Shown: one piece after another, positions 1-64,000 of the stretch | Layout of the letters: each line of letters starts with the position of its first letter | Numbering within the stretch: the first letter of the stretch is position 1 | Assembly (NCBI GenBank): GCA_002401855.1 | Contig: NVUH01000011.1 | Span: 1 to 64,000, forward strand | Source: Hyphomicrobiales bacterium | GTDB taxonomy: Bacteria > Pseudomonadota > Alphaproteobacteria > Rhizobiales > OSC116 | Length of the DNA: 64,000 nt | Reading direction: 5' to 3' | Made by a program: the position numbers and the translations under genes | Notes under the pieces: generated by a model | Told to the model about the DNA's origin: nothing | Seen by the model: only the letters and a program-made list of their open reading frames with translations | The model's database searches: none

Positions 1-1
1 A

Positions 2-307
2 CCTAAAGGCTGCATTCATCACAGCGATCGTGGCAGCCAATATTGCTCACATGATTATCAAAAAAAGTTGCGTGATGTAGGTTTTGAAATATCCATGTCA
101 GCTAAAGGCAATTGTTATGATAATGCAACGATGGAAACATTCTTTAAGACCATCAAAGCTGAATTAATATGGAGACATACATGGTAAAATAGACGTCAGG
201 CAGAAATTGCTATATTTGAATACATCCATGGATTTTACAATCCTAGGAGAAGGCATTCTGCATTAGGTTGGAAAAGCCCGTTGGCTTTTGAAAGAATGGC
301 TGCTTAA
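2..307 (+). pseudogene. IS3-family transposase (OrfB) 3' fragment with internal stop
   Basis: The frame from base 2 reads the C-terminal part of an IS3-type DDE integrase core: an HSDRGSQY motif at the start, then [16 protein letters not shown], and an ending of the type HSALGWKSPLAFE before the TAA at 305-307. The frame is interrupted by TAA at 185-187, directly after RHTW, where intact relatives continue into RRQAEIAIFEYI. The 5' half lies outside the window. The copy is therefore either dead or needs readthrough. It sits just beyond the end of the arabinose-lipid operon, so it marks a rearrangement-prone border. Family assignment is confident; the subgroup is not resolved. Confidence 0.85.
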
Positions 308-319
308 ATGAGAATAGAA

Positions 320-344
320 GCGGCACGAAAGCGGGACACGACCA
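320..344. repeat. Possible right terminal inverted repeat of the IS3-type element
   Basis: Thirteen bases after the transposase stop is a GC-richer stretch that ends in CGACCA. IS3-family ends run TG...CA, so the element could end at 344. The matching left end is outside the window, so this is inferred from position and the terminal CA only. Confidence 0.3.
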
Positions 345-447
345 AACCTCCTGATGCAAGTATTGCAATATTGCGGATAAATGGCTTTTTGAGAAAGGCT
401 AAGAATAATTGCTTCATTATTTTGATACGACTCAATTTGTAATGTGA

Positions 448-490
448 CTGAATAGCCGCTGATTTAATAGACACTTCAGGGGCTATTCAG
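448..490. repeat. 10-bp inverted repeat downstream of the arabinose-lipid operon
   Basis: CTGAATAGCC at 448-457 is the exact reverse complement of GGCTATTCAG at 481-490, with a 23-nt loop. It lies 36 bases past the stop of the last gene of the minus-strand operon, where a transcription end would be expected. No U-run follows on the minus strand, so it is not a classic intrinsic terminator. It could also be a leftover of the neighbouring IS. Confidence 0.35.
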
Positions 491-526
491 ATCAACTGAA
501 AGCATTAGTGCGGTTGTTCAATAACA

Positions 527-1117
527 TTAGCTTCTGAAGGGTTTCATGAACTTAAAGTTGGAGATATTTAGCATTTGTATGTCACCAGTGCTATCTCCAT
601 AAGCATATATATTTTCGTATTCATTTAAGTTAAAAACCTTTTTAATGCGATTTACTTTTTCTTGGCCATAGCAATTTGGTGTTGAAAACTTCCCGGTTAA
701 TTTACCATTCACTAGTTCTAATTTTGTTGCAAGTAATTGGATGTTGTTTTTATCGCACCATGCTTGTAACCAGCCTTCTATAGAAGCCGATACAAGAACA
801 ACTTTATGCCCTTGCTCTTGATGCCACTTTATTTTTTCAAGTGCTTTGGGGCGGATGATATTGTCGATTTCAGCGTTAGAATATCTGTTCGCAATTTCTT
901 GAAATTTGCCGGCACTCCAGTTTAAAAAATAGTGACTAATCAGTTTTTCTTTTGCTTGTTGATTATCTAAAAATTTCAAAATATAAATTATGAGCATCGG
1001 AGACAGAATTATTAAGCCTAGATAATATCTTGGCACACCGACCGCAAATTTAATGAAATGAGCAAGCGAGTCTTTGTTGGTAATTGTTCCATCAAAATCA
1101 AAAAAAGCTATATTCAT
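527..1117 (-). CDS. HAD-IB family phosphatase of the arabinose-lipid operon
   Basis: A 196-residue haloacid dehalogenase subfamily IB hydrolase. The nucleophile motif DFDGT is at residues 7-11 (D7, D9), a VSAS motif II lies mid-protein and GDSTGDIQML is the motif IV acid pair, all as in SerB-like phosphatases. No membrane anchor is needed for function in this family, though one hydrophobic stretch lies near residues 33-50. It is the last gene of the operon, 15 bases after the membrane protein gene. By context its likely substrate is polyprenyl-phosphoryl 5-phosphoribose, whose 5-phosphate must be removed before epimerisation. That role is inferred; family membership is clear. Confidence 0.8.
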   Translation of the reverse strand: MNIAFFDFDGTITNKDSLAHFIKFAVGVPRYYLGLIILSPMLIIYILKFLDNQQAKEKLISHYFLNWSAGKFQEIANRYSNAEIDNIIRPKALEKIKWHQEQGHKVVLVSASIEGWLQAWCDKNNIQLLATKLELVNGKLTGKFSTPNCYGQEKVNRIKKVFNLNEYENIYAYGDSTGDIQMLNISNFKFMKPFRS

Positions 1118-1132
1118 AAATGTCTTTCGGAG

Positions 1133-2326
1133 CTAAAATGGTTGCTCATGAATATTAAAGACAGTCTTTAATATTTCTCTTAGAATGCTTGATGGTGCGA
1201 ATCCTGATACATGACCAGGTGCAAATAAAATAGCAATGGCTACAAATATATAGATAGTGCAATTTTTTTGTATTTTTACTATGTGATTTTTACCTGTAAT
1301 TATTATTGCAATAAAAAACAATCCAAAACTAACTATATGCATAGACATCCAACGCCCCCAATCAATCGCCAATGGGTATAGGGGAATTATGGGAACCATA
1401 AATAACGCAAATAAAATATAATAAATTCTTTTGTTTTTATGGAGAGAAATGAGATATATCATCGGAAAAATAGCTATTAAATATGATACTGAAAACAGAA
1501 ATATGTTAATGTAATTCAATTTATTCGCTACAAATCTAGTCAAACTATAATTAAGATCTCTGTCCAATGCAGCAATGGCTCCATCGCAAATGTTCGGCAT
1601 AAGACCGCGTTGAATTAATGGCTCACATATAAATGAGAGGTTGTCGATTTTCGAATAATAAACGGAATATAATAGTGAAGCTGAAACCAATAATAAAAAT
1701 ATTATAGACGCAAACCTTACTAAATTTGATTTTAAATTTGGATTATAAGTGACAATGAAAATGGCAATGAATGCAGGGGTTAATAGTACATTTATTTCGT
1801 GACCAACGGTTGATATTATAAAGAGAAACGATGAAATAAGAGCAATGATTAGCTTTTTAGATGGAAACAGAGGAATTATAACCAATAAACTCAAAGCGGC
1901 GTATGAAATTAACTCTTTCCTCATGCCACCTTGAACATCAAAGGCCCAAAATATGACGAAGAATGAAGAAGAGAATATTAGAATGATATATGAAATATTT
2001 TGTTTAAGAAGCGCTTTAAATGCAAGGTAAGTACATGAAAACAATGTTATTAATAGAGCTTCTTGTATAATTACTGTTATTATTAGTGGTGAAGTTTTTA
2101 AGAAATCACTAATGAAAATTATTGTAGATCCGAGAATACCGCGCCTTATTATTGTTTGATGGTTATTAATTAACCAATCTCCTTGCTTCCAATTGTTACC
2201 ATTCAATAAAAAATCATCGATTAGACTCAATGAACATAACGCCCCCAAAATAATGAATGAAATTAGGGAGAGTTGGGTAAGACGGCTTGTGCTTAGATTT
2301 TCTTCAGGAGATGAATTTTTTTGCAT
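1133..2326 (-). CDS. Polytopic membrane protein, candidate GT-C arabinosyltransferase
   Basis: A 397-residue protein made almost entirely of hydrophobic segments, roughly ten transmembrane helices starting near residue 18. A polar loop around residues 36-60 after the first helix contains NNWKQGDWLINNHQTIIRRG, with an acidic residue where GT-C glycosyltransferases keep catalytic acids. I do not recognise a named family. It sits between the DprE2-like gene (12-base gap) and the HAD phosphatase gene, in an operon otherwise devoted to polyprenyl-phosphoryl-arabinose. A membrane transferase that uses that donor, or a polymer-length factor, is the simplest reading. Function is inferred from topology and context only. 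Confidence 0.6.
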   Translation of the reverse strand: MQKNSSPEENLSTSRLTQLSLISFIILGALCSLSLIDDFLLNGNNWKQGDWLINNHQTIIRRGILGSTIIFISDFLKTSPLIITVIIQEALLITLFSCTYLAFKALLKQNISYIILIFSSSFFVIFWAFDVQGGMRKELISYAALSLLVIIPLFPSKKLIIALISSFLFIISTVGHEINVLLTPAFIAIFIVTYNPNLKSNLVRFASIIFLLLVSASLLYSVYYSKIDNLSFICEPLIQRGLMPNICDGAIAALDRDLNYSLTRFVANKLNYINIFLFSVSYLIAIFPMIYLISLHKNKRIYYILFALFMVPIIPLYPLAIDWGRWMSMHIVSFGLFFIAIIITGKNHIVKIQKNCTIYIFVAIAILFAPGHVSGFAPSSILREILKTVFNIHEQPF

Positions 2327-2338
2327 TTTATTTTTCTC

Positions 2339-3070
2339 TTACAATTTCAATTGCTTAAACTTCCATTCAGGAATGGTTTTGATTATGAGCATAATCCACT
2401 TCCAGAACCATCTTGTATATATAATGTTTTTGCCATTAACTTGGGCATTGTAAACATCATCAGCAACCTGTTGAGGTGTGGCGGTGAGTGCTTTGGGTAG
2501 ATCCATGTCTTCAGTCATTTGAGTGTCCACAAAACCGGGTTTTACGGTGATAACGGCTACATTTGATGCTGTAAGTCTATTGCGTAGCCCTGAAAGATAA
2601 GCACTTAATGCGGCTTTTGCAGAACCATAGGTATAATTGCTTTGTCGACCTCTTTCACCAGCAACCGAGCTAATGCCGATTATAAAACCAGATTTTCTTG
2701 CTTCAAAATTGCTAGCAATGACATTAAGCAGACTCACCACACCTGTATAATTGGTGTTAATTATGGTTTGTGCCTCATTAAATTCCTTTTGCGATTCAGT
2801 TTGATCGCCCAAATATCCAACTGCAGAAGCAACACCCTCAGGCTTTTCATTTAAGTTATTATAAAAATCTTGATGGGATGCAAAGTCCAAAATATCTAAC
2901 TCTAAACATTCGACTTTTTTATCCGTCTTAACACGTATATCTTGTGCAAAGGTTTCAAGTTCTTTGGAATTACGAGCGGCTAAATAAAGGTCATAACCAT
3001 TTTCAGCATATTTATTGGCGATCGCCTTTGCTATGTCGCTTTTGGCACCAATGATGAGTAAATAAGGCAT
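2339..3070 (-). CDS. DprE2-like short-chain dehydrogenase
   Basis: A 243-residue SDR. The nucleotide-binding turn GAKSDIA begins at residue 8, and the catalytic triad is visible as S135, Y148 and K152 (YGSAK). In mycobacteria DprE2 reduces the 2-keto intermediate made by DprE1 to polyprenyl-phosphoryl-D-arabinofuranose. This gene lies one base after a DprE1-like gene in the same order, so the same reaction is likely. The C-terminus carries a hydrophobic, basic segment (FWKWIMLIIK), suggesting membrane association. Other SDR activities cannot be excluded from sequence alone, but the pairing makes this assignment strong. Confidence 0.82.
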   Translation of the reverse strand: MPYLLIIGAKSDIAKAIANKYAENGYDLYLAARNSKELETFAQDIRVKTDKKVECLELDILDFASHQDFYNNLNEKPEGVASAVGYLGDQTESQKEFNEAQTIINTNYTGVVSLLNVIASNFEARKSGFIIGISSVAGERGRQSNYTYGSAKAALSAYLSGLRNRLTASNVAVITVKPGFVDTQMTEDMDLPKALTATPQQVADDVYNAQVNGKNIIYTRWFWKWIMLIIKTIPEWKFKQLKL

Positions 3071-3071
3071 A

Positions 3072-4370
3072 TTATAATCCTAAACGGTGGGATTGGAGTG
3101 AATTAAATTTTTGTGACATTTTGTATTTTTTTCTTAATTCACGAAATTTTTCAATATTTGGGTATCCACGCTCGAAAACCTGTTTAGATACTCTGGCATC
3201 TTTAGTCAAGTATATGCGGCCACCATATTTTTGTAATATTTGATCCAGATGATCCAAGTGTTTAAATAGGCCATTATTCATCTTAAAATCTAGTGCGAGT
3301 GAATAACCCTCAAGAGGAAATGATAAATAATTTTCATTCGCTTTGCCATGTTTTTTGAGCACTGACAGATGTGAGCCTAACTTGGTGCGGCTAATGCACT
3401 CAATTAGTTCAGTCAAACCCACAAACGCTGTTTCTTTTGGCAATATACATTGATATTGTAGAAACCCACTTTTGCCCCAAACGCGATTTAAATTATCTAT
3501 GCCGTCTAACGGGAAGAAATATGCATCTAGGTCTAGTTTTTGATGACTTATTTGCTGCTTGGTTTGATAATAATATAATTTGTTAAACATGCCCGCTGTG
3601 AACTTATTGATCGTGAAGTTTGGCAAAAAGAAAGGGATGTTGATTTTTTGGGATGGAATATAATCTAGTTGACCATCATCAGCAAAATCACCGATGGTCA
3701 TGATGCTTCGCCCCAAATTTTTGCCACGAGCGAAACAATCTATCCAGGCAAAGTTATATTTTTCTGAATTATATTTTTCAAATGCTGCAAATGTGTCTTC
3801 AAGATTTTCGGTTTTAATGGTGGTTTGACTAATGAATTTTGAGTTTATTTTACGCAGTGAAATTTTGGCATCTAAGATTACGCCAGTTAACCCCATTCCG
3901 CCGCAAGTTGCTCTGAATAAATCCTGATTTTTAGAGGGGCTACAGAGCTTAATTTGGCCGTCAGGTAGCATAAGGCTAAATTCAAGAGTAGATTCACTAA
4001 AGCAGCCATCTATATGGTGATTTTTACCATGTACATCGCTTGCAATCGCGCCACCAATTGTTATAAATTTAGTGCCGGGGACAATTTTAAGAAACCAACC
4101 GCGTGGAACAAAATATTTAATAATATCGGCTAATAAAACACCTGCCTGAATGTGAAGAACTCCGGCTTTCTGGTCAAAATCCAAAAACTTGTTAAATGGT
4201 TTAACTTGAATGATGTTGTTGCTTAATGCGCTGTCACCATAGCTTCGATTGTTGCCGCAAGCAATTATTTCGGAGTGATTTTTGAGCTGATTTTTGAGAT
4301 CATCTATCGTATTGAATTTTATTGAATTATTGTTGATTTTTGGATAATTACCCCAACTATTTATGGACAT
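3072..4370 (-). CDS. DprE1-like decaprenylphosphoryl-ribose 2-oxidase
   Basis: A 432-residue FAD-dependent oxidoreductase of the VAO/DprE1 type. The FAD-loop motif GNNRSYGD is at residues 39-46, the VHGKNHH block at about 113-119, and the substrate-site region GYSLALDF at 355-362 is followed by LTKDAR with K390. K390 aligns with M. tuberculosis K418, and at the same offset (28) A359 falls where mycobacteria have Cys387, the benzothiazinone target. It oxidises C2 of polyprenyl-phosphoryl-ribose. The start overlaps the end of the GtrA gene by 10 bases, showing tight coupling. Length is close to mycobacterial DprE1 (about 460), trimmed at the N-terminus. Confidence 0.85.
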   Translation of the reverse strand: MSINSWGNYPKINNNSIKFNTIDDLKNQLKNHSEIIACGNNRSYGDSALSNNIIQVKPFNKFLDFDQKAGVLHIQAGVLLADIIKYFVPRGWFLKIVPGTKFITIGGAIASDVHGKNHHIDGCFSESTLEFSLMLPDGQIKLCSPSKNQDLFRATCGGMGLTGVILDAKISLRKINSKFISQTTIKTENLEDTFAAFEKYNSEKYNFAWIDCFARGKNLGRSIMTIGDFADDGQLDYIPSQKINIPFFLPNFTINKFTAGMFNKLYYYQTKQQISHQKLDLDAYFFPLDGIDNLNRVWGKSGFLQYQCILPKETAFVGLTELIECISRTKLGSHLSVLKKHGKANENYLSFPLEGYSLALDFKMNNGLFKHLDHLDQILQKYGGRIYLTKDARVSKQVFERGYPNIEKFRELRKKYKMSQKFNSLQSHRLGL

Positions 4371-4768
4371 GATGTATGCTCCGTAAATACATATTTTTTA
4401 TCCAATTGATATTTGCATATATAACCAATGGTTAGGCCAATGATTGCGCCGATATATCTGGCGTATTCTGTGGTAAAAATATGATCAAATAAAATCTCGG
4501 CGCCCCAAAAAATTAGGGTCGTGAATAGACCGGTGAATGAATATAAGATAAATTTTTTGCTATCTTCAATTTTATTTTCGGGTTTGCTGTAAAATATGAA
4601 ATTTTTATCTAGTGTATATTTGGCAATTAAACCTGCTAATGTACCGGCAAACATGGCTATATATAGCTCAAAATTTCCATGATAAATTAGTGTCGAAAGC
4701 TTTTGGAATAGTAGGTTTATAATCGTTGAGAATAAAGCAAAAGCACTATATTTAACTAAAATACTCAT
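4361..4768 (-). CDS. GtrA-family membrane protein
   Basis: A small protein (135 residues) with four hydrophobic helices and short basic loops, typical of the GtrA/DPMS-like family that helps move or handle polyprenyl-phosphate sugars. In mycobacteria the GtrA protein Rv3789 is encoded next to DprE1/DprE2 and is linked to arabinan synthesis. The ATG at 4768 was chosen because it overlaps the TGA of the UbiA gene as ATGA, the usual coupled arrangement. The frame can be extended 13 codons to a TTG inside that gene, which seems less likely. A flippase or scaffold role for the arabinose lipid is inferred. Confidence 0.8.
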   Translation of the reverse strand: MSILVKYSAFALFSTIINLLFQKLSTLIYHGNFELYIAMFAGTLAGLIAKYTLDKNFIFYSKPENKIEDSKKFILYSFTGLFTTLIFWGAEILFDHIFTTEYARYIGAIIGLTIGYICKYQLDKKYVFTEHTSCP

Positions 4769-5625
4769 AAAAATTTCACGATATAAATATAGCTGGTTAG
4801 CCAACAAATTATGATTATTTGGGTGAAACGATCTTTTGCTAAAATCCGAGTTGGATTGCCACTGTTCTGATTCACGAAAGTTATCTTCAAATATCTAATG
4901 ATACCCAAAAGTACGAAAAAACTGGTCAGATAGAGATATTCACCACCCTGTTTAATCTGAGGTGCCATTGAAACAGAATACATAATGTAAGATACCAAAA
5001 TAACGCCTGACATTAGAACCATTGCAGCATTTACGAATTCTAAATTATATCCTTCAATATTCTTACGGGTTTGTTTTCCTTGCCCAGAGAGTAAAACGTC
5101 ATCCCTTCTTTTGGCAAAAGCAAGAAATAACGCCAGTAGAAATGTAAGAATTATTATCCACATAGATAGCTTAATGTCTGCAGCAATGCTGCCCGCAAAA
5201 AGACGCAGGACAAAGCCTGTGGCTATGATGAAGACATCAACAATTACAATGTGTTTTAATTTTAGGGAATAAGCTATATTTAAAACAAAATAAATGGCAA
5301 GAATGGCAAATAAATTCGTATTATATCTGAAGCTTACCACGCCAACAAAAATGCTTAAAAAACTCATTAGAATTAGAGCAACTTTTTCACTTACGGCTCC
5401 ACTGGCTAAGGGTCTATTTTTTTTGGTTGGATGAGCACGATCTTCTTCAATATCCATATAATCATTGATTATGTAAATGCTGCTAGCTAGCAGGGAAAAC
5501 AAAGCAAATGCAATAAAGGATGCTAGGAATTTGTCAAATGTAAATTCAACAGAGAAAATAAATGGAGCAAAAGTAAATATATTTTTAGTGTATTGATGGG
5601 GTCTTAATAGTCTAATGTATTTCAT
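4765..5625 (-). CDS. UbiA-type polyprenyl-phosphate phosphoribosyltransferase
   Basis: A 286-residue integral membrane prenyltransferase. The first Asp-rich motif starts at N54-D55 and runs through D58 and D62, followed by AHPTKKNRP, the form seen in decaprenyl-phosphate phosphoribosyltransferase (Rv3806c) rather than in ubiquinone UbiA. A second motif around YSLKLKHIVIVD follows, with about eight to nine helices. The predicted reaction joins PRPP to polyprenyl phosphate, the committed step of arabinose-lipid synthesis. It is the first gene of the six-gene minus-strand operon, with its promoter in 5626-6107. The family is clear; the exact acceptor lipid is unknown. Confidence 0.85.
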   Translation of the reverse strand: MKYIRLLRPHQYTKNIFTFAPFIFSVEFTFDKFLASFIAFALFSLLASSIYIINDYMDIEEDRAHPTKKNRPLASGAVSEKVALILMSFLSIFVGVVSFRYNTNLFAILAIYFVLNIAYSLKLKHIVIVDVFIIATGFVLRLFAGSIAADIKLSMWIIILTFLLALFLAFAKRRDDVLLSGQGKQTRKNIEGYNLEFVNAAMVLMSGVILVSYIMYSVSMAPQIKQGGEYLYLTSFFVLLGIIRYLKITFVNQNSGNPTRILAKDRFTQIIIICWLTSYIYIVKFL

Positions 5626-6107
5626 CTAAAGTGCCTTTAATACCGAAGTCGTATTCTTACAATTCTCGTATTTTTTGGAGAATAGGGGGTGGGGTCTTTA
5701 ATTATAGTAAATTTATCGTTATTTATTCAATAACTGTTCATTAAATCCTTGTCAAATAAAGTGATATTGCGAGCTTAAGAGACTGGCAAAGGGTTTGTCT
5801 TGTCGATGGGCAGAAAATATTAAGCATGAGAAAAACAATTAAAACCCAACAATATGAAAAGAAGATTGCAACATTAAATAAATGCTGCATTAATGACAAT
5901 AAAGCTGAGTAGAAACGAATTTGATTCACACGAAAATTTGCCTCAACGCTTGTGAGGATGAGCATTATGAAAATAATAATGTAAACAGACGTATATGTTT
6001 ATCACGGTTATATTGGCGGGGGAAATATGATAGGTTTAGGGAATAAAAAATTCTAAGAGTTGGGACGCTTAAATTATTAAGCATATTTATAAAATAAAGA
6101 TTGAAGT
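5626..6107. promoter_or_regulatory. 482-base divergent intergenic region
   Basis: This gap separates the minus-strand arabinose-lipid operon from the plus-strand rhamnose and polysaccharide operon, so it should hold both promoters. It is AT-rich. No box could be fixed with confidence. A plus-strand frame from 5760 to the TAG at 5910-5912 is open for 50 codons, but its only ATG is at 5826 (28 codons) and it matches nothing I know. It may be a gene remnant. No RNA gene was recognised. Confidence 0.4.
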
Positions 6108-7157
6108 ATGATTATTCTAGTTACAGGTGGGGCCGGCTTTATTGGTTCCGCAGTTATTCGCCATATCCTCCAAAATACGACCGATACGGTTATAAATGTT
6201 GATTGCCTTACATATGCGGGGAACTTGGATTCACTGAATATAGTGTCCGAAAGTAACCGATATTTTTTTGAGCAGGTCAATATATGTGACAAAGAAAGTT
6301 TGGAGATTGTATTCAAAAAGCATAAGCCTGATATAGTGATGCATCTTGCTGCAGAGAGTCATGTTGATCGCTCTATTGATGGCCCTGCTGAATTTATAAT
6401 GACTAATATAATTGGTACATTTAACCTTTTGGAAGTTTCAAAAGATCATTGGCTACGGCAACAAAAACCTTCCACTTTTAGGTTCCATCATATTTCTACT
6501 GATGAAGTTTATGGTGATTTAACTCATTCGGATGACTTGTTTACTGAAGACACTGCATATGCACCAAGTTCTCCTTATTCAGCATCAAAAGCATCAAGTG
6601 ATCATTTAGTGCGCGCATGGAGAAAAACTTTTAACCTGCCGACGATTGTCACCAATTGCTCGAATAACTATGGCCCCTATCATTTCCCAGAAAAGCTAAT
6701 CCCATTAGTGATTTTGAATATAATAAAAAACAAACCTCTGCCGATATACGGCAATGGCTTGCAGGTTCGTGACTGGTTATATGTAGAGGACCATGCCAGA
6801 GCGTTATACAAAGTTGCGACAGAAGGTGTTATTGGCGAAACATACAATATTGGCGGGCATAATGAGAAAACAAATTTGGAGGTTGTAGAAACCATTTGCG
6901 ATATTATGAATGAACTTATTCCTTCGCAGAAAGTTAACAATTACAAAGATTTGATTGTTCACATTACCGATAGGCCAGGCCATGATTTAAGATATGCAAT
7001 TGATGCACAAAAAATTGAAAGAGAATTAGATTGGAAGCCGCAAGAAAGCTTTGAAACAGGAATACGCAAAACCATCGAATGGTTTCTTGCAAATGAAGAA
7101 TGGTGGTCTCGGGTGATTGATGGATCATATATACGCAAAAATCTTAATGAAAGCTGA
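6108..7157 (+). CDS. rfbB: dTDP-glucose 4,6-dehydratase
   Basis: Second step of dTDP-L-rhamnose synthesis: dTDP-glucose to dTDP-4-keto-6-deoxyglucose, in the cytosol. The 349-residue extended SDR shows TGGAGFIGS at the N-terminus, [11 protein letters not shown] and the YSASK catalytic motif, followed by the RDWLYVEDH signature. Length equals the family norm. It opens the plus-strand cluster and is followed five bases later by rfbA. The start ATG is the first in frame and begins directly with the Rossmann strand. Confidence 0.95.
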
Positions 7158-7162
7158 GTCTT

Positions 7163-8035
7163 ATGAAGGGAATTATACTAGCAGGCGGATCTGGTACGCG
7201 CTTATATCCAATTACGCGAGGTGTTTCGAAACAGCTTTTGCCGATATATGATAAACCGATGATATATTATCCGATATCGGTTCTTATGTTGGCGGGAATA
7301 AGAGATATACTGATCATTTCAACTCCAGAAGATATTGATGGGTATAAACGCCTATTAGGGGATGGAGTGCAGTTTGGCATTAAAATTACATATGCGATAC
7401 AACCTTCACCAGATGGGCTGGCACAAGCGTTTATAATTGGTGAGGATTTTATAGGTGACGATAATGTATGCTTGGTGTTGGGCGACAATATATTTTACGG
7501 CCAAGGGTTTACAGAAAAATTGCAACGCGCGGCTCGTTTAGAGCGGGGAGCCACTGTTTTTGGCTATCCGGTCAAAGACCCCGAGAGGTTTGGTGTTGTT
7601 GAATTTGATAGCGATATGAAAGCCTTATCTATTGAGGAAAAACCTCAAAATCCTAAATCAAATTTTGCAGTAACTGGGTTGTATTTTTACGACAATAGTG
7701 TGGTTGAAATTGCAAAGTCTATCAAGCCTTCTCATCGAGGTGAATTAGAGATTACGAGTGTAAATAATGTATATTTGGAATCCAATAATTTGAACGTTGA
7801 ACTGCTTGGACGCGGTTTCGCTTGGCTCGATACAGGCACACATGAAAGTTTGCTTGAGGCCAGCCAATTCGTACAAACTATTGAACATCGGCAAGGTTTT
7901 AAAATTGCATGCTTAGAGGAAATTGGTTGGAATAATAATTGGCTATCAGATCAAGATATTCTCGACCTTTCTAAGCCTCTGCTCAAAAATGACTATGGAA
8001 AATATCTCCAAGCACTTGTCGAAACAAAATATTAG
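7163..8035 (+). CDS. rfbA: Glucose-1-phosphate thymidylyltransferase
   Basis: First step of dTDP-rhamnose synthesis: glucose-1-phosphate plus dTTP to dTDP-glucose. The 290-residue protein carries the N-terminal GGSGTRLYP nucleotide loop, [11 protein letters not shown], the LGDNIFYG metal site and EEKPQNPKS, all standard for RmlA. Length matches the family (about 290). It lies five bases after rfbB and 23 before rfbD, so the four genes form one operon in the order B-A-D-C. Confidence 0.95.
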
Positions 8036-8058
8036 CAACGTCTTAAAGCGAGGATTCT

Positions 8059-8928
8059 ATGAGAATCATCTTAACAGGGTGCGATGGTCAAGTTGGTAAA
8101 TTTCTATCGAAGAAATTAAATAATATGGCTGATATATTGGCCTTAAGTCGTCATGATTTAGACATTACAAATGAACTGATGGTCCATAAAATTGTAGAGG
8201 ATTTTAAACCAGATTTTATCATCAACGCTGCGGCTTATACCGCTGTAGACAATGCCGAAAGCGAGCAAGAAAAGGCCTATGAAATTAATCGTGATGGCCC
8301 GCTTTACCTTGCAAAAGCCGCGCAGGATATCAATGCAACACTCATACATATTTCAACCGATTATGTGTTTGCAGGTGATAAAGATGGGGTTTATTCGGAA
8401 AGTGATGCCACCAGCCCTCAAAGTGTTTATGGCGCAAGTAAGCTTGCTGGCGAGCAAGCTATAATTGATCATTGCGAAAAGTATATTATTTTAAGAACGG
8501 CATGGGTATTTGGTGAAACGGGCCATAATTTTGTGAAGACTATGCTGCGTTTAGCTGGTGATAGAGACAAATTAAATATTGTAGATGATCAATTTGGTGG
8601 TCCGACATATGCTGGCGATATTGCAGATGCCATCATACTCATTGTTAAAAAAATCAATCATAATGACGTTGTAAACTGGGGTGTCTTCCATTTTTCGGGA
8701 CAGCCATATGTTAGCTGGTTTGAATTTGCAAAAAGTATATTTGAGCAAGCCGAACTGCAAAATTATAGACAACATATCGAATTATCGCCGATCACAACGG
8801 CGCAATTTCCAACTCCTGCGAAGCGACCTGCTAACTCTAAGCTAGAATGTAGCAAAATAAAGCAAGAGTTTTGCATTTCTCCTTCACATTGGCAAAGTGC
8901 CATCCGAAACCTTATCGGTTATATTTAA
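8059..8928 (+). CDS. rfbD: dTDP-4-dehydrorhamnose reductase
   Basis: Last step of dTDP-L-rhamnose synthesis, the NAD(P)H reduction of dTDP-4-keto-rhamnose. The 289-residue protein shows GCDGQVGK at the N-terminus, the STDYVFAGD segment and YGASKLAGE with the catalytic Tyr and Lys. The start ATG at 8059 follows a GAGG-like box. It stands third in the operon and ends 14 bases before the rfbC start used here. Confidence 0.94.
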   Translation: MRIILTGCDGQVGKFLSKKLNNMADILALSRHDLDITNELMVHKIVEDFKPDFIINAAAYTAVDNAESEQEKAYEINRDGPLYLAKAAQDINATLIHISTDYVFAGDKDGVYSESDATSPQSVYGASKLAGEQAIIDHCEKYIILRTAWVFGETGHNFVKTMLRLAGDRDKLNIVDDQFGGPTYAGDIADAIILIVKKINHNDVVNWGVFHFSGQPYVSWFEFAKSIFEQAELQNYRQHIELSPITTAQFPTPAKRPANSKLECSKIKQEFCISPSHWQSAIRNLIGYI

Positions 8929-8942
8929 GAAAGCTAAGCGGT

Positions 8943-9485
8943 ATGAATGTCATTGATACAAATATTCCAGATGTAAAAATAATTGAACCCAAAATATTTG
9001 GTGATGAGCGCGGCTATTTTATGGAAACGTGGCAGCATAATTTATTCAACGAGCTGGTGGCTGAACGAACATTTGTTCAGGATAACCAGTCAAAATCAAA
9101 ACAAGGTATTTTACGCGGCTTGCACCATCAAGAAATAGACACTCAAGGCAAACTTGTGCGGGTCATTTCTGGTGAAGTTTTCGATGTTGCTGTCGATATT
9201 CGGAAACAATCAAAAACATGTGGCCAGTGGGTGGGGGTGCTTTTGTCAGCAGAAAACAGACGCCAACTTTGGGTGCCAGAAGGTTTTGCTCACGGCTTTT
9301 ATGTAACCAGCGAAAGCGCAGAGTTTGTCTATAAATGCACCAATTATTATAATCCATCTTCAGAAATTGCGATTAAATGGAATGATTCAACATTAAATAT
9401 TGATTGGCCAATTATCAAAGGAACTGAGCCGTTATTATCCGATAAAGATGCCAATGCACAAAGTTTTACGGATTATTTGGGTTAA
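8943..9485 (+). CDS. rfbC: dTDP-4-dehydrorhamnose 3,5-epimerase
   Basis: Converts dTDP-4-keto-6-deoxyglucose to dTDP-4-keto-rhamnose. The 180-residue cupin shows FGDERGYFMETW, DNQSKSKQGILRGLHHQ with the catalytic His pair, and YKCTNYYNPSSE. The start was set at the ATG at 8943, which gives the usual N-terminus of about 12 residues before KIIEP-like sequence. The open frame can be read 24 codons further into rfbD, but that segment looks noncoding. It completes the rhamnose set, so the polymer of this locus very probably contains rhamnose. Confidence 0.94.
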   Translation: MNVIDTNIPDVKIIEPKIFGDERGYFMETWQHNLFNELVAERTFVQDNQSKSKQGILRGLHHQEIDTQGKLVRVISGEVFDVAVDIRKQSKTCGQWVGVLLSAENRRQLWVPEGFAHGFYVTSESAEFVYKCTNYYNPSSEIAIKWNDSTLNIDWPIIKGTEPLLSDKDANAQSFTDYLG

Positions 9486-9684
9486 CTCAGGCTGGGTCTG
9501 ATGGTGGTTGTGGACTTATAACAATGAGAAGCCTAACATGGTGATAGGCCGAATAACGTCAATATAAGTCAGGCTAAAGCTGAATAAATGTTCTGCTTTG
9601 AACGAAAGAATTTAATGTTTGATAGTCAAAAATTTACACCATTGTTAACTGGTTGTGCTGGTATTATTAAAACCATCGGTTCGT

Positions 9685-10941
9685 ATGTCAGAAAGTGCAG
9701 CATTGTTTCATAAACTCAAAACACCAAAATTGTTTATATTTTTGGATCAAATGATTGTTAGCGGCAGTAATTTTGCCATTAGTGTGCTGCTGGCTCGTTC
9801 ATTAGGGCTAGATAATTTTGGGCAATATTCGTTGTTATGGTTGGTTGTGCTATTTTCCAGCAGCATTCAATCTGCAATGATAATTTCGCCAATATTAACT
9901 TTTGTTGGCAAAAAAAATCTTACAATAATAGATCAATATCTATCGGTTATGATGGTTTTGCAAATTGCCCTTGCGGTGTTAACGGCTCTGGTGGTGTTTT
10001 TGTTTTTTGAGTTCATTCCCTTATTCAATAAAGATTGGGAAATTGGTGATTTAGCGTTATATGCAAGTTTGTTCATAATGAGCTTTTTAATCCAAGATTT
10101 TTATCGTCGGGTTCTGATTGTTAAAAATAGATATATTCAGCTGATTATGGTTGATCTTGTCGCCTATATAGGTAGCTTATTATATATTGCGTTTGCTAAT
10201 CCCAATGACTTGAAATTTATTTTTAGCGTGCTGTTTGTTTTCTACTGCTTGTCATTTATTTTGGCGCAATTTGGGATAAAGAGAACCAGCACAAGTTGGA
10301 AATATAAGGTCTTAATTTTCAAAAAAAATTGGCACTTTTCTCAATGGTTATTATATTCCGCTATATTACAATGGGGCAGTGGCAACGCTTATACGCTTGC
10401 TTTGGGGGTGTATTTGGGCAATTGGGCAATTGGTGTTATCAGAATTTTACAGAATTTAATGGGTATATTTCATATTGTATTTATAGCGCTAGAGAATATT
10501 TTACCGACAACATTCGCACAACAATATAAATCATCTGGTTTAACCGGTATGATGCGCATTTTTAAACAACAAATTCAATATGCCGCAATATTTTTTCTGT
10601 TATTTGGGTTGGTGATTTATTTTCAAGCAGGTCATATTATTGAATTTATATATGGAAGCGAATATCAAGCGTATGCAAATCTATTGATATGGTATGTGGT
10701 GATTTACTTTTTCATCTATTTGTCAATGTTGCAGAGGTATATTTTACGTGCTACAGAAAAAACCAAAGTTATTTTTATTAGTTATATTGCAACCGCAGCG
10801 TTCGGGCTTTCAACGTCTCAGTATTTTGTTTCGAACTACGAATTTAAAGGTGCAATTATAGGAATGCTTATTCTTCAGGTGATTATCGTGGCTATTTTTT
10901 ACGTTACCATTAAACAAAAAGAACAAATGAAATCATCATGA
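9685..10941 (+). CDS. Wzx-type polysaccharide flippase
   Basis: A polytopic protein of 418 residues with about twelve hydrophobic helices and the N-terminal pattern of the MATE/PST export superfamily (RSLGLDNFGQYSLLW). Such proteins move lipid-linked repeat units across the inner membrane. The ATG at 9685 was preferred; a GTG ten codons upstream (9655) is possible. Its 3' end overlaps the next gene by four bases. The presence of a polymerase-like neighbour supports a Wzx/Wzy route. No substrate can be read from sequence. Confidence 0.82.
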   Translation: MSESAALFHKLKTPKLFIFLDQMIVSGSNFAISVLLARSLGLDNFGQYSLLWLVVLFSSSIQSAMIISPILTFVGKKNLTIIDQYLSVMMVLQIALAVLTALVVFLFFEFIPLFNKDWEIGDLALYASLFIMSFLIQDFYRRVLIVKNRYIQLIMVDLVAYIGSLLYIAFANPNDLKFIFSVLFVFYCLSFILAQFGIKRTSTSWKYKVLIFKKNWHFSQWLLYSAILQWGSGNAYTLALGVYLGNWAIGVIRILQNLMGIFHIVFIALENILPTTFAQQYKSSGLTGMMRIFKQQIQYAAIFFLLFGLVIYFQAGHIIEFIYGSEYQAYANLLIWYVVIYFFIYLSMLQRYILRATEKTKVIFISYIATAAFGLSTSQYFVSNYEFKGAIIGMLILQVIIVAIFYVTIKQKEQMKSS

Positions 10942-11921
10942 AAACAACCATATTTGCTACAAATCTATTAAGTGTTTTTTTTGAGGAGTTGAACAAGTCC
11001 GAAATAGATTATTTAGTTTTGAGGAATTATGAAGGCTTACCTGAAACAAATTCTTCAAAAGATGTTGATTTTTTAATTGCGGATGAAGACCATTTAAAAG
11101 CCCATAATTTACTGATCAGATTATCCAAAAAGCTAGGCTATAATGTCATTTGGGTTAATAAATTGGATTATCTTTTTGGCTATGCCATGTTCAAATCTGC
11201 AGATAAGCATGTTGAAACCATAAAAATTGATTTGTTTTCTGGGTTAAAGTGGCGCGGGTTGAATTTTATGGATGAAAAAATAATTTTTGAAAACAAACTT
11301 AAATATAAAATCTTATACATACCAAGTAAATCTCATGAAGCCTTTGTGATGATTTTGTATTACATTCTTTATGCGAAACAAATCAGGCAAAAATATCATT
11401 CAAACATAGTTGAGTTAAGTAAAGACCATCCGGGTTTTGGTTTAATCTCAGAACAAACTTTGAATCATCAATTACGTGATCAGATGTTAGAATTTATTGA
11501 TAACGGTCAAATTGATATGCTAGTCAGCCTACGCGGACAAATTGTTAAGGAGATTGTGGGAAGAAATTTAAAATTGGTTTTAACCTCATTAAAACAGTTA
11601 TTTCAGCACTTATATTGTGAAGTTTTAAAGAGAAATTCGTTTGGTGTGATATTAATTGTAAATGATGAGGCAATGAGAAATGACTTGTCGTTATTATTTG
11701 GTGAGTTGGGCATTAGCGAGCAAAAAGAGGTTCAATTGAAAAGCTTGAGCCTGTTACAGGTTTTTAGAAAACTCAGAAGAAATAACATTATGGTTTCGGA
11801 AAATAGACAAGTTTCACGGCTTCAATCAATTTTATTTAGAAGCAAAATTTTGGATGCAAGGCAATTTAACTTAAAACAAATTGCTGAGCATATGGAGAAG
11901 AATTTGGGAAAAGAGTTATGA
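10938..11921 (+). CDS. Nucleotidyltransferase-fold protein with a decayed kinase-like half
   Basis: A 327-residue soluble protein. The N-terminal half has LVLRNYEGLP (about residues 26-35) and KDVDFLI (41-47) with two Asp, then IKIDLF with D98, the spacing of a nucleotidyltransferase fold. The C-terminal half from about residue 233 (SFGVILIVNDEAMRNDLSLL) sits where related polysaccharide-locus proteins carry a P-loop kinase domain, but here the G-x4-GK[ST] motif is gone. A separate P-loop kinase is encoded at 16696, in the same operon. ATGA overlaps join it to both neighbours. Function unknown; a role in modifying the repeat unit is inferred. Confidence 0.6.
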   Translation: MKTTIFATNLLSVFFEELNKSEIDYLVLRNYEGLPETNSSKDVDFLIADEDHLKAHNLLIRLSKKLGYNVIWVNKLDYLFGYAMFKSADKHVETIKIDLFSGLKWRGLNFMDEKIIFENKLKYKILYIPSKSHEAFVMILYYILYAKQIRQKYHSNIVELSKDHPGFGLISEQTLNHQLRDQMLEFIDNGQIDMLVSLRGQIVKEIVGRNLKLVLTSLKQLFQHLYCEVLKRNSFGVILIVNDEAMRNDLSLLFGELGISEQKEVQLKSLSLLQVFRKLRRNNIMVSENRQVSRLQSILFRSKILDARQFNLKQIAEHMEKNLGKEL

Positions 11922-13033
11922 AGATATTGCACTTTTTCTTAGGAAAGGCGAATCCAGACCGTGCCAATGGGGTAAACCACGTTATAAATGGTTATGGAAA
12001 AGAATTGGCTAAAAATGGCGTTACCGCCCATTTTGTTGGCCTCAGTTCTTTGGATAATGCACAATCTGATATAATTCAGAGAGATGGCTTTGAAGTGGAG
12101 GTTTATGATGGTTTTTTCTCCAACTGCCTGCCGAGGCTAAAAGAGCTGGCTTTTGAGGTGGACATTGTTCACTTACACAGCGTCTGGAACCATTATAATA
12201 TCTATTTTGCTAGATTTTTAATTAAAAATAAGATTCCCTATGTCATAACAGCTCATGCTGGATTGGTTGAAGATCGGTTGAATCAATCTAGAAAATTATT
12301 AAAAATAATTTATCATAAACTGTTGCAAAAACCAGTTTATGACAAAGCATCAGGTATCCATGCGATTACGAAAGAAGAAATACTTTCTATCGCCCGAAAT
12401 ACAGACAATGAAAATATATTTCATGTTTCAAATGGGCTGGATCTCAAAAATTTCCCTTTAAAAAGTAAAGAGCATTTTTCACAATCAATCATAAAAATTG
12501 GCTATTTGGGGCGGTTTGGTGTTGAAAAAAACCTAGCTAGCCTTATCAAAGCCTTACACATTTTGCCCAAACAATATGCCGCTCAAATAGAGCTGAATTT
12601 GATCGGGCCGATTGATGGGGATGCTGAAAAATTACGGGTGATGATTGATGATTTGGGTGTGAAAAATGTTGTTTTTACGGGTGCGATTTATGGCGCTGAA
12701 AAATATGATTTTCTAGGAAAATTAGATTTCTATATTCATCCTGCTCTATCTGATGTGGTTAGCATTGCTTTAATGGAGGCGTTTGCATCAGGTTTGCCAA
12801 CAATCGTCACTCGAACTTCGCATGTTTCATATTATTATAAATCAAATGCATTCATAATGGTTGAACCAACTTTTAATGATATAAGCCGAGCTATTATTGA
12901 TATGCTTGACAAGAAAAGTGATTGGAAAGACATGTCTCAAAGTGCCATTGATTTAGTGAAGACAAGTTTTGATTGGAAAAATAACGCTAAAGACATGATA
13001 CATGAATATGAGCAAATATTAGAGTTAACATGA
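11918..13033 (+). CDS. GT4-family glycosyltransferase
   Basis: A 371-residue GT-B glycosyltransferase. An N-terminal G-rich acceptor loop (NGVNHVINGYGKEL) and HLHSVW are followed by YLGRFGVEKNLASLIKAL, the linker of family 4, and the donor-site motif EAFASGLPTIVT with an acidic residue before it. It uses a nucleotide sugar to extend the lipid-linked repeat unit on the cytosolic face. Four-base overlaps with the genes on either side show translational coupling. Sugar specificity cannot be read. Confidence 0.88.
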   Translation: MKILHFFLGKANPDRANGVNHVINGYGKELAKNGVTAHFVGLSSLDNAQSDIIQRDGFEVEVYDGFFSNCLPRLKELAFEVDIVHLHSVWNHYNIYFARFLIKNKIPYVITAHAGLVEDRLNQSRKLLKIIYHKLLQKPVYDKASGIHAITKEEILSIARNTDNENIFHVSNGLDLKNFPLKSKEHFSQSIIKIGYLGRFGVEKNLASLIKALHILPKQYAAQIELNLIGPIDGDAEKLRVMIDDLGVKNVVFTGAIYGAEKYDFLGKLDFYIHPALSDVVSIALMEAFASGLPTIVTRTSHVSYYYKSNAFIMVEPTFNDISRAIIDMLDKKSDWKDMSQSAIDLVKTSFDWKNNAKDMIHEYEQILELT

Positions 13034-14232
13034 AATATTTTTACATATCATTCTGTGTTTATATAATAATATCAAAATTATTTGTTAATCCAGAAGGCTC
13101 GGTTACGGGAAGTTTTAAAGCTTCATCTGCGGCTTATATTGTTGCCATTATTTCACTTGCCTTTGTGGCGATTATTAATGTCAAACATATAAAATCCACA
13201 CTTAAAACCTCACTGCATTTTTTTTCGGCCTTACCGCTATGTTATTATACATTGGCCTTATTAATGGCGCCCATCTCACTGATTCCGGTGATTAGTATTT
13301 TTAACAGTCTTTTGGCTCTGGGCTTTGTTTTGGTCGGAATTTCTATCGGCCAGTTTATAAATAGATTCCCTTTAGAAAAAAAGCTTAGTTTGTTTTACAA
13401 TCTTGTTCGGGTGATTTTATATTCTGAAATCGTTGGAAAAATTATCAGTCAATATATGTATGTATCTAGCTTTTCAATATTTAATCTGCAGGGTGGGTAT
13501 ATCGCCGTACTTTCAATCTTTTTAGGACTGTGGCACCTCATTGAATATTATGAAAACCGTCGTTTTAAGGGACTGGTTTATTTTATACTATATTTTATTC
13601 TTACTTGGCAGCTTCATTCATTTTCTGCGTTTTTAGCGTTTTATGCCGCTTTGGTCATTATATTCTATTTCAGAAGAAAACTTGTAATTGCAACTTTGCT
13701 AGGGCTGGCGCCTTTTTTAACTCTATCACTTATCATCGCATATCTTAATGCAAATTTGGATCAGGTGATATTTGGTAAAAGCGCAGGGGCATACCTAATC
13801 GGCAGCGGACGCTTTCAAATTTATTGGGCATCACTCGACGCATATAGCAATCTAGACCTTTTTAGGCAAATACTCGGCGTTGGGTATATGTCAGAACGTG
13901 ATATACTTGCTGGCTATGATCTTTCTTGGTCAATTGATTCTCACAATTCCTTTTTAGTGTCATTATTAGGGATGGGATTCATTGGTGCAAGTCTATATTT
14001 GTTTTTTGTCGGCATTCCCTATTTTAAAAGAAAAAAAGTCACTTTAAATGTGGGGCGCACTATTTTTATCAAATGGATAGCCATGCATACACTATTTTTC
14101 ATATATGGCATTACATCTAGTTCCTATATGGCTAGGCCCTCAATACTGGTTTTCCTTTACATTGTATTTGCATATATAGTTTTTTGCCCCCAAACACCGC
14201 AGAAACAGAGTAGGCTAGATCTAAACGGATAA
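13030..14232 (+). CDS. Wzy/O-antigen ligase-like polymerase
   Basis: A 400-residue membrane protein with roughly eleven helices and one larger periplasmic loop near residues 240-310. That loop holds GSGRFQIYWASLDAYS and WSIDSHNSFLVSLLGMGFIG; the R...H pattern and the SHNSFL motif are typical of the Wzy_C/O-antigen ligase family. It probably polymerises repeat units in the periplasm. It follows a glycosyltransferase with a four-base overlap. Sequence in this family is poorly conserved, so polymerase versus ligase is not decided, but its place in a capsule cluster favours polymerase. Confidence 0.78.
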   Translation: MKYFYISFCVYIIISKLFVNPEGSVTGSFKASSAAYIVAIISLAFVAIINVKHIKSTLKTSLHFFSALPLCYYTLALLMAPISLIPVISIFNSLLALGFVLVGISIGQFINRFPLEKKLSLFYNLVRVILYSEIVGKIISQYMYVSSFSIFNLQGGYIAVLSIFLGLWHLIEYYENRRFKGLVYFILYFILTWQLHSFSAFLAFYAALVIIFYFRRKLVIATLLGLAPFLTLSLIIAYLNANLDQVIFGKSAGAYLIGSGRFQIYWASLDAYSNLDLFRQILGVGYMSERDILAGYDLSWSIDSHNSFLVSLLGMGFIGASLYLFFVGIPYFKRKKVTLNVGRTIFIKWIAMHTLFFIYGITSSSYMARPSILVFLYIVFAYIVFCPQTPQKQSRLDLNG

Positions 14233-14238
14233 ATTCAA

Positions 14239-15444
14239 ATGAAAACAGTTCTAATTACCGCTTATGATATTAACCCCTATAAAGGATCAGAAGCTGGCAC
14301 GGGTTGGAGATATCCTTTGATGATTTCCTCAGAATATAATGTGATTGCGATTACCCGTAAAAATAATAAACAGAATATTGAGAAATATATTACCGAACAT
14401 AATATTGATGTTAAAAGATTGCGTTTTGAATATTATGATTTGCCGTATTTTTTGAGATTTTGGAAGAAAGGCGCTCGTGGGTCGGGCATATATTTTTACT
14501 TATGGCAATTATTTATGCCGATTTTCATATTGAAATCTCAATTAAAGGCCGATGTCTATCATAACCTTAATTTCCATGCAGATGCATTCCCAACATTATT
14601 ATGGGTGTTTAAGAAGCCACTAATTTGGGGGCCAATAAATCATAATGAGCGAATTCCAAAACAATATGTCGATAGTAGCAAAGAAAAGCTGAAATGGATG
14701 GCAAAATTGTTTTTTTGGAATTTTGACCCGTTTTTATGGTTGGCAAAACGCAATTCAGACTTAATTTTAGGCGGGAATTCGAGTGTAAAAAAGAGGCTGC
14801 GTATTGACGATAAAAAATTTGTAGCTTTTTCGCAAGTGGGCGGTGAAAAACCCGTTCGGCAAGACAAAGAATTAGGTGAGAAATCAAGTGAGGTTTTCCA
14901 AATATTGGTGATTGGGCGATTCATTGAAATAAAGTCGTTTGACCTGGCCATTCGGGCGTTTGAGAAATTTGTTGCTAAATTGCCCGACACTGCAAATGTT
15001 CAACTCACTATCATTGGTAAGGGGCCATTGGAGGCCAAGTTAAAAGCGCAGGCCGCCGCCACTTCTGTGCATCAGAAGATTGTATTTATAGACTGGCTAA
15101 ATCCGCAAGAGTTGAATGATTTTTACGCCTCCTCGGATGTTTTCTTGTTTCCCTCACATGAAGGTGCGGGCATGGTTGTCGTCGAGGCGCTATCTTTTGG
15201 CCTGCCCGTTGTCTGTTTTGATAATTCAGGGCCAGGCGAGCTTGTGGGTGGCCATAGCGCCTTAAAGATAAAATATACCAACCCCAGCCAAAGCGTCGAA
15301 GATTATTCAATTGCGTTAGAAAAGTTATATTCTGATAAGAATTTATACAATAAACTATCCAAAGCAGCGATTTTTAGATTTGACGAAAAATATAATTGGC
15401 AACAAAAACAAAAATGCCTATTGGAAATATACAAGATGCTTTAA
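14239..15444 (+). CDS. GT4-family glycosyltransferase
   Basis: A 401-residue GT-B enzyme. The N-terminus reads YDINPYKGSEAGTGWRYP, a GSEAGTG acceptor loop characteristic of one group of family 4 transferases. The donor side shows VIGRFIEIKSFDLAIRAF, FPSHEGAGMVVVEALSFGLPVVCF (read in two parts) and GPGELV. It is cytosolic or peripheral, and extends the lipid-linked oligosaccharide. It lies six bases after the polymerase gene and 31 before the kinase-like gene. Linkage unknown. Confidence 0.87.
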   Translation: MKTVLITAYDINPYKGSEAGTGWRYPLMISSEYNVIAITRKNNKQNIEKYITEHNIDVKRLRFEYYDLPYFLRFWKKGARGSGIYFYLWQLFMPIFILKSQLKADVYHNLNFHADAFPTLLWVFKKPLIWGPINHNERIPKQYVDSSKEKLKWMAKLFFWNFDPFLWLAKRNSDLILGGNSSVKKRLRIDDKKFVAFSQVGGEKPVRQDKELGEKSSEVFQILVIGRFIEIKSFDLAIRAFEKFVAKLPDTANVQLTIIGKGPLEAKLKAQAAATSVHQKIVFIDWLNPQELNDFYASSDVFLFPSHEGAGMVVVEALSFGLPVVCFDNSGPGELVGGHSALKIKYTNPSQSVEDYSIALEKLYSDKNLYNKLSKAAIFRFDEKYNWQQKQKCLLEIYKML

Positions 15445-15475
15445 GAATAGATAGGTTAAACAATGGCGTGGATGG

Positions 15476-16699
15476 ATGAAAAGTAACTTTTCTAAGCTTG
15501 AGCAGGGCGATAAAAAACTATTAGAAAACTTAATGAGTGATGGTGAAGCTGGCTTAAGCGATGAAACAAGCTTATCTGTATCGTATATTTGCAATCCTGA
15601 TGGCACTATAAGGTGGTTATTTAATAGCCATCACAGTAAACCATATTTTCTTATTTTTTATTGCGCCGCTACGATTAAGGCAAAGATTTTTAGCTTTGGC
15701 ATTAGAGTTCTATATTTTGTGCGGCTCTCCAATATTGTAAATTCGGGTGAAATGAAAATTAGCATCGCCAGTGAAAGCCGGGTCGGGAAAATATTAAACA
15801 GAAATAATTGTCGTGACTTTTCTATATTTACCGGCACAGTTGGCGAAAATAGAAAGGCACTGATTGAGTTGCACGAAGATGGGCAGACTTTTGCCATTGC
15901 AAAAATTCCTATTTCTGGCCAATCACAAAAATTAGTTGAAAATGAAGCGGCTATGCTCAAATTGGTCGCAAATATTGACACGCCAAATTTAGTTGTGCCG
16001 CAAATTAGAAATATATATAAAGATGCAAGCATAGAGCTGAGCAATGTGAAGTTTCCTGGTGTGAAACAATCGTTTGACTTAAAAGACGTGCATGTAAATG
16101 CTTTGCTGCCGCTTGTTGAGAATTCAATCACTAGTGATTGGTTGGCTTTAGAGGCCATGCAACAAAGCAAAATAAGATGCCAACGACTTCGTGAAAATTA
16201 TGAAATTATAAACGAATTAGACCAAAAAAGAATTCATAAAATAATAGATAATGTTGCCAAATTAATTGATATATTGGAAGCGTCTGACAATCCTGTTGTG
16301 CTGGGCATAGCGCATGGAGATTTCACACCTTGGAATATGTATCATAAGAAAAATAAGTTATTTCTATTTGATTGGGAATTAGGGAGTGAAGCGACGCCGG
16401 TTCTTTTTGACTATTTTCATTTTATTTTTCAATCCGAAATATTAATGAAACAATCGGCATTTACCGACATTGAAGCTAGCATCAGAAAAATGCTAAAACT
16501 CAAAAATGTTAGAAATTTAATCGAAACAAAAAATATAAACATTCAACAGCAGTTTATGTTTTACCTGATATCTATTTCGTCTTACTATATTGAAAAATAT
16601 GTAAACCAGGCGAAACTACATTCTCAGTCTTTTGATCTTATAGCCGTTTGGGAGACAGCGATAAATGAAGTGTTATCTGGAAACTGTGAGTTTAAATGA
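15476..16699 (+). CDS. Aminoglycoside-phosphotransferase-like kinase of the polysaccharide locus
   Basis: A 407-residue protein whose C-terminal two thirds is an APH/choline-kinase fold: FAIAKI with a lysine at 143, an ENEA glutamate at about 157, the catalytic HGDFTPWNM at 280-288 and LFDWE with D299 for metal binding. The first 100 residues are an extra domain of unknown type that contains YCAATIKAKIFSFG. The intact catalytic motifs argue for real phosphotransfer. It overlaps the P-loop kinase gene by four bases, so the two probably act together. The substrate is unknown; phosphorylation of a sugar, polyol or lipid-linked intermediate is an inference. Confidence 0.72.
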   Translation: MKSNFSKLEQGDKKLLENLMSDGEAGLSDETSLSVSYICNPDGTIRWLFNSHHSKPYFLIFYCAATIKAKIFSFGIRVLYFVRLSNIVNSGEMKISIASESRVGKILNRNNCRDFSIFTGTVGENRKALIELHEDGQTFAIAKIPISGQSQKLVENEAAMLKLVANIDTPNLVVPQIRNIYKDASIELSNVKFPGVKQSFDLKDVHVNALLPLVENSITSDWLALEAMQQSKIRCQRLRENYEIINELDQKRIHKIIDNVAKLIDILEASDNPVVLGIAHGDFTPWNMYHKKNKLFLFDWELGSEATPVLFDYFHFIFQSEILMKQSAFTDIEASIRKMLKLKNVRNLIETKNINIQQQFMFYLISISSYYIEKYVNQAKLHSQSFDLIAVWETAINEVLSGNCEFK

Positions 16700-17355
16700 A
16701 AAATAATAAAGTGAGAATCATCACCTTTAGCGGTGTTGATGGTGCCGGAAAAACAACAATTTTAACAGAATTTTCAAGAATCCTAGCAACAAAATACCAA
16801 GAAAATATTGTATTCCTTCGTCACCGGCCATCTATTCTACCTATATTGAGCGCCATAAAGCATGGGCGTAAGAAAGCCAGTGAAAAAACCATGGAGTCAT
16901 TGCCTCGAACTGGTGGAAATAAGTCTAAACTGTCTTCATATATTAGATTTTTTTATTATTTAACGGACTTTATATTGGGGCAATGGATTGTCTATTTTAA
17001 ATATAGTTTAAATGGAAAAATAATTATATATGATAGATATTATTTTGATTTTATTTTTGATTCCAGAAGAAGTAATATTGATTTAAGTGAGGGGTTTGTT
17101 AGTTTTTTTTATAGATTTGTTTTTAAGCCTGAAATGAATATTTTTTTGTATGCTGACCCTGATATAATTTTACAACGTAAGCAAGAATTGGATAAACAAA
17201 CTATTGAAAAACTAACCCAAAAATATGTAAGTTTTTTCAATAAACAAAAAAACAACAAGCAATATATTTGTATTGAGAATATAGATATTAGCGACACTCT
17301 CGAACATATTGAAAAAATATATTCCGAGAAAATTGGAAAAGGTGAGAATGCTTAA
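16696..17355 (+). CDS. Thymidylate-kinase-like P-loop kinase of the polysaccharide locus
   Basis: A 219-residue P-loop protein with Walker A GVDGAGKTT at residues 13-21 and DRYYFDF at about 113-119, which is the DR(Y/H) motif of thymidylate kinases. It lacks the other landmarks of a housekeeping Tmk and sits inside a polysaccharide operon, so it is unlikely to serve DNA synthesis. Related proteins in capsule loci are often fused to a nucleotidyltransferase-like domain; here that domain is encoded separately at 10938. Four-base and eight-base overlaps link it to its neighbours. The substrate is unknown. Confidence 0.72.
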   Translation: MKNNKVRIITFSGVDGAGKTTILTEFSRILATKYQENIVFLRHRPSILPILSAIKHGRKKASEKTMESLPRTGGNKSKLSSYIRFFYYLTDFILGQWIVYFKYSLNGKIIIYDRYYFDFIFDSRRSNIDLSEGFVSFFYRFVFKPEMNIFLYADPDIILQRKQELDKQTIEKLTQKYVSFFNKQKNNKQYICIENIDISDTLEHIEKIYSEKIGKGENA

Positions 17356-18055
17356 ATTTTCTATTGAAAAGCTCATTCAGAAATTGAAAAATAAAGACTT
17401 TAAATTTGATCAAAGCATCACAACCAGTATGTTGCTGTCATTGCTATTTCAATATTCTATGTCGCTCATTCGGGGGCTTAAATTTTTGAATTTTAAAAAC
17501 CGCGGGCTTTTACTGTTTTTGGGGCAAAGAGTTAAGTTTCAATATCGTGGGAATATAGAATTTGGAGATAATGTAAAAATTGGTGATTTTTCTAAATTGT
17601 CGGGTCTTGGTTGCCAAAAATTAACCATTGGACATAACGTATCTATTGCCGCATTTTCGCAAATAATCATCTCAACGTCGTTCAATAATATTGGTAAATA
17701 TATAAGGATTGGAGATAATGTTGGTATTGGCGAGTTTGCATATATCGGTGGTGGTGGCGGTGCGATGATCGGGAAAAACACCATAATTGGCCAATACTTC
17801 AGCATTCATCCCGAAAATCATAATTTTTCAAAACTAAAACCACTTATCAAAGAGCAAGGGGTTACCCGCGAGGGGGTAAATATTGGTGAAAATTGTTGGA
17901 TTGGGTCTAAAGTCACAATCTTAGATGGGGTAACTGTCGGCTCTGGATGTATCATAGCGGCAGGAGCTGTTTTGACTAATGGTGAGTTTGAAAATAATTC
18001 TATAATAGCTGGTGTGCCTGCAAAAGTTATTAGGAAAAGAGCTGACGATGGGTAA
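17348..18055 (+). CDS. Left-handed beta-helix acyltransferase (WcaF/CatB type)
   Basis: A 235-residue hexapeptide-repeat transferase. Repeats run from about residue 65 onward (NIEFGDNVKIGDFSKLSGLG and later IGDNVGIGEFAYIGGGG), with a catalytic-His loop HPENHNF and the terminal coil IGENCWIGSKVTILDGVTVG, then AGVPAKVI. It probably O-acetylates a sugar of the repeat unit using acetyl-CoA. The ATG at 17348 was chosen because it follows GGAAAAGGTGAGA; a start at 17309 lies deep inside the upstream gene. It overlaps the kinase gene by eight bases and the next glycosyltransferase gene by eight. Confidence 0.86.
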   Translation: MLKFSIEKLIQKLKNKDFKFDQSITTSMLLSLLFQYSMSLIRGLKFLNFKNRGLLLFLGQRVKFQYRGNIEFGDNVKIGDFSKLSGLGCQKLTIGHNVSIAAFSQIIISTSFNNIGKYIRIGDNVGIGEFAYIGGGGGAMIGKNTIIGQYFSIHPENHNFSKLKPLIKEQGVTREGVNIGENCWIGSKVTILDGVTVGSGCIIAAGAVLTNGEFENNSIIAGVPAKVIRKRADDG

Positions 18056-19145
18056 AAAAATAATTTTTGTTCATTTGCTCAATGATTTTAGCGGTAGCCC
18101 CAAGGTTCTGGCTCAAGTTATCAGCTCGTTAAAGTCAAAAAATAATGATTTAGAATTATATGTTGGCAATGATGATGGCGGCTTTCTTTCCGACCTTGGC
18201 ATAGACTCGCATAATTATCGCTATAAACGGTTTGGAAATAAAATTCTAACCCTGTTCTCATATATATGGTCTCAGGCTCGGTTATTTGTTGCGCTGTTAA
18301 AATACAGAAAACAAGATATCGTTATATATATTAATACGATGCTACCATTTGGGGCGGCAATCGCCGGAATGGTTTTACGTAAACCAGTATATTATCATAT
18401 ACATGAAACATCAATCAGGCCTCATTTACTAAAAAAATTCCTGAGAAAGATAATTTCCATATCTGCGGTAAAAATTATCTTTGTATCTCGTAGTTTGGAA
18501 AAAACCGAAGCGTTTAAAGGTGTCAATCAGCGAGTTATTTATAATAGTTTGCCAAGAGAATTTATAGAAAAAGCGGACAATTTTGCTTTAAAGCTGCAGC
18601 CAGCATCTGATCAATTTGTTACATTGCTTATATGTTCTCTTAAAAAATATAAGGGTGTTGATGAGTTCGTTCAAATTGCAAAAAAATGTGAAATAGATAA
18701 ATCTCTTAAATTTCATTTGATTTTAAATGCAACCCAAGTTGAAATTGATGCTTATTTTGAAAGTCAAAATTTGCCGTCAAACCTCACGCTTTATGGAAAA
18801 CAAACTGAGCTGCATTCATTTTATCAATCTGCTGATCTTCTGCTTAATTTATCATTAAAAGATCAGTGGGTAGAAACCTTTGGCTTGACTATATTAGAAG
18901 CGATGGCATATGGTTTGCCGTGCATAGTTCCGCAATCAGGAGGCCCTACTGAGCTTATTGAAAACGATATTAATGGGTATCAAATTGATGCCTATAATGT
19001 TGATGAAATATCAAATCGAATTATTGAATTGTCAAAAAACGAAAAGCTTCTGAAAAAATTGTCATTTAATGCGCGTGAAAAATGTAAAGTATTTGACCCA
19101 TCAATTTTCGAATTACAGATAATTGATTTATTCAACAATAAATAA
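18048..19145 (+). CDS. GT4-family glycosyltransferase
   Basis: A 365-residue GT-B enzyme. The N-terminal domain begins KKIIFVHLLNDFSGSPKVLAQ with an FSGSPK loop, and the C-terminal domain shows QWVETFGLTILEAMAYGLPC, the ExxxxGLPxI donor motif, and GGPTELI. The ATG at 18048 fits an AGGAAAAGAG box just upstream and avoids a long overlap with the acetyltransferase gene. A GTG at 18012 is in frame but unlikely. It extends the repeat unit; its sugar is unknown. Confidence 0.86.
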   Translation: MGKKIIFVHLLNDFSGSPKVLAQVISSLKSKNNDLELYVGNDDGGFLSDLGIDSHNYRYKRFGNKILTLFSYIWSQARLFVALLKYRKQDIVIYINTMLPFGAAIAGMVLRKPVYYHIHETSIRPHLLKKFLRKIISISAVKIIFVSRSLEKTEAFKGVNQRVIYNSLPREFIEKADNFALKLQPASDQFVTLLICSLKKYKGVDEFVQIAKKCEIDKSLKFHLILNATQVEIDAYFESQNLPSNLTLYGKQTELHSFYQSADLLLNLSLKDQWVETFGLTILEAMAYGLPCIVPQSGGPTELIENDINGYQIDAYNVDEISNRIIELSKNEKLLKKLSFNAREKCKVFDPSIFELQIIDLFNNK

Positions 19146-19163
19146 TAATTGAGGAAATGATCT

Positions 19164-20237
19164 ATTAAAAATGTATCAATTATAGGATCGGTGGGAGTGC
19201 CAGCTCAATATGGCGGCTTTGAAACGCTTGCTGAATATCTAGTTAAATATCTGAATGAGGAAGCAAATATAACAGTCTATTGTAGTGGGACTGCATATAA
19301 GGATAGGCTCAATTCCTATAATGGCGCGCAATTAAAATATATAAATTTGAATGCAAATGGTGTTCAAAGCATTCCTTATGACGTAATATCAATATTAAAA
19401 TCGCTTAAACATTCTGATACAATCTTAATTTTAGGCGTTTCAGGCTGCATTATTCTGCCAGTTATAAAATTATTTAGCAAAAAGAACATTATTGTCAATA
19501 TTGATGGCTTGGAATGGAAACGACAAAAATGGAGTCGCTTCGCAAAGTTATTTTTAAAATTTTCTGAAAAAATTGCAGTGAAAAATGCCACTTCGGTTGT
19601 TACAGATAATAAAGTCATTCAAGATTATGTGTATAGCGAATATAATGTCTCGAGCCATTTAATAGCCTATGGTGCTGATCATGTTAAAAAGCGGTCACTT
19701 AGCGATGAAATTAGCAATAAATACCCATTCTTAGATGGTGATTATTATTTTAAGGTCTGTCGGATTGAACCTGAAAATAATGTTGAAATGATTATAAAGG
19801 CTTTTTCAATTAATCCCAATTTTAAACTGGTTATTGTGGGCAATTGGCAGAATAGCGAATATGGCTGTAAGCTCAAAGAGAAATATAAGGTATTTGATAA
19901 CTTACATTTGCTGGCGCCGATATATGATCAAGATATCTTAAATCAAATACGGAGCAATTGTATTGTTTATGTTCACGGACATAGCGCCGGAGGCACAAAC
20001 CCGTCTCTCGTTGAGGCCATGAGCCTCGGGCTGCCAATTGTTGCTTATGGTGCGAATTATAACCAGGAAACAACGCATTTTAAAGCTCATTATTTTGATG
20101 ATGTTGAAAGCTTGTCCGAAACTCTTCTCAGACTTAGCAAAGAAAATATAATGCAGAATAGTCTGGATATGAAATTAATTTCTGATCAACATTATACTTG
20201 GGCAAAAATATCAAAACAGTATTCTGATCTTTTTTGA
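19164..20237 (+). CDS. DUF1972-type rhamnosyltransferase-like glycosyltransferase, apparent ATT start
   Basis: A GT4 enzyme with the N-terminal VPAQYGGFETLAEYL block and YGADHV of the DUF1972 group, several of which are rhamnosyltransferases (streptococcal Cps2T-like). The C-terminal end carries GTNPSLVEAMSLGLPIVAY. No ATG, GTG or TTG gives a full first Rossmann strand: the first standard start, GTG at 19191, would remove KNVSIIGS. In frame, ATT at 19164 starts the expected (M)KNVSIIGSVGVPAQYGG and sits nine bases after GAGG at 19151-19154. The frame is closed by TGA at 19158. About 357 residues. With rfbBADC nearby, rhamnose transfer is likely. Confidence 0.8.
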   Translation: MKNVSIIGSVGVPAQYGGFETLAEYLVKYLNEEANITVYCSGTAYKDRLNSYNGAQLKYINLNANGVQSIPYDVISILKSLKHSDTILILGVSGCIILPVIKLFSKKNIIVNIDGLEWKRQKWSRFAKLFLKFSEKIAVKNATSVVTDNKVIQDYVYSEYNVSSHLIAYGADHVKKRSLSDEISNKYPFLDGDYYFKVCRIEPENNVEMIIKAFSINPNFKLVIVGNWQNSEYGCKLKEKYKVFDNLHLLAPIYDQDILNQIRSNCIVYVHGHSAGGTNPSLVEAMSLGLPIVAYGANYNQETTHFKAHYFDDVESLSETLLRLSKENIMQNSLDMKLISDQHYTWAKISKQYSDLF

Positions 20238-20374
20238 AAATAATGGTTTGTTTTTCTCCACGCTAGTAAAGTATGCTTCCATTTATAATGGGTTTATTTA
20301 CAACGGGTAGCTTTAAATGTCTATCAGAATGTCTAAGTTCCTTGGTGTAAAATCTCCTAATTTAATAGAAAGCT

Positions 20375-21418
20375 CTACTTATAAATACTGGTTTGTTTGG
20401 GAGGCATTACTCTTATCTTGGGTGTGTATATAAAATAGCTTGAGAAACAAATTATGATGAATACGAAGATGAGAAGCATGGTTAGATCGCTGGCAGCAAA
20501 ATATTCTCCTAAATACCCAATTACTGAGATGGATATTGCCAAAATGGATATAATGAATACTGTTTGGTGGCTTGAGAAGCCTTTATTCATTAATCTGTGA
20601 TGGATATGGTCTCTTTGTGGTCGAATGGGAGACTGGCCTTTTCTAATGCGGTTAAATACATTAAATATTAAATCGATTAAAGGTACGGAAATAATGTATA
20701 GAATGGTAACAGGTTTAAAAGCGTGTTCAACATATGCGCCAAGTAATGCCAGCCAACTAATCGTAAAACCTAATAACATTGCACCAGAATCGCCAACAAA
20801 AATCTTAGGCGCGAAGTTTAATAATTTTAAATTGAATATTAAATAAACAACAATGGCTACGCAGATGACGAATGATAATGCGGTGAATTCAGAATTGGCT
20901 TGAGCCAGAAAAATTCCTAAAGTTAATATAGAAATTAAGGAAATCATCCCTAAAAGACCATCAATACCATCTACCATATTGTAAGAATTAACATTTCCCA
21001 TGAAAAATATTACGGATAATACAATACCAGCAATTCCCATATGAATATCACCAAATACACTAATGTTACCGATATAATCAATATAGAGGTTGCTCAATGT
21101 TATAACCGAAAGTGCAGAAATGAATTGAACAATTAGTCTATAGCGTACCCGTATATCATACATGTCATCTAAAACGCCCACCAAGAGCAACATGCTGGCG
21201 CCAATGATATAGCTGACTATATAAATGTTGAATTGGCTGAACACTATAAAATAAACAATAATTGAAAAATAAATTGCTATTCCGCCAACTAGGGGTATCG
21301 AGCCATTATGTAGTTTTCTGCTATTCGGGACATCAACCAAACCGACTTTTTTAGCGATTGGGATGAGAGACATTATAGAAAGTAATGTAATTATAAATGT
21401 GGGAACGATCACTATCAT
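20375..21418 (-). CDS. wecA: WecA/MraY-family polyprenyl-phosphate sugar-1-phosphate transferase
   Basis: A 347-residue integral membrane enzyme with about eleven helices. Motifs seen in order: SIPLVGGIAIY, GVLDDMYDIR with the catalytic DD, NMVDGIDGLLG, KIFVGDSGAMLLG and the RPQRDHIHHRL loop diagnostic of the WecA group. It transfers a HexNAc-1-phosphate, probably GlcNAc-1-P, from UDP-sugar to undecaprenyl phosphate and so starts the repeat unit. It converges on the plus-strand cluster across a 137-base gap. No PglC or WbaP-like initiator is visible in the window, so this is the likely primer of the locus. Confidence 0.9.
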   Translation of the reverse strand: MIVIVPTFIITLLSIMSLIPIAKKVGLVDVPNSRKLHNGSIPLVGGIAIYFSIIVYFIVFSQFNIYIVSYIIGASMLLLVGVLDDMYDIRVRYRLIVQFISALSVITLSNLYIDYIGNISVFGDIHMGIAGIVLSVIFFMGNVNSYNMVDGIDGLLGMISLISILTLGIFLAQANSEFTALSFVICVAIVVYLIFNLKLLNFAPKIFVGDSGAMLLGFTISWLALLGAYVEHAFKPVTILYIISVPLIDLIFNVFNRIRKGQSPIRPQRDHIHHRLMNKGFSSHQTVFIISILAISISVIGYLGEYFAASDLTMLLIFVFIIICFSSYFIYTPKIRVMPPKQTSIYK

Positions 21419-21746
21419 TTATTTCTCCGAGAGATGAACACAGAAACTTATACCATAGATTACTAATTAATAAAGATTAATATTTCGCTAATACCCCCGT
21501 TTTCAACGGGTATTCGTAGTTATCAGCATTCCCATATTTAGTAATATTTTTATCAAATGTCGCGCTATAAAAGCTTGCATCTAATGCTATTAAAAGCCGC
21601 AAGAATAGGTTTTTTTGACATGGGATTAGCAGTGATAATGGTTGTCAGGTAGGTTTATAGCCATAAATATAATATCACTAGACCCGACATGACTAGCCTG
21701 AATGATGGCTCCCTGCGGCACTATTATTTAGGCATAGTTCTATTTT
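21419..21746. promoter_or_regulatory. 328-base gap between wecA and the BY-kinase gene
   Basis: Both flanking genes read leftward, so this gap should hold the wecA promoter and the end of the export operon. A small hairpin, CCCGTT at 21496-21501 and AACGGG at 21505-21510 with a TTC loop, is the only clear structure. It has no U-run on either side and is not called a terminator. No gene was recognised here. Confidence 0.35.
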
Positions 21747-23894
21747 TTACGCGGCGTTGAAAATATAGCCAGTGATTTTCACACCCGCCAATTCTAATCG
21801 TTGTGATGCGAGGTCGATTTGACTCATTTGACTAATATCTTTGCCGACCACCATCAAAGAAGTGGCGGCCACGTTGCCAATAATGGCAGCGTCGGTAAAG
21901 GCTAGGATGGATGGTGTGTCAATGATGATATAATCATAATTAGTTTTATGTTTTTGGCAGAGGCTGGTGAATATTTTGTTCATTAACAATTCGGATGGGT
22001 TGCTGGTTTTGCCGCCATGGCTGATAAAATCTAGATTGTCAATTTTACTTTGATGGCAAATGTTTTCAAATTCAACTTTATCAGTTAAATAGTCGGTCAA
22101 GCCGTTGCTGTTGTTAATGCCAATGCTGTCATGTAGTTTTCCTGCACGTAAATCAGCATCAATCAATAATGTTTTACTACCGGACTGAGCGAGCAAAGCT
22201 GCAATATTTTGTGCAATGAAGCTTTTGCCAACCTTTGCGTCTGCGCTGGCAATCATGATGATATTATTGTCAGCAGTTTGAACAGTATGTGACAAATTGG
22301 TGCGTAAGCCACGCAAAGCCTCGACCGCTAAATCATCGGGTTTTATGGCGGCCAAAATACGCAATTCTCGGTCTCTGGGTTTTTGTTTGATGAGTTTTAA
22401 TTGGTTAGGGCTTTTTGCGATTGTGCCAAAAATTTTAAACCCAGCCTCTTCAAGTGGTTTCATATCTTTTAGGGTGGCAACGAACATAGAGCGGATGATT
22501 AAATATAGCATTGCCAACATGATGCCTGCTAATGTCGATATTGCGACAATGAATTTTTTATCGGGTTTAATGGCTCTGGGCTGAACAATGGTGGTGTCAA
22601 TCACTCGAATGGAACCTGATGTGCCTGCCTGAATGATTTTTAGGCCTTCATGACGGTTGAGCAATTGTATATAAATGGTTTCGTTAAGCTCAACATCACG
22701 GGTTAATCTATATACATTAAATTGTTCGGTGGGGATTTTCGAAGTTCTTTGTTCAATTTTGCGTTTCTGGGCTTCCAAATTTTTTTGCCTTTCTAAAAAC
22801 TCTATGTAAAGCGGATGCTGGCGTTTAAATTTACGTGAAAGCTCTGGTTCGTCCAATTTTAAACGGCCTAAATTTTCTTCAATGTCGAGCAACTGGTCTA
22901 ATAATTGCTGAGTTTTGATGGTTAGGTCGACAGTTTCATTGGTCAATCGATATTCATATAATAGATTTTCAGCTTTTCTAATTTTGGCTTCAGCATCGGG
23001 CAATTGATTGGCGATAAAATCGATATTTTTACCAGCTTCAATATTGTTATATTCAATATTTTGCTCTTGATAGGTGAGCAATATATGGTTGATAATATTC
23101 TTGATTTCTTGCTTGTCGGGACCAATAAAACTGATATTCACAATGCCACTGGTTTTGCCATTTTCTGCAACAGTAAGGCGCCCTAGCACGTCATTAATTG
23201 CATAAATTGAATCGATACGGCTGAGGCTGAAATGGGTGCCAATACGGGCTTTTAATTTATCGACAAGAATGTCAATATTGGTGTTTTCATCATGAAATTG
23301 TTGGCCAATTTGACCCTCAAACATCGCGTTGCCGTTGAGTTCAAGGCGGTACTTGTTTGACCCGAGTGCCACAATATGAAATTGTCGGTTATTGAAATGT
23401 TTAGGCACATCAAATTGTGAGACGCTTATTTGTTCGCCGCCCCATGCATAGTTTTTGCTGGACGGGAAAATATCGGCGGCTAAAGGAGCTGCAAAGCCGT
23501 TGTCTGGATTAAAACGAGGGTAGAAATACGCTCCAATATAGGGGAATAGGATTGGCTTGGCTTTGATCTCCAAATTATATTTTTTAATGGTAGGAATGAT
23601 AACTTTGCGGGCTTTTAATAATTCCAGTTCGGTTGACGTTTCTGACCCACCACCACCAGTTAAACCGGCTGTTAACCCAGAAAGGCCGGTTAAACCCGAC
23701 GATTTAGCTTCGATTTGCAACAAAGCGTTGCCGGTATAAATGGGTACTGCCGTGAGAACATGAGCAATGGATATGATGGCGGCGATGAAAGCAACTAATA
23801 TTATCAGCCATTTACCGGCCCATAGAGATTGTAGGATTTGGCTAATGTTAATTTCATCACTATCTAGGGTCGGTGTTTGCTTCACTTCGTTCAC
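21747..23894 (-). CDS. Wzc-type polysaccharide co-polymerase with BY-kinase domain
   Basis: A 715-residue inner-membrane protein. A Wzz domain with helices near residues 28-50 and 447-468 encloses a periplasmic region with coiled-coil (about 290-390). The cytosolic kinase domain shows Walker A ADAKVGKS (551-558), Walker A' LLIDADLR (576-583) and Walker B YIIIDTPS (655-662). It controls chain length and export with the Wza-like protein. The protein ends right after ITGYIFNAA with a single Tyr near the end, so it lacks the multi-tyrosine tail that classic BY-kinases phosphorylate. The neighbouring phosphatase gene is 27 bases upstream. Confidence 0.9.
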   Translation of the reverse strand: MNEVKQTPTLDSDEINISQILQSLWAGKWLIILVAFIAAIISIAHVLTAVPIYTGNALLQIEAKSSGLTGLSGLTAGLTGGGGSETSTELELLKARKVIIPTIKKYNLEIKAKPILFPYIGAYFYPRFNPDNGFAAPLAADIFPSSKNYAWGGEQISVSQFDVPKHFNNRQFHIVALGSNKYRLELNGNAMFEGQIGQQFHDENTNIDILVDKLKARIGTHFSLSRIDSIYAINDVLGRLTVAENGKTSGIVNISFIGPDKQEIKNIINHILLTYQEQNIEYNNIEAGKNIDFIANQLPDAEAKIRKAENLLYEYRLTNETVDLTIKTQQLLDQLLDIEENLGRLKLDEPELSRKFKRQHPLYIEFLERQKNLEAQKRKIEQRTSKIPTEQFNVYRLTRDVELNETIYIQLLNRHEGLKIIQAGTSGSIRVIDTTIVQPRAIKPDKKFIVAISTLAGIMLAMLYLIIRSMFVATLKDMKPLEEAGFKIFGTIAKSPNQLKLIKQKPRDRELRILAAIKPDDLAVEALRGLRTNLSHTVQTADNNIIMIASADAKVGKSFIAQNIAALLAQSGSKTLLIDADLRAGKLHDSIGINNSNGLTDYLTDKVEFENICHQSKIDNLDFISHGGKTSNPSELLMNKIFTSLCQKHKTNYDYIIIDTPSILAFTDAAIIGNVAATSLMVVGKDISQMSQIDLASQRLELAGVKITGYIFNAA

Positions 23895-23921
23895 AATTAT
23901 TTCCTAAACTTAAATATATTG

Positions 23922-24362
23922 TTATGACTTTATGGCTAATTTTTTAATCCAATTAAAAGCCGCTTTTTTTATGAGCTGAAAGGTTTTTTCATAGATTTCG
24001 AAATTTTGGCCATAGGGGTCCATTATTTCTATATCACCTTGCCATTTACCAACCAAGACTAATTTGTCTTTGGCTGTTGGATCTATAGATAATATATCTT
24101 TAATGTGGCATTTTTCCATCACCATGATGAGCTGGTTGGCTTGACAGATTTGGAGGGTGAGTTGGCGGGCTTTGTGGCCTGTACAATCTATACCCAACTT
24201 GGCGGTTAATTTGGCCGAATACTCATTCATAGGCTGGTCGATATTGGCGTTAATGCCAGCAGATGTTATGTTTTTTTGTGGTAAGGCTTTTTGCAACAAT
24301 AAATCCATCATTGGGCTGCGGCACGTATTGGCAATACAGACCACTAATATATCATCGGGCAT
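23922..24362 (-). CDS. Low-molecular-weight protein-tyrosine phosphatase (Wzb type)
   Basis: A 146-residue cytosolic phosphatase. The P-loop is CIANTCRSP near residue 9, a proper C-x5-R, and the general acid DP loop is MDPYGQNFEIY near the C-terminus. Length and motifs match LMW-PTPs that dephosphorylate BY-kinases. It lies between the Wza-like gene (13-base gap) and the BY-kinase gene, the usual wza-wzb-wzc order. Since the kinase here lacks a Tyr tail, its substrate may instead be UDP-sugar enzymes or transferases; that is a guess. Confidence 0.88.
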   Translation of the reverse strand: MPDDILVVCIANTCRSPMMDLLLQKALPQKNITSAGINANIDQPMNEYSAKLTAKLGIDCTGHKARQLTLQICQANQLIMVMEKCHIKDILSIDPTAKDKLVLVGKWQGDIEIMDPYGQNFEIYEKTFQLIKKAAFNWIKKLAIKS

Positions 24363-24375
24363 AAAAGACCTTAAA

Positions 24376-25497
24376 TCAGTTAATTATATCCAGAATCGTA
24401 GTTGCGGTGCCCTTCAACTGGCCAGGTACGTCAAGTGTTGGATCAATAATTGACAGCAATTGATTCCATTTAACAATGGGTGCTTTGGCAACATAAACTA
24501 CATCTTCATTTAAAATTTCGAATTTGGAAGCCAACACCATGGCAGCCATATTGCTTAAATCAAGCATATAGACTTTGGCGATTTTGCCTTGTTTATGGCT
24601 ATTTCTAATTACATAAACGGCGCTGGCATCAGCAGAGTCTTCACTAATGCCGTTGGCGCGCCCTAAAGCTTCAGCCAATGTTGTGCCTTCTGGCGAAATG
24701 GTTATGGTACGCCGTGTGTCCACTTGGCCCATGACATAGGCATATTGTGATTTTTGACGGGCAATATGAATTTGATCACCATCAATGAGCAGGATATTCT
24801 CGCGCATATCGCCGTAATGCATCATGGCATAAAGGTCGATGTGGCGGCGTTTGCCTTTGCGGACCACAACAATGTCATCCATGTCGGCATTGGAGGTGAC
24901 ACCACCTGCTTTGGTGATGGAATCTAACAAAGTGGTGGCTACTCCTGTCAAGGTAAGAGATGCGGGCTTGCTTATTTCGCCAGTTATGTAAATTTTCTTA
25001 GAGGCAAATGTGATGACTGTCACGCCGAGCTGTGGGTTTTCAATATATGCAGCCAGCGCTTTGGTTAACTGCTCACGAATGGTATATACAGACTGGCCTG
25101 CAACATACACACTGCCTATATAAGGGTAAAAAATCTTGCCTTGGCTGTCGATTAAAAAACCGATGGCGGGGAGCCCTTCTTCGCCAAGGTTTAACAATTC
25201 GGGATGCTCCCAAACGGTGACTTGTAATATGTCGCCTATGCCAACCTTATAGTCATAATTTTTGATTTGTTGTTCAAGTTCTGGATTGCGATATGGCTGG
25301 TGACGTTTGTCTTTTTTAGCGAATGTGTTATTGGCGGTGATTTTATGAAATTCTATTTGATCAACAGTGATAGATGGGTTCTCATCGCTTAGTTTACGAT
25401 CGGCATCAGAAATATAGACTTCGCCACCAGGTACCAGTGCGCAAGCGGTTAGAAATATTGCTGATATTGCTATTAAACATGCCCTGAACAAACGCAT
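24376..25497 (-). CDS. Wza-like outer-membrane polysaccharide export lipoprotein
   Basis: A 373-residue protein with a lipoprotein signal: MRLF start, hydrophobic core and lipobox LTAC with Cys19. A Poly_export domain follows (YKVGIGDILQVTVWEHPEL), then SLBB-type repeats (YITGEISKPASLTLTG and YVMGQVDTRRTITI). It forms the outer-membrane channel for the polymer and works with the Wzc-type protein. It is the first gene of the leftward export operon, so its promoter is expected in 25498-25697. A C-terminal amphipathic helix is less evident than in E. coli Wza. Confidence 0.9.
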   Translation of the reverse strand: MRLFRACLIAISAIFLTACALVPGGEVYISDADRKLSDENPSITVDQIEFHKITANNTFAKKDKRHQPYRNPELEQQIKNYDYKVGIGDILQVTVWEHPELLNLGEEGLPAIGFLIDSQGKIFYPYIGSVYVAGQSVYTIREQLTKALAAYIENPQLGVTVITFASKKIYITGEISKPASLTLTGVATTLLDSITKAGGVTSNADMDDIVVVRKGKRRHIDLYAMMHYGDMRENILLIDGDQIHIARQKSQYAYVMGQVDTRRTITISPEGTTLAEALGRANGISEDSADASAVYVIRNSHKQGKIAKVYMLDLSNMAAMVLASKFEILNEDVVYVAKAPIVKWNQLLSIIDPTLDVPGQLKGTATTILDIIN

Positions 25498-25697
25498 TTT
25501 CTCAATTATCCAAATATATATATTATTAACTTTAGCGAATAACGCATATGGTTAACAAAGTCGAATCAATATTAAGACATTGGATAGTTTTGTTGCCATT
25601 GTAAATAATAATTTAACTGGATGTAATAAAGACTTTAATGTTGGAAGAGAATGTATTAACGTTAATTCATATTTTAATTTATTTTAGGAGAATAGAA

Positions 25698-26537
25698 ATG
25701 AGTGAAGAGAAACGTGTTGCTGGCATGGTGCAAATGGGTTATGGCACATGGAACCGCCCAGGAGAAGAAGCTTATCAAGGCACATTATGGGCATTGGAAG
25801 CGGGATGTCGCCATATTGATGGCGCTCAAGGCTATGATAATGAAAAAGAAGTTGGTCGTGCGATTGCTGATAGTGGCATAGCGCGCAGCGAAATTCACAT
25901 CACCACCAAAGTGAAACCTGAAAATTTTGCACCTGGCGTGGTGCTTAGCTCGACTAAAGAGAGTTTAGAAAAACTCAATATGGGCCCTGTGGATATGCTG
26001 TTATTGCACTATCCATCAATTGGTGGCGAATATCCGATGGAAGAATATATGGCACAATTTGCTGAATGTTTGGACAGCGGTTTAACCAAAACAATTGGCC
26101 TGTCTAACTTTACCATTCCATTGATAGATCAAGCGGTTAAATTGTTGGGTGACCGCAAGGTGATGACCAATCAGGTCGAAAGCCATGTTTATATGCAGAA
26201 TGATGCCATCGTTGCGCATTGCAAAAAGCTTGGCATTTCAATCACAGCGTTTTCACCGCTTGCACGTGGTGCCGTGGTTGGTGATAGGGTAATGACCGAA
26301 ATTGGCAAAAATCATGATGGCGCGACGGCTGCACAAATCTCATTGGCTTATCTCATGAGCCAAGGTCAGATTGTGATTCCATCATCAGGTAAGAAACAAC
26401 GTATCGTTGAGAATTTTGAAGCGCGTAATATTGAGTTGAGTGCTGATGAGATTGCGCAATGTCGTAACCTTGAAAAAGGCATGCGGTTGGTTAATGGTTC
26501 GTGGTGCCCAGAATGGGATGCTTATTCTAGAGCTTAA
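25698..26537 (+). CDS. Aldo/keto reductase
   Basis: A 279-residue NADPH-dependent (beta/alpha)8 oxidoreductase. Visible landmarks are the GAQGYDNEKEVGRAI segment with catalytic D and Y, TTKVKPENFAP with the Lys, LLHYPS with the His, GLSNFTIPL, NQVESHVYMQ and IPSSGKKQRIVENF for NADP binding. These place it near the 2,5-diketo-gluconate reductase group. The ATG at 25698 was chosen because AGGAG stands seven bases before it. It stands alone between the capsule export operon and the xylose importer, and is closed by an intrinsic terminator. Substrate unknown. Confidence 0.9.
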   Translation: MSEEKRVAGMVQMGYGTWNRPGEEAYQGTLWALEAGCRHIDGAQGYDNEKEVGRAIADSGIARSEIHITTKVKPENFAPGVVLSSTKESLEKLNMGPVDMLLLHYPSIGGEYPMEEYMAQFAECLDSGLTKTIGLSNFTIPLIDQAVKLLGDRKVMTNQVESHVYMQNDAIVAHCKKLGISITAFSPLARGAVVGDRVMTEIGKNHDGATAAQISLAYLMSQGQIVIPSSGKKQRIVENFEARNIELSADEIAQCRNLEKGMRLVNGSWCPEWDAYSRA

Positions 26538-26567
26538 ATATTAAGGTATATTCTCCCGAATATATAT

Positions 26568-26607
26568 AAAGCAGCGGCAAAGTGATTTGTCGCTGCTTTT
26601 ATTTTTG
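26568..26607. terminator. Intrinsic terminator shared by the reductase and xylG
   Basis: AAAGCAGCG at 26568-26576 pairs with CGCTGCTTT at 26591-26599. The stem continues through a G-T pair and CAAA/TTTG to a GTGA loop, giving about 14 pairs. It is followed by TTTTATTTTT on the plus strand and flanked by A-rich sequence on the other side. It lies between convergent genes, so it probably works in both directions. Confidence 0.85.
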
Positions 26608-26621
26608 TGAATTTTTTGGGT

Positions 26622-27395
26622 TTATTTTTTACTTCTAGGTTGCCAACCTTCAGGCAATTGGCCACCAATGATCAAGCTTAAAATATCATCACGGGTCACG
26701 TCTTCAATGTTGAATTTGCCAACATCTTTGCCATTTTTCATCACCATCACGCGGTCACAAAGTTCAAACACATCACCCATGTCATGGCTGATGAGAAAGA
26801 TGCCAATGCCTTCGGCCTTGAGCCGCAGGGTTAAATCTTTGACCATGGTGGTTTCGGCAGGCCCAAGGGCGGCAGTTGGTTCATCCATCACCAAGGTTTT
26901 GGCGTTAAAATAGATGGCGCGGCCAATGGCCACAACTTGGCGTTGCCCACCCGACATGCTGTTTACAGGGTCGGTAATGTTGGTGAAGTTGGGGTTGAGG
27001 GTTTTCATCACCTTGCGGGTTTCAAGCTCCATTTGGGCTTCGTTTAACACACCAAAGGCATTGGTGATCTCACGGCCTAAAAACAAATTGGCCGAGGCAT
27101 CTAATGTATCGGCCAAGGCCAAGGTTTGATAGATGGTTTCAATGCCATAAGCACGGCTTTCGCGCGGGTTTCTGATATTGGCTTTTTCGCCATTGACAAT
27201 AATTTCGCCTTCATCAATTTCTATCGCGCCTGATAGCATTTTCATCAAGGTTGATTTTCCCGCGCCATTATGGCCCAAAATGCCAACCACTTCACCTGGA
27301 TATAGGTTGATGGATACATTTTCGACCGCATGCACACCACCAAAGCGTTTGGATATATTTTTCATCTCAATAAGAGGTGTTTTTTTATCAGTCAC
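26622..27395 (-). CDS. xylG: Sugar ABC transporter ATP-binding protein (xylose type)
   Basis: A 257-residue ABC ATPase with Walker [10 protein letters not shown], the signature MSGGQRQ, Walker [11 protein letters not shown] and the switch His in LISHDMGDV. It carries a single nucleotide-binding domain, half the length of E. coli XylG, as seen in rhizobial CUT2 importers such as FrcA. It powers uptake of xylose or a related pentose. It is the last gene of the minus-strand xylose operon, 12 bases after xylH, and ends at the shared terminator. Two copies would be needed per transporter. Confidence 0.9.
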
Positions 27396-27407
27396 TGTAT
27401 TTTCCTC

Positions 27408-28646
27408 TTATTTCTTAGAATTTTGATAGGCGGTATCGAACCACACTGCGATGATGAGCACCAAGCCCATAACCACCATACGTTCACCAGAGCCAGCGCC
27501 GAGCAATACCATAGCATTTTCGATGCTTTGCATGATGATGGCGCCTAGAATGGCGCCAGGTATCGAACCTTCACCACCAGCTAGTGAGGTGCCGCCAATG
27601 ATGGCAGCAGCGATGACCAATAGCTCGGATGATACACCCATACTATTGGTGCCTGCATTTAACCTTGCGGTGGTGATCACCGCCGCGATGGCACATAAAA
27701 CGCCCATAATGACAAAAATATAGGTGGTGACTTTTTTCACATCAATGCCCGAAAGCTCAGCGGCTTCTGGGTTGGCGCCAATGGCATAAACATAGCGGCC
27801 AAATTTGGTGATGCGTGATAATAAGGTCATCACAATCACCACGGCAATTAAAATAAGCACAGGAACAGGGATGCCACGGCCAATGTCTGAACGCGGTTTG
27901 TTATAGCTGTTCATTATATATACGAAACCAAAAATAACCGCTGCGATGACAGCAAACATAACAATCTGGAGCCATATTGGCTTGGTGGGGAAGCCATGTT
28001 TAACACGTGAGGCGTGGCCTCTATACATGCTGAAGGCGACAATTAATACGGCCATAATGCCTAAAATCAAGCTCCATGTGGTGCCGATTGAGCCATCAAT
28101 GCCGCCGCCTAATAATTGGTAGGTCTTGTTCATTGGAGCAACTGTGCGGCCATCGGTGACTAAAAATGCACCCCCCCGAAAAGCCAACATGCCGCCCAAG
28201 GTGACCACAAATGCAGGGATGCCGCGATAAGCAGTGAACCAACCTTGGAATATGCCGATTAGCACGCCCAATGTAGCGCCACAAACAATGGTTAAGGGCC
28301 AGTTCCAACCTGCATTGAGTGGAAAAATATCAACCTGCAGCCAGGCGATGACCATACCAATAACGCCCATAACTGAGCCAACCGATAGATCGATATGCCG
28401 CGCGACGATGACCAAAACCATGCCAGTGGCCATAATGCCAACCACCGAGGTTTGTACGGCTAAATTATAAAGATTTCGTGCGGATAGGAATATGCCACCA
28501 GTGGCAATATTAAGCCCGACCCAAATTACGACGAGCACCACAATCATGCCCAGCATGCGGGTGTCGATTTCTGATGCGCGGATGATGCGGGTGAAGGCAC
28601 TATCTTGCTTATCTGTATTTAGATTTGTATCTGTCATTTGATTCAC
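27408..28646 (-). CDS. xylH: Xylose ABC transporter permease
   Basis: A 412-residue inner-membrane permease of the CUT2 (BPD_transp_2) family with ten or more helices. It has the QGWFTAYRGIPAFVVTLGG-type EAA-like region, a long loop with MNKTYQLLGGGIDG, and the C-terminal GGTSLAGGEGSIPGAILGA motif. Length suits XylH (about 390). It lies between xylF (82 bases upstream) and xylG. The specificity call rests on xylF, xylA and xylB in the same operon. Confidence 0.9.
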   Translation of the reverse strand: MNQMTDTNLNTDKQDSAFTRIIRASEIDTRMLGMIVVLVVIWVGLNIATGGIFLSARNLYNLAVQTSVVGIMATGMVLVIVARHIDLSVGSVMGVIGMVIAWLQVDIFPLNAGWNWPLTIVCGATLGVLIGIFQGWFTAYRGIPAFVVTLGGMLAFRGGAFLVTDGRTVAPMNKTYQLLGGGIDGSIGTTWSLILGIMAVLIVAFSMYRGHASRVKHGFPTKPIWLQIVMFAVIAAVIFGFVYIMNSYNKPRSDIGRGIPVPVLILIAVVIVMTLLSRITKFGRYVYAIGANPEAAELSGIDVKKVTTYIFVIMGVLCAIAAVITTARLNAGTNSMGVSSELLVIAAAIIGGTSLAGGEGSIPGAILGAIIMQSIENAMVLLGAGSGERMVVMGLVLIIAVWFDTAYQNSKK

Positions 28647-28728
28647 TTGTTTTTAAGTGTGTGGCCAGACTTATAGGAACATAAATCTGACCATTTTGAT
28701 ATTAACTAATATTTAGCTAATTTTTGGT

Positions 28729-29760
28729 TTATTTACAAGCAGCAACATCAGCATTGGCGTTTGCACAAGCAACGTCTTTGGCAATGTGGCCAGCGTCAAT
28801 AACAACGTTAAAGTTAGCTTTTGTAATTGGCACAGGTGCTACAAAAATGGCATCCATTTCAACGCCTTTTTTGCCGCCAGACCATTTTTCAGAACCTGTT
28901 ACAGTTTCACCTTTGGCAAGCGCTACAGCAATTTCGCCAGCTTTCTTACCAAGTACACGTACGTCTTTCCAAACTGAAACAGTTTGCAAACCACGCGCAA
29001 CACGGTTAAGGGCAGCATGATCGCCATCTTGACCAGATACAGGAATACCTTCCATACCTTGAGCGGTTAGAGCGGCTACAACGCCACCAGCAGTGCCGTC
29101 ATTTGATGCCACAACAGCGTCAACTTTATTGTCAGTAGCTGTTAGAATTTGCTCCATATTGCTTTGGGCATTTTCAGGCTTCCAACCATCTGTATATTGT
29201 TCGCCAACGATTTTAATGTCGCCAGAATCAATAGCAGCTTGCAGGATTTCTAATTGACCACCATGGAGGAAATCAGCATTCGGATCAGTCGGTGATCCTT
29301 TGATGAATACATAATTGCCTGTAGGTTGTGCAGCAAATACAGCACGCGCTTGCATGCGGCCCACTTCAACATTATCAAATGTTAGATAGAAAACACCTTC
29401 GGCTTCGATCAAACGGTCATAACCAAGGACAGGAATGCCTTCAGCTTGGGCATTAAGCACAGCAGGCATCACAGCTTCTGTGTCCATCGCTAAGATGATA
29501 AGAGCATTGGCGCCATTGGCAATCAGGCTTTCAATGTCAGCCAATTGCTTTTCAGGTGAACCACCCGCGTCAGCTGAAATATAGTCAGCATCGTCGCCGA
29601 GGCCAGCAATGATGGCTTTTTCGTCAGTTTTCCAGCGTTCTTCTTGGAAATTAGACCAAGATACACCCACTTTAAGGTCAGCGGCTACAGCGCCAACCGT
29701 TGCTGATACAGTCATAGCTACACCAAGTGCAGCAGACATGAGAAGTTTTTTAACACTCAT
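28729..29760 (-). CDS. xylF: D-xylose periplasmic binding protein
   Basis: A 343-residue periplasmic protein with signal peptide MSVKKLLMSAALGVAM... cleaved near VGAVA-A (about residue 27). The mature start VGVSWSNFQEERWKTDEKAI is the first strand and ligand loop of XylF, and SADAGGSPEKQLADIE and QDGDHAALNRV are also typical. It delivers xylose to XylH. The upstream 70 bases separate it from the CRTAC1-like gene. Binding of another pentose is possible. Confidence 0.92.
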   Translation of the reverse strand: MSVKKLLMSAALGVAMTVSATVGAVAADLKVGVSWSNFQEERWKTDEKAIIAGLGDDADYISADAGGSPEKQLADIESLIANGANALIILAMDTEAVMPAVLNAQAEGIPVLGYDRLIEAEGVFYLTFDNVEVGRMQARAVFAAQPTGNYVFIKGSPTDPNADFLHGGQLEILQAAIDSGDIKIVGEQYTDGWKPENAQSNMEQILTATDNKVDAVVASNDGTAGGVVAALTAQGMEGIPVSGQDGDHAALNRVARGLQTVSVWKDVRVLGKKAGEIAVALAKGETVTGSEKWSGGKKGVEMDAIFVAPVPITKANFNVVIDAGHIAKDVACANANADVAACK

Positions 29761-29830
29761 TTGTTTTCTCCCATTATAGCCTTGAACGGCTATGTTTTTG
29801 CCCTTTATGGGCCTCCCATTACCAAAATGA

Positions 29831-31480
29831 CTAATGCATCATTTCAGCGTTATCTGGCGGTGACCAAAAGGTCAGCGCCGAATCTTGTTTGTTTATTGTC
29901 GCGAATTGATTGGCTTTTACGGTCATCCAATCGCTTTTCTGACCATTAGGCCATATTATTCTTAGATCTGCTAGTTTGGCCTCACCTAAACCAAAATGGT
30001 GTAGACCTAAACTGCCACTGGCGTGACCTCCGCCAACGGTAATCTCTTTGCGTTGTATCTTATCATTAATGCGCAGTTCAATCCAAGCGCCAATGCTGTG
30101 TTTATTATCGTCCAAACGTCTTATGTCGAGGGCAATCCAATTGCCCATAGCTTGGCTGTTGCCAAGATTGCGCAGCACTCCTGGAACTTCATTTCTATTG
30201 ACTTCGATAATGTCAAGCATGCCGTCGAGGTTTAAATCAACAATGGCTGCACCACGGGTTAAGTTTGTGGCATGCATGCCGGCTTTTTCGGCAGCTTCAA
30301 AAAATGTGCCGTCTGGTTTGCCTAGCAGCAAGTTATTGGGGTCATGTTGAGCAAAATCGGGCATTTGGTCGACATTGCCTTTGGCGATGAATAGATCGAT
30401 CAAAGTGTCATTGTTAAAATCGGCAAATTGTGCGTGCCATGCGGTGGATAATAATGCTGAATCTTCGCTCCACGGTTTATGCGCGGTGATGCCTAATTTA
30501 AACGCCATATTTTTAAATTTAGGCTTTTTACCTGCGCCCGTGTTCATGCGTAATTTATTGTCACCCATTGAGGTGAGAAAATAATCAGGATAACCATCAG
30601 CATTTACATCATGGCTGGCAATGCCCATGCCCCAAATGTTGAGCTTTTTAAAGCCGTCATCACGGGTATATTCCGTGGCTTTGGCATCTGGCTCTACTCG
30701 CCACAATTGCTCGTGGCCATTTTTATTATATTGGCGGTCATTGCTAACCCGTAATGATTGCGCTCCAGATCGATTCCAATCCGAAAATAACAAAGATAAT
30801 GTGCAATAGGCTTTGAGGTTTTGCGGCTTTGCAAAGCCATCATCAGAATCGGCAGGGCGGAATAATTGATTGTCGCTACAAGTGCCCCAAGGCGTGCCTT
30901 CGGCTTTGCGGTCAACATAATTGCCAATGGCAAGGGTCGGCCATTTTTTACCAGTTTCCCATGTGGCGCTAAACGCGGTTGACCATTGGTCACCGCCGTC
31001 AAAATTCCAGTCTTCGTTGGCGCGCTCAAATTGGCAGTTGCCTAAGCCTTTAAACAAAATATTTTCGCCCAAGCGCAACACCATTAAATCCATAATGCCA
31101 TCGCTATCAACATCAATCGGGTAGGTGGCAACGACTTTATTAATGTTTAAATTTTGAGCCGTTGAATTGCCAAAAATCAGCGCTCCACCACGTTTGGATT
31201 GGTTGATGTAAAGCTGAGCTTTACTTTTCCCGCCGGCAAAATATAGGTCGGGGTAACGGTCTTGATTGCAATCAAATGCTGCCACACCGCCGCCGACAAA
31301 ATAGTCCCAGCCGCCATCATATTGAGTGTGCAGGTTAGATACGGCTTGGTCATTGGTTAAAGAGGGGATGTAAATTCCGCTTTGCTCATCGATTAAGGGC
31401 GCATTTTCAGCCATGGCGGTCACCATGGTCAAGAAAAATACTCCTATGATCAGCAAAATACGCAATACACATCCCCTCAT
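29831..31480 (-). CDS. CRTAC1-like secreted protein with FG-GAP/VCBS repeats and ASPIC/UnbV domain
   Basis: A 549-residue exported protein with signal peptide MRGCVLRILLIIGVFFLTM... and cleavage near AMA-E. The body has calcium-type FG-GAP/VCBS repeats (FDCNQDRYPDLYFAGG, VDSDGIMDLMVL, DVNADGYPDYFLTSMGDN, DFNNDTLIDLFIAKGN, DLNLDGMLDIIEVN), forming a beta-propeller. The C-terminus (about residues 460-530) is an ASPIC/UnbV domain: HASGSLGLHHFGLG and IIWPNGQKSDW. It lies between xylF and xylA on the same strand, an unusual place. It may bind or process a xylose-containing polymer outside the cell; that is inferred from position only. Confidence 0.85.
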   Translation of the reverse strand: MRGCVLRILLIIGVFFLTMVTAMAENAPLIDEQSGIYIPSLTNDQAVSNLHTQYDGGWDYFVGGGVAAFDCNQDRYPDLYFAGGKSKAQLYINQSKRGGALIFGNSTAQNLNINKVVATYPIDVDSDGIMDLMVLRLGENILFKGLGNCQFERANEDWNFDGGDQWSTAFSATWETGKKWPTLAIGNYVDRKAEGTPWGTCSDNQLFRPADSDDGFAKPQNLKAYCTLSLLFSDWNRSGAQSLRVSNDRQYNKNGHEQLWRVEPDAKATEYTRDDGFKKLNIWGMGIASHDVNADGYPDYFLTSMGDNKLRMNTGAGKKPKFKNMAFKLGITAHKPWSEDSALLSTAWHAQFADFNNDTLIDLFIAKGNVDQMPDFAQHDPNNLLLGKPDGTFFEAAEKAGMHATNLTRGAAIVDLNLDGMLDIIEVNRNEVPGVLRNLGNSQAMGNWIALDIRRLDDNKHSIGAWIELRINDKIQRKEITVGGGHASGSLGLHHFGLGEAKLADLRIIWPNGQKSDWMTVKANQFATINKQDSALTFWSPPDNAEMMH

Positions 31481-31522
31481 ATTTCATTTTTTATACAAAT
31501 CTATGTCTACATAAATTGATGT

Positions 31523-32836
31523 CTACACAAATCTATTGACTAGGTTCTCATACCATTCTTGTTTGCCAGAACGTGGTTGTGGGTCAATTTGTTTTTCTTC
31601 GGCAATGTCAGCCAAGGCGTCTAGTGACAATTTACCAGCCAAAATTTTCTTGCCCAAATCGCCATCCCAACCGGCATAACGACCATCAATTGCACCTTGC
31701 ATGCTGCCATCTTCAAGCATAGCAGACGCATTCAACAAGGCCCGCGCACAAACATCCATGCCACCAATATGGCCGTGGAATAGATCGACAGGATCAAGTG
31801 ATTGACGTCTTACTTTGGCATCAAAGTTAATGCCGCCATTGCCGAGACCGCCATTTTTAAGAATGGCATACATGGCAAGCGTGGTGTCTGGCACATTGTT
31901 AGGGAATTGGTCGGTATCCCAACCAGATTGCATGTCGCCTCTATTCATGTCGATAGAGCCAAGCAAACCATTGCTGACGGCATAAGTGATCTCATGCTCA
32001 AAACTATGACCTGCCAAAGTGGCATGGTTGGCTTCAAGGTTTAGTTTTACCTCGTTTTCAAGTCCATGTTGTTGCAAGAAAGCATGCACGCTTTGGGCGT
32101 CATAATCATATTGATGTTTGGTGGGCTCTTGCGGTTTTGGCTCAATCAAAATCGTGCCTTTAAAGCCAATTTTATGTTTGTGCTCCACCACCATGTTTAA
32201 AAAACGACCCATTTGAGCATTCTCTTTGCTCCAGTCGGTATTCAGCAAAGTTTCATAACCTTCACGGCCACCCCAAAGCACATAGTTTTCGCCGCCCAAT
32301 TTTTGGGTCAGGTTAAACACTTGGCGCACTTGGGCTGCACAATAAGTCATCACATCAGGGTCAGGGTTAGATGCCGCGCCAGACATATAACGTCTATGGC
32401 TAAACATATTGGCCGTGCCCCATAGCAATTTAACGCCGGTTTCTTCTTGCTTGGCCAATAATTTATCGCCCAGATAATCAAGGTTTTTCATGGTTTCGGC
32501 CAATGTGTCACCTTCGGGCGATACATCACGGTCATGGAAGCAATAATAAGGCGTGCCTAATTTGGTAAAAAATTCAAAGGCCACGTCGAGCTTTAATTCA
32601 GCTTCCTTCATTGGGTCGCCGCCCGCCATCCATGGGCGCATTAAGGTTTGGCCGCCAAATGGGTCATTGCCAGGCCAAGAGAATGTATGCCAATAGGCCG
32701 CAGCAAAGCGCAAATGCTCAGCCATGGTTTTGCCCATTACAATTTGATCTGGGTTATAATATTTGAAAGACAGATCATTTATACTGTCTTTGCCTTCATA
32801 TTTTATGTTGCCAATGCCTTCAAAATATTCAGCCAT
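31523..32836 (-). CDS. xylA: Xylose isomerase
   Basis: Converts D-xylose to D-xylulose. The 437-residue TIM-barrel enzyme has the catalytic H101 and D104 in [13 protein letters not shown], the metal ligands in [33 protein letters not shown] and [19 protein letters not shown]. Length and motifs fit the longer class II enzymes. It lies 33 bases after xylB and 42 before the CRTAC1-like gene. The start follows an AGGAGAAAAAA box. Confidence 0.96.
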
Positions 32837-32869
32837 TTTTTTCTCCTCGGTTTTTTTCGTAATTTGGTT

Positions 32870-34336
32870 TTATTTCGCGAATTCGGGTTTTAGTAAAGTG
32901 TATAATCTTCTATAGCGCTCAAGCCGTTCTTCATAATAAGGCTTTGCATCTGCATTTGGAGTCACCACATTTTTAACCGGTGGTGCGGTGCAAATGTCGG
33001 CGGCGTTTTCGCCGGTTACTGCTAACCTTGCCAAACGCGCACCGCCATATGCGGGGCCAACCTCGCCACCTTGATGATAGGTCAAGGGATAACCTAACAC
33101 ATCGGCAAGCATTTGCCCCCAAAACTCACTACGTGAGCCACCTCCAATAACCGAGACTTGCTCGATTGAAGCCCCAGCGCTTAACATGCTGTCCAAGCCA
33201 TCGGCAAAACAGAATGACACGCCTTCAAGCACCGCACGGCCTAACGCAGCGCGGTCAGTATCTGGCGTTAAACCAAAAAACACGCCCATAGCGTTCGGGT
33301 CATTATGCGGAGTTCTTTCGCCGCTTAAATAAGGTAAAAATATCAATTTGCTGTCTTCATTCACCGGCGCGGCTTCAATCTCAGCAATCAAATCGCCTTC
33401 CGATTTTGCGCCAGTCAACTTAGTCACCCATGTCAGGCAACTTGCTGCATTGAGCATCACACTCATCTGATGCCAGACATTCGGTATGGCATGGCAAAAC
33501 GCATGCACCGCGGCATCAGGATTGGGCGAATATTTATCATTACATAAGAAAATTACACCCGATGTGCCCAATGACAAAAACGCACGGCCAGCCTCAACCA
33601 CACCAATGCCAATGGCACCACCAGCATTATCACCAGCACCGCCAGCCAAAACCACGCCGTTGGGCATGCCAAATTTAGCGGCCAGATCATCAGTCAAAAT
33701 GCCCGCTGGGTCAGAACCCTCAACCAGACGCGGCATTTGTTTTTTGGTCAGGCCAGTGGCAGTTAGCAATTTCTCAGACCAATCACGCGCCCCTGTGTCT
33801 AACCACAAGGTACCCGCCGCATCTGACATTTCAGCAATATATTCACCAGTCAGCAAATAACGAATATAATCTTTAGGCAGCAACACCATCGCCACTTTGG
33901 CAAAAATCTCTGGCTCATTTTTAGCCACCCACAAAAGCTTGGGCGCCGTAAAACCAGGAAAGGCAATGTTGCCAGAAATGCTGCGTAAATCAGGCTCTTT
34001 GGCTTCTAACTCGGCGCATTCAGCGGCGCTTCTGCCGTCATTCCACAAAATAGCAGGGCGCAGTACGTCACCATTATCATCCAATAAAGTCGCACCATGC
34101 ATCTGGCCAGCCAAACCCATAGCTTTCACTTGCGCCATTTCAGCAGGGTTAGATTTAGCCAATTGCGCCAACGTGTCACAAGTCGCAGCCCACCAATCAG
34201 CAGGGTTTTGCTCTGACCATAAAGGGTGAGGGCGGTTAACCTCTAAACTTGAATCGGCTTGGGCGATGATGTTTTGATCCTCATCCACTAAAACCGTCTT
34301 AATGCCAGACGTGCCAATGTCTAATCCTAAATACAT
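32870..34336 (-). CDS. xylB: Xylulokinase
   Basis: Phosphorylates D-xylulose to xylulose-5-phosphate, which feeds the pentose phosphate pathway. The 488-residue FGGY kinase starts YLGLDIGTSGIKTVLVDE, keeps SEQNPADWW, the substrate loop GLAGQMHGA, ILWNDGRSAAEC, GGAGDNAGGAIG and the C-terminal GGGSRSEFWGQMLADVLG. It is the first gene of the minus-strand xylose operon, divergent from the LacI-type regulator. Confidence 0.95.
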   Translation of the reverse strand: MYLGLDIGTSGIKTVLVDEDQNIIAQADSSLEVNRPHPLWSEQNPADWWAATCDTLAQLAKSNPAEMAQVKAMGLAGQMHGATLLDDNGDVLRPAILWNDGRSAAECAELEAKEPDLRSISGNIAFPGFTAPKLLWVAKNEPEIFAKVAMVLLPKDYIRYLLTGEYIAEMSDAAGTLWLDTGARDWSEKLLTATGLTKKQMPRLVEGSDPAGILTDDLAAKFGMPNGVVLAGGAGDNAGGAIGIGVVEAGRAFLSLGTSGVIFLCNDKYSPNPDAAVHAFCHAIPNVWHQMSVMLNAASCLTWVTKLTGAKSEGDLIAEIEAAPVNEDSKLIFLPYLSGERTPHNDPNAMGVFFGLTPDTDRAALGRAVLEGVSFCFADGLDSMLSAGASIEQVSVIGGGSRSEFWGQMLADVLGYPLTYHQGGEVGPAYGGARLARLAVTGENAADICTAPPVKNVVTPNADAKPYYEERLERYRRLYTLLKPEFAK

Positions 34337-34556
34337 GATATTTCCCTATTTATCTTTTTGAGGCATTTTTGATGGGTTTTACCTCAAAAGTCAAATCAAA
34401 TCGCATTCACCATTATTTCATGAAACTAATTGTGTATATCGCTGTATATCTGTAAAAACCGTTTATATGGCCAAATTTGGTGATAATTTCATTTACACTC
34501 ATATATTTAAATGGCATCATAATGATGAGTTTATTCATTGAGTTATGAGGTGTTTT
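34337..34556. promoter_or_regulatory. Divergent xylB / LacI-type regulator control region
   Basis: This 220-base region should carry both promoters and the operator of the xylose genes. Seen in it are two direct TGTATATC boxes exactly ten bases apart (34433-34440, 34443-34450), a short odd palindrome AAAC-C-GTTT (34456-34464) of the kind LacI proteins bind, and a perfect CCAAATTTGG palindrome (34471-34480). They lie within 50 bases of each other, near the middle of the gap. Which one is bound is not known. Confidence 0.5.
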
Positions 34557-35591
34557 TTGTCAAAAGTGTGGGCAAAACAATCAGATATAGTGCGTGAAGC
34601 GGGGGTCAGCTTGGCAACGGTCGATCGGGTGCTGAATGGCCGTAGTGGTGTTAACGTGCAAACCGCCAAAAAAGTGTGGGAAGCCATTGACCGTTTGCAA
34701 GGTCAAGATATTCGCACCCAAAAAACTGGGCAGAAACCGCTTAAATTAGACGTAATCTTACCCGATGGCACAGGCAGTTTTTTAAACATGTTGGCTGAGC
34801 GGATAGAAGTGCTGGGCGAAACCCTAAAGCGCGATGGCATCACAGTGCGCAGCCACAGAGTGGCGAGTTTCGCGCCGCAAAAATTGGCCGAAAAACTACG
34901 TGAGATTGGCGCAACAGACACCGATGGCATTGCCGTGATGCCGCTAGAAGACCCATTTGTGCGCGAAGCGGTCAATAGCTTATGCGATCAGGGCATCCCG
35001 ATTGTGACTTTGGTGTCAAGCCTTTCCACCCAGCGCACCATTGGCCATGTCGGGCCAAATAACCGCGCGGCAGGGCGCACAGCGGCGCATCTAGTTGCGC
35101 TCAATCTGCAAGGCAAAACAGGCACGGTCGGGCTGTTTAAAGGCAGTCATAGCCTGATATATTCTGACCATCAGGAACGCGAATTAGGTTTTGTCAGCGC
35201 GTTGCACGAATATGCGCCCAATCTAAAAGTATCAAGCCATTGGGAAATTCAGAATGATCATGAGGAAGCTTATAAACATACATGTGAGCTGATTGCTAAT
35301 GATAAAGATGTGCTGGCAATTTATAGCGTTGGCAGCGGCTTGCGCGGCATTGGCCAAGCGCTAATTGACAGTAAAAAACAGCATGACATTGTCTGTGTGG
35401 GGCATGATTTAACCGATTATTCGCGCGAATTATTGCTCAATGGCACAGTCAACGCGGTGATTGACCAAGATGTCAACCAAGAGGCGGCAAACGCTTTGCA
35501 GCTTTTAATTTTACAACATCGAGGCGGGGAAAATACCCGAGCACCCGTTGACATAAAAACCGATATTTACTTACGAGACAATTTACCTTGA
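34557..35591 (+). CDS. LacI-family regulator, probable xylose repressor
   Basis: A 344-residue LacI/GalR protein with the N-terminal helix-turn-helix QSDIVREAGVSLATVDRVLN, a hinge and a periplasmic-binding-like effector domain ending in DIYLRDNLP. The TTG at 34557 was chosen because GAGG at 34547-34550 stands six bases before it and it gives the normal LacI N-terminus (SKVWAKQSDIV). An ATG four codons upstream (34545) is possible. It is divergent from xylB and probably represses the xylose operon, with xylose or a derivative as inducer. The spacing to the epimerase gene suggests a shared transcript. Confidence 0.88.
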   Translation: MSKVWAKQSDIVREAGVSLATVDRVLNGRSGVNVQTAKKVWEAIDRLQGQDIRTQKTGQKPLKLDVILPDGTGSFLNMLAERIEVLGETLKRDGITVRSHRVASFAPQKLAEKLREIGATDTDGIAVMPLEDPFVREAVNSLCDQGIPIVTLVSSLSTQRTIGHVGPNNRAAGRTAAHLVALNLQGKTGTVGLFKGSHSLIYSDHQERELGFVSALHEYAPNLKVSSHWEIQNDHEEAYKHTCELIANDKDVLAIYSVGSGLRGIGQALIDSKKQHDIVCVGHDLTDYSRELLLNGTVNAVIDQDVNQEAANALQLLILQHRGGENTRAPVDIKTDIYLRDNLP

Positions 35592-35601
35592 AGGATTGAC
35601 A

Positions 35602-36681
35602 ATGGCGGCGCGTATTGAAGTCAGAGATTTTGGCACGTCTAAAGACGGCAAACAGGTCGATTATTTTACTCTAGATAATGGCAATGGCTGCGTGATTGGC
35701 CTATGCGGCTATGGCGCAACGATAAGCAGTGTGCGCTACGCTGACCGCGACGGCAAAATTGATGAGGTGAATTTTGGGTTTGATGATTTGGCCAGCTATG
35801 AGGCACACACATCAAGCATGGGGGTGACGGTCGGTCGTTACGCCAACCGCATTCGAAATGCCCAATTTACTTTGAATGGTGAAGTGGTAAGACTGGATGT
35901 CACCAATGAAGCTGGTCATAGCGCCCATGGCGGGTCAAAAGGCTTTGGTAAACAGGTTTTTAGCGGCGAAATTGTCGAGACAGCGCAAGGCAAGGGCGTT
36001 AAATTTACTTATATTAGCGCTGATGGTGAGGGCGGTTATCCGGGTGAATTGACCTTGAGCGTGACCTATTGTCTGAGCGATGACGGCGTGCTGCGTTATG
36101 TATATGACGCGATCTGCAGCAAAGACACTTTTATCAATATCACCAATCATGCGTATTTTAATTTGGATGGCCTAAAAGCCGATGGCAGCACCAATGTCGC
36201 TGAACATGAGATTAAACTCAATAGCGGTTTCATCACCCCTTTAGATGCAGATAGCGTTTGCACGGGCGAGGTGAAGCCCGTAGGCGGCACGGCGTTTGAT
36301 TTGCGCCAACAGGTGCGCATTGGTGATGGATTGGACAGTCCGCATGAGTTGATGAAAGCCACCAATGGTGGTTACGACATCAGCTATATTTTGGGCGCAG
36401 ATGATGGCATCATGAAAGACGGTGCATATGTCTATAGCGCTAAATCTGGCCGCGCGATGCAGGTCAAAACCACTCAGCCATGTTTGCAATTTTACACCAA
36501 TGCCAATTTGCGCGAGACCTTGCTGCGTGATGGCAAGAAAGTCAATAAAATGGCGGGTTTTTGCCTCGAAGCACAAGATTACCCCAATGGGCCAAATGTC
36601 GCGCATTTCCCAACCGAGCCGTTGCGCGCGGGGCAGAAATATCAACAAGTGATTGAATATATTTTTACGACGGAAGCCTAA
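35602..36681 (+). CDS. galM: Aldose 1-epimerase (mutarotase)
   Basis: A 359-residue galactose-mutarotase-like enzyme. It shows the GVTVGRYANRI block, GHSAHGGSKGFGKQVF with a conserved His, FINITNHAYFNLDG with the second catalytic His, and a C-terminal FCLEAQDYPN with the catalytic Glu. It interconverts alpha and beta anomers of aldoses, here probably xylose for XylA. The ATG at 35602 follows AAGGA at a good distance. The stop overlaps the ATG of the hydrolase remnant by one base (TAATG). Confidence 0.92.
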   Translation: MAARIEVRDFGTSKDGKQVDYFTLDNGNGCVIGLCGYGATISSVRYADRDGKIDEVNFGFDDLASYEAHTSSMGVTVGRYANRIRNAQFTLNGEVVRLDVTNEAGHSAHGGSKGFGKQVFSGEIVETAQGKGVKFTYISADGEGGYPGELTLSVTYCLSDDGVLRYVYDAICSKDTFINITNHAYFNLDGLKADGSTNVAEHEIKLNSGFITPLDADSVCTGEVKPVGGTAFDLRQQVRIGDGLDSPHELMKATNGGYDISYILGADDGIMKDGAYVYSAKSGRAMQVKTTQPCLQFYTNANLRETLLRDGKKVNKMAGFCLEAQDYPNGPNVAHFPTEPLRAGQKYQQVIEYIFTTEA

Positions 36682-37186
36682 TGGCTAAACTTATTCTTAT
36701 TCCTGGTTTAGTTTCCGACTATCATATTTGGGAGTATGCGGTTAAGGCATTGGCGGCTTATAATCCGATCATTGCTGATGTCAGCCAAACCACATTAATT
36801 GCCGACATTGCACATAAATATTGGGCGAAAATGACGGCCACCTCCATGTCGCAGGCCATTCATTGGGTGGCATCATCGCGGTTGAAATTTACCGCCAAGC
36901 GCCACAGCGGATAGAAAAACTAGCTCTGCTCAATAGCAGCATGATGCCGCAAATGGATGGTGAGGCAGAGTATCGCCAAAGCATGATTGATATGGTCAAT
37001 GAAGGCGGCATTGAGGCACTGGCAAAAAACTGGTTGCCACGTTTGGTGCATCAAAGCCGCCATGATGTGGAGATAAGTTATGCAAATGATTTTATCTGGT
37101 GGCATGCTTTATTTGTGCCCGCAACCCTCATATTAATTTTTCTGCTGATAAAATTTATCAAATCTAGCACTCAAAATACCAAATAA
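36681..37186 (+). pseudogene. Alpha/beta hydrolase, frameshifted and truncated
   Basis: The first frame (36681 on) begins a hydrolase, MAKLILIPGLVSDYHIWEYA, and runs to IAHKYWAK. From about 36825 the family sequence continues in another frame as NDGHLHVAGHSLGGIIAVEIYRQ, containing the GHSLGG nucleophile elbow, then to the stop at 37186. The shift equals loss of one base (or gain of two) between about 36815 and 36832. After VHQSRHDVEI the sequence ends in an unrelated hydrophobic tail (FVPATLILIFLLI), so the 3' part with the catalytic His is missing as well. It once followed galM in the regulator operon. Confidence 0.8.
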
Positions 37187-37201
37187 GCTATGCCAAGCAG
37201 T

Positions 37202-38386
37202 CTAAATGGTTAAATTTGTCTTCAATTTTAACCATAGTGTAAAGACAATCGCAAACCCCATAAGCGGTAAAACCATAATGGCAATGCTTGCCCAGCCCAA
37301 ATTTGCAATAATTACCCCTGCAAGTAATGAAGCAAAGGTTGAACTAAGCGCAATTAACGTGTCGTTTATGCCTTGTATTTTACCACGTTCAGCGACTGTG
37401 AGTGACTTCTGTAACAAGCTAGAGCCACCAATAAACCCAAAATTCCAACCCAAGCCCAGTAAAATCAAGGCCAGGTAAAAACCCATTAACTCAATATTAT
37501 ACAAAGCGCATATGGCACCTGTCGTAATTAATAACATACCCGTAATGATGATGCTGGCTTCGCCAAATTTCTGTATCAACCACCCAGTAAAAAAACTCGG
37601 CGCAAACATGGCGATTAAATGCCAGTTTATCACACTGGCTGCATGGTTTTCGGTATGTCCCATACCCAACATTGCCAAGGGGGTTGGTACCATCATAAAT
37701 GTCATCGCGGTGGCAGCAACTGCGGCGGCAATAATGGCCGTGGCGACGGGGAGGCGGGTGACTGTTTTAAATATACTTATTTTGTCATCCTGACTATCTT
37801 GTTGGGTTTTACTTGCAGGTTTCTCAGTGGTTAAACGCAATGCCAAAACAGGCAAGCAGCCGATAATTCCCAACGCGGATATGGCTAAATACGCGCCTGC
37901 TAGTGGCGCGCTGCTGAGGCTGTCTTTGGTGAGGCTAAAAATTTCTGCCGCGACAAATGTTGCGACCAAACCAGATGTCAAAGTGAGTGACATGGCGGTT
38001 GGTTTGTGTTTTTCGCTCACCGCTTCGGCGGCTGCAAAGCGCATATACCCAAAGCAAATTATGCCCGCACCCAAGCAAAAATGCCCTATATTCAATATAA
38101 TAAAACTGTTTTCTAACAAAGCCGTAGCGCCAAAAATACCGCCTAAAATTATCAAACCGCAACCCACTAAAAACCCATTACGCCGCCCATATTTACTCAT
38201 AAAAATGGATATCGGGGCGGCAATCAATACACCTGCAAATATTTGAATTGAAGGTGCTAAGGTGGCAAGGCTTTCATATGGCGCTAGCTTAATGCCCGCC
38301 AAGCCGCCTAATAAAATAAGCATAGGCATCGGTGCGCCTAAAATAATGCCACTTAGTATGAGCAGGAGAAAATTTCGACTTATCAT
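37202..38386 (-). CDS. MFS transporter
   Basis: A 394-residue major facilitator with twelve hydrophobic segments. A loop after helix 2 reads SKYGRRNGFLVG, the MFS motif A, and the central loop (about residues 200-220) is polar. Substrate unknown; the family includes drug and sugar exporters. The ATG at 38386 was preferred because CGAGG stands just before it; a start ten codons upstream is also open. It is divergent from the AraC/GATase1 regulator at 38468, which may control it. Confidence 0.82.
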   Translation of the reverse strand: MISRNFLLLILSGIILGAPMPMLILLGGLAGIKLAPYESLATLAPSIQIFAGVLIAAPISIFMSKYGRRNGFLVGCGLIILGGIFGATALLENSFIILNIGHFCLGAGIICFGYMRFAAAEAVSEKHKPTAMSLTLTSGLVATFVAAEIFSLTKDSLSSAPLAGAYLAISALGIIGCLPVLALRLTTEKPASKTQQDSQDDKISIFKTVTRLPVATAIIAAAVAATAMTFMMVPTPLAMLGMGHTENHAASVINWHLIAMFAPSFFTGWLIQKFGEASIIITGMLLITTGAICALYNIELMGFYLALILLGLGWNFGFIGGSSLLQKSLTVAERGKIQGINDTLIALSSTFASLLAGVIIANLGWASIAIMVLPLMGFAIVFTLWLKLKTNLTI

Positions 38387-38467
38387 TAAATGCCTCGTTA
38401 AAAATAGGTTTGACATTTGCTTTATAGCGGGTATTTTAATGTCTGAATTGACAAACGGATATCAAAA

Positions 38468-39439
38468 ATGGACAAAATTCAACGGCATGTGGATGTGTAT
38501 ATATATGACAATGTCAACGCTTTGGATGTGTCTGGCATATCGGAGGCATTTCATACTGCGGTTGTTAATGGCCAACGCGCCTATAAAATGCGTTATGTTT
38601 CGTTAACCGGCGAAAATGTAACTAGCTCGTGCGGGTTAAAATTAGTTGCAGATATTGCGTTGCACGAAATCACTGATGCGGATGATTTATTGTTGCCTGG
38701 TGGACTAGGTGTCAATCATCAATTGCAGCAAAAAGATTTAATTGAGCACATTCATAACTGGCAAATTGGAAAACCACAAAGAAGGCTTATTTCGATTTGC
38801 TCGGGTGCTTTATTATTGGCTGAGGCTGGCGTTTTAAACGAGCGGCTTGCCACCACACATTGGGGACGGCGAGACTATGTGTTGAAGAATTATCGTAAAG
38901 TCAATTGGCAGGTTGATAGGATATATGTGGCTGATGGCAACATATATAGCTCGGCAGGTGTGACCGCAGGGGTAGATTTGGCATTAGCCATCATAAAACA
39001 AGATTGCGGGGCTGAAATTGCGCTGGATGTCGCGCGTGAATTGGTGGTTTCGATACATAGATCGGGTGGTCAAACTCAATATTCTGACATATTAAGAAGC
39101 CAATATTTGGTTCAAAATTCACTGGGAAACCTACTTGATCAATTGGTGGCGTCGCCTCAAAAGAATTGGACATTAGAAATTATGGCGGCTGAAGTTAGTA
39201 TGACGAGCCGCACGTTAAGCCGTAAATTTAACGACCAATTAAAAATGTCACCCATGTCTTATGTCGAAAAAATCAGAGTTAAACATGCTGAGAATTTACT
39301 CGGCTTGGGTGTCTCGACACAAAGGGCCGCACAACAAAGCGGCTTCGGTAGCTTACAGCGTATGCGGCGGGGGTTTGAACGCCAAATCGGCATCACCCCC
39401 GCCGCTTATGTTGAAAAATTTTGTCAAATCTATTCGTAA
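38468..39439 (+). CDS. AraC-family regulator with GATase1-like N-terminal domain
   Basis: A 323-residue regulator. The N-terminal half (about 1-190) is a DJ-1/PfpI-like fold with LLLPGGLGVN and the nucleophile-elbow segment ISICSGALLLAEAG, and the C-terminal half has two AraC helix-turn-helix motifs (MAAEVSMTSRTLSRKF and TQRAAQQSGFGSLQRMRRGFER). This architecture is that of the FtrA/GlxA/CdhR group, in which the N-domain senses a small metabolite. It is divergent from the MFS gene across 81 bases, so it probably regulates that transporter. Confidence 0.88.
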   Translation: MDKIQRHVDVYIYDNVNALDVSGISEAFHTAVVNGQRAYKMRYVSLTGENVTSSCGLKLVADIALHEITDADDLLLPGGLGVNHQLQQKDLIEHIHNWQIGKPQRRLISICSGALLLAEAGVLNERLATTHWGRRDYVLKNYRKVNWQVDRIYVADGNIYSSAGVTAGVDLALAIIKQDCGAEIALDVARELVVSIHRSGGQTQYSDILRSQYLVQNSLGNLLDQLVASPQKNWTLEIMAAEVSMTSRTLSRKFNDQLKMSPMSYVEKIRVKHAENLLGLGVSTQRAAQQSGFGSLQRMRRGFERQIGITPAAYVEKFCQIYS

Positions 39440-39658
39440 GCGATCGCCTCATCTATTTTGATTTTAATGGCTTTGCCCGCGGGCAAGCGGTTGGCAATAT
39501 GCCCAAAACCACCATATGAATGATAGAATATGCTTTTCTATTTTTCATACTATACCATATGGTGGTAATGATTTAATTTTGTAAGTTTTTTGTAAAATGG
39601 CAATTAGAACTAGACCAATCCGCCAACCGCATGCTATCTCAAGTTAACGTTACTTCAT
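39440..39658. promoter_or_regulatory. Palindrome-rich gap upstream of the TauE-like gene
   Basis: It holds a perfect 14-base palindrome TTGCCCGCGGGCAA (39473-39486) and an 11-base inverted repeat, ACCACCATATG at 39508-39518 with CATATGGTGGT at 39556-39566. The right arm contains its own ACCATATGGT palindrome. A regulator site for the TauE-like gene is possible. On the minus strand a short frame reads YHSYGGFGHIANRLPAG and ends in IKIKIDEAIAYE at a TAG inside the AraC gene end. It may be a gene remnant but is not recognised. Confidence 0.4.
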
Positions 39659-40453
39659 ATGAGTATAATCACCATGGAATATCTCACGAATCCGATATTT
39701 TATTTATTGGCAGTGCCGGCAATTTTTATCACAGGCATGGGTAAAGGCGGCTTTGGCGGTGGTTTAGGGGTGATTAGTGTGCCATTGATTGCGCTGATTA
39801 TGCCGGTCAGCACCGCAGCGGCCATTATGCTACCTATTTTGGTGGCGATGGATATGTTGGGCATCTGGGCATTTCGTAATAAATGGAATAAGGAGATATT
39901 ATATATTCTCATTCCTGCGGCATTCATTGGTATTTTAATCGGTTCGTTCAGTTTTGAATATTTGCACGAAGCTTGGGTGCGGCTTATTACTGGCACGATT
40001 GCAGTGATATTTTCGACCAAGTTTTTCATCGAAAAATATAAAATGATGCGCGGTGTCGATTTAGTGCCTGAAACCCCAATGGGGGCAAAAGCAGGCTATT
40101 TTTGGGGTGCGGTTGCAGGTTTTACAAGTTTTGTGGCACATGCAGGCGGCCCGCCTGTGGATGCATATTTATTGTCACAACGGTTTGAAAAAACATTATA
40201 TCAAGCGACCACGGTGTTTTTCTTCACTTTTGTTAATGCCGTTAAATTAGTACCTTATACGCTGATTGGCCAATTTGATGGCGATAATTTATGGATATCA
40301 GCTGTGTTGTTACCACTCGCGCCAATTGGCATGTGGATTGGCATTAAAATGCATTATAGCGTGTCGCCCAAGCTTTTTTATACCATTTGTTATGCGTTTT
40401 TATTCGTCACGGGTCTAAAGCTTATTTCTGACTGGATTTTTTATATCACTTGA
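39659..40453 (+). CDS. TauE/SafE-family sulfite exporter-like protein
   Basis: A 264-residue membrane protein with seven to eight helices and two repeats. The first is GMGKGGFGGGLGVISVPLIAL, read as GMGKGGFGGG and VISVPL, and the second is GAVAGFTSFVAHAGGPPVDAYLL, with FVAHAGGPP as the TauE signature. The family moves small sulfonates, sulfite or related anions. The upstream ATG at 39659 is used; an ATG five codons later is equally possible. It converges on the RND gene with five bases between the stops. Confidence 0.85.
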   Translation: MSIITMEYLTNPIFYLLAVPAIFITGMGKGGFGGGLGVISVPLIALIMPVSTAAAIMLPILVAMDMLGIWAFRNKWNKEILYILIPAAFIGILIGSFSFEYLHEAWVRLITGTIAVIFSTKFFIEKYKMMRGVDLVPETPMGAKAGYFWGAVAGFTSFVAHAGGPPVDAYLLSQRFEKTLYQATTVFFFTFVNAVKLVPYTLIGQFDGDNLWISAVLLPLAPIGMWIGIKMHYSVSPKLFYTICYAFLFVTGLKLISDWIFYIT

Positions 40454-40458
40454 GCCCG

Positions 40459-43400
40459 TTATTCTACAGGTTCGCTAATCTCTTGCTTGATCGCTGGATT
40501 TTCTGAGTCTTGCCAATCGCGGCCATAACGCAGCCATTTGAAAAAGCTATGAATGTCATCCATACAGCATATAATGACAGGCACCAAAACCAATACCAAT
40601 ATGGTGGCAATCAACAGGCCAAATACCATGGTGATGGCTAATGGTAGCAAAAACTGAGCTTGCAGGCTTTTCTCAAACAATAAAGGCGTGAGGCCAGCAA
40701 TGGTGGTGATTGAGGTGAGGAGTACAGCCCGCAAACGGTCGGCTGCACCATAAACGGCGGCATTATACATGTCCATTTTTGCCTCTAGATGCTCTTCAAT
40801 GCGGGCGACTAAAATAATACTGTCATTGACCAATATGCCAGCCAAGCCCAGCAAGCCAAATAGGCTGAGTGCCGAGAGATTAAAGCCCATCACCATATGG
40901 CCGATCACCGCCCCAACAAAGCCAAACGGGATGATGAACATCACCGCAAATGGCCGCAAATAAGAAGCAAATACCCACGCCAAAATAATATAAATTAAGA
41001 TAAGCGCGATGACGATGCCTAATTGCAAATCAGATGTGGCTTGTTCTTGCTCTTGGCCTTGCCCGCCAGTCGAAGATTCGATGCCATATCGGGCTAAAAT
41101 AGCAGGTAATATTTCTTTTTGAATCAGCGCACGGGCGGTGTCGCCTGTTATGGTGTCTTCATCCACATCTGCGGTGATGGTGACACTCATATTGCCATTA
41201 AATTTACGAATGCTAGCGCGGCCTTTTTGTTCGCTAATGTCAGCGACTTCTTCAAGGGGTAGATAATGGCCTTTTTCAGTTTTTACTTTAAAGTTGAAAA
41301 GACTAGCCATAGATTGCTCGATATTCGTACCTTTTAAGATAATCTCTATGTCACCACTTGCTGAAGGGATGGTTTTAACATTCACACCCTGATATACATT
41401 TCTGATTTGCTGGTTAATGTCGCTGCTTGAGAGGCCAAGCATTTTGCCTTTGGCGTTAAGGCTGACTAAAATTTCTCTTTTTCCTTCGGCAAAGTCATCA
41501 TCAGCGGCGGTTACGCCAGGGATTTTTAATATAGCCGCTTGTAAATCTTCCGAGGATTTTTTCAGCACAACAAGGTTCGGGCCAGAAAGCCGAATGTTTA
41601 CGTCTGTGCTTTCACTATCGGCGCTTCGATTGCCTTGAATGATTAAACGGTCAACGGTTGGCAATTTGGGGCTTAATTCTATCCATTTATCAATTATGGC
41701 TTGGGTGCGTATTTCACGCATTTCAGAGCGCGCAAGGCGGGCTTCTATATAAGCTGTGGGGTCATTTTCACCACCAATACGTATAAATATCATTTTGACT
41801 AACGTGTCTTTTTCGCCAGCTAAATCTAATTCTGCTTGGTATAATGCCTGTTCAATTTGAGCTAAATCACGCCGTATGGTATCGGGTTTTGTGCCCGCTG
41901 CAAAACGAATGCGCGATACAATGCGCTCGCTTTCTGTGGTGGGGAAAAAATCGAATGATAAACGATTAGACGTTACATAGCCTGCGGCTAACAAAAGCAC
42001 AGCAAAAGAAATTGCAAGCGTGACCCAGCGCCATCTAACACTAAAAGCAACCGTTGGAATGAATATTTTTAGCTTGAAAAAATCAAAGCCATTGTTAAAA
42101 TTACGCCTAAATATATTGGGCTTCCCAACTTGCTTTTTGGTGTATTTTAAATGACCAGGAAGAATGAAAAAACATTCAACGAGCGATGCGATTAGTACTG
42201 AAATCACCACAATTGGAAATATTATCAGCGTTTGACCAATTGGCCCTTCAACTAATGTGAGTGGAATGAAAGCGGCAATTGTGGTGAGTGCAGCGGCCAT
42301 AACAGGTTTAAACATTTTCTGGGCGGCGCGCTCGGCTGCATCAGTGGCTGACATGCCTCTTGACATCAGCGTTTGAGCTTCTTCGGCAACCACAATGGCG
42401 TCATCAACAATGATGCCCAGCATCATAAGCAGCGCAAACATCGAAATCATGCTGATGGCGGTGCCAAATATATACATGATGATCATTGTGGCCAAAATCG
42501 CAACAGGTACACCTGCTGTAACCCAAAATGCCATGCGGGCATTTAGGAAAATAAATAAAAATATCACCACCAATACCATGCCAGATAAACCGTTGTCGAC
42601 CAATAGATCGATGCGATCTTGAACATATTTTCCTTCGGTTTGGAACAATTCAATGTGAAGATTTTGCGGATAGGAAAGTTTTATATTTTCGAGATAGGCT
42701 TCTAATTTATTAATTATGGTGATGGTGTCAGCACTGGCTGAACGTTGAATGAGTAACATAATGGCAGGCTTGCCGTTCACTTCACCAACGGTTTGCTCGG
42801 CATCAAATGATGTGCTGATGGTGGCGACATCTTTTAAAGCCAGCATGCTGTTATTATCGGCAATTTTAACTTCTATATTACCCAATGCCGCCATTTCGCT
42901 GTCAGAACCAATGGTTCTTATTTTTTTACTCACGGCAGAGTTTAAATTACCCGCGCTGCTGCTGCTCAGCTGAGAGTTGATTTTAGAGGATATGTCACTT
43001 AACGATAAGTCAAGTTTTTGTAATGTATTCGGGTCAATTTCGAGGTTAATTTGCTCATTGCGATAACCTTGGTAATCAATTTTTTCGATGCCGGTTTTAA
43101 GCAAACTATTGCGTATTTTTATGGCATATTGAATGAGGCTTTTTTCGCTTATGTCTCCATAAATAGCAAGCTTGGCCACGGTTTCATAGAATACAGTTTT
43201 TTCAATCACTGGAGTGGTTGCGGCACTTGGTAAGGTCTGTATGGTCGCAACCGCACTTTCCACTTGGCTTAACATTTCTTTTAAATCGGCTTTGGGCTTA
43301 AATTGAATGCGTACCGTGCTTGAGCCTTCGCGCGAACTGCTCATCATCCGCTCAATATTGTCCAATTGTGCCACTTCAGCTTCAATAACGCTGGTGATTG

Positions 43401-43599
43401 ATGTTTCCACATCTTCGGCACTTGCGCCGCTCCAGCTAACCGAAATGTTGACATCTTTCATCTCAACATCGGGCATTAATTGAGTGTTTAAGCGCAACAG
43501 CGCCGCAGCACCGACAATCATGATGATCATCATTAATAGATTTGAAGCGGTTTTATGGCGTACAAAAAAGCTGATTACGCCTCCAGTATATTGTTTCAT
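40459..43599 (-). CDS. RND-family efflux permease
   Basis: A 1046-residue inner-membrane proton-driven exporter of the AcrB/MdtB type, with helix 1 near residues 18-35 and two large periplasmic loops. The proton-relay pair is visible as IVDDAIVV in helix 4, and SLFGLLGLAGILVNDSIIL is the second-half counterpart. The ATG at 43599 was chosen because a full AGGAGGAA box stands just before it; an upstream in-frame start lies inside the partner gene. It begins one base after the stop of the membrane-fusion protein gene. Substrate unknown. Confidence 0.92.
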   Translation of the reverse strand: MKQYTGGVISFFVRHKTASNLLMMIIMIVGAAALLRLNTQLMPDVEMKDVNISVSWSGASAEDVETSITSVIEAEVAQLDNIERMMSSSREGSSTVRIQFKPKADLKEMLSQVESAVATIQTLPSAATTPVIEKTVFYETVAKLAIYGDISEKSLIQYAIKIRNSLLKTGIEKIDYQGYRNEQINLEIDPNTLQKLDLSLSDISSKINSQLSSSSAGNLNSAVSKKIRTIGSDSEMAALGNIEVKIADNNSMLALKDVATISTSFDAEQTVGEVNGKPAIMLLIQRSASADTITIINKLEAYLENIKLSYPQNLHIELFQTEGKYVQDRIDLLVDNGLSGMVLVVIFLFIFLNARMAFWVTAGVPVAILATMIIMYIFGTAISMISMFALLMMLGIIVDDAIVVAEEAQTLMSRGMSATDAAERAAQKMFKPVMAAALTTIAAFIPLTLVEGPIGQTLIIFPIVVISVLIASLVECFFILPGHLKYTKKQVGKPNIFRRNFNNGFDFFKLKIFIPTVAFSVRWRWVTLAISFAVLLLAAGYVTSNRLSFDFFPTTESERIVSRIRFAAGTKPDTIRRDLAQIEQALYQAELDLAGEKDTLVKMIFIRIGGENDPTAYIEARLARSEMREIRTQAIIDKWIELSPKLPTVDRLIIQGNRSADSESTDVNIRLSGPNLVVLKKSSEDLQAAILKIPGVTAADDDFAEGKREILVSLNAKGKMLGLSSSDINQQIRNVYQGVNVKTIPSASGDIEIILKGTNIEQSMASLFNFKVKTEKGHYLPLEEVADISEQKGRASIRKFNGNMSVTITADVDEDTITGDTARALIQKEILPAILARYGIESSTGGQGQEQEQATSDLQLGIVIALILIYIILAWVFASYLRPFAVMFIIPFGFVGAVIGHMVMGFNLSALSLFGLLGLAGILVNDSIILVARIEEHLEAKMDMYNAAVYGAADRLRAVLLTSITTIAGLTPLLFEKSLQAQFLLPLAITMVFGLLIATILVLVLVPVIICCMDDIHSFFKWLRYGRDWQDSENPAIKQEISEPVE

Positions 43600-43600
43600 C

Positions 43601-45379
43601 TTATCTTCCTCCTGGAGGGCCACCATTGCCGCCACCTGAGCCACCAAACATGGCCTGTCCGCCACGTGGACCGCGTTGGCCGCGTCGGTTGCTGTTGTTG
43701 CCTGCGCCATCAGCTTCAATTTTAGCTAAAGCCAAAGCTTGACGTTGTTTAGATTCTTCAGAAGTGATAACCAATACACCATTGCCAGCGAGTGACAGGC
43801 GGGTTTGCAGTAATGCATCGCCAATTTCTAAGGCATTTTCACTATCTTGCAGGTTGATAATTAACACTTGTTCACCATCATAGCCGACAATTTTAACCTG
43901 TACGGATTCGAGACGCTTCTCATCTTGAGTCACCTCTTGGCTAGAGTCTTCAGGGTTATTTTGAGCTTTTCTTTTGCCCTGTCTCTGGCCTTGTTCTTGG
44001 TTTTCTACCGTGTCGGTTTTTGCTTGGTTAGTTAGTTGATCGGCTGGTACATTTTTTGCACTGGCGCTATCAGCGTTCTCGGGTTTTTCTATATTGGCAT
44101 TCCGTTCAGCTTTTTTTACCGCTTTATTGGTTTCACTACCATCTTGAATATCTGGTTCTGCTTGTGTGTCATAGTCAATTGTTGCACTGTTGGAGCGCGC
44201 GACCACATAAACTAAATCATTGTCATAAATCATATATTCAGGAATTTTAATAATTTGCTCATAGGTTTGATCTGGTATCAATACTTTAACAAAAGCACCA
44301 ATACGCAATGCTTCTACGGTCTCCAAATTTTCAATAGAGGCATAAAGATCAATGCCACCAGAAGCGGCAATAATTTCTGAGTTAACGCGATTTATCACAG
44401 CTTCAAAGGTTTTCTTAACCTGCCCAACATGCCAAATGGCTTGTATTTTACGGCCAATAATCGTGCCATTTTGGGCAATAATACGGCCATATTGACCATC
44501 AGACAAACTGAATTTAACATCAATTTTCTGCTGGTCAAGTAAGGTGGCGATGGTGGAATTGCTACTAATGTATTGGCCAATTTCTAAATCTGAATTGTGA
44601 ATATAGGCGTTAAATGGTGCATATATTTTTGTACTTGCCAGATCTTTAGATGCCTTATCTAGCGCCCATTGTTGGGCATCAGTGGTGGTTAATAATTGAA
44701 GTTTTTGATTTTTTAAATTAATTAGAGATGCTGACAAGGTATCTAATGATTGTTTTTTGCCAATTAAAGTTTGGTTTTTTTCATCTAATGCTTGCTTGGT
44801 TATAATGCCAGATTTTTGCAGCTTTACTGACCCTTGATAATCGTTTTCGGCGCTCTCATAAAGGCTAAGTGTGCTTTTATAGGCTATCTCAGTTGATGTA
44901 ATCTGATTGTCTATATCAATGGCACTAAATGAAATATCTTGCAAATTGGCCTTTGCGGTGATGAGATTGCCTTCATATTGAAAGCTTTCAAGTTCCATTA
45001 AAAGCTCATTTTTTTGAACGATGGCACCATTTTTAAAATTTGGTGAAAGATATTTTATACGGCCGCTGACATCAGCACTTAATGGCAATTGTTTGCCAGC
45101 TACAACTTGGCCATAATTTGTAATGGTTGGTTGTATATCTTCAAAGTCTATAACCAAGGTGTCGACAGTGGCGGCCTGTTCGGTGGTGGCTTTATTGACA
45201 ACTTGTGGCTGATTATTATTTAGAAAATTAAAATAATATAAGGCGCTAAAAGTAATGATAGCCATGAGCCCGAAGCTGATGGATAAACGCATAAAAAGTG
45301 CTGTTTTACTATTATTATTAAATTGCTGAAGTGTTTTATAAGACATACGCTCAATTTTATAGTTATTATTTTCTGGCAT
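43601..45379 (-). CDS. RND membrane-fusion (adaptor) protein
   Basis: A 592-residue periplasmic adaptor, long for the family. An N-terminal anchor helix lies near residues 30-48. The barrel-sandwich hybrid runs from ADVSGRIKYLSPNFKNGAIV to DLEIGQYISSNSTIATLL with an alpha-hairpin between. A later acidic, Gln/Glu-rich insert (about residues 410-490) is followed by SVQVKIVGYDGEQVLI, and the C-terminus is Gly/Pro/Arg-rich (GQRGPRGGQAMFGG). The insert and tail are additions to the usual 370-400 residues. It pairs with the permease just downstream. No outer-membrane TolC gene lies nearby. Confidence 0.88.
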   Translation of the reverse strand: MPENNNYKIERMSYKTLQQFNNNSKTALFMRLSISFGLMAIITFSALYYFNFLNNNQPQVVNKATTEQAATVDTLVIDFEDIQPTITNYGQVVAGKQLPLSADVSGRIKYLSPNFKNGAIVQKNELLMELESFQYEGNLITAKANLQDISFSAIDIDNQITSTEIAYKSTLSLYESAENDYQGSVKLQKSGIITKQALDEKNQTLIGKKQSLDTLSASLINLKNQKLQLLTTTDAQQWALDKASKDLASTKIYAPFNAYIHNSDLEIGQYISSNSTIATLLDQQKIDVKFSLSDGQYGRIIAQNGTIIGRKIQAIWHVGQVKKTFEAVINRVNSEIIAASGGIDLYASIENLETVEALRIGAFVKVLIPDQTYEQIIKIPEYMIYDNDLVYVVARSNSATIDYDTQAEPDIQDGSETNKAVKKAERNANIEKPENADSASAKNVPADQLTNQAKTDTVENQEQGQRQGKRKAQNNPEDSSQEVTQDEKRLESVQVKIVGYDGEQVLIINLQDSENALEIGDALLQTRLSLAGNGVLVITSEESKQRQALALAKIEADGAGNNSNRRGQRGPRGGQAMFGGSGGGNGGPPGGR

Positions 45380-45479
45380 TTATTGTGTTTAATTGTGTCG
45401 ACTTAGTGTCAGCAATGTGGCGAAAATAAGTGCATGTGTAATAAATTGTATCAAATAAACTCGAGCTGAAATGGTTTGA

Positions 45480-46883
45480 CTAGCCCTTGCGCAATTTGTC
45501 CAGGCAGTCGGAGAGCGAGGCTTGCTGAATGTTGTCATATTCGGCAAATTGATCAATCACTGGTGCGCCAAGCTCAAGCTCAAACATTGGTTGGTTGGCG
45601 TCGCTGGCAATGGCCTTAGCTTGGTTGTCACCTAAATTAGATTGAAATATCCCAGCGGCACTGACGGGTAAAAAATCCTCATAAACGATCGGATCAAACC
45701 TGATCAGGCCGTTATTTACTAGTGAGCTTGGCCGCATGTCACCAATGTTATTGGCATTTTCGCCAGCTTTGGTTAGCGAATATGAAAAATAGGCCAATTC
45801 TTGCTGTCTTAATTCATCCCAATCATCAGGAAATGCGGCGAATGTTTTGGCTAGTGTTTGGTTATATTCACTGGCGTTAGAACCATCGGCAGCGGGTAAT
45901 ATTTGGTCGCGGGTTTTGGTCAATAAGTCATCATAAAGCGCATGGCCTTTGGGCGTTAGGGCAACGCCGCGCTGTTCAATTTCGCCAAAGCGGGCGGTGT
46001 GAGTGCCCATAACGGCTTGCTCTTGAATTGCTGAATTGGGGTTTTGGGTAAATTGCACTTGCTCTTCGAGGGCTTTGAAACTGGTTTGGCGTAATAATAT
46101 CGGGCATTGGCGTTTGGGTGGGCCTTCAATCACTGCTTTGGGGGTGATACCGCGTTCGGGCATTAGCTCTTGCACCACATCAATATCAAGGGTGCGCGGG
46201 GTTAAATGGTTGATGTGCGGGCCTTTAAACGAAACAATGTCAGCAATCAAGCGATGGGCATCATGCAAGCGATTATAGAGATCCAAACTCACTTGAGCTT
46301 GGGCGTGCCATTTAAAAGTTTCGGTCACTTCGGTTACAAAAAGTGTGGCATCAGCTTTGTCTAAATGGCCATTTTTTCCGGCCTTTTTTACCAGCATAAT
46401 AGCCTTTTCGGTGAAAATATTGCGGTTGGCGATGGCTTGCTCGGCTTCTGCGCGTAGCTGTTCATCAGCAATTAAATCAAGCCGTAATAATGAGGTGAAA
46501 ACCCGAAATGGATTGTAAGCCAACGCCGCTTTGGATGTCGGCCGAAATGCGGTTGAATGAACGGGAATGCCAGCCACGCTCAAATCATAATATCCAACGG
46601 GATACATGCCCATAACTGAAAATATGCGCCGCATCATGGACAATTCTGCAGCTGAACCGAGGCGAATGGCGCCATGGCGTTCTTCGGAAATACGGGCTAA
46701 GCCGTCAGTGGCGGCTAGCTCATCATTTAAGTCACGGTCTTGCGCCAATTTAACGGCATTCACGCCTTTTACAAGGTCGATTAACGCTCCATATGCTGGC
46801 ACTTCGCGGCGGTACATGGCTGACATGGCGGAGGAAAATTCTTCGCGAATTTCATCTTTATTCGAATGGGTTGTTTGCGACAT
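45480..46883 (-). CDS. HglS-type 2-oxoadipate dioxygenase/decarboxylase (DUF1338)
   Basis: A 467-residue member of the YdcJ/HglS family, Fe(II) enzymes that convert 2-oxoadipate to D-2-hydroxyglutarate in D-lysine and pipecolate breakdown. Seen are SEERHGAIRLGS with the first metal His, FKGPHINHLTPRTLDIDVV with a second His, and RFGEIEQRGVALT with the Glu ligand. Length fits. The ATG at 46883 is preferred because CTGGAAAAATA precedes it; an upstream ATG at 46907 is in frame. No other lysine-catabolism gene is near, so this copy stands alone. Confidence 0.85.
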   Translation of the reverse strand: MSQTTHSNKDEIREEFSSAMSAMYRREVPAYGALIDLVKGVNAVKLAQDRDLNDELAATDGLARISEERHGAIRLGSAAELSMMRRIFSVMGMYPVGYYDLSVAGIPVHSTAFRPTSKAALAYNPFRVFTSLLRLDLIADEQLRAEAEQAIANRNIFTEKAIMLVKKAGKNGHLDKADATLFVTEVTETFKWHAQAQVSLDLYNRLHDAHRLIADIVSFKGPHINHLTPRTLDIDVVQELMPERGITPKAVIEGPPKRQCPILLRQTSFKALEEQVQFTQNPNSAIQEQAVMGTHTARFGEIEQRGVALTPKGHALYDDLLTKTRDQILPAADGSNASEYNQTLAKTFAAFPDDWDELRQQELAYFSYSLTKAGENANNIGDMRPSSLVNNGLIRFDPIVYEDFLPVSAAGIFQSNLGDNQAKAIASDANQPMFELELGAPVIDQFAEYDNIQQASLSDCLDKLRKG

Positions 46884-47085
46884 TATTTTTCCAGCATTTT
46901 TTACCAAGTGGTTAATATAATCATCTCATATTAAATGGCTTACGAATGCAAACCATTTGTGTGTTTTATTCCTTTCCCATGTGGCGGTATGGCCATTCGA
47001 TAAAGAGATATTGTGTTAGGTTTATTAGATGCTTGATTTTGTAGCTAGGTTTCTAGAGGATGAGATATAAATTTAAGGGTATATA

Positions 47086-48231
47086 ATGGTGTTAAAAATT
47101 GACAACCGCACGATGCGGCATTTGTGGCTAAAAAGCACGGGGTTAGGGGCATCGCCAAATGGCGATTTAAATGTGCTGCAAATGATTAAAGATTTGGGCT
47201 TTGTGCAACTTGATACCATTCAAAATGTCACCCGCGCACATCATCATATTTTATGGAGCCGCAACCAAAATTACCGTGAGCCGATGCTTGATGATCTGCT
47301 TGCTACAAGACAAGATGTGTTTGAACATTTTACTCATGATGCCAGTATATTGCCGACTGAATTTTACCCGATGTGGCGGCGGCAATTTAAACGCCGCAAA
47401 GCGCGAATGGATAAATCAAACTATTATAATGGTAAAGTTGGGCCCAAAGGGCGGGCAGATATTAAAGCGCGGATAGAGGCCGAAGGGGCATTGTCAACCG
47501 CTGCATTCAATACAAAAGTCACCGGCAAAAAACAAATGTGGGATCGGCCACCGCATAAGGTGGCGCTGGATTATATGTGGAATGCCGGCGAGCTTTCGAC
47601 CTCGCACCGCATCAGCTTTCGCAAATATTATGACCTGACTGAAAAGGTGATTCCTGCCGATATTTTGGCGCAAAATGTTGCCGATAAAATCCAAATCGCA
47701 TGGCTGTGCGATCAGGCGTTAGAGCGCTTGTCGGTCGCCACCCACAAAGAAATAAAACAATTTTGGGAAGGCGCTGACATTAAAGAGGTGAAGGCTTGGG
47801 CGGAGGCCGAACCATTAATACCCATAGAATGGCAGCTGCATGATGGCAGTTGGGCAGAAGCTTTTGGCGCGGCGGATATTGAGCAAAAGCTGGATGATTT
47901 GCAAAAACCGTCAAGCCGTTTGCGGATTGTCAACCCGTTTGACCCAACTATTCGAGACAGAGACCGCATTAAAAACATGTTTGGTTTTGATTATAAGATT
48001 GAAATTTTCGTTCCTGCAGCCAAACGAAAATGGGGCTATTATGTTTATCCGTTGCTAGAAGGCGATAGGTTTGTCGGGCGGATTGAATTGAAGGCCGATC
48101 GTAAGGCGGGTAAATTATCTGTGGTAAATTTTTGGCAAGAAGATGGCGTTAAATGGGGCGACAAGCGCCACGAAAAACTAAAATCTGAGTTAGATCGGTT
48201 TGCCAAATATGTCGGGCTGGTTGTTGAATGA
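47086..48231 (+). CDS. YcaQ/AlkZ-like winged-helix DNA glycosylase
   Basis: A 381-residue HTH_42 (DUF1006) protein. The motif VQLDTIQNVTRAHH near residue 38 carries the Q-x-D catalytic pair of AlkZ-like glycosylases (E. coli YcaQ type), which open bulky N7-guanine adducts and interstrand crosslinks. Three winged-helix units follow, and the C-terminus VNFWQEDGVKWGDKRHEKL closes the domain. It overlaps the phosphatase gene by four bases. Repair of crosslinks is the family role; the lesion range here is unknown. Confidence 0.85.
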   Translation: MVLKIDNRTMRHLWLKSTGLGASPNGDLNVLQMIKDLGFVQLDTIQNVTRAHHHILWSRNQNYREPMLDDLLATRQDVFEHFTHDASILPTEFYPMWRRQFKRRKARMDKSNYYNGKVGPKGRADIKARIEAEGALSTAAFNTKVTGKKQMWDRPPHKVALDYMWNAGELSTSHRISFRKYYDLTEKVIPADILAQNVADKIQIAWLCDQALERLSVATHKEIKQFWEGADIKEVKAWAEAEPLIPIEWQLHDGSWAEAFGAADIEQKLDDLQKPSSRLRIVNPFDPTIRDRDRIKNMFGFDYKIEIFVPAAKRKWGYYVYPLLEGDRFVGRIELKADRKAGKLSVVNFWQEDGVKWGDKRHEKLKSELDRFAKYVGLVVE

Positions 48232-48788
48232 AAATCGTTTTAATGCGCCACGGGCGGCCCTTATTGCATCTTGAAGTGATGAAAAATGAACGCAAATCAG
48301 CAGCGCAAACAGGTGCTGTGATTAGAGATTATGAATTTACTGAGCTTGACCCGATGCAACAACCACCTGCCAAATCGATCAATGTTGCCAATGGTTGCGC
48401 GGCGATATTTAGCAGCCCAATGCTTCGCGCCATAGGCAGTGTGCAAATGTTGGGCTTGGAAGAAGAGGCGAGGGTCGAGGCGTGTTTTGCAGAATCGGCG
48501 CATCCTTATTTGAATTGGCGCAGGCCTAAATTTAATTTTTTCACGTGGTGTTTTTTGTTTCGTGTCGCGTGGTTTTTCGGCTTTGTCCAAAATGGCGAGG
48601 CGATCAGTTTAGCGCGGCAACGCGCGAAAACCAGCGCCGATAAGCTTGCGTTAGCGGCCGAACAAGAGCAAGCTGTTTTGCTACTGGGGCATGGGTTTAT
48701 GAATCATTTGATTGCGACTAAGCTCAAACAACAAGGCTGGAAAAAAATCAGTCAACAGGCCGCGATTATTGGTCATATATCGTGCTAG
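48228..48788 (+). CDS. Histidine phosphatase family protein
   Basis: A 186-residue phosphoglycerate-mutase-like protein. MKIVLMRHGRP gives the catalytic RHG at residues 7-9, with FSSPMLRAIGSVQML and the second His in LLLGHGFMNHL near the C-terminus. The middle holds an unusual FFTWCFLFRVAWFFGFVQNG hydrophobic stretch (residues 104-123 approximately), which may lie on the membrane or a lipid pocket. It is coupled to the DNA glycosylase gene by overlap. Substrate unknown. Confidence 0.8.
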   Translation: MKIVLMRHGRPLLHLEVMKNERKSAAQTGAVIRDYEFTELDPMQQPPAKSINVANGCAAIFSSPMLRAIGSVQMLGLEEEARVEACFAESAHPYLNWRRPKFNFFTWCFLFRVAWFFGFVQNGEAISLARQRAKTSADKLALAAEQEQAVLLLGHGFMNHLIATKLKQQGWKKISQQAAIIGHISC

Positions 48789-48820
48789 AAAAATCTGATC
48801 GTTATGATTAGATATGTAAG

Positions 48821-48850
48821 AATGGCAACCGAATTTAACAGATTGCCATT
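48821..48850. repeat. 8-bp inverted repeat between convergent genes
   Basis: AATGGCAA (48821-48828) and TTGCCATT (48843-48850) form a perfect 8-pair stem with a 14-nt loop. It lies between the convergent phosphatase and ohr genes, where a terminator is expected. The strong U-run of a classic terminator is missing, so the role is uncertain. Confidence 0.4.
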
Positions 48851-48873
48851 CAACTCATTTCATTTTGAATGAT

Positions 48874-49302
48874 TTAAACGAGTGTAAGTTTAACATCAAT
48901 GTTATTTCTGGTGGCGTTAGAATATGGGCAAACTTTATGAGATTCATCAATTAAGTTTTGCGCAAGTTGCTTATCCATGTCAATCAGGTCGATATCGAGG
49001 CTAATGGTTAAGCCAAAACCGCCTTCGGAGCGCGGGCCAATGCCAACTGTGGCCGTTACATTGGCATCTTTTGATAGCTTTAACGCTGAGTCTTGAGATG
49101 CCACAAGTTTCACAGCGCCCAAAAAGCATGCGGCATAACCTGCGGCAAATAATTGTTCAGGATTGTTGCCATCACCACCGGCTCCGCCTAATTCTTTAGG
49201 GGTGGATAATTTGACTTCGAATGAACCATCCAAAGTTTTTGAAACCCCATCACGTCCGCCTGTTGCGCGGGCGGTTGTTGTATATAAAGCATTTACTGAC
49301 AT
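48874..49302 (-). CDS. ohr: Organic hydroperoxide resistance protein (Ohr)
   Basis: A 142-residue OsmC/Ohr thiol peroxidase that reduces organic hydroperoxides using lipoylated partners. The catalytic Cys59 is in FAAGYAACFLG and the resolving Cys125 in SHKVCPYSNATR, both in the usual spacing, with E50 (NNPEQLFAAG) nearby. It is divergent from ohrR across a region with a palindromic operator. The start follows GGAATTTAA. Confidence 0.95.
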   Translation of the reverse strand: MSVNALYTTTARATGGRDGVSKTLDGSFEVKLSTPKELGGAGGDGNNPEQLFAAGYAACFLGAVKLVASQDSALKLSKDANVTATVGIGPRSEGGFGLTISLDIDLIDMDKQLAQNLIDESHKVCPYSNATRNNIDVKLTLV

Positions 49303-49330
49303 TTAAATTCCTTCGATTAAGTTACGCGAA

Positions 49331-49352
49331 TTTATATCGCGCACGATATAAA
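49331..49352. promoter_or_regulatory. Probable OhrR operator in the ohr/ohrR gap
   Basis: TTTATATCG (49331-49339) and CGATATAAA (49344-49352) form a perfect 9-base inverted repeat around CGCA. A looser, similar inverted sequence with GATATA/TATATC ends and ATCGTGCAC lies at about 49385-49408, just ahead of ohrR. OhrR proteins bind AT-rich palindromes of this type in the shared ohr/ohrR promoter region, so two operators, one near each gene, are plausible. Confidence 0.65.
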
Positions 49353-49420
49353 TAAGGAGATATGTTGTGTTTGTCAATAGCTTGCGATATAATCGTGCAC
49401 AATATATCAAGGAAATTATA

Positions 49421-49876
49421 ATGAACGCGATGAATAAAGCTGCCAAAGAAAAACTAAAAATTGAAAATCTACTATGTTTTTCAATATATTCGGCTACCCA
49501 TGCAATGAATCAAGTGTATAAACCCTTGCTAAAAAAAATAGGCCTGACCTATCCGCAATATTTGGTGATGGTGGCTTTGTGGAATGAAGATGAACAAACT
49601 GTTGGACAGCTTGGCGATTTGCTGATTCTGGAATCAAGCACGCTAACGCCCTTGTTAAAACGCTTAGAAACCCGCAGCCATGTGAAAAGACAACGAGACC
49701 CAATAGATGAAAGAAAAGTTATCGTTAGTTTGACGCAAAGTGGCCGTAGCTTACAGACCAAAGCAGACGACATTCCAAGCTGCATTTTAAACGCGTCGAA
49801 ATTTAATATAGATCAAGTGATTAAACTACATGAGCAAATCATTGAATTACGAGATAATTTACTGACAATTGGCTAA
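49421..49876 (+). CDS. ohrR: OhrR, MarR-family peroxide-sensing repressor
   Basis: A 151-residue MarR-type regulator. The reactive Cys is C19 in NLLCFSIYSATH, and a second Cys at 121 (IPSCIL) makes it a 2-Cys OhrR of the Xanthomonas type. The winged helix contains GQLGDLLILESSTLTPLLKRLE. The ATG at 49421 was chosen because AAGGAAATTATA precedes it. It is divergent from ohr and represses it until oxidised by lipid or organic hydroperoxide. Its TAA shares bases with the TAG of moaE. Confidence 0.93.
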   Translation: MNAMNKAAKEKLKIENLLCFSIYSATHAMNQVYKPLLKKIGLTYPQYLVMVALWNEDEQTVGQLGDLLILESSTLTPLLKRLETRSHVKRQRDPIDERKVIVSLTQSGRSLQTKADDIPSCILNASKFNIDQVIKLHEQIIELRDNLLTIG

Positions 49877-50373
49877 ATGACATGAGCTTCGTGCTTATGG
49901 TTGCTGCTGCACAGCTCACAACCCTTGCTCCATTCACTATCGCCATCTTCATAATGTTCAAGCTTCCAAACGGGCGATCGGTGTTTAATTTCTTCAATTA
50001 CATAACGGCTGGCTTTAAACGCTTCATCACGATGTGGCGAGCCAACCGCGATGACAATGCTGACACCACCAATGTCGAGTTTGCCTTGAGCATGCACCAC
50101 ATAAAAATCCAGCTCCTCGCCCCATTTGGCTTGAGCTTCTTGGCAGATTTCCAAAAAACTTTGTTTGGCCAGCGGAATAAACACATCATAGCTGATGCCC
50201 AATACTTTTTTGCCCAAATTATGGTTGCGCACCGTGCCCACAAATAGGTTTTCAGCACCATTTCTAACTGCTAGCCCTTGGCCTGTTACATAGGCTAACC
50301 CTGCCATGGCATCAAGCGGCTGTTGGGTCACATCCAACACATCAACAAATATTTTACCAGCTTCAAATTGCAT
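49873..50373 (-). CDS. moaE: Molybdopterin synthase catalytic subunit
   Basis: Large subunit that transfers sulfur from MoaD thiocarboxylate to precursor Z. In the 166-residue protein, VGTVRNHNLGKKVLGISYDVF replaces the usual R-x-G-D/E motif region, and HAQGKLDIGGVSIVIAVGSPHRDEAF with IEEIKHRSPVWKLEHYEDG gives the conserved active-site Lys pair. The C-terminus adds CELCSSNHKHEAHVI, a short Cys/His tail. It is the last gene of the Moco operon, four bases after moaD, and meets ohrR with overlapping stops. Confidence 0.92.
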   Translation of the reverse strand: MQFEAGKIFVDVLDVTQQPLDAMAGLAYVTGQGLAVRNGAENLFVGTVRNHNLGKKVLGISYDVFIPLAKQSFLEICQEAQAKWGEELDFYVVHAQGKLDIGGVSIVIAVGSPHRDEAFKASRYVIEEIKHRSPVWKLEHYEDGDSEWSKGCELCSSNHKHEAHVI

Positions 50374-50377
50374 AATG

Positions 50378-50635
50378 TCAACCTCCAGATACAGGTGGTA
50401 AAATGGTGATCAGGTTGCCATTATGCAAAATGGCATCCTCTTCCAATATTTCAGTTTCAGTGGCAAAACGCGATGAGCCAACCAAGCCTGCAATGTCAAA
50501 ATTGGCGCCAAACTCAGCCAATGCGGCAATCAGCGGGCTGCGCAAGTCGGCCACTTTGGCATCATCGCTCAGCTCAAGCCTTATATTTTGGCCAAACTGC
50601 CGAAAGGCACCAAAGGTTTGAAGGGTTATGTGCAT
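50378..50635 (-). CDS. moaD: Molybdopterin synthase sulfur-carrier subunit
   Basis: An 85-residue ubiquitin-like protein ending in LPPVSGG, the diglycine needed for thiocarboxylate activation. Length and position fit MoaD. The start overlaps the stop of moeA by one base and its end is four bases before moaE, so both synthase subunits are co-translated. It probably needs a MoeB-like adenylyltransferase; none lies in this window. Confidence 0.92.
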   Translation of the reverse strand: MHITLQTFGAFRQFGQNIRLELSDDAKVADLRSPLIAALAEFGANFDIAGLVGSSRFATETEILEEDAILHNGNLITILPPVSGG

Positions 50636-51867
50636 TATAATTTACCTTGCGCGCTCATTGGGTAGATGTTAACCAGCGCGTTTCTCTGTGTTTTATGTTG
50701 ATCTTCTTCAAATACCGCCCAACAATTGGCGGTAAGTAAAGGTTTTATTTTAAAGCTTTCTTGGCCTTGCAATATATCAACATTAAGCGTGCCATTTTCA
50801 AATGTGGCAAACGCTTTGTTGAACATTTTAAAGCTATGGTTTTTTATATTGTTTTTTGTCAATTTGGCTTTAATCGGCTGTTCTTGTGGTAAGCCTTGTA
50901 AGGCATCTATCAAGTTGCTGACAAAAAATCGCAATCCAACACTGGCCGAAATTGGGTTGCCAGGCAGGCCAAAATAATAGGCTTTTTGCGATTTAAATTT
51001 GGCAAATAAGATCGGTTTGCCGGGCCTAATTTTACATTTGTGAAATAGAATCTCAGCGCCTAATTTGCCCAAGCTTTCTGGTATAAAATCATGGCGTCCC
51101 ATCGACACCGCACCTGTCGAAATTATGATATCATATTCGCCCATCAAGCGGTTTAAGCAGTCTTCATAATCCTCGATTTCATCTTTTATGGTGCCGGCAT
51201 AACTGACGTCAAAACCCATATCTTGCAGTGTTGCCAATAGATAAGGGCCATTGCTATTGCGAATTTGGCCTGATTGTAATGGCTCACCTGCATCATCAAC
51301 AATCTCTTTGCCCGTGCTGATGACCGCAATTGCGGGCTTTTTGTGCACTAAAATTTCGGCCACGCCTATGGTGGCGAGAGCCGCTATATGCGCCGCGTTG
51401 ATTTTTTGCCCCGCAGCAATCACCAGATCACCAAGGCCAAAATCTTGCCCTGCTTTGCGGATGTTATTGCCAAGCGGCACATCTGGTTGGTTTAGTTTTA
51501 TACGCTCAGGTCGGCCATTGTCATCAGTGTTTACAATGATTACATCCTCAATTTTAATCACCGTATCAAAGCCATCAGGTATGCCGGCACCGGTCATAAT
51601 TTCCCAAGCACCTTCAGTGCCTCGGCTAATCTCATCGCCTGCAAAACTAGAGCCAACAACCATCAGCTCAACCATGCCATTTTGCAAATCTTGATAACGC
51701 ACAGCAAACCCATCCATGGCGCTGTTGTCAAATGGCGAGATGAGGCAATCGCAAACCACATCTTGCGCCGCCACAAAACCGAGGCTTTCAGCAATCGGCA
51801 ATGTCTGATCACCAAGCATAACAGCTTGTGATAACATTTTCTCAATGGCCAATTCATAAGTGATCAT
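50635..51867 (-). CDS. moeA: Molybdenum insertion protein MoeA
   Basis: A 410-residue enzyme that inserts molybdate into adenylylated molybdopterin. It shows SPFDNSAMDGFAVR, GAGIPDGFDTVIKIED, GQIRNSNGPYLLATL, the GAVSMGRHDF motif with the catalytic Asp region, KIRPGKPILFAK and FGLPGNPISASVG. The C-terminal domain IV runs to SAQGKL. It overlaps moaCB and moaD by one base each in the operon. Confidence 0.93.
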   Translation of the reverse strand: MITYELAIEKMLSQAVMLGDQTLPIAESLGFVAAQDVVCDCLISPFDNSAMDGFAVRYQDLQNGMVELMVVGSSFAGDEISRGTEGAWEIMTGAGIPDGFDTVIKIEDVIIVNTDDNGRPERIKLNQPDVPLGNNIRKAGQDFGLGDLVIAAGQKINAAHIAALATIGVAEILVHKKPAIAVISTGKEIVDDAGEPLQSGQIRNSNGPYLLATLQDMGFDVSYAGTIKDEIEDYEDCLNRLMGEYDIIISTGAVSMGRHDFIPESLGKLGAEILFHKCKIRPGKPILFAKFKSQKAYYFGLPGNPISASVGLRFFVSNLIDALQGLPQEQPIKAKLTKNNIKNHSFKMFNKAFATFENGTLNVDILQGQESFKIKPLLTANCWAVFEEDQHKTQRNALVNIYPMSAQGKL

Positions 51868-52874
51868 CAGTGAATGTCCTTATTTTGTACATGGGCAATG
51901 GCGTGTGGCAAAAGCTCCTTTAGTACTTCAATGCCGTCTTTCACTGCGCCGGTGCTGCCTGCCAAACAAACAATTAGCGTCTCGCCAATCACATAAGCCG
52001 ATGAGCGCGAAATCCAAGTCGATGGCACATGATCTGCAGCTGATGAACGCAGTAATTCGCCAATGCCGACCACTTCATAATCGGCGATTTCCCCAATCAC
52101 ATCGGGGGTGATGTCGCGCGGGGCAAGCCCCGTGCCACCCGTAGTGAATATCAAATCCACCTTGCCAACAAGATCTAATATATGAGTTTTTAATGTCTCT
52201 TCATCGTCAGGTAATATTTTATAGCTACCAATTTTACCGCCAAAAAACTCAATTTTTTCCATCAATATTTTACCAGAACGGTCTTCATATTCGCCCTTAC
52301 TGGCGCGGTCACTCATCGTCACCACGGCGGCATTTACGCCTTGCATTGGCTGCGCAGATTTGGTTGGCAGCAAGTCTTGCAGCTTGCCAGGGATGCCGTC
52401 AGGGTGCACCCATAGGCCTTTTTTGCCACCCTTTTTAATCAACAGCCGCACATCAGAAATCATCAACGCTGGCTCAACAGGCTTGGTTAAATCATACAAA
52501 GTCAATAAAGCGGCGTTGACCGCAGCCAAAGCCTCCATTTCAACCCCAGTTTTGGCGGTGGTCGAGACAATTGCATAAGCGCAGACGCTTAAAGTTTTTG
52601 GCTCAAGCTCCAAATATATCGCCACATGGTCAAGCAATAAGGGGTGGCACATAGGTATTTGCTGCCAACAATTTTTAGCGCCTTGCACACCGGCAATTTC
52701 GGCCAGTTTTAACACATCGCCTTTGGGTAATTTTTCATCACGGATGGCGGCAAAGCCAATTTCCCGCACATATATCCGCCCCATGGTGATGGCTTGGCGA
52801 AAGGTCGGCGCTTTGCGGGTGATATCCGCCATGTGATATTTGCTGTCGTTAAAAAAACTGGTAATGTCGGGCAT
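51867..52874 (-). CDS. moaCB: MoaC-MoaB fusion protein
   Basis: A 335-residue two-domain protein. Residues 1-160 are MoaC: DITRKAPTFRQAITMGRIYV, then KNCWQQIPMCHPLLLDH, with GVEMEALAAVNAALLTLYD as its hallmark; this domain makes cyclic pyranopterin monophosphate with MoaA. Residues 170-335 are MoaB/Mog-like: AAVVTMSDRASKGEYEDRSG and IFTTGGTGLAPRDITPDV, for adenylylation of molybdopterin. It lies two bases after moaA. Such fusions occur in a number of proteobacteria. Confidence 0.92.
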   Translation of the reverse strand: MPDITSFFNDSKYHMADITRKAPTFRQAITMGRIYVREIGFAAIRDEKLPKGDVLKLAEIAGVQGAKNCWQQIPMCHPLLLDHVAIYLELEPKTLSVCAYAIVSTTAKTGVEMEALAAVNAALLTLYDLTKPVEPALMISDVRLLIKKGGKKGLWVHPDGIPGKLQDLLPTKSAQPMQGVNAAVVTMSDRASKGEYEDRSGKILMEKIEFFGGKIGSYKILPDDEETLKTHILDLVGKVDLIFTTGGTGLAPRDITPDVIGEIADYEVVGIGELLRSSAADHVPSTWISRSSAYVIGETLIVCLAGSTGAVKDGIEVLKELLPHAIAHVQNKDIH

Positions 52875-52876
52875 AT

Positions 52877-53926
52877 TTAACCGCCTATTGTGGAAAGATT
52901 GGCTGTGGAACCTGTGTCGCCCAAAGCTAAGAAATGGGATGAGGCTTTAAAATTCAACTGTTGCCCAATTAGCTGTTTTAACTCAGCTTGTTGGTCTGCA
53001 TGTTGCAATAAATGCCGCAATGAAACCCCTTGATCGCCAAATAAACACAGGCGTAATGCGCCCAAAGAGGTGATACGTAAACGGTTGCAATTGGTGCAAA
53101 AGTCTTTTGAATAAGGCGCAATAAAACCAATAGAACCAAGATAATTTGGGTGGCTTAACTCAATAGCAGGGCCTGCATCTGCGGCACGTGGTTTTGCTAC
53201 CCAACCCTGCGCCAATAATCTATTTTGTAGGCCCGAAGCTGCCACATGGTAGCGGTTAAAATAATCCAAATTATCACCAGTTTGCATCAACTCAATATAA
53301 CGAATGCTGATTGGCTTGTGTTTTACCAAAGCCATAAATTGCGGTAGCTGGTCATCATTGACACCTTTGAGCAAGACAGCATTAATTTTAACACTCTCAA
53401 AGCCCACGTCAAACGCAGCATCTATGCCGTCTAATATCTCGACCAAACGGTCATGACCTGTCAATTTATGAAAGCGATCAGCATCGAGTGTATCAATGCT
53501 GACATTAAGGGCATTTATGCCCGCCTCATGCCATTTATGAATATTTTGTTTGAGCTTATAACCATTGGTGGTCATGGCCAATTTTGTGATATTTTGTTCG
53601 GCTGATATAGCCCGCACAATCTCGATAAAATCCTTGCGTAAAGTCGGCTCGCCACCTGTTAGGCGAATTTTATGGGTGCCCAAAGCAGCAAAGGCGGCGA
53701 TTAAATTTCTAATTTCATGTAGTTCAAGAAAGGTTTTTTTAAAGCCCGATTTATAGCCATCGGGCAAGCAATAATCGCAAGAGAAATTGCATATATCGGT
53801 GATGGATAACCGAAGGTATGGAAATTGACGGCCATGATTGTCCTCTAAAATAGGGGGCAAAATAGGAGCGGGTTCAAAACGCGCAATCTTGTGGCCTATC
53901 GAATGATCGATAAGAGTGTGTTTCAC
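52877..53926 (-). CDS. moaA: GTP 3',8-cyclase MoaA
   Basis: A radical-SAM enzyme starting Moco synthesis from GTP. It shows the CxxxCxxC cluster (CNFSCDYC), GEPTLRKDF, and the C-terminal second cluster FCTNCNRLRITSLGALRLCLFG; the last two residues are GG as required. A GTG at 53926 is preferred: AAAGGAGT stands eight bases before it and the protein begins VKHTLIDHSIGHKIARFEP (349 residues). An ATG at 53974 in the same frame would instead lie within a probable leader RNA. First gene of the operon. Confidence 0.93.
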   Translation of the reverse strand: MKHTLIDHSIGHKIARFEPAPILPPILEDNHGRQFPYLRLSITDICNFSCDYCLPDGYKSGFKKTFLELHEIRNLIAAFAALGTHKIRLTGGEPTLRKDFIEIVRAISAEQNITKLAMTTNGYKLKQNIHKWHEAGINALNVSIDTLDADRFHKLTGHDRLVEILDGIDAAFDVGFESVKINAVLLKGVNDDQLPQFMALVKHKPISIRYIELMQTGDNLDYFNRYHVAASGLQNRLLAQGWVAKPRAADAGPAIELSHPNYLGSIGFIAPYSKDFCTNCNRLRITSLGALRLCLFGDQGVSLRHLLQHADQQAELKQLIGQQLNFKASSHFLALGDTGSTANLSTIGG

Positions 53927-53941
53927 TTCAAGCACTCCTTT

Positions 53942-54036
53942 CCAAATACGGGAGACCACGGCGTTTCCACCCATGACCCCGGTCTAAAAACCATATTTGA
54001 ACCAACTTTTGGCCGAACTTAGGTGGATAGACTTCA
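53942..54036 (-). ncRNA. Possible Moco-type leader RNA upstream of moaA
   Basis: In the minus-strand leader, GGTG-GAAA-CGCC (53960-53971) makes a GAAA-capped stem that extends outward through GGTCAT/GTGGTC, with one bulge and several G-T pairs, to an outer CGGG/CCCG. The stem ends next to the AAAGGAG box of moaA. The location directly before moaA and the compact structure suggest a molybdenum-cofactor riboswitch. I have not aligned it to the family model, so this stays tentative; a plain translational hairpin is the alternative. Confidence 0.4.
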
Positions 54037-54071
54037 GAGCTATAATTGTTAAATTATAACTTTTGGCCGAA
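54004..54071. promoter_or_regulatory. Direct 14-base boxes in the moaA promoter region
   Basis: AACTTTTGGCCGAA occurs at 54004-54017 and, identically, at 54058-54071, 54 bases apart (about five helix turns), both ahead of moaA. The palindrome ACCAAA-T-TTTGGT lies further out at 54097-54109. The exact repetition suggests a binding site for a molybdenum or metabolic regulator that could also affect the divergent methyltransferase gene at 54207. No regulator is identified. Confidence 0.5.
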
Positions 54072-54206
54072 AAGGTCAATAAGAACATGCATTATTACCA
54101 AATTTTGGTCTTAATCTTGTGCTGATCTGGCTGGTTATTTGCTGATGGTAATTAATCTTCAATCATATTAATATAGACTGTAGAGAATGAAAGTAGATGG
54201 GGTTAT

Positions 54207-55118
54207 ATGACTGAAGAACAACAAAAATCTCTGCTCGATCGTGTTGCTGATTGGTGGGAGTCCGAAGATAGTCATAAATTGGCCGATAAAGACTCGGCGC
54301 GTCATGATAAAGATCAAAATATTCGGGTTGATTTGAAAAAATTTGAGTTGGAAAAATGGACTGAACAGCGTATTGAAATACTCGAGATTTTATGGGGGCG
54401 TGGCACGCGCATTCCTGGTGATGAAAAGCTTAACCGCGAATTGTTTGGCGGCGTTGGTTTAAATAGCAAATCCAAAATATTGGATATGGCGGTTGGCTTG
54501 GGCAATTGTGCGCGGATTATCACTAAGGATAGCTTTGCGCATATCGATGTGGTTGAGGCTCATCCCAATCTTTTACCGCATCTGATTAAGGTGATTAAGG
54601 AAGAAAAACTAAGTCGATTTATCTCGATATTAGATGGTGATTTGACCAAGGTTAAATTAAAACGTGCTAAATATGATCTTATCTATGGCCGAGAGGCGAT
54701 GTTTAAAATAGAAGATAAAAATTTTATTTTAAAAAAATGTCTCAAAGCGCTTAGTAGTCATGGTCACCTAATTTTCACCGATTTTGTTTTAGATCGTGAT
54801 GCGGCATCATATGATATTTTTAAAAATTGGTCAGAGCGCGAAAAATCAATCGTTTACCCCATATCCAAGGGGGCTTATAATCACATGTTTAATACACTTC
54901 AAATGCAATTATATCCAACCATGGACTATTCAAAGCAATACGTGCATCATGTCAATATTGGGTGGCAGCGATTGGAAAGACATCTTAAAACTCACAAAAT
55001 TGACGAAGAATTTGTCGATGTCATGGCTCAAGAGAGTGATTTATGGTTGTCACGGGTGCGCTCGTTGCGCAGTGGCAATTTAAAACTGCTTAAATTTCAT
55101 AGTGTTATACAAAAGTAG
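54207..55118 (+). CDS. Class I SAM methyltransferase-like protein, first of a tandem pair
   Basis: A 303-residue soluble protein. Motif I reads ILDMAVGLGNCARI at about residue 91, a Rossmann SAM loop with an unusual AVGLGN in place of GxGxG, followed by HIDVVEAHPNL (acidic loop), YDLIYGREAMFKI and GHLIFTDFVL. The N-terminal part LLDRVADWWESEDSHKLADKD is shared with the next gene. It ends with SDLWLSRVRSLRSGNLKLLKF. The product is divergent from the Moco operon. No specific substrate is recognised. Confidence 0.75.
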   Translation: MTEEQQKSLLDRVADWWESEDSHKLADKDSARHDKDQNIRVDLKKFELEKWTEQRIEILEILWGRGTRIPGDEKLNRELFGGVGLNSKSKILDMAVGLGNCARIITKDSFAHIDVVEAHPNLLPHLIKVIKEEKLSRFISILDGDLTKVKLKRAKYDLIYGREAMFKIEDKNFILKKCLKALSSHGHLIFTDFVLDRDAASYDIFKNWSEREKSIVYPISKGAYNHMFNTLQMQLYPTMDYSKQYVHHVNIGWQRLERHLKTHKIDEEFVDVMAQESDLWLSRVRSLRSGNLKLLKFHSVIQK

Positions 55119-55146
55119 TCACTATTTTACCGCCAATGGAGTGTAT

Positions 55147-56088
55147 ATGCCGTCACCTATAACAACTGAGTCACAATTAACTGTGCAAAGCGATAAAGCC
55201 TCTTCTTTGCTAGATCGTGTGGCGGCGTGGTGGGCATCGGATGACGGCCACCATCTGGCAGATATAAATGCCAAAAACTATAATAAAAACAGAGATATCC
55301 ATGTCGATATTAATAAATTTGCGCTGGAAGAATGGAGCCAACAACGGGTACAGATTTTAGAAATCTTGTGGGGTGTTGGCACACGGTTGCCAGGTGATGA
55401 TGAGCTGAATGGCGAATTGTTCAACCAAGTTTCACTTAATAGTAAATCCAAAATATTAGACATCGCGGTGGGGCTTGGCAATTGCGCGCGTATGCTGGCA
55501 AAAAATAATTTCGCTCATGTTGATGTGATTGACGCCTATCCCGATTTGTTATCGCATTTCATCACCGCGACTAAAGCTGAAAAGTTGGAGCCATTCATCT
55601 CTATTCTGCAAGGCGATTTAAACCAAGTTAAATTGCCAAAGTTGAAATATGATCTAGTCTATGGGCGCGAAGCTTTATTCAAAATTAAAAACAAACAGAC
55701 AGTGCTTGAAAAATGTGTCGATGCGCTTAAGCCGACGGGGCATTTTATCTTCACCGATTTTGTGCTGGAAAAAGATGCGTCGAGTTATAAAATTTTCAAA
55801 AACTGGTCTGCCCGCGAGAAGGCCACGGTTTACCCAGTTTCTCTCACTCAGTATAAAAAAATAATCCATGGGCTGGATATGAGATTATATCCAATTGTTG
55901 ATTATTCGGAGTCATATATTCATCACGTCAATACAGGCTGGTTGCGGCTTAAAGCCTATTTAGAATCTCATAAATTTGATGATGATTTTGTCGATGTCAT
56001 GGCGCAAGAATCCGACCTTTGGTTGTCACGGGTGCGAGCATTGCGCAGTGGCAAGCTTAAATTGATTAAATTTCATGTCACATTTTAA
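55147..56088 (+). CDS. Class I SAM methyltransferase-like protein, second of a tandem pair
   Basis: A 313-residue paralogue of the preceding product, alike along its whole length: LLDRVAAWWASDDGHHLAD, ILDIAVGLGNCARML, YDLVYGREALFKIKN and an ending in SDLWLSRVRALRSGKLKL. The additional N-terminus (MPSPITTESQLTVQSDKASS) differs. The ATG at 55147 follows GGAG at six bases; a start at 55102 lies inside the upstream gene. The pair arose by local duplication and may form a heterodimer or act on related substrates. Function unknown. Confidence 0.76.
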   Translation: MPSPITTESQLTVQSDKASSLLDRVAAWWASDDGHHLADINAKNYNKNRDIHVDINKFALEEWSQQRVQILEILWGVGTRLPGDDELNGELFNQVSLNSKSKILDIAVGLGNCARMLAKNNFAHVDVIDAYPDLLSHFITATKAEKLEPFISILQGDLNQVKLPKLKYDLVYGREALFKIKNKQTVLEKCVDALKPTGHFIFTDFVLEKDASSYKIFKNWSAREKATVYPVSLTQYKKIIHGLDMRLYPIVDYSESYIHHVNTGWLRLKAYLESHKFDDDFVDVMAQESDLWLSRVRALRSGKLKLIKFHVTF

Positions 56089-56135
56089 GCCTAGGTTACA
56101 TTACACTCACTTTAAATTTTCATAGTTGCTTCATA

Positions 56136-56594
56136 TTATTTTTTATCATCGCCATTTTGCTTTTTTTGGCGTTTTAAATTAAACTCGGTAAACGCGCCAT
56201 AAGCGGCGGCATACAACAAACCAACGCTTGAAAACCCGCGAAAAAATGCGGCCGGGTCAGCACCTTCGGCACCCAAGGCGACACTGAACATGCCACCAAT
56301 GAGTAAATAATGGCAAATGCGGCCAAGCTGTGGCAAATGCGGAATGGGGTTGCCCAAGGCGGTTTGGCCTTGTTGCACAAACACTTGATATTTATCTTCG
56401 GGCAAAAAACGTGCGTTAAGCGCCTGATAAATGATCATGAAAACGCAATAAGTGGCGAATAGAAAAAACGCCCGCGCTTCGTTCATAAAATTGAACAGGT
56501 TACCTGCCAAAGCCAAGGCCAAAACCACGGCGCTGATGGTTAGGTTGGTTTTGTTGAATAAAAGATTTCTATAACGGTCAGTAAATGGCGTCAC
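56136..56594 (-). CDS. Small membrane protein of unknown function
   Basis: A 152-residue protein with three to four hydrophobic segments (about residues 19-33, 39-58, 93-106 and 118-135), a positively charged N-terminus and a Lys-rich tail (KRQKKQNGDDKK). I do not recognise a family. It is divergent from the PiT gene and lies convergent to the methyltransferases. No partner is evident. Confidence 0.6.
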   Translation of the reverse strand: MTPFTDRYRNLLFNKTNLTISAVVLALALAGNLFNFMNEARAFFLFATYCVFMIIYQALNARFLPEDKYQVFVQQGQTALGNPIPHLPQLGRICHYLLIGGMFSVALGAEGADPAAFFRGFSSVGLLYAAAYGAFTEFNLKRQKKQNGDDKK

Positions 56595-56702
56595 GGGTAT
56601 GTCCTTAAATGAATTGGCTATAAATTAAATGTGATATCAATTCATTAGCATGTGATAAATAGCTCGTCTATATCTCTGCTACTTATATTTGGAAAGAGAA
56701 TA

Positions 56703-57710
56703 ATGGATTTTTATTTAACTGCAACCGCTATTTTTCTGCTTTTTTTACTGAGCTTTGCCAATGGGGCTAATGATGTGTCCAAATCCATCGCGACTTTGGC
56801 AGGGGCGGGGGTTGCGTCCCTATCCAAAGCGATCAATTGGGGCGTGTTTTGGACTTTGGTCGGCGCGTTATCAGGCATGTTATGGGGCGGGGCGATTGTT
56901 AAAAATTTGAGCCAAAGTTTTTATTCCGCAGATGCCGAGATGAATTTGAATGTTGCGTTAGCCGTCGCCATCGCGCCGATCATTTGGGTGTTTTTATCGA
57001 CCTATTTAAAATTGCCAGTATCGACCACACATAGCTTGGTCGGGGCGTTTATCGGCACTGGCCTATTTGCCTATGGGGTCGATGGCATTGTGTGGCAAAA
57101 GGTCGGGGTGAAAATCGTGTTGCCGCTTTTGGTCAGCCCATTTGCGTCAATTTTTTTGGCTATCATTGGCTATAAATTCATCCGCCGTATGACCGCTAAA
57201 TTGCCCAATGGCCAGTATGGTTTGCTGGGGTTTAAATTTCGAATTAACGAAGATATTCTGCATTGGTTTACTAGTGGCCTGCTGACTTTTGCCCGCGGCT
57301 TGAATGACACGCCAAAACTAATTGCGGTTATTTTGCCAATCATCATGCTCAAACCAGAGCAATTGGGCGGTATGTATTATGTGATCGGCGCGGTTTCGAT
57401 GAGTTTAGGCGCGTGGCTGATCGGCAAACGTATCACGGTAATTTTGGCCGAAAAAGTCACCAAAATGGATCATCATCAAGGGTTCGCGGCCAATTTAATT
57501 GCCTCATTTTTGGTGATTGGGGCGAGTCGTTTTGGCTTGCCTGTTTCGACCACCCACGTATCCACCTCTGCCATCATTGGGGTGGGCATTGCTGGCAAAA
57601 GTAAATTGGATATGAAGGTGATCATGTCGATGCTCGGCGCATGGATCATCACTGTGCCTGGCGCGGGTTTGATCGCGGGTGCTGGTTATTATATTATATG
57701 CTTGTTTTAG
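56703..57710 (+). CDS. PiT-family inorganic phosphate transporter
   Basis: A 335-residue symporter with about ten helices. Both PiT signatures are present: ANGANDVSKSIATLAG near the N-terminus and SRFGLPVSTTHVSTSAIIG near the C-terminus, together with KLPVSTTHSLVGAFIG and RGLNDTPKLIAV. It takes up phosphate with protons or cations, and arsenate can be carried too. The ATG at 56703 was chosen because GGAAAGAGA precedes it. It is followed 42 bases later by arsM on the same strand. Confidence 0.9.
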   Translation: MDFYLTATAIFLLFLLSFANGANDVSKSIATLAGAGVASLSKAINWGVFWTLVGALSGMLWGGAIVKNLSQSFYSADAEMNLNVALAVAIAPIIWVFLSTYLKLPVSTTHSLVGAFIGTGLFAYGVDGIVWQKVGVKIVLPLLVSPFASIFLAIIGYKFIRRMTAKLPNGQYGLLGFKFRINEDILHWFTSGLLTFARGLNDTPKLIAVILPIIMLKPEQLGGMYYVIGAVSMSLGAWLIGKRITVILAEKVTKMDHHQGFAANLIASFLVIGASRFGLPVSTTHVSTSAIIGVGIAGKSKLDMKVIMSMLGAWIITVPGAGLIAGAGYYIICLF

Positions 57711-57752
57711 TTTTATAAGCTCATATATTGAATTTAAATATTGGAGATTGAA

Positions 57753-58802
57753 ATGTCACAAATTCATGAAGATGTACAAGAATATTATGGCGAAACGCTC
57801 AAAACAAATGAGGATTTGTTGACCAGCGCTTGCTGCCCAACAGACGCGATGCCTGCCTATTTGCGGCCGCTGGTCGGCAATGTGCATGAAGAGATTGTGA
57901 GTAAATTTTACGGTTGTGGCTCGCCCATTCCACCAAAATTAGATGGCATGACGGTGCTAGATTTAGGCTCAGGTAGTGGGCAAGATTGTTATGTGTTGAG
58001 CCAACTTGTTGGCGAAAGCGGCCAAGTGATTGGGGTCGATATGACCGATCAACAGCTTGATGTGGCGCGTAAATATATCGATTATCACACCGAAAAATTT
58101 GGATTTGCGAAGCCGAATATTAGCTTTGTGAAGCATTTTATTGAAGATCTTTCCTCCATTGAAGATGCGAGTGTGGATTTGGTGGTGTCTAACTGTGTGA
58201 TCAATCTAGCGCCTGAAAAAGACAAAGTTTTTGCTGAGATTTACCGTATTTTAAAACCGGGTGGTGAGCTGTATTTTGCTGATGTGTTTGCCGATAGGCG
58301 GTTGAGTGCTGAGCTTAAGGCTGATCCTGTCATCGTTGGTGAATGTTTGGGCGGGGCGCTTTATGTTGAAGACTATCGCCGCCAAATGTCGGGGCTGGGT
58401 TTTAACATGTCCTATACAGTGAGCAATAGTGTTTTGAGCGTCGAGGATGAGGCGCTGAAGCCTAAGCTTGAGCATATTAATTTTACCTCACAAACTGTGC
58501 GGGCGTTTAAAATTGAGGCTGAGGATAGAGAAGAAGATTATGGGCATAAAGCTCGCTATGATGGCTCTATTGCTGAGATTGCTGATGCGTTTGTGCTGGA
58601 TCAGAATCATAGTTTTGCGGCTGGCGAATGGGTTAGTGTTTCGGGTAATGTGGCGAATATTTTGAGCCAAAGCCGTTATAAGGATGCGTTTGAGGTTGAA
58701 GGTAGTTTTGAGGCGCATCATGGTGGGTTTGCTAGTGATGAGGTGGTTGCGGCGAGTGAGAGTTGTTGTGCGCCTGCGGCGGCTACAACGGGTTGTTGTT
58801 AA
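57753..58802 (+). CDS. arsM: Arsenite methyltransferase
   Basis: Methylates arsenite to volatile forms with SAM and thiols. In the 349-residue protein motif I is LDLGSGSGQDC at about residue 69. The conserved As-binding thiols are seen as C55 (FYGCGS), C148 (SNCVINL) and C198 (GECLGGALY), with the same 50-residue gap as in studied ArsM; C27-C28 sit near the start. The C-terminus ends ESCCAPAAATTGCC, a Cys-rich tail that may hand over arsenite. The ATG at 57753 follows GGAG. No arsR is visible upstream. Confidence 0.9.
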   Translation: MSQIHEDVQEYYGETLKTNEDLLTSACCPTDAMPAYLRPLVGNVHEEIVSKFYGCGSPIPPKLDGMTVLDLGSGSGQDCYVLSQLVGESGQVIGVDMTDQQLDVARKYIDYHTEKFGFAKPNISFVKHFIEDLSSIEDASVDLVVSNCVINLAPEKDKVFAEIYRILKPGGELYFADVFADRRLSAELKADPVIVGECLGGALYVEDYRRQMSGLGFNMSYTVSNSVLSVEDEALKPKLEHINFTSQTVRAFKIEAEDREEDYGHKARYDGSIAEIADAFVLDQNHSFAAGEWVSVSGNVANILSQSRYKDAFEVEGSFEAHHGGFASDEVVAASESCCAPAAATTGCC

Positions 58803-58858
58803 GGGGTGAGTTGAATTTTTTTGCGGTGGTTTTGATGTTTCCGTTGGGTGGCGCTCCT

Positions 58859-59228
58859 GTTAATGCTCTGGAAGTTTGCATTTTTACGCCCACCTTTCGG
58901 TGGGCTAGTGGCTCCTGCACCCCAAGGGCACTTCCTCGCTTCGCTCACGGCGCGGGCGCTTGCATCCGCAAGCTTGCTACGGGCTAACCGCCCGACGGCC
59001 AGTCGGCCTTGCCTCTCCCTACGGGTTCGGACTTTTTTTCCATGAAAAGCACAATGAGTAAACAGTTTAGCACCTATATGCGGAGCTTCACCAAACTCTA
59101 GTTCACTAAGCATAATGCGGTTAGGTTGGGTGGTGAATTTACCGCTGACCAGCGGCTGAGTGGCTTAGCTAGCGAGCGGAGCGAACGCACGCAGTGCCAA
59201 ACATAATGCAAACTTCCAGAGCATTAAC
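58859..59228. mobile_element. 370-bp noncoding element with perfect 24-bp terminal inverted repeats
   Basis: The 24 bases 58859-58882 are exactly the reverse complement of 59205-59228 (GCTCTGGAAGTTTGCATT core). The inside is GC-richer than its surroundings and includes a GCCCACC/GGTGGGC hairpin (58888-58905). It lies in the gap between arsM and fdxA and encodes nothing convincing, although one minus-strand frame crosses it for 104 codons. The core, plus GCGCTCCTG five bases ahead, recurs at 63941-63975. TTAA at both edges could be a target duplication. A MITE-like or REP-like element is the best label. Confidence 0.7.
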
Positions 59229-59244
59229 TATCCGCCAACTTTTT

Positions 59245-59580
59245 TCAATCACCTTCGCCGGGTTCTTCTGAAAGCATGGGGAGTTTGCCGGTTTTGCCGT
59301 CAAAATCTTCGGCTTCGGGCAATTGGTCTTTTTTCATGGTGATGTTGGGCCAGATGTCGGCAAATTTGGTGTTTAGCTCTAGCCAGCTTTCTAAATCAGG
59401 CTCAGTGTCTGGTCTGATGGCATCGGCGGGGCATTCAGGTTCGCATACGCCGCAATCAATGCATTCGTCAGGGTGAATGACCAGAAAATTCTCACCTTCG
59501 TAAAAACAATCAACAGGGCAAACTTCAACACAATCCGTAAACTTACATTTTATGCAATTTTCAGTAACTACATAAGTCAT
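59245..59580 (-). CDS. fdxA: Seven-iron ferredoxin FdxA
   Basis: A 111-residue 3Fe-4S/4Fe-4S ferredoxin. Cys residues at 9, 12, 17, 21 and 25 and the second cluster [13 protein letters not shown] are the standard pattern. It carries electrons to monooxygenases or radical enzymes. The ATG at 59580 gives the usual start [18 protein letters not shown]; a longer frame adds MEIK. It lies in the helicase-S4-ferredoxin block that is common in Hyphomicrobiales. Alphaproteobacterial genomes usually keep carD after it; here the region leads to the MITE-like element instead. Confidence 0.93.
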
Positions 59581-59859
59581 TTTAATCTCCAAATACGTCC
59601 AATAATACCCTGCGAAAATATTATTTACATTTTATTTTGTGAATTAATCTAATTAACATTAAAATCACATAGAATACATAAGGCTACATTACGCATTTCG
59701 TGCGTGTGAGCAATAAAAAAACATCCTGATCTTAATATTTTGATACATTGCAATATATATAGTGCCGAATTGTATGATTTTATACACATTCTAATCTATT
59801 GGCTAATCTATTGGCAAATCTGATCGGCAAATTGTTGGTTAGTCTTTAGTTGAATAAAA

Positions 59860-60273
59860 TTAAAAATCCAGCGCGTTTAATCTAAATTGATCAGTTTCAC
59901 GTCGTTGTTTTTTGGTTGGCCGTCCTGCGCCTTTTTCGCGTAAAAATGGTGGGGCTAAAAAGTCGGGCGTGTCTTTATTGGTTCTGGGTTCAGGCGCTGG
60001 GCTTTGGTCATCATAAAGCAAGCAAGCTTCTTTAAAGGGCCGTCTTGTGGCGTTAATGCCCAAAATTTCAATCATCATAATGCGGTCATTTAACTCAAAG
60101 GTCAAAATATCGGCAATTTTAAGCTTATAACTGGCTTTGGCGATTTTTTCGCCATTCACTCTAATGCGATTGGCATTGACTAATTTTGTCGCTAAGGCAC
60201 GGCTTTTGATGAAGCGCGAATGGAATAACCATTTGTCGATCCGCTGCGCCAATATCTCATTTTCGTCTGCCAT
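59860..60273 (-). CDS. S4-domain RNA-binding protein
   Basis: A 137-residue protein whose first half is an S4 domain: RIDKWLFHSRFIKSRALATK and RIRVNGEKIAKASYKLK, as in heat-shock protein Hsp15, which frees stalled ribosomes' 50S subunits. The second half is a basic, proline-rich tail (FLREKGAGRPTKKQRRETDQF). The ATG at 60273 was preferred to the GTG at 60282. It lies three to twelve bases after the helicase gene, so both are probably co-expressed. Confidence 0.9.
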   Translation of the reverse strand: MADENEILAQRIDKWLFHSRFIKSRALATKLVNANRIRVNGEKIAKASYKLKIADILTFELNDRIMMIEILGINATRRPFKEACLLYDDQSPAPEPRTNKDTPDFLAPPFLREKGAGRPTKKQRRETDQFRLNALDF

Positions 60274-60285
60274 TAAACTCACTGG

Positions 60286-63200
60286 TTAAACCTTGCCCTT
60301 TAATGCCAACAAAGCAGCAAAGGGGCTGTTTTCAGGCGCGATGGTTGGTTTGGGTTTATTGTTTTTATGCGGGTTTTGTGGCTTGGATTTATGCCTATTG
60401 GCATTTTTGTTAAATGGCTTTTTGCCGCTCCGATTGTCTCTTTCGTTTTTATTTGTTTGGGCGTTTCTATTACCCTGGGCGCTTTTATTACCTTGGGCAT
60501 TTCTATTGCCCTTGCTATTCTGATCGTCAGTGGCATTTCTATTCTGGTTGCGGTTATTGCGGCGCTGGCCAGATTGGTTGCGTTTGCGCGCAGGAAACCA
60601 AACCTCTTCATGTGTGGGGATGTCCTTAGCGGTTTCTTTATCATTGCCTTTTTCGTCATCATCGGTTTGGGCTTGCACCACAGCATTATCGGTAGTTTCA
60701 TCGGCTGCTTGTTTCGCAGCCGCATCAGCAGGTGCTTGTTCAATCTCAATTTTGCTCATATGGTAGCCAATGGTGGCCAAAATGTTAGAAAATTCTTCAC
60801 CACTACAGCCAACAAGTGACATCATGTTAGGCGTCACCATAAAACCGCCACTTATATGGGCGCCCAAAGGCCGCGCTTGGCCAACAGGTTCCAACACGCT
60901 TTTCACCACGTCTTTAGTGGGCTCATCTTGGGTTGGTTCAGTTTTGGCATCGGCTTCTGGTTCTGATTTTGCTTCGGCTTTACCTTCGGCTTTACCTTCG
61001 GGTTCAGCAATTTCTACTGGCTTGGCCAATTCCACAGGTTTTGCCGCGGCCTTTGGCTTCCAATATAACACTTCGCGGATCAGATCGGCCAAGCGCTCCA
61101 ACATGTCAATGCGCACCGCACGGGTCACACATTTTCTAAAGCCAGCGGTTTGGTAATAATTATTCGGCATATTGGCATCTAAAGCCACCGATGTCAGACC
61201 TTGGCCGGGGTGAGGCGCAAGCGCAAGCTGTTTATTTTGTTGTTTCGCAGTTTGTAAGGCGGCTAATAACATCAATAATTTAGTCGGCGCAGGTTTTAAC
61301 AATTGCGGAATAAAAATATGATAAGCGCCAAATCTCACACCAAAGCGGCGCAATTGTTTGCGGGCTTCTTGGTCGAGAGCTTTGATGTCATTATTCACCT
61401 CATCACGCACCAAAATACCAAAGTTTTCAACCAGTTGAAAGGCCACACCGCGCGCTAGGCCGGTCACGTTTTCAGGATCGTTAAGTTTAATAAGGCTGGA
61501 TAAATGTGTATCAATTTCGCTTTTGAGCCAAGTCTTAACAAATTCGCCTAAGCGTTGTTCATCGGCGCTGGATATATATTCATTGGTGATGATGCGGCTA
61601 TAGGGGCTCAAAATGGCATCGCCAGCTTCAATGCGGGCAATTGCATGTTCGCCCCAGCAAATTTGGCCTTGGTCATCAATTAATAATTGGCTCGGTTGTT
61701 CGGTGGTGATGAGGCCAATGCGGCGTTCAATTTCGGCCGAAACTTGGGCTAAAGATGCGCTGCGTAGGGCTTTTTCCTGCGCTTTGTCATCTGTTTCACC
61801 AAGGGTAAATTCTAAGCCGATTACGCTTCCAACAATTTGGTCTTCTACTTTCACTTCACCTGTATCTGAAATATCGGTCATAATGTCTTCCTTTTCACGA
61901 AGTCTACTCATCAGTAGGCTTGTTCTCTTGTCTACAAATCTCTGCGTCAGGCGCTCATGTAAAGCATCTGACAAGCGATTCTCTATGTTACGGGTCACGT
62001 TGCGCCAGTGGCCAACTTCTAATACCCAATTGGGTCGATTGGCGATGAATGTCCATGTCCTGATATGCGCAATGCGGTTTGACAGGGCATCAATGTCCCC
62101 GTCAACATTATCAGAATAGCTGACCTGTTTTGCAAACCAATCTGTGTCTATATGTCCATTTTGCATTAGATTGCGATAAATATGTGACACTAAAGTCGCA
62201 TGTTCGGCCAAAACCAGCTTTCTAAAGTCCGGAATCGAGGCCACTTCCCATAATATCTTGTTGGCAGCCCCGCCGCGGGCATAATGGATAACGTCTTCAT
62301 CTTTAATCAAATATTCTAAAGTGGCTTGGTCAATCGCCGTATCAGTGCGCACCAAGCCGTTAATTTCAGATGGCCGATTGAGCGAAATAATTAAATTATG
62401 TATGGTCGAAAAATCGAGCTGGTTGCTGCGCCAATGTAAATGAGTGATCGGCTCAAATTCATGCTCCTCAATGGCATGAATGCTGTCCTCATCCATATGT
62501 TTGACTAAAGATGTGATGCCAAATGTGCCGTCATTCTTAAACCTGCCCGCGCGGCCGGCAATCTGCGCCATTTCAGGGTTGTTTAAATGCCTTGTGCGTT
62601 TGCCATCAAATTTTCGCGTGGCGGCAAACGCCACATGGTCAATGTCTAAGTTCAACCCCATGCCAATGGCATCAGTTGCCACAATATAATCAACCTCACC
62701 TTTTTGATAAAGCGCAATTTGGGCGTTGCGGGTGCGCGGGCTTAATGAACCTAGCACCACGGCAGCACCACCTTTTTGGCGGCGGATTAGCTCAGCAATT
62801 TCATAAACCCGATCGGCACTAAACGCCACGATGGCGGTTTTATGCGGCAGGCGAGATAATTTCTTTTGCCCCGCATAGCTTAAATTGGAAAATCTAGGGC
62901 GGGTGACAAAATTCACATCTGGCAACAAGCGCCCAATGATGTCGCGCATGGTTTCGGCGCCCAAAAACATGGTCTGTTTGTTGCCGCGATAATTGAGCAA
63001 GCGGTTGGTGAAAATATAACCGCGGTGCGGGTCTGCGGCCAGTTGAATTTCATCAACCGCCATAAAATCCACCCGCAAATCGCGCGGCATGGCTTCAACC
63101 GTGCAGATGAAATAATTGGGGTTTTTGGGGATGATTTTTTCTTCACCCGTAATCAACGCCACTTGCGATATGTCTTTTAACTTGATAACGCGGTCATAAA

Positions 63201-63414
63201 CCTCACGCGCCAGCAGCCTGAGCGGCAGGCCAATCATGCCGGTATTGTGGCTGAGCATGGTCGAGATGGCAAGGTGGGTTTTGCCGGTATTGGTCGGGCC
63301 TAAAATGGCGGTTATATTGTGATTTTCATCACTAATGTCATATTTATCAGGGGTGGTGTTTTCTAACCTTTGGTCAAAATCTCGCGCTGCGGTTTTGGAT
63401 TTTGTAATGCGCAT
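60286..63414 (-). CDS. SUV3/MgpS-like DEAD/DEAH-box RNA helicase
   Basis: A 1042-residue superfamily 2 helicase. The N-terminal motor has AILGPTNTGKTHLAISTMLS (motif I), AVDEIQLAADPHRG with a DEIQ box and IVATDAIGMGLNLDIDHVAF with QIAGRAGR for motifs V and VI, close to mitochondrial Suv3. The middle is an alpha-rich region, and the C-terminus from about residue 800 is a low-complexity, charged tail of Ala/Glu/Lys then Asn/Arg/Gln repeats. It likely acts on RNA. The tail probably binds RNA or ribosomes and is prone to length change. Confidence 0.9.
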   Translation of the reverse strand: MRITKSKTAARDFDQRLENTTPDKYDISDENHNITAILGPTNTGKTHLAISTMLSHNTGMIGLPLRLLAREVYDRVIKLKDISQVALITGEEKIIPKNPNYFICTVEAMPRDLRVDFMAVDEIQLAADPHRGYIFTNRLLNYRGNKQTMFLGAETMRDIIGRLLPDVNFVTRPRFSNLSYAGQKKLSRLPHKTAIVAFSADRVYEIAELIRRQKGGAAVVLGSLSPRTRNAQIALYQKGEVDYIVATDAIGMGLNLDIDHVAFAATRKFDGKRTRHLNNPEMAQIAGRAGRFKNDGTFGITSLVKHMDEDSIHAIEEHEFEPITHLHWRSNQLDFSTIHNLIISLNRPSEINGLVRTDTAIDQATLEYLIKDEDVIHYARGGAANKILWEVASIPDFRKLVLAEHATLVSHIYRNLMQNGHIDTDWFAKQVSYSDNVDGDIDALSNRIAHIRTWTFIANRPNWVLEVGHWRNVTRNIENRLSDALHERLTQRFVDKRTSLLMSRLREKEDIMTDISDTGEVKVEDQIVGSVIGLEFTLGETDDKAQEKALRSASLAQVSAEIERRIGLITTEQPSQLLIDDQGQICWGEHAIARIEAGDAILSPYSRIITNEYISSADEQRLGEFVKTWLKSEIDTHLSSLIKLNDPENVTGLARGVAFQLVENFGILVRDEVNNDIKALDQEARKQLRRFGVRFGAYHIFIPQLLKPAPTKLLMLLAALQTAKQQNKQLALAPHPGQGLTSVALDANMPNNYYQTAGFRKCVTRAVRIDMLERLADLIREVLYWKPKAAAKPVELAKPVEIAEPEGKAEGKAEAKSEPEADAKTEPTQDEPTKDVVKSVLEPVGQARPLGAHISGGFMVTPNMMSLVGCSGEEFSNILATIGYHMSKIEIEQAPADAAAKQAADETTDNAVVQAQTDDDEKGNDKETAKDIPTHEEVWFPARKRNQSGQRRNNRNQNRNATDDQNSKGNRNAQGNKSAQGNRNAQTNKNERDNRSGKKPFNKNANRHKSKPQNPHKNNKPKPTIAPENSPFAALLALKGKV

Positions 63415-63525
63415 GGTCGTGGCTCGATTCTCACTCTAAATATCTCAGCATATATATAAGACAATTATGGCATTTTTGTAAATGCCGCATTTGATTTTGC
63501 TAAAAGTTAAGGAGGGTTGTTAAGG

Positions 63526-63681
63526 CTTTTGCTATAATTGTTAATTTTGGAACGTGATGAGAACGTATGCTGTACGAATCACTGACAAATTAATGTTCAC
63601 ATTATGTTCTATACCACATATTGTTTTGAATGCGCTACTGTTAATATTTTATGTTGGATTGTTAAAGGTCTAGATGAATTT
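63526..63681 (+). repeat. Noncoding repeat unit, copy A
   Basis: Copy A runs from CTTTTGCTATAATTGTTAA to GGTCTAGATGAATT. Shared blocks with copy B at 63753-63881 include GAACG, CGAATC-CTGAC, TTAATGTT, TTATGTTCT and AAAGGTCTAGATGAATT. They occur in the same order. Copy A has about 27 extra bases near 63628-63655. The unit may be a duplicated ncRNA or element remnant. Confidence 0.6.
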
Positions 63682-63752
63682 TTGGGGTGAATTTGAGGTG
63701 ATTTATTAATATTTATGGTTAATATACTGAATCTAAGGTGCTGATAAGTGAC

Positions 63753-63881
63753 TCTTTTTGCTGATATTTGTTAACTTTTAGAACGAGGGCAGAACGAAAC
63801 ATGTCCGAATCGCTGACAGGTTAATGTTTATGTTATGTTCTTTACTGTATATTGATGATGATGAAAGGTCTAGATGAATTT
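63753..63881 (+). repeat. Noncoding repeat unit, copy B
   Basis: Copy B runs from TCTTTTTGCTGATATTTGTTAA to GGTCTAGATGAATT. It repeats the copy A order of blocks with scattered changes. The two copies start about 227 bases apart. Neither has a reading frame worth calling. Confidence 0.6.
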
Positions 63882-63940
63882 ATATTAATTCTAGAGTATT
63901 AATGGTCAGCCGATTGTTTTTTTGCGGCATATACTGGGAT

Positions 63941-63975
63941 GCGCTCCTGCCTAGGCTCTGGAAGTTTGCATTTTT
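63941..63975 (+). repeat. Second copy of the arsM-fdxA repeat end, cut by the window
   Basis: GCGCTCCTG (63941-63949), five variable bases and then GCTCTGGAAGTTTGCATTTTT (21 bases) match 58851-58885 in order and spacing. The sequence after this point differs (TTCGTTCGG), so only the end is shared before the window stops. Confidence 0.7.
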
Positions 63976-64000
63976 TTCGTTCGGCTTCGCCTCTCTTTTT

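Follow-up and report, generated by a model that had tools for sequence, protein, structure and literature searches.

A predicted nucleotidyltransferase, an APH-type kinase and a thymidylate-kinase-like protein appear to form a single conserved module in exopolysaccharide loci of the Wzx/Wzy type

Analysis of 64,000 nucleotides of a Hyphomicrobiales contig (the window) revealed three genes for a nucleotidyltransferase (NT), an APH-type kinase and a thymidylate-kinase-like (TMK-like) protein which, as judged from sequence comparison, belong together as a single conserved module found in exopolysaccharide loci of the Wzx/Wzy type. The joint action of the three proteins that the first-pass annotation had proposed is strongly supported by fusion in two different orders, by the almost constant proximity of the genes and by the conservation of the active sites. 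They probably act together in phosphorylating or nucleotide-tagging a building block of the sugar coat, a step that is undescribed. The relevant features of the window are:

6108..9485, + strand: rfbB, rfbA, rfbD and rfbC, dTDP-L-rhamnose supply
9655..10941, + strand: putative Wzx flippase; weak MatE match under the cut-off, homologues occupy the Wzx position in related loci
10938..11921, + strand: NT, 327 aa; Pol-beta-fold domain at about residues 1-205, followed by a C-terminal stretch
11061-11069 and 11229-11231, + strand: catalytic Asp residues of the NT, D42/D44 and D98
11918..13033, + strand: GT4-type glycosyltransferase, 49% identity to a Colwellia locus gene
13030..14232, + strand: putative Wzy polymerase, by position and membrane-protein look only; no family match
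14239..15444, + strand: GT4-type glycosyltransferase, counterpart of the first glycosyltransferase after the triple protein in Bacteroidota
15476..16699, + strand: APH-type kinase; N-terminal region family-specific
15902-15904, 16313-16336 and 16370-16378, + strand: APH motifs K143, HGDFTPWN (280-287) and DWE (299-301)
16696..17355, + strand: TMK-like P-loop kinase that falls within the triple-fusion clade of Bacteroidota; no AYQ motif
16732-16755 and 17032-17040, + strand: TMK-like motifs, P-loop (13-20) and DRY (113-115)
17366..18055, + strand: hexapeptide-repeat acyltransferase, immediately 3' of the TMK-like gene, likewise in Bacteroidota loci
18048..19145, + strand: GT4-type glycosyltransferase
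19191..20237, + strand: DUF1972/Cps2T-like transferase, rhamnosyltransferase by similarity, under the NCBIfam cut-off
20375..21418, - strand: WecA-like initiating phosphoglycosyltransferase
21747..25497, - strand: Wzc autokinase, low-molecular-weight tyrosine phosphatase (Wzb-type) and Wza exporter

All three open reading frames are intact at the coordinates first assigned to them; they are separate genes here, and the APH-type gene overlaps the TMK-like gene by 4 bases, as had been noted. Among the parts of a Wzx/Wzy exopolysaccharide locus, WecA, Wzc, Wzb and Wza were present in the window, the match for Wzx was weak and Wzy was without a family match. GT4-type glycosyltransferases, the acyltransferase, the DUF1972 glycosyltransferase, WecA, Wzc and Wza are common to the window and the related loci, and the module occupies the same operon slot in many exopolysaccharide loci of Bacteroidota.

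The arrangement of the three families was analyzed by a scan of genomes with the TMK-like domain as the sole seed, which yielded 80 loci. A single APH-NT-TMK open reading frame was found in 50 of these, an NT-TMK fusion accompanied by an APH gene in 19, and three separate genes in one. Altogether, NT and TMK-like domains shared an open reading frame in 77/80 loci, with the kinase part frameshifted in two of them (L080, L081); fusion of the nucleotidyltransferase to a kinase in related loci, as previously suggested, was thus observed. Three loci (L018, L019, L041) encoded NT-TMK without APH, although 9.3 kb or more of DNA was available upstream in each, the downstream DNA of L041 measuring only 1.85 kb; in one further locus (L094) the TMK-like protein occurred alone. 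Split or permuted versions exist in distant phyla, including at least one archaeon. Single-linkage clustering of the open reading frames of the 80 loci brought up no additional gene that was constant within the operon; its groups were partly mixed, as all GT4 proteins were lumped with the triple proteins (279 open reading frames) and Wza with 64 unlabelled ones (101 open reading frames, median 7.6 kb upstream).

Furthermore, 378 genomes of the window's phylum were searched. All five APH matches and all six TMK-like matches were located no farther than about 5 kb from an NT match, and all three families occurred together in four genomes (G000, G116, G128, G147); one genome carried a permuted NT-TMK-APH fusion of 948 aa. 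One of the eight NT matches, a weak one (G388), had neither partner at threshold and three were without one partner, APH being absent at the threshold used in G308 and G030. Frequent occurrence of the APH and TMK-like families on their own was thus not seen, and the co-occurrence is more pronounced than the first-pass annotation could show. Pairwise phmmer comparison of the window NT with the 50 triple proteins gave no match. Iterative profiles started from either end converged on the same number of open reading frames and loci, and this convergence, together with the common Asp triad, ties the window NT to the triple proteins.

The window NT matched no Pfam, NCBIfam or PDB sequence at E values up to 1; PF14907 (NTP_transf_5) was matched by 5/57 family members at E values of 0.1 or lower, the best being 0.0013, and not by the window protein. 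A predicted model of residues 1-215 (pLDDT 89.8) showed a Pol-beta-type NT fold. MenT1 (8an4) was the top-ranked structural match (Z 11.4, rmsd 3.3 over 159), tied with JHP933 (4ok0; Z 11.1, rmsd 4.7 over 166); ANT(2'')-Ia (Z 10.0) and LnuA (Z 9.5), transferases putting NMP on hydroxyls, were also found. D42, D44 and D98 were kept in 80/80 aligned relatives (residue counts leave out short domains, i.e. NT <110, TMK <170 and APH <200 residues). Predicted fold and D-x-D ... D/E triad thus place the protein among Pol-beta enzymes, and the nucleotidyltransferase-like half proved intact. In most alignment rows, as seen by eye, LRN or LK stands in place of the hG/GS motif before D-x-D. The C-terminal part had been described as a decayed P-loop half. 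Homology to a Colwellia NT-TMK fusion indeed reaches residue 239, approximately where the kinase domain has its first strand, and ends there; residues 201-327 scored -0.7 bits against the TMK-like profile and contain no P-loop. The stretch may be what is left of a kinase half since lost, and the earlier description was borne out in part.

The rank of MenT1 among the structural matches, which include the Rv1045 structure 6j7q, raises the alternative that a MenT/TglT-like NT is held back through phosphorylation by the attached kinase(s) and thereby tunes polymer synthesis. According to the accessible part of PMC7205606, the M. tuberculosis toxin-antitoxin pair Rv1044-Rv1045 works via toxin phosphorylation. 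Such regulation is very unlikely here, given that all three domains retain their active-site residues in different phyla, the neighbors are polysaccharide genes and matches to the defence library are weak. A defence or toxin-antitoxin module as such was rejected because its PADLOC matches reached 13.8-23.6 bits and fell mainly on the P-loop, and because of the polysaccharide surroundings; it was retained as this low-ranking alternative.

The APH-type protein matched PF01636 with 22.6 bits (1e-4), just below the cut-off of 23.2 that two plasmid relatives passed (24.2 and 23.8 bits); 34/42 family members matched the model at E up to 0.1. The catalytic residues had been called complete, and K143, E157, H280, D282, N287 and D299 were all present. 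Among 72 relatives, K143 was kept in 70 and each of the others in 71, so the protein has the Lys, Glu, HxDxxxxN and DxE of an APH-type kinase. Loci L016 and L017 were excluded from these counts; they hold the APH matches of genomes G015 and G098, which looked like unrelated kinases in other surroundings when their open reading frame lists were inspected by eye. In the APH tree the window row was placed among Bacteroidota rows, and window, Colwellia and SAR86 rows shared one weakly supported fork (among the rows listed).

The TMK-like protein passed PF02223 (2.2e-10, 40.9 bits; model cut-off 27) and remained under the cut-off of NCBIfam TIGR00041 (42.5 versus 83.25 bits); a triple protein (L031) scored 25.3 bits against PF02223, under the cut-off. 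The P-loop and DRY motif reported earlier are there: G13, D15, G16, G18, K19 and R114 were kept in 84/84 members. The fold, taken from the model of the L031 triple protein and not of the window protein, matched TMK with Z 19.3 and rmsd 2.9 over 178. Foldseek and VIA searches with the triple-protein model (pLDDT 91.0, pTM 0.86) returned TMK chains only, among the matches listed. P-loop, DR motif and this modeled fold suggest a TMK-like P-loop kinase. In the TMK tree, from which L080 and L081 were excluded for their frameshift, the window protein and the Bacteroidota triple proteins formed a clade with support 100/99, the placement of the window within it being weak (98/55); as several distant rows sat on long branches, only this clade was used.

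An ordinary dTMP kinase feeding dTDP-rhamnose synthesis, with NT and APH as unrelated neighbors, might be supposed from the adjoining rfbABDC genes, the PF02223 score, a match to the phage family phrog_761 'thymidylate kinase' at 1.2e-10 and the search of the assembly, which gave no other PF02223 match. However, the family protein reached 36 bits in the genome search as compared to 141-168 bits for 13 canonical relatives, and the AYQ motif after DR[YFH], the thymine site of dTMP kinases, was found in 0/85 family members and 6/6 canonical relatives. Profile scores and the missing motif speak against an ordinary dTMP kinase despite the database matches, as does the shared NT and TMK-like open reading frame; this explanation is highly improbable. 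Phage cargo was rejected for the TMK-like protein, as a tblastn search of a phage collection with this protein as sole query gave no match at 1e-6.

In summary, the window NT resembles the Colwellia NT-TMK fusion minus its kinase half, and the window TMK-like protein groups with the Bacteroidota triple protein. We infer that the window module is a merger of an NT-TMK fusion lacking the kinase half and an APH/TMK pair lacking the NT domain; by our reading, this merger of two partly reduced sets would explain why each activity is present once.

A phosphorylated or nucleotide-linked product would fit the three folds as predicted. There is about an even chance that the three proteins are one enzyme system making, in three transfers, a phosphorylated, nucleotide-activated unit or substituent of the repeat. 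That all three steps share one substrate appears likely, and that the product becomes part of the glycan fairly likely. The system would work in the cytosol as a short series of NTP-dependent transfers: a sugar or small molecule would receive a phosphate on a hydroxyl from the APH domain, the NT domain would join a nucleoside monophosphate to the phosphorylated intermediate, and the TMK-like domain would add one more phosphate to the anionic NT product. The finished unit or substituent would be placed on the repeat unit before Wzx export. The order APH, NT, TMK-like is doubtful; APH plausibly acts first since NT and TMK-like form the tightest pair, and the order is counted against by the fact that Pol-beta NTs act on hydroxyls and not usually on phosphates. 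As the clustering, with its partly mixed groups, gave no obvious candidate in the operon for an additional transferase of a non-sugar group, the product would be used by a glycosyltransferase, the acyltransferase or one of the three domains.

The failure of the clustering to find a separate transferase in the operon is also consistent with direct decoration, in which APH and NT modify hydroxyls of the lipid-linked oligosaccharide with phosphate and NMP, the TMK-like domain phosphorylates the added group and no soluble donor is made. The nearest folds and sequences include enzymes acting on sugar hydroxyls, namely ANT(2'')-Ia and, by weak profile matches, aminoglycoside phosphotransferases. However, the usual acceptor of a TMK fold is a small phosphorylated molecule and, to our knowledge, a soluble protein combining three such domains has no precedent among enzymes that modify glycans; direct decoration is unlikely. 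Alternatively, the NT may form an NMP-sugar, like CMP-Kdo or CMP-sialate, from which a glycosyltransferase releases the NMP for rephosphorylation by the TMK-like protein. The tight pairing of NT and TMK-like would suit such recycling, and so would the transfer of NMP to hydroxyls by Pol-beta NTs, which the accessible part of PMC4125220 describes. Its probability is low, as the TMK-like family has lost the motif at the base site of dTMP kinases and all four glycosyltransferases of the window with family matches (11918-20237) belong to the Glycos_transf_1/GT4 group. We know of no NMP-sugar donors for this group.

Literature searches, with thin coverage of subscription journals, gave no description of an APH-NT-TMK triad among the papers listed and agree with the earlier view that no described pathway fits. 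The accessible part of a Flavobacterium johnsoniae genetics paper (PMC10936215) contains nothing on the triple-protein gene, and a word search in the accessible part of PMC11340318 found no such genes in its Sphingomonas cluster. Returning to the three-transfer reading, we tentatively consider an undescribed trifunctional kinase-nucleotidyltransferase-kinase whose product would be a nucleotide-activated donor with two phosphates, of a class not seen before, or a phosphate or nucleotide decoration of the glycan that has no precedent, in an exopolysaccharide operon strongly conserved across Bacteroidota. Three stray annotations ('hypothetical', 'phosphotransferase', 'thymidylate kinase') would thereby become one testable enzyme. 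Finding its product would bring to light a new component or decoration of a biofilm polymer from the environment, and would set right the names of TMK-like genes whose products are not dTMP kinases.

Among known systems, PAPS synthetase (ATP sulfurylase-APS kinase) combines nucleotidyl transfer and a P-loop kinase in one chain, as in NT-TMK; it differs by its other NT fold, its lack of an APH domain and sulfate as substrate. A MeOPN-type pathway yields a phosphoramidate donor through glutamine kinase, cytidylyltransferase and kinase activities. In the MeOPN capsule pathway of C. jejuni, Cj1415-Cj1418, which we take to be the enzymes, are presumably four separate proteins of other folds than those in the window. 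The pathway is alike in that a kinase, a cytidylyltransferase and a further kinase provide a phosphate-bearing donor for capsule decoration, and deletion of Cj1421 or Cj1422 leads to loss of MeOPN, pointing to dedicated transferases (PMC11800397, accessible part). Such dedicated transferase genes were not seen in the window operon. JHP933, MenT1, ANT(2'')-Ia and LnuA share the predicted fold of the window NT with only 9-12% identity in structural alignments, and the NT differs from them by its polysaccharide context. JHP933 has a D-x-D pair with Glu as third acidic residue (PMC4125220, accessible part); at the site of its G motif, the window NT family has, by eye, the LRN/LK stretch. Bacterial dTMP kinase (Tmk, PF02223) and the TMK-like family have the fold (by the L031 model), P-loop and DR[YF] in common, whereas the latter lacks AYQ and, by eye, the REPGGT-type loop, which we take to be the dTMP kinase P-loop motif. 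Finally, although its match is weak and it has its own N-terminal region of about 110 residues, the window APH-type kinase shares the catalytic loop, metal-binding Asp, Lys and Glu with the APH/choline-kinase superfamily (PF01636).

An exopolysaccharide cluster of the Wzx/Wzy type lies in the window, its flippase and polymerase being putative:

6108-9485: rfbBADC
between rfbBADC and NT: putative flippase
10938-11921, + strand: nucleotidyltransferase-like gene (NT), intact ORF
between NT and APH, in this order: GT4, putative polymerase, GT4
15476-16699, + strand: APH-type gene (APH), intact ORF
16696-17355, + strand: thymidylate kinase-like gene (TMK-like), intact ORF
downstream of TMK-like, in this order: hexapeptide acyltransferase, GT4, DUF1972/Cps2T-like transferase
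opposite strand: WecA-, Wzc-, Wzb- and Wza-type genes

The NT gene overlaps the genes on both sides. Some 30 bases lie between the preceding GT gene and APH, whose 3' part overlaps the TMK-like gene, an overlap which the first-pass annotation had already noted. NT, APH and TMK-like had no match in five genomes of the same genus; therefore, the cluster looks accessory. A divergent group on the - strand (527-5625) gave matches to a HAD phosphatase, a short-chain dehydrogenase, an FAD-binding oxidase, GtrA and UbiA; we take it to resemble the DprE1/DprE2/UbiA route to polyprenyl-phosphate arabinose.

A scan of genome contigs seeded with the TMK-like alignment alone kept at least 80 loci from 119 relatives, and all 80 were sorted. 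APH-NT-TMK was encoded by one ORF in 50 of these listed loci (two frameshifted inside TMK, one cut at the 5' end), an NT-TMK fusion with a separate APH gene was present in 19, and three separate genes in one, from SAR86. NT-TMK occurred without APH in eight loci, five of them on short contigs; the other three (L018, L019, L041) extend 9.3 kb or more upstream, L041 reaching just 1.85 kb downstream. Two loci had TMK-like only (L082, L094), the former located at the end of its contig and followed downstream by a faint APH-like signal (13.4 bits). Hence NT and TMK, found in a single ORF in 77/80 listed loci, are the tightest pair, in agreement with the fusion to a kinase proposed earlier for related loci. 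Among the loci listed, all three domains were found in Bacteroidota, Balneolota, Pseudomonadota, Nitrospirota, Planctomycetota, Omnitrophota, Thermodesulfobacteriota, Aminicenantes and an archaeon. Among 101 relatives, genome G030 had an NT-TMK fusion, and G075 had NT and TMK-like genes in one cluster, 4 kb apart, accompanied by a gene that resembles APH only weakly, scoring 17.6 bits against the family profile. A plasmid search revealed one Agrobacterium leguminum record matched by both NT, there an NT-TMK fusion, and APH. APH-NT-TMK of a Hymenobacter swuensis plasmid is one 823-residue protein. Four Leisingera records were matched; the two examined showed APH followed by a TMK-containing ORF, with NT weak by profile in L012 (15 bits) and unmatched in L013.

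Each of the three family profiles was also run on one set of 378 genomes from the phylum to which the window belongs, presumably Pseudomonadota, with E limits of 1e-5 (NT) and 1e-12 (APH, TMK-like). NT matched eight genomes, APH five and TMK-like six. All APH (5/5) and TMK-like (6/6) places shared a contig with an NT place, at most 1.5 kb away outside the window and 4.0 and 5.2 kb away, respectively, within it. Four genomes contained all three families: G000, the assembly of the window, and G116, G128 and G147, which belong to one genus. NT and TMK-like occurred without APH at threshold in G030 and G308, APH and a weak NT without TMK-like in G262, and weak NT with neither partner at threshold in G388. 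G000 and G030 match by construction, because both gave rows to the profiles. Frequent occurrence of each family alone, regarded in the first-pass annotation as an argument against their association, was not observed. In G128 the three domains form a permuted NT-TMK-APH fusion, one ORF of 948 residues (L117, 70-2913), whose order differs from that in Bacteroidota. That the domains were fused in two orders suggests that their joint action was selected for, rather than that they came together by a single accident of descent. G116 and G147 encode APH in its own, overlapping ORF.

The typical order in Bacteroidota is Wza, Wzc, Wzx, GT, Wzy, APH-NT-TMK, acyltransferase, GT, GT, DUF1972 GT, WecA, with some loci rearranged (e.g. 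L075, L078). Neighbors were counted as matches above 25 bits within the 80 listed loci, where many flanks are cut and GT4 labels cross-match one another: the GT after the module was matched in 73 loci, the next GT in 63, the acyltransferase in 59 and the DUF1972 GT in 53. ORF clustering of these loci, coarse in that GT4s were lumped with the triple proteins and Wza was mixed with 64 unlabelled ORFs, revealed no other gene that is constant within the operon. In L040, the Bacteroidota operon is followed (16258-20602) by genes that we take for a response regulator of the sigma-54 type, a FIST-like protein and a hybrid histidine kinase; ORF clusters with this kinase recur in 23/80 and with the FIST-like protein in 10/80 listed loci.

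The window preserves the Bacteroidota order APH, TMK-like, acyltransferase, GT4, DUF1972, and its TMK-like, acyltransferase and DUF1972 proteins are 47-56% identical to their counterparts in the loci L011 and L033. In a tree, the window TMK-like protein falls inside the Bacteroidota clade (support 100/99), with 47-49% identity to L011 and L033 versus 31% to Colwellia; APH is 33% identical to L033, 27% to Colwellia and 25% to L011. The window NT had no phmmer match among 50 triple proteins at E 1e-3; the proteins that it did match were of NT or NT-TMK type, came from other loci and included two from Prevotellaceae. It shares 32% identity over 240 residues with the Colwellia NT-TMK fusion. Of the decayed P-loop half previously ascribed to NT, only the beginning is upheld: homology to this fusion continues to the kinase domain's first strand and stops there. 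Iterative searches from the window NT or the triple-protein NT both converged on 88 ORFs in 88 loci; since the Asp triad is also common to both, they appear from their sequences to be one family. The simplest reading, drawn from similarity, is that two versions whose losses complemented each other were merged in the window arrangement, which would have left one copy per activity. The SAR86 NT (L089, 8896-9960) likewise ends in a C-terminal stretch for which no similarity to kinases was detected, and TMK-like is encoded separately beside it; here the kinase half may have been lost a second time, independently.

Alignments of every domain of sufficient length revealed conservation of NT D42/D44/D98 in 80/80 and of TMK-like G13, D15, G16, G18, K19, R114, D118, K162 and E164 in 84/84; in APH, K143 was conserved in 70/72 and E157, H280, D282, N287, D299 and E301 in 71/72, confirming the complete catalytic residues reported for APH. 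Because these residues are conserved, each domain probably is still catalytic. The model of NT from a 57-row alignment (pLDDT 89.8) resembled MenT1 (Z 11.4, rmsd 3.3 over 159), H. pylori JHP933 (4ok0; Z 11.1, rmsd 4.7 over 166), ANT(2'')-Ia (Z 10.0, rmsd 4.0 over 150) and LnuA (Z 9.5, rmsd 4.5 over 137), although identity in these structural alignments was just 9-12%. JHP933 itself is described as having no known substrate (PMC4125220). The triple protein of Chryseobacterium gambrini was modeled with pLDDT 91.0 and pTM 0.86, its last domain having a TMK fold (Z 19.3).

The window TMK-like protein passed the PF02223 cut-off; nevertheless, an ordinary dTMP kinase was rejected, as in the genome search it scored 36 bits with PF02223 versus 141-168 bits for 13 canonical genes found in relatives and lacks AYQ after DR[YF], a motif present in 6/6 canonical enzymes examined and in 0/85 TMK-like family members. 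The gene was the sole PF02223 match found in G000, and a canonical tmk was present in four of five same-genus genomes. Its lack in the 94.7% complete assembly is probably a gap; otherwise, it would be remarkable.

All three domains look catalytic; they are inherited jointly, are fused to one another and lie among repeat-unit genes. APH would generate a phosphorylated intermediate, NT would join an NMP to it, and the TMK-like domain would phosphorylate the product, and the outcome would be an activated unit or decoration that is incorporated ahead of export; we guessed this order from NT and TMK being the tightest pair. Alternatively, the glycan may be decorated directly, an NMP-sugar donor may be formed with recycling, or the kinase may restrain a regulatory activity.

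At cut-off, no Pfam or NCBIfam model matched the L031 (C. gambrini) triple protein or the permuted protein, and no NCBIfam model the Colwellia APH; the kinase half of Colwellia NT-TMK barely passed PF02223 (27.9 vs 27 bits), and single domains of other members pass Pfam cut-offs. No description of the triad was found in the literature covered, which leaves out most subscription journals. We consider the triad an undescribed version of the machinery for polysaccharide precursors or tailoring, and possibly more than that if its chemistry proves new. Precedent for such logic in capsules is the Campylobacter jejuni phosphoramidate pathway, in which four enzymes convert glutamine, ATP and CTP to CDP-phosphoramidate 3'-phosphate (PMC11800397); its enzymes differ from those of the triad.
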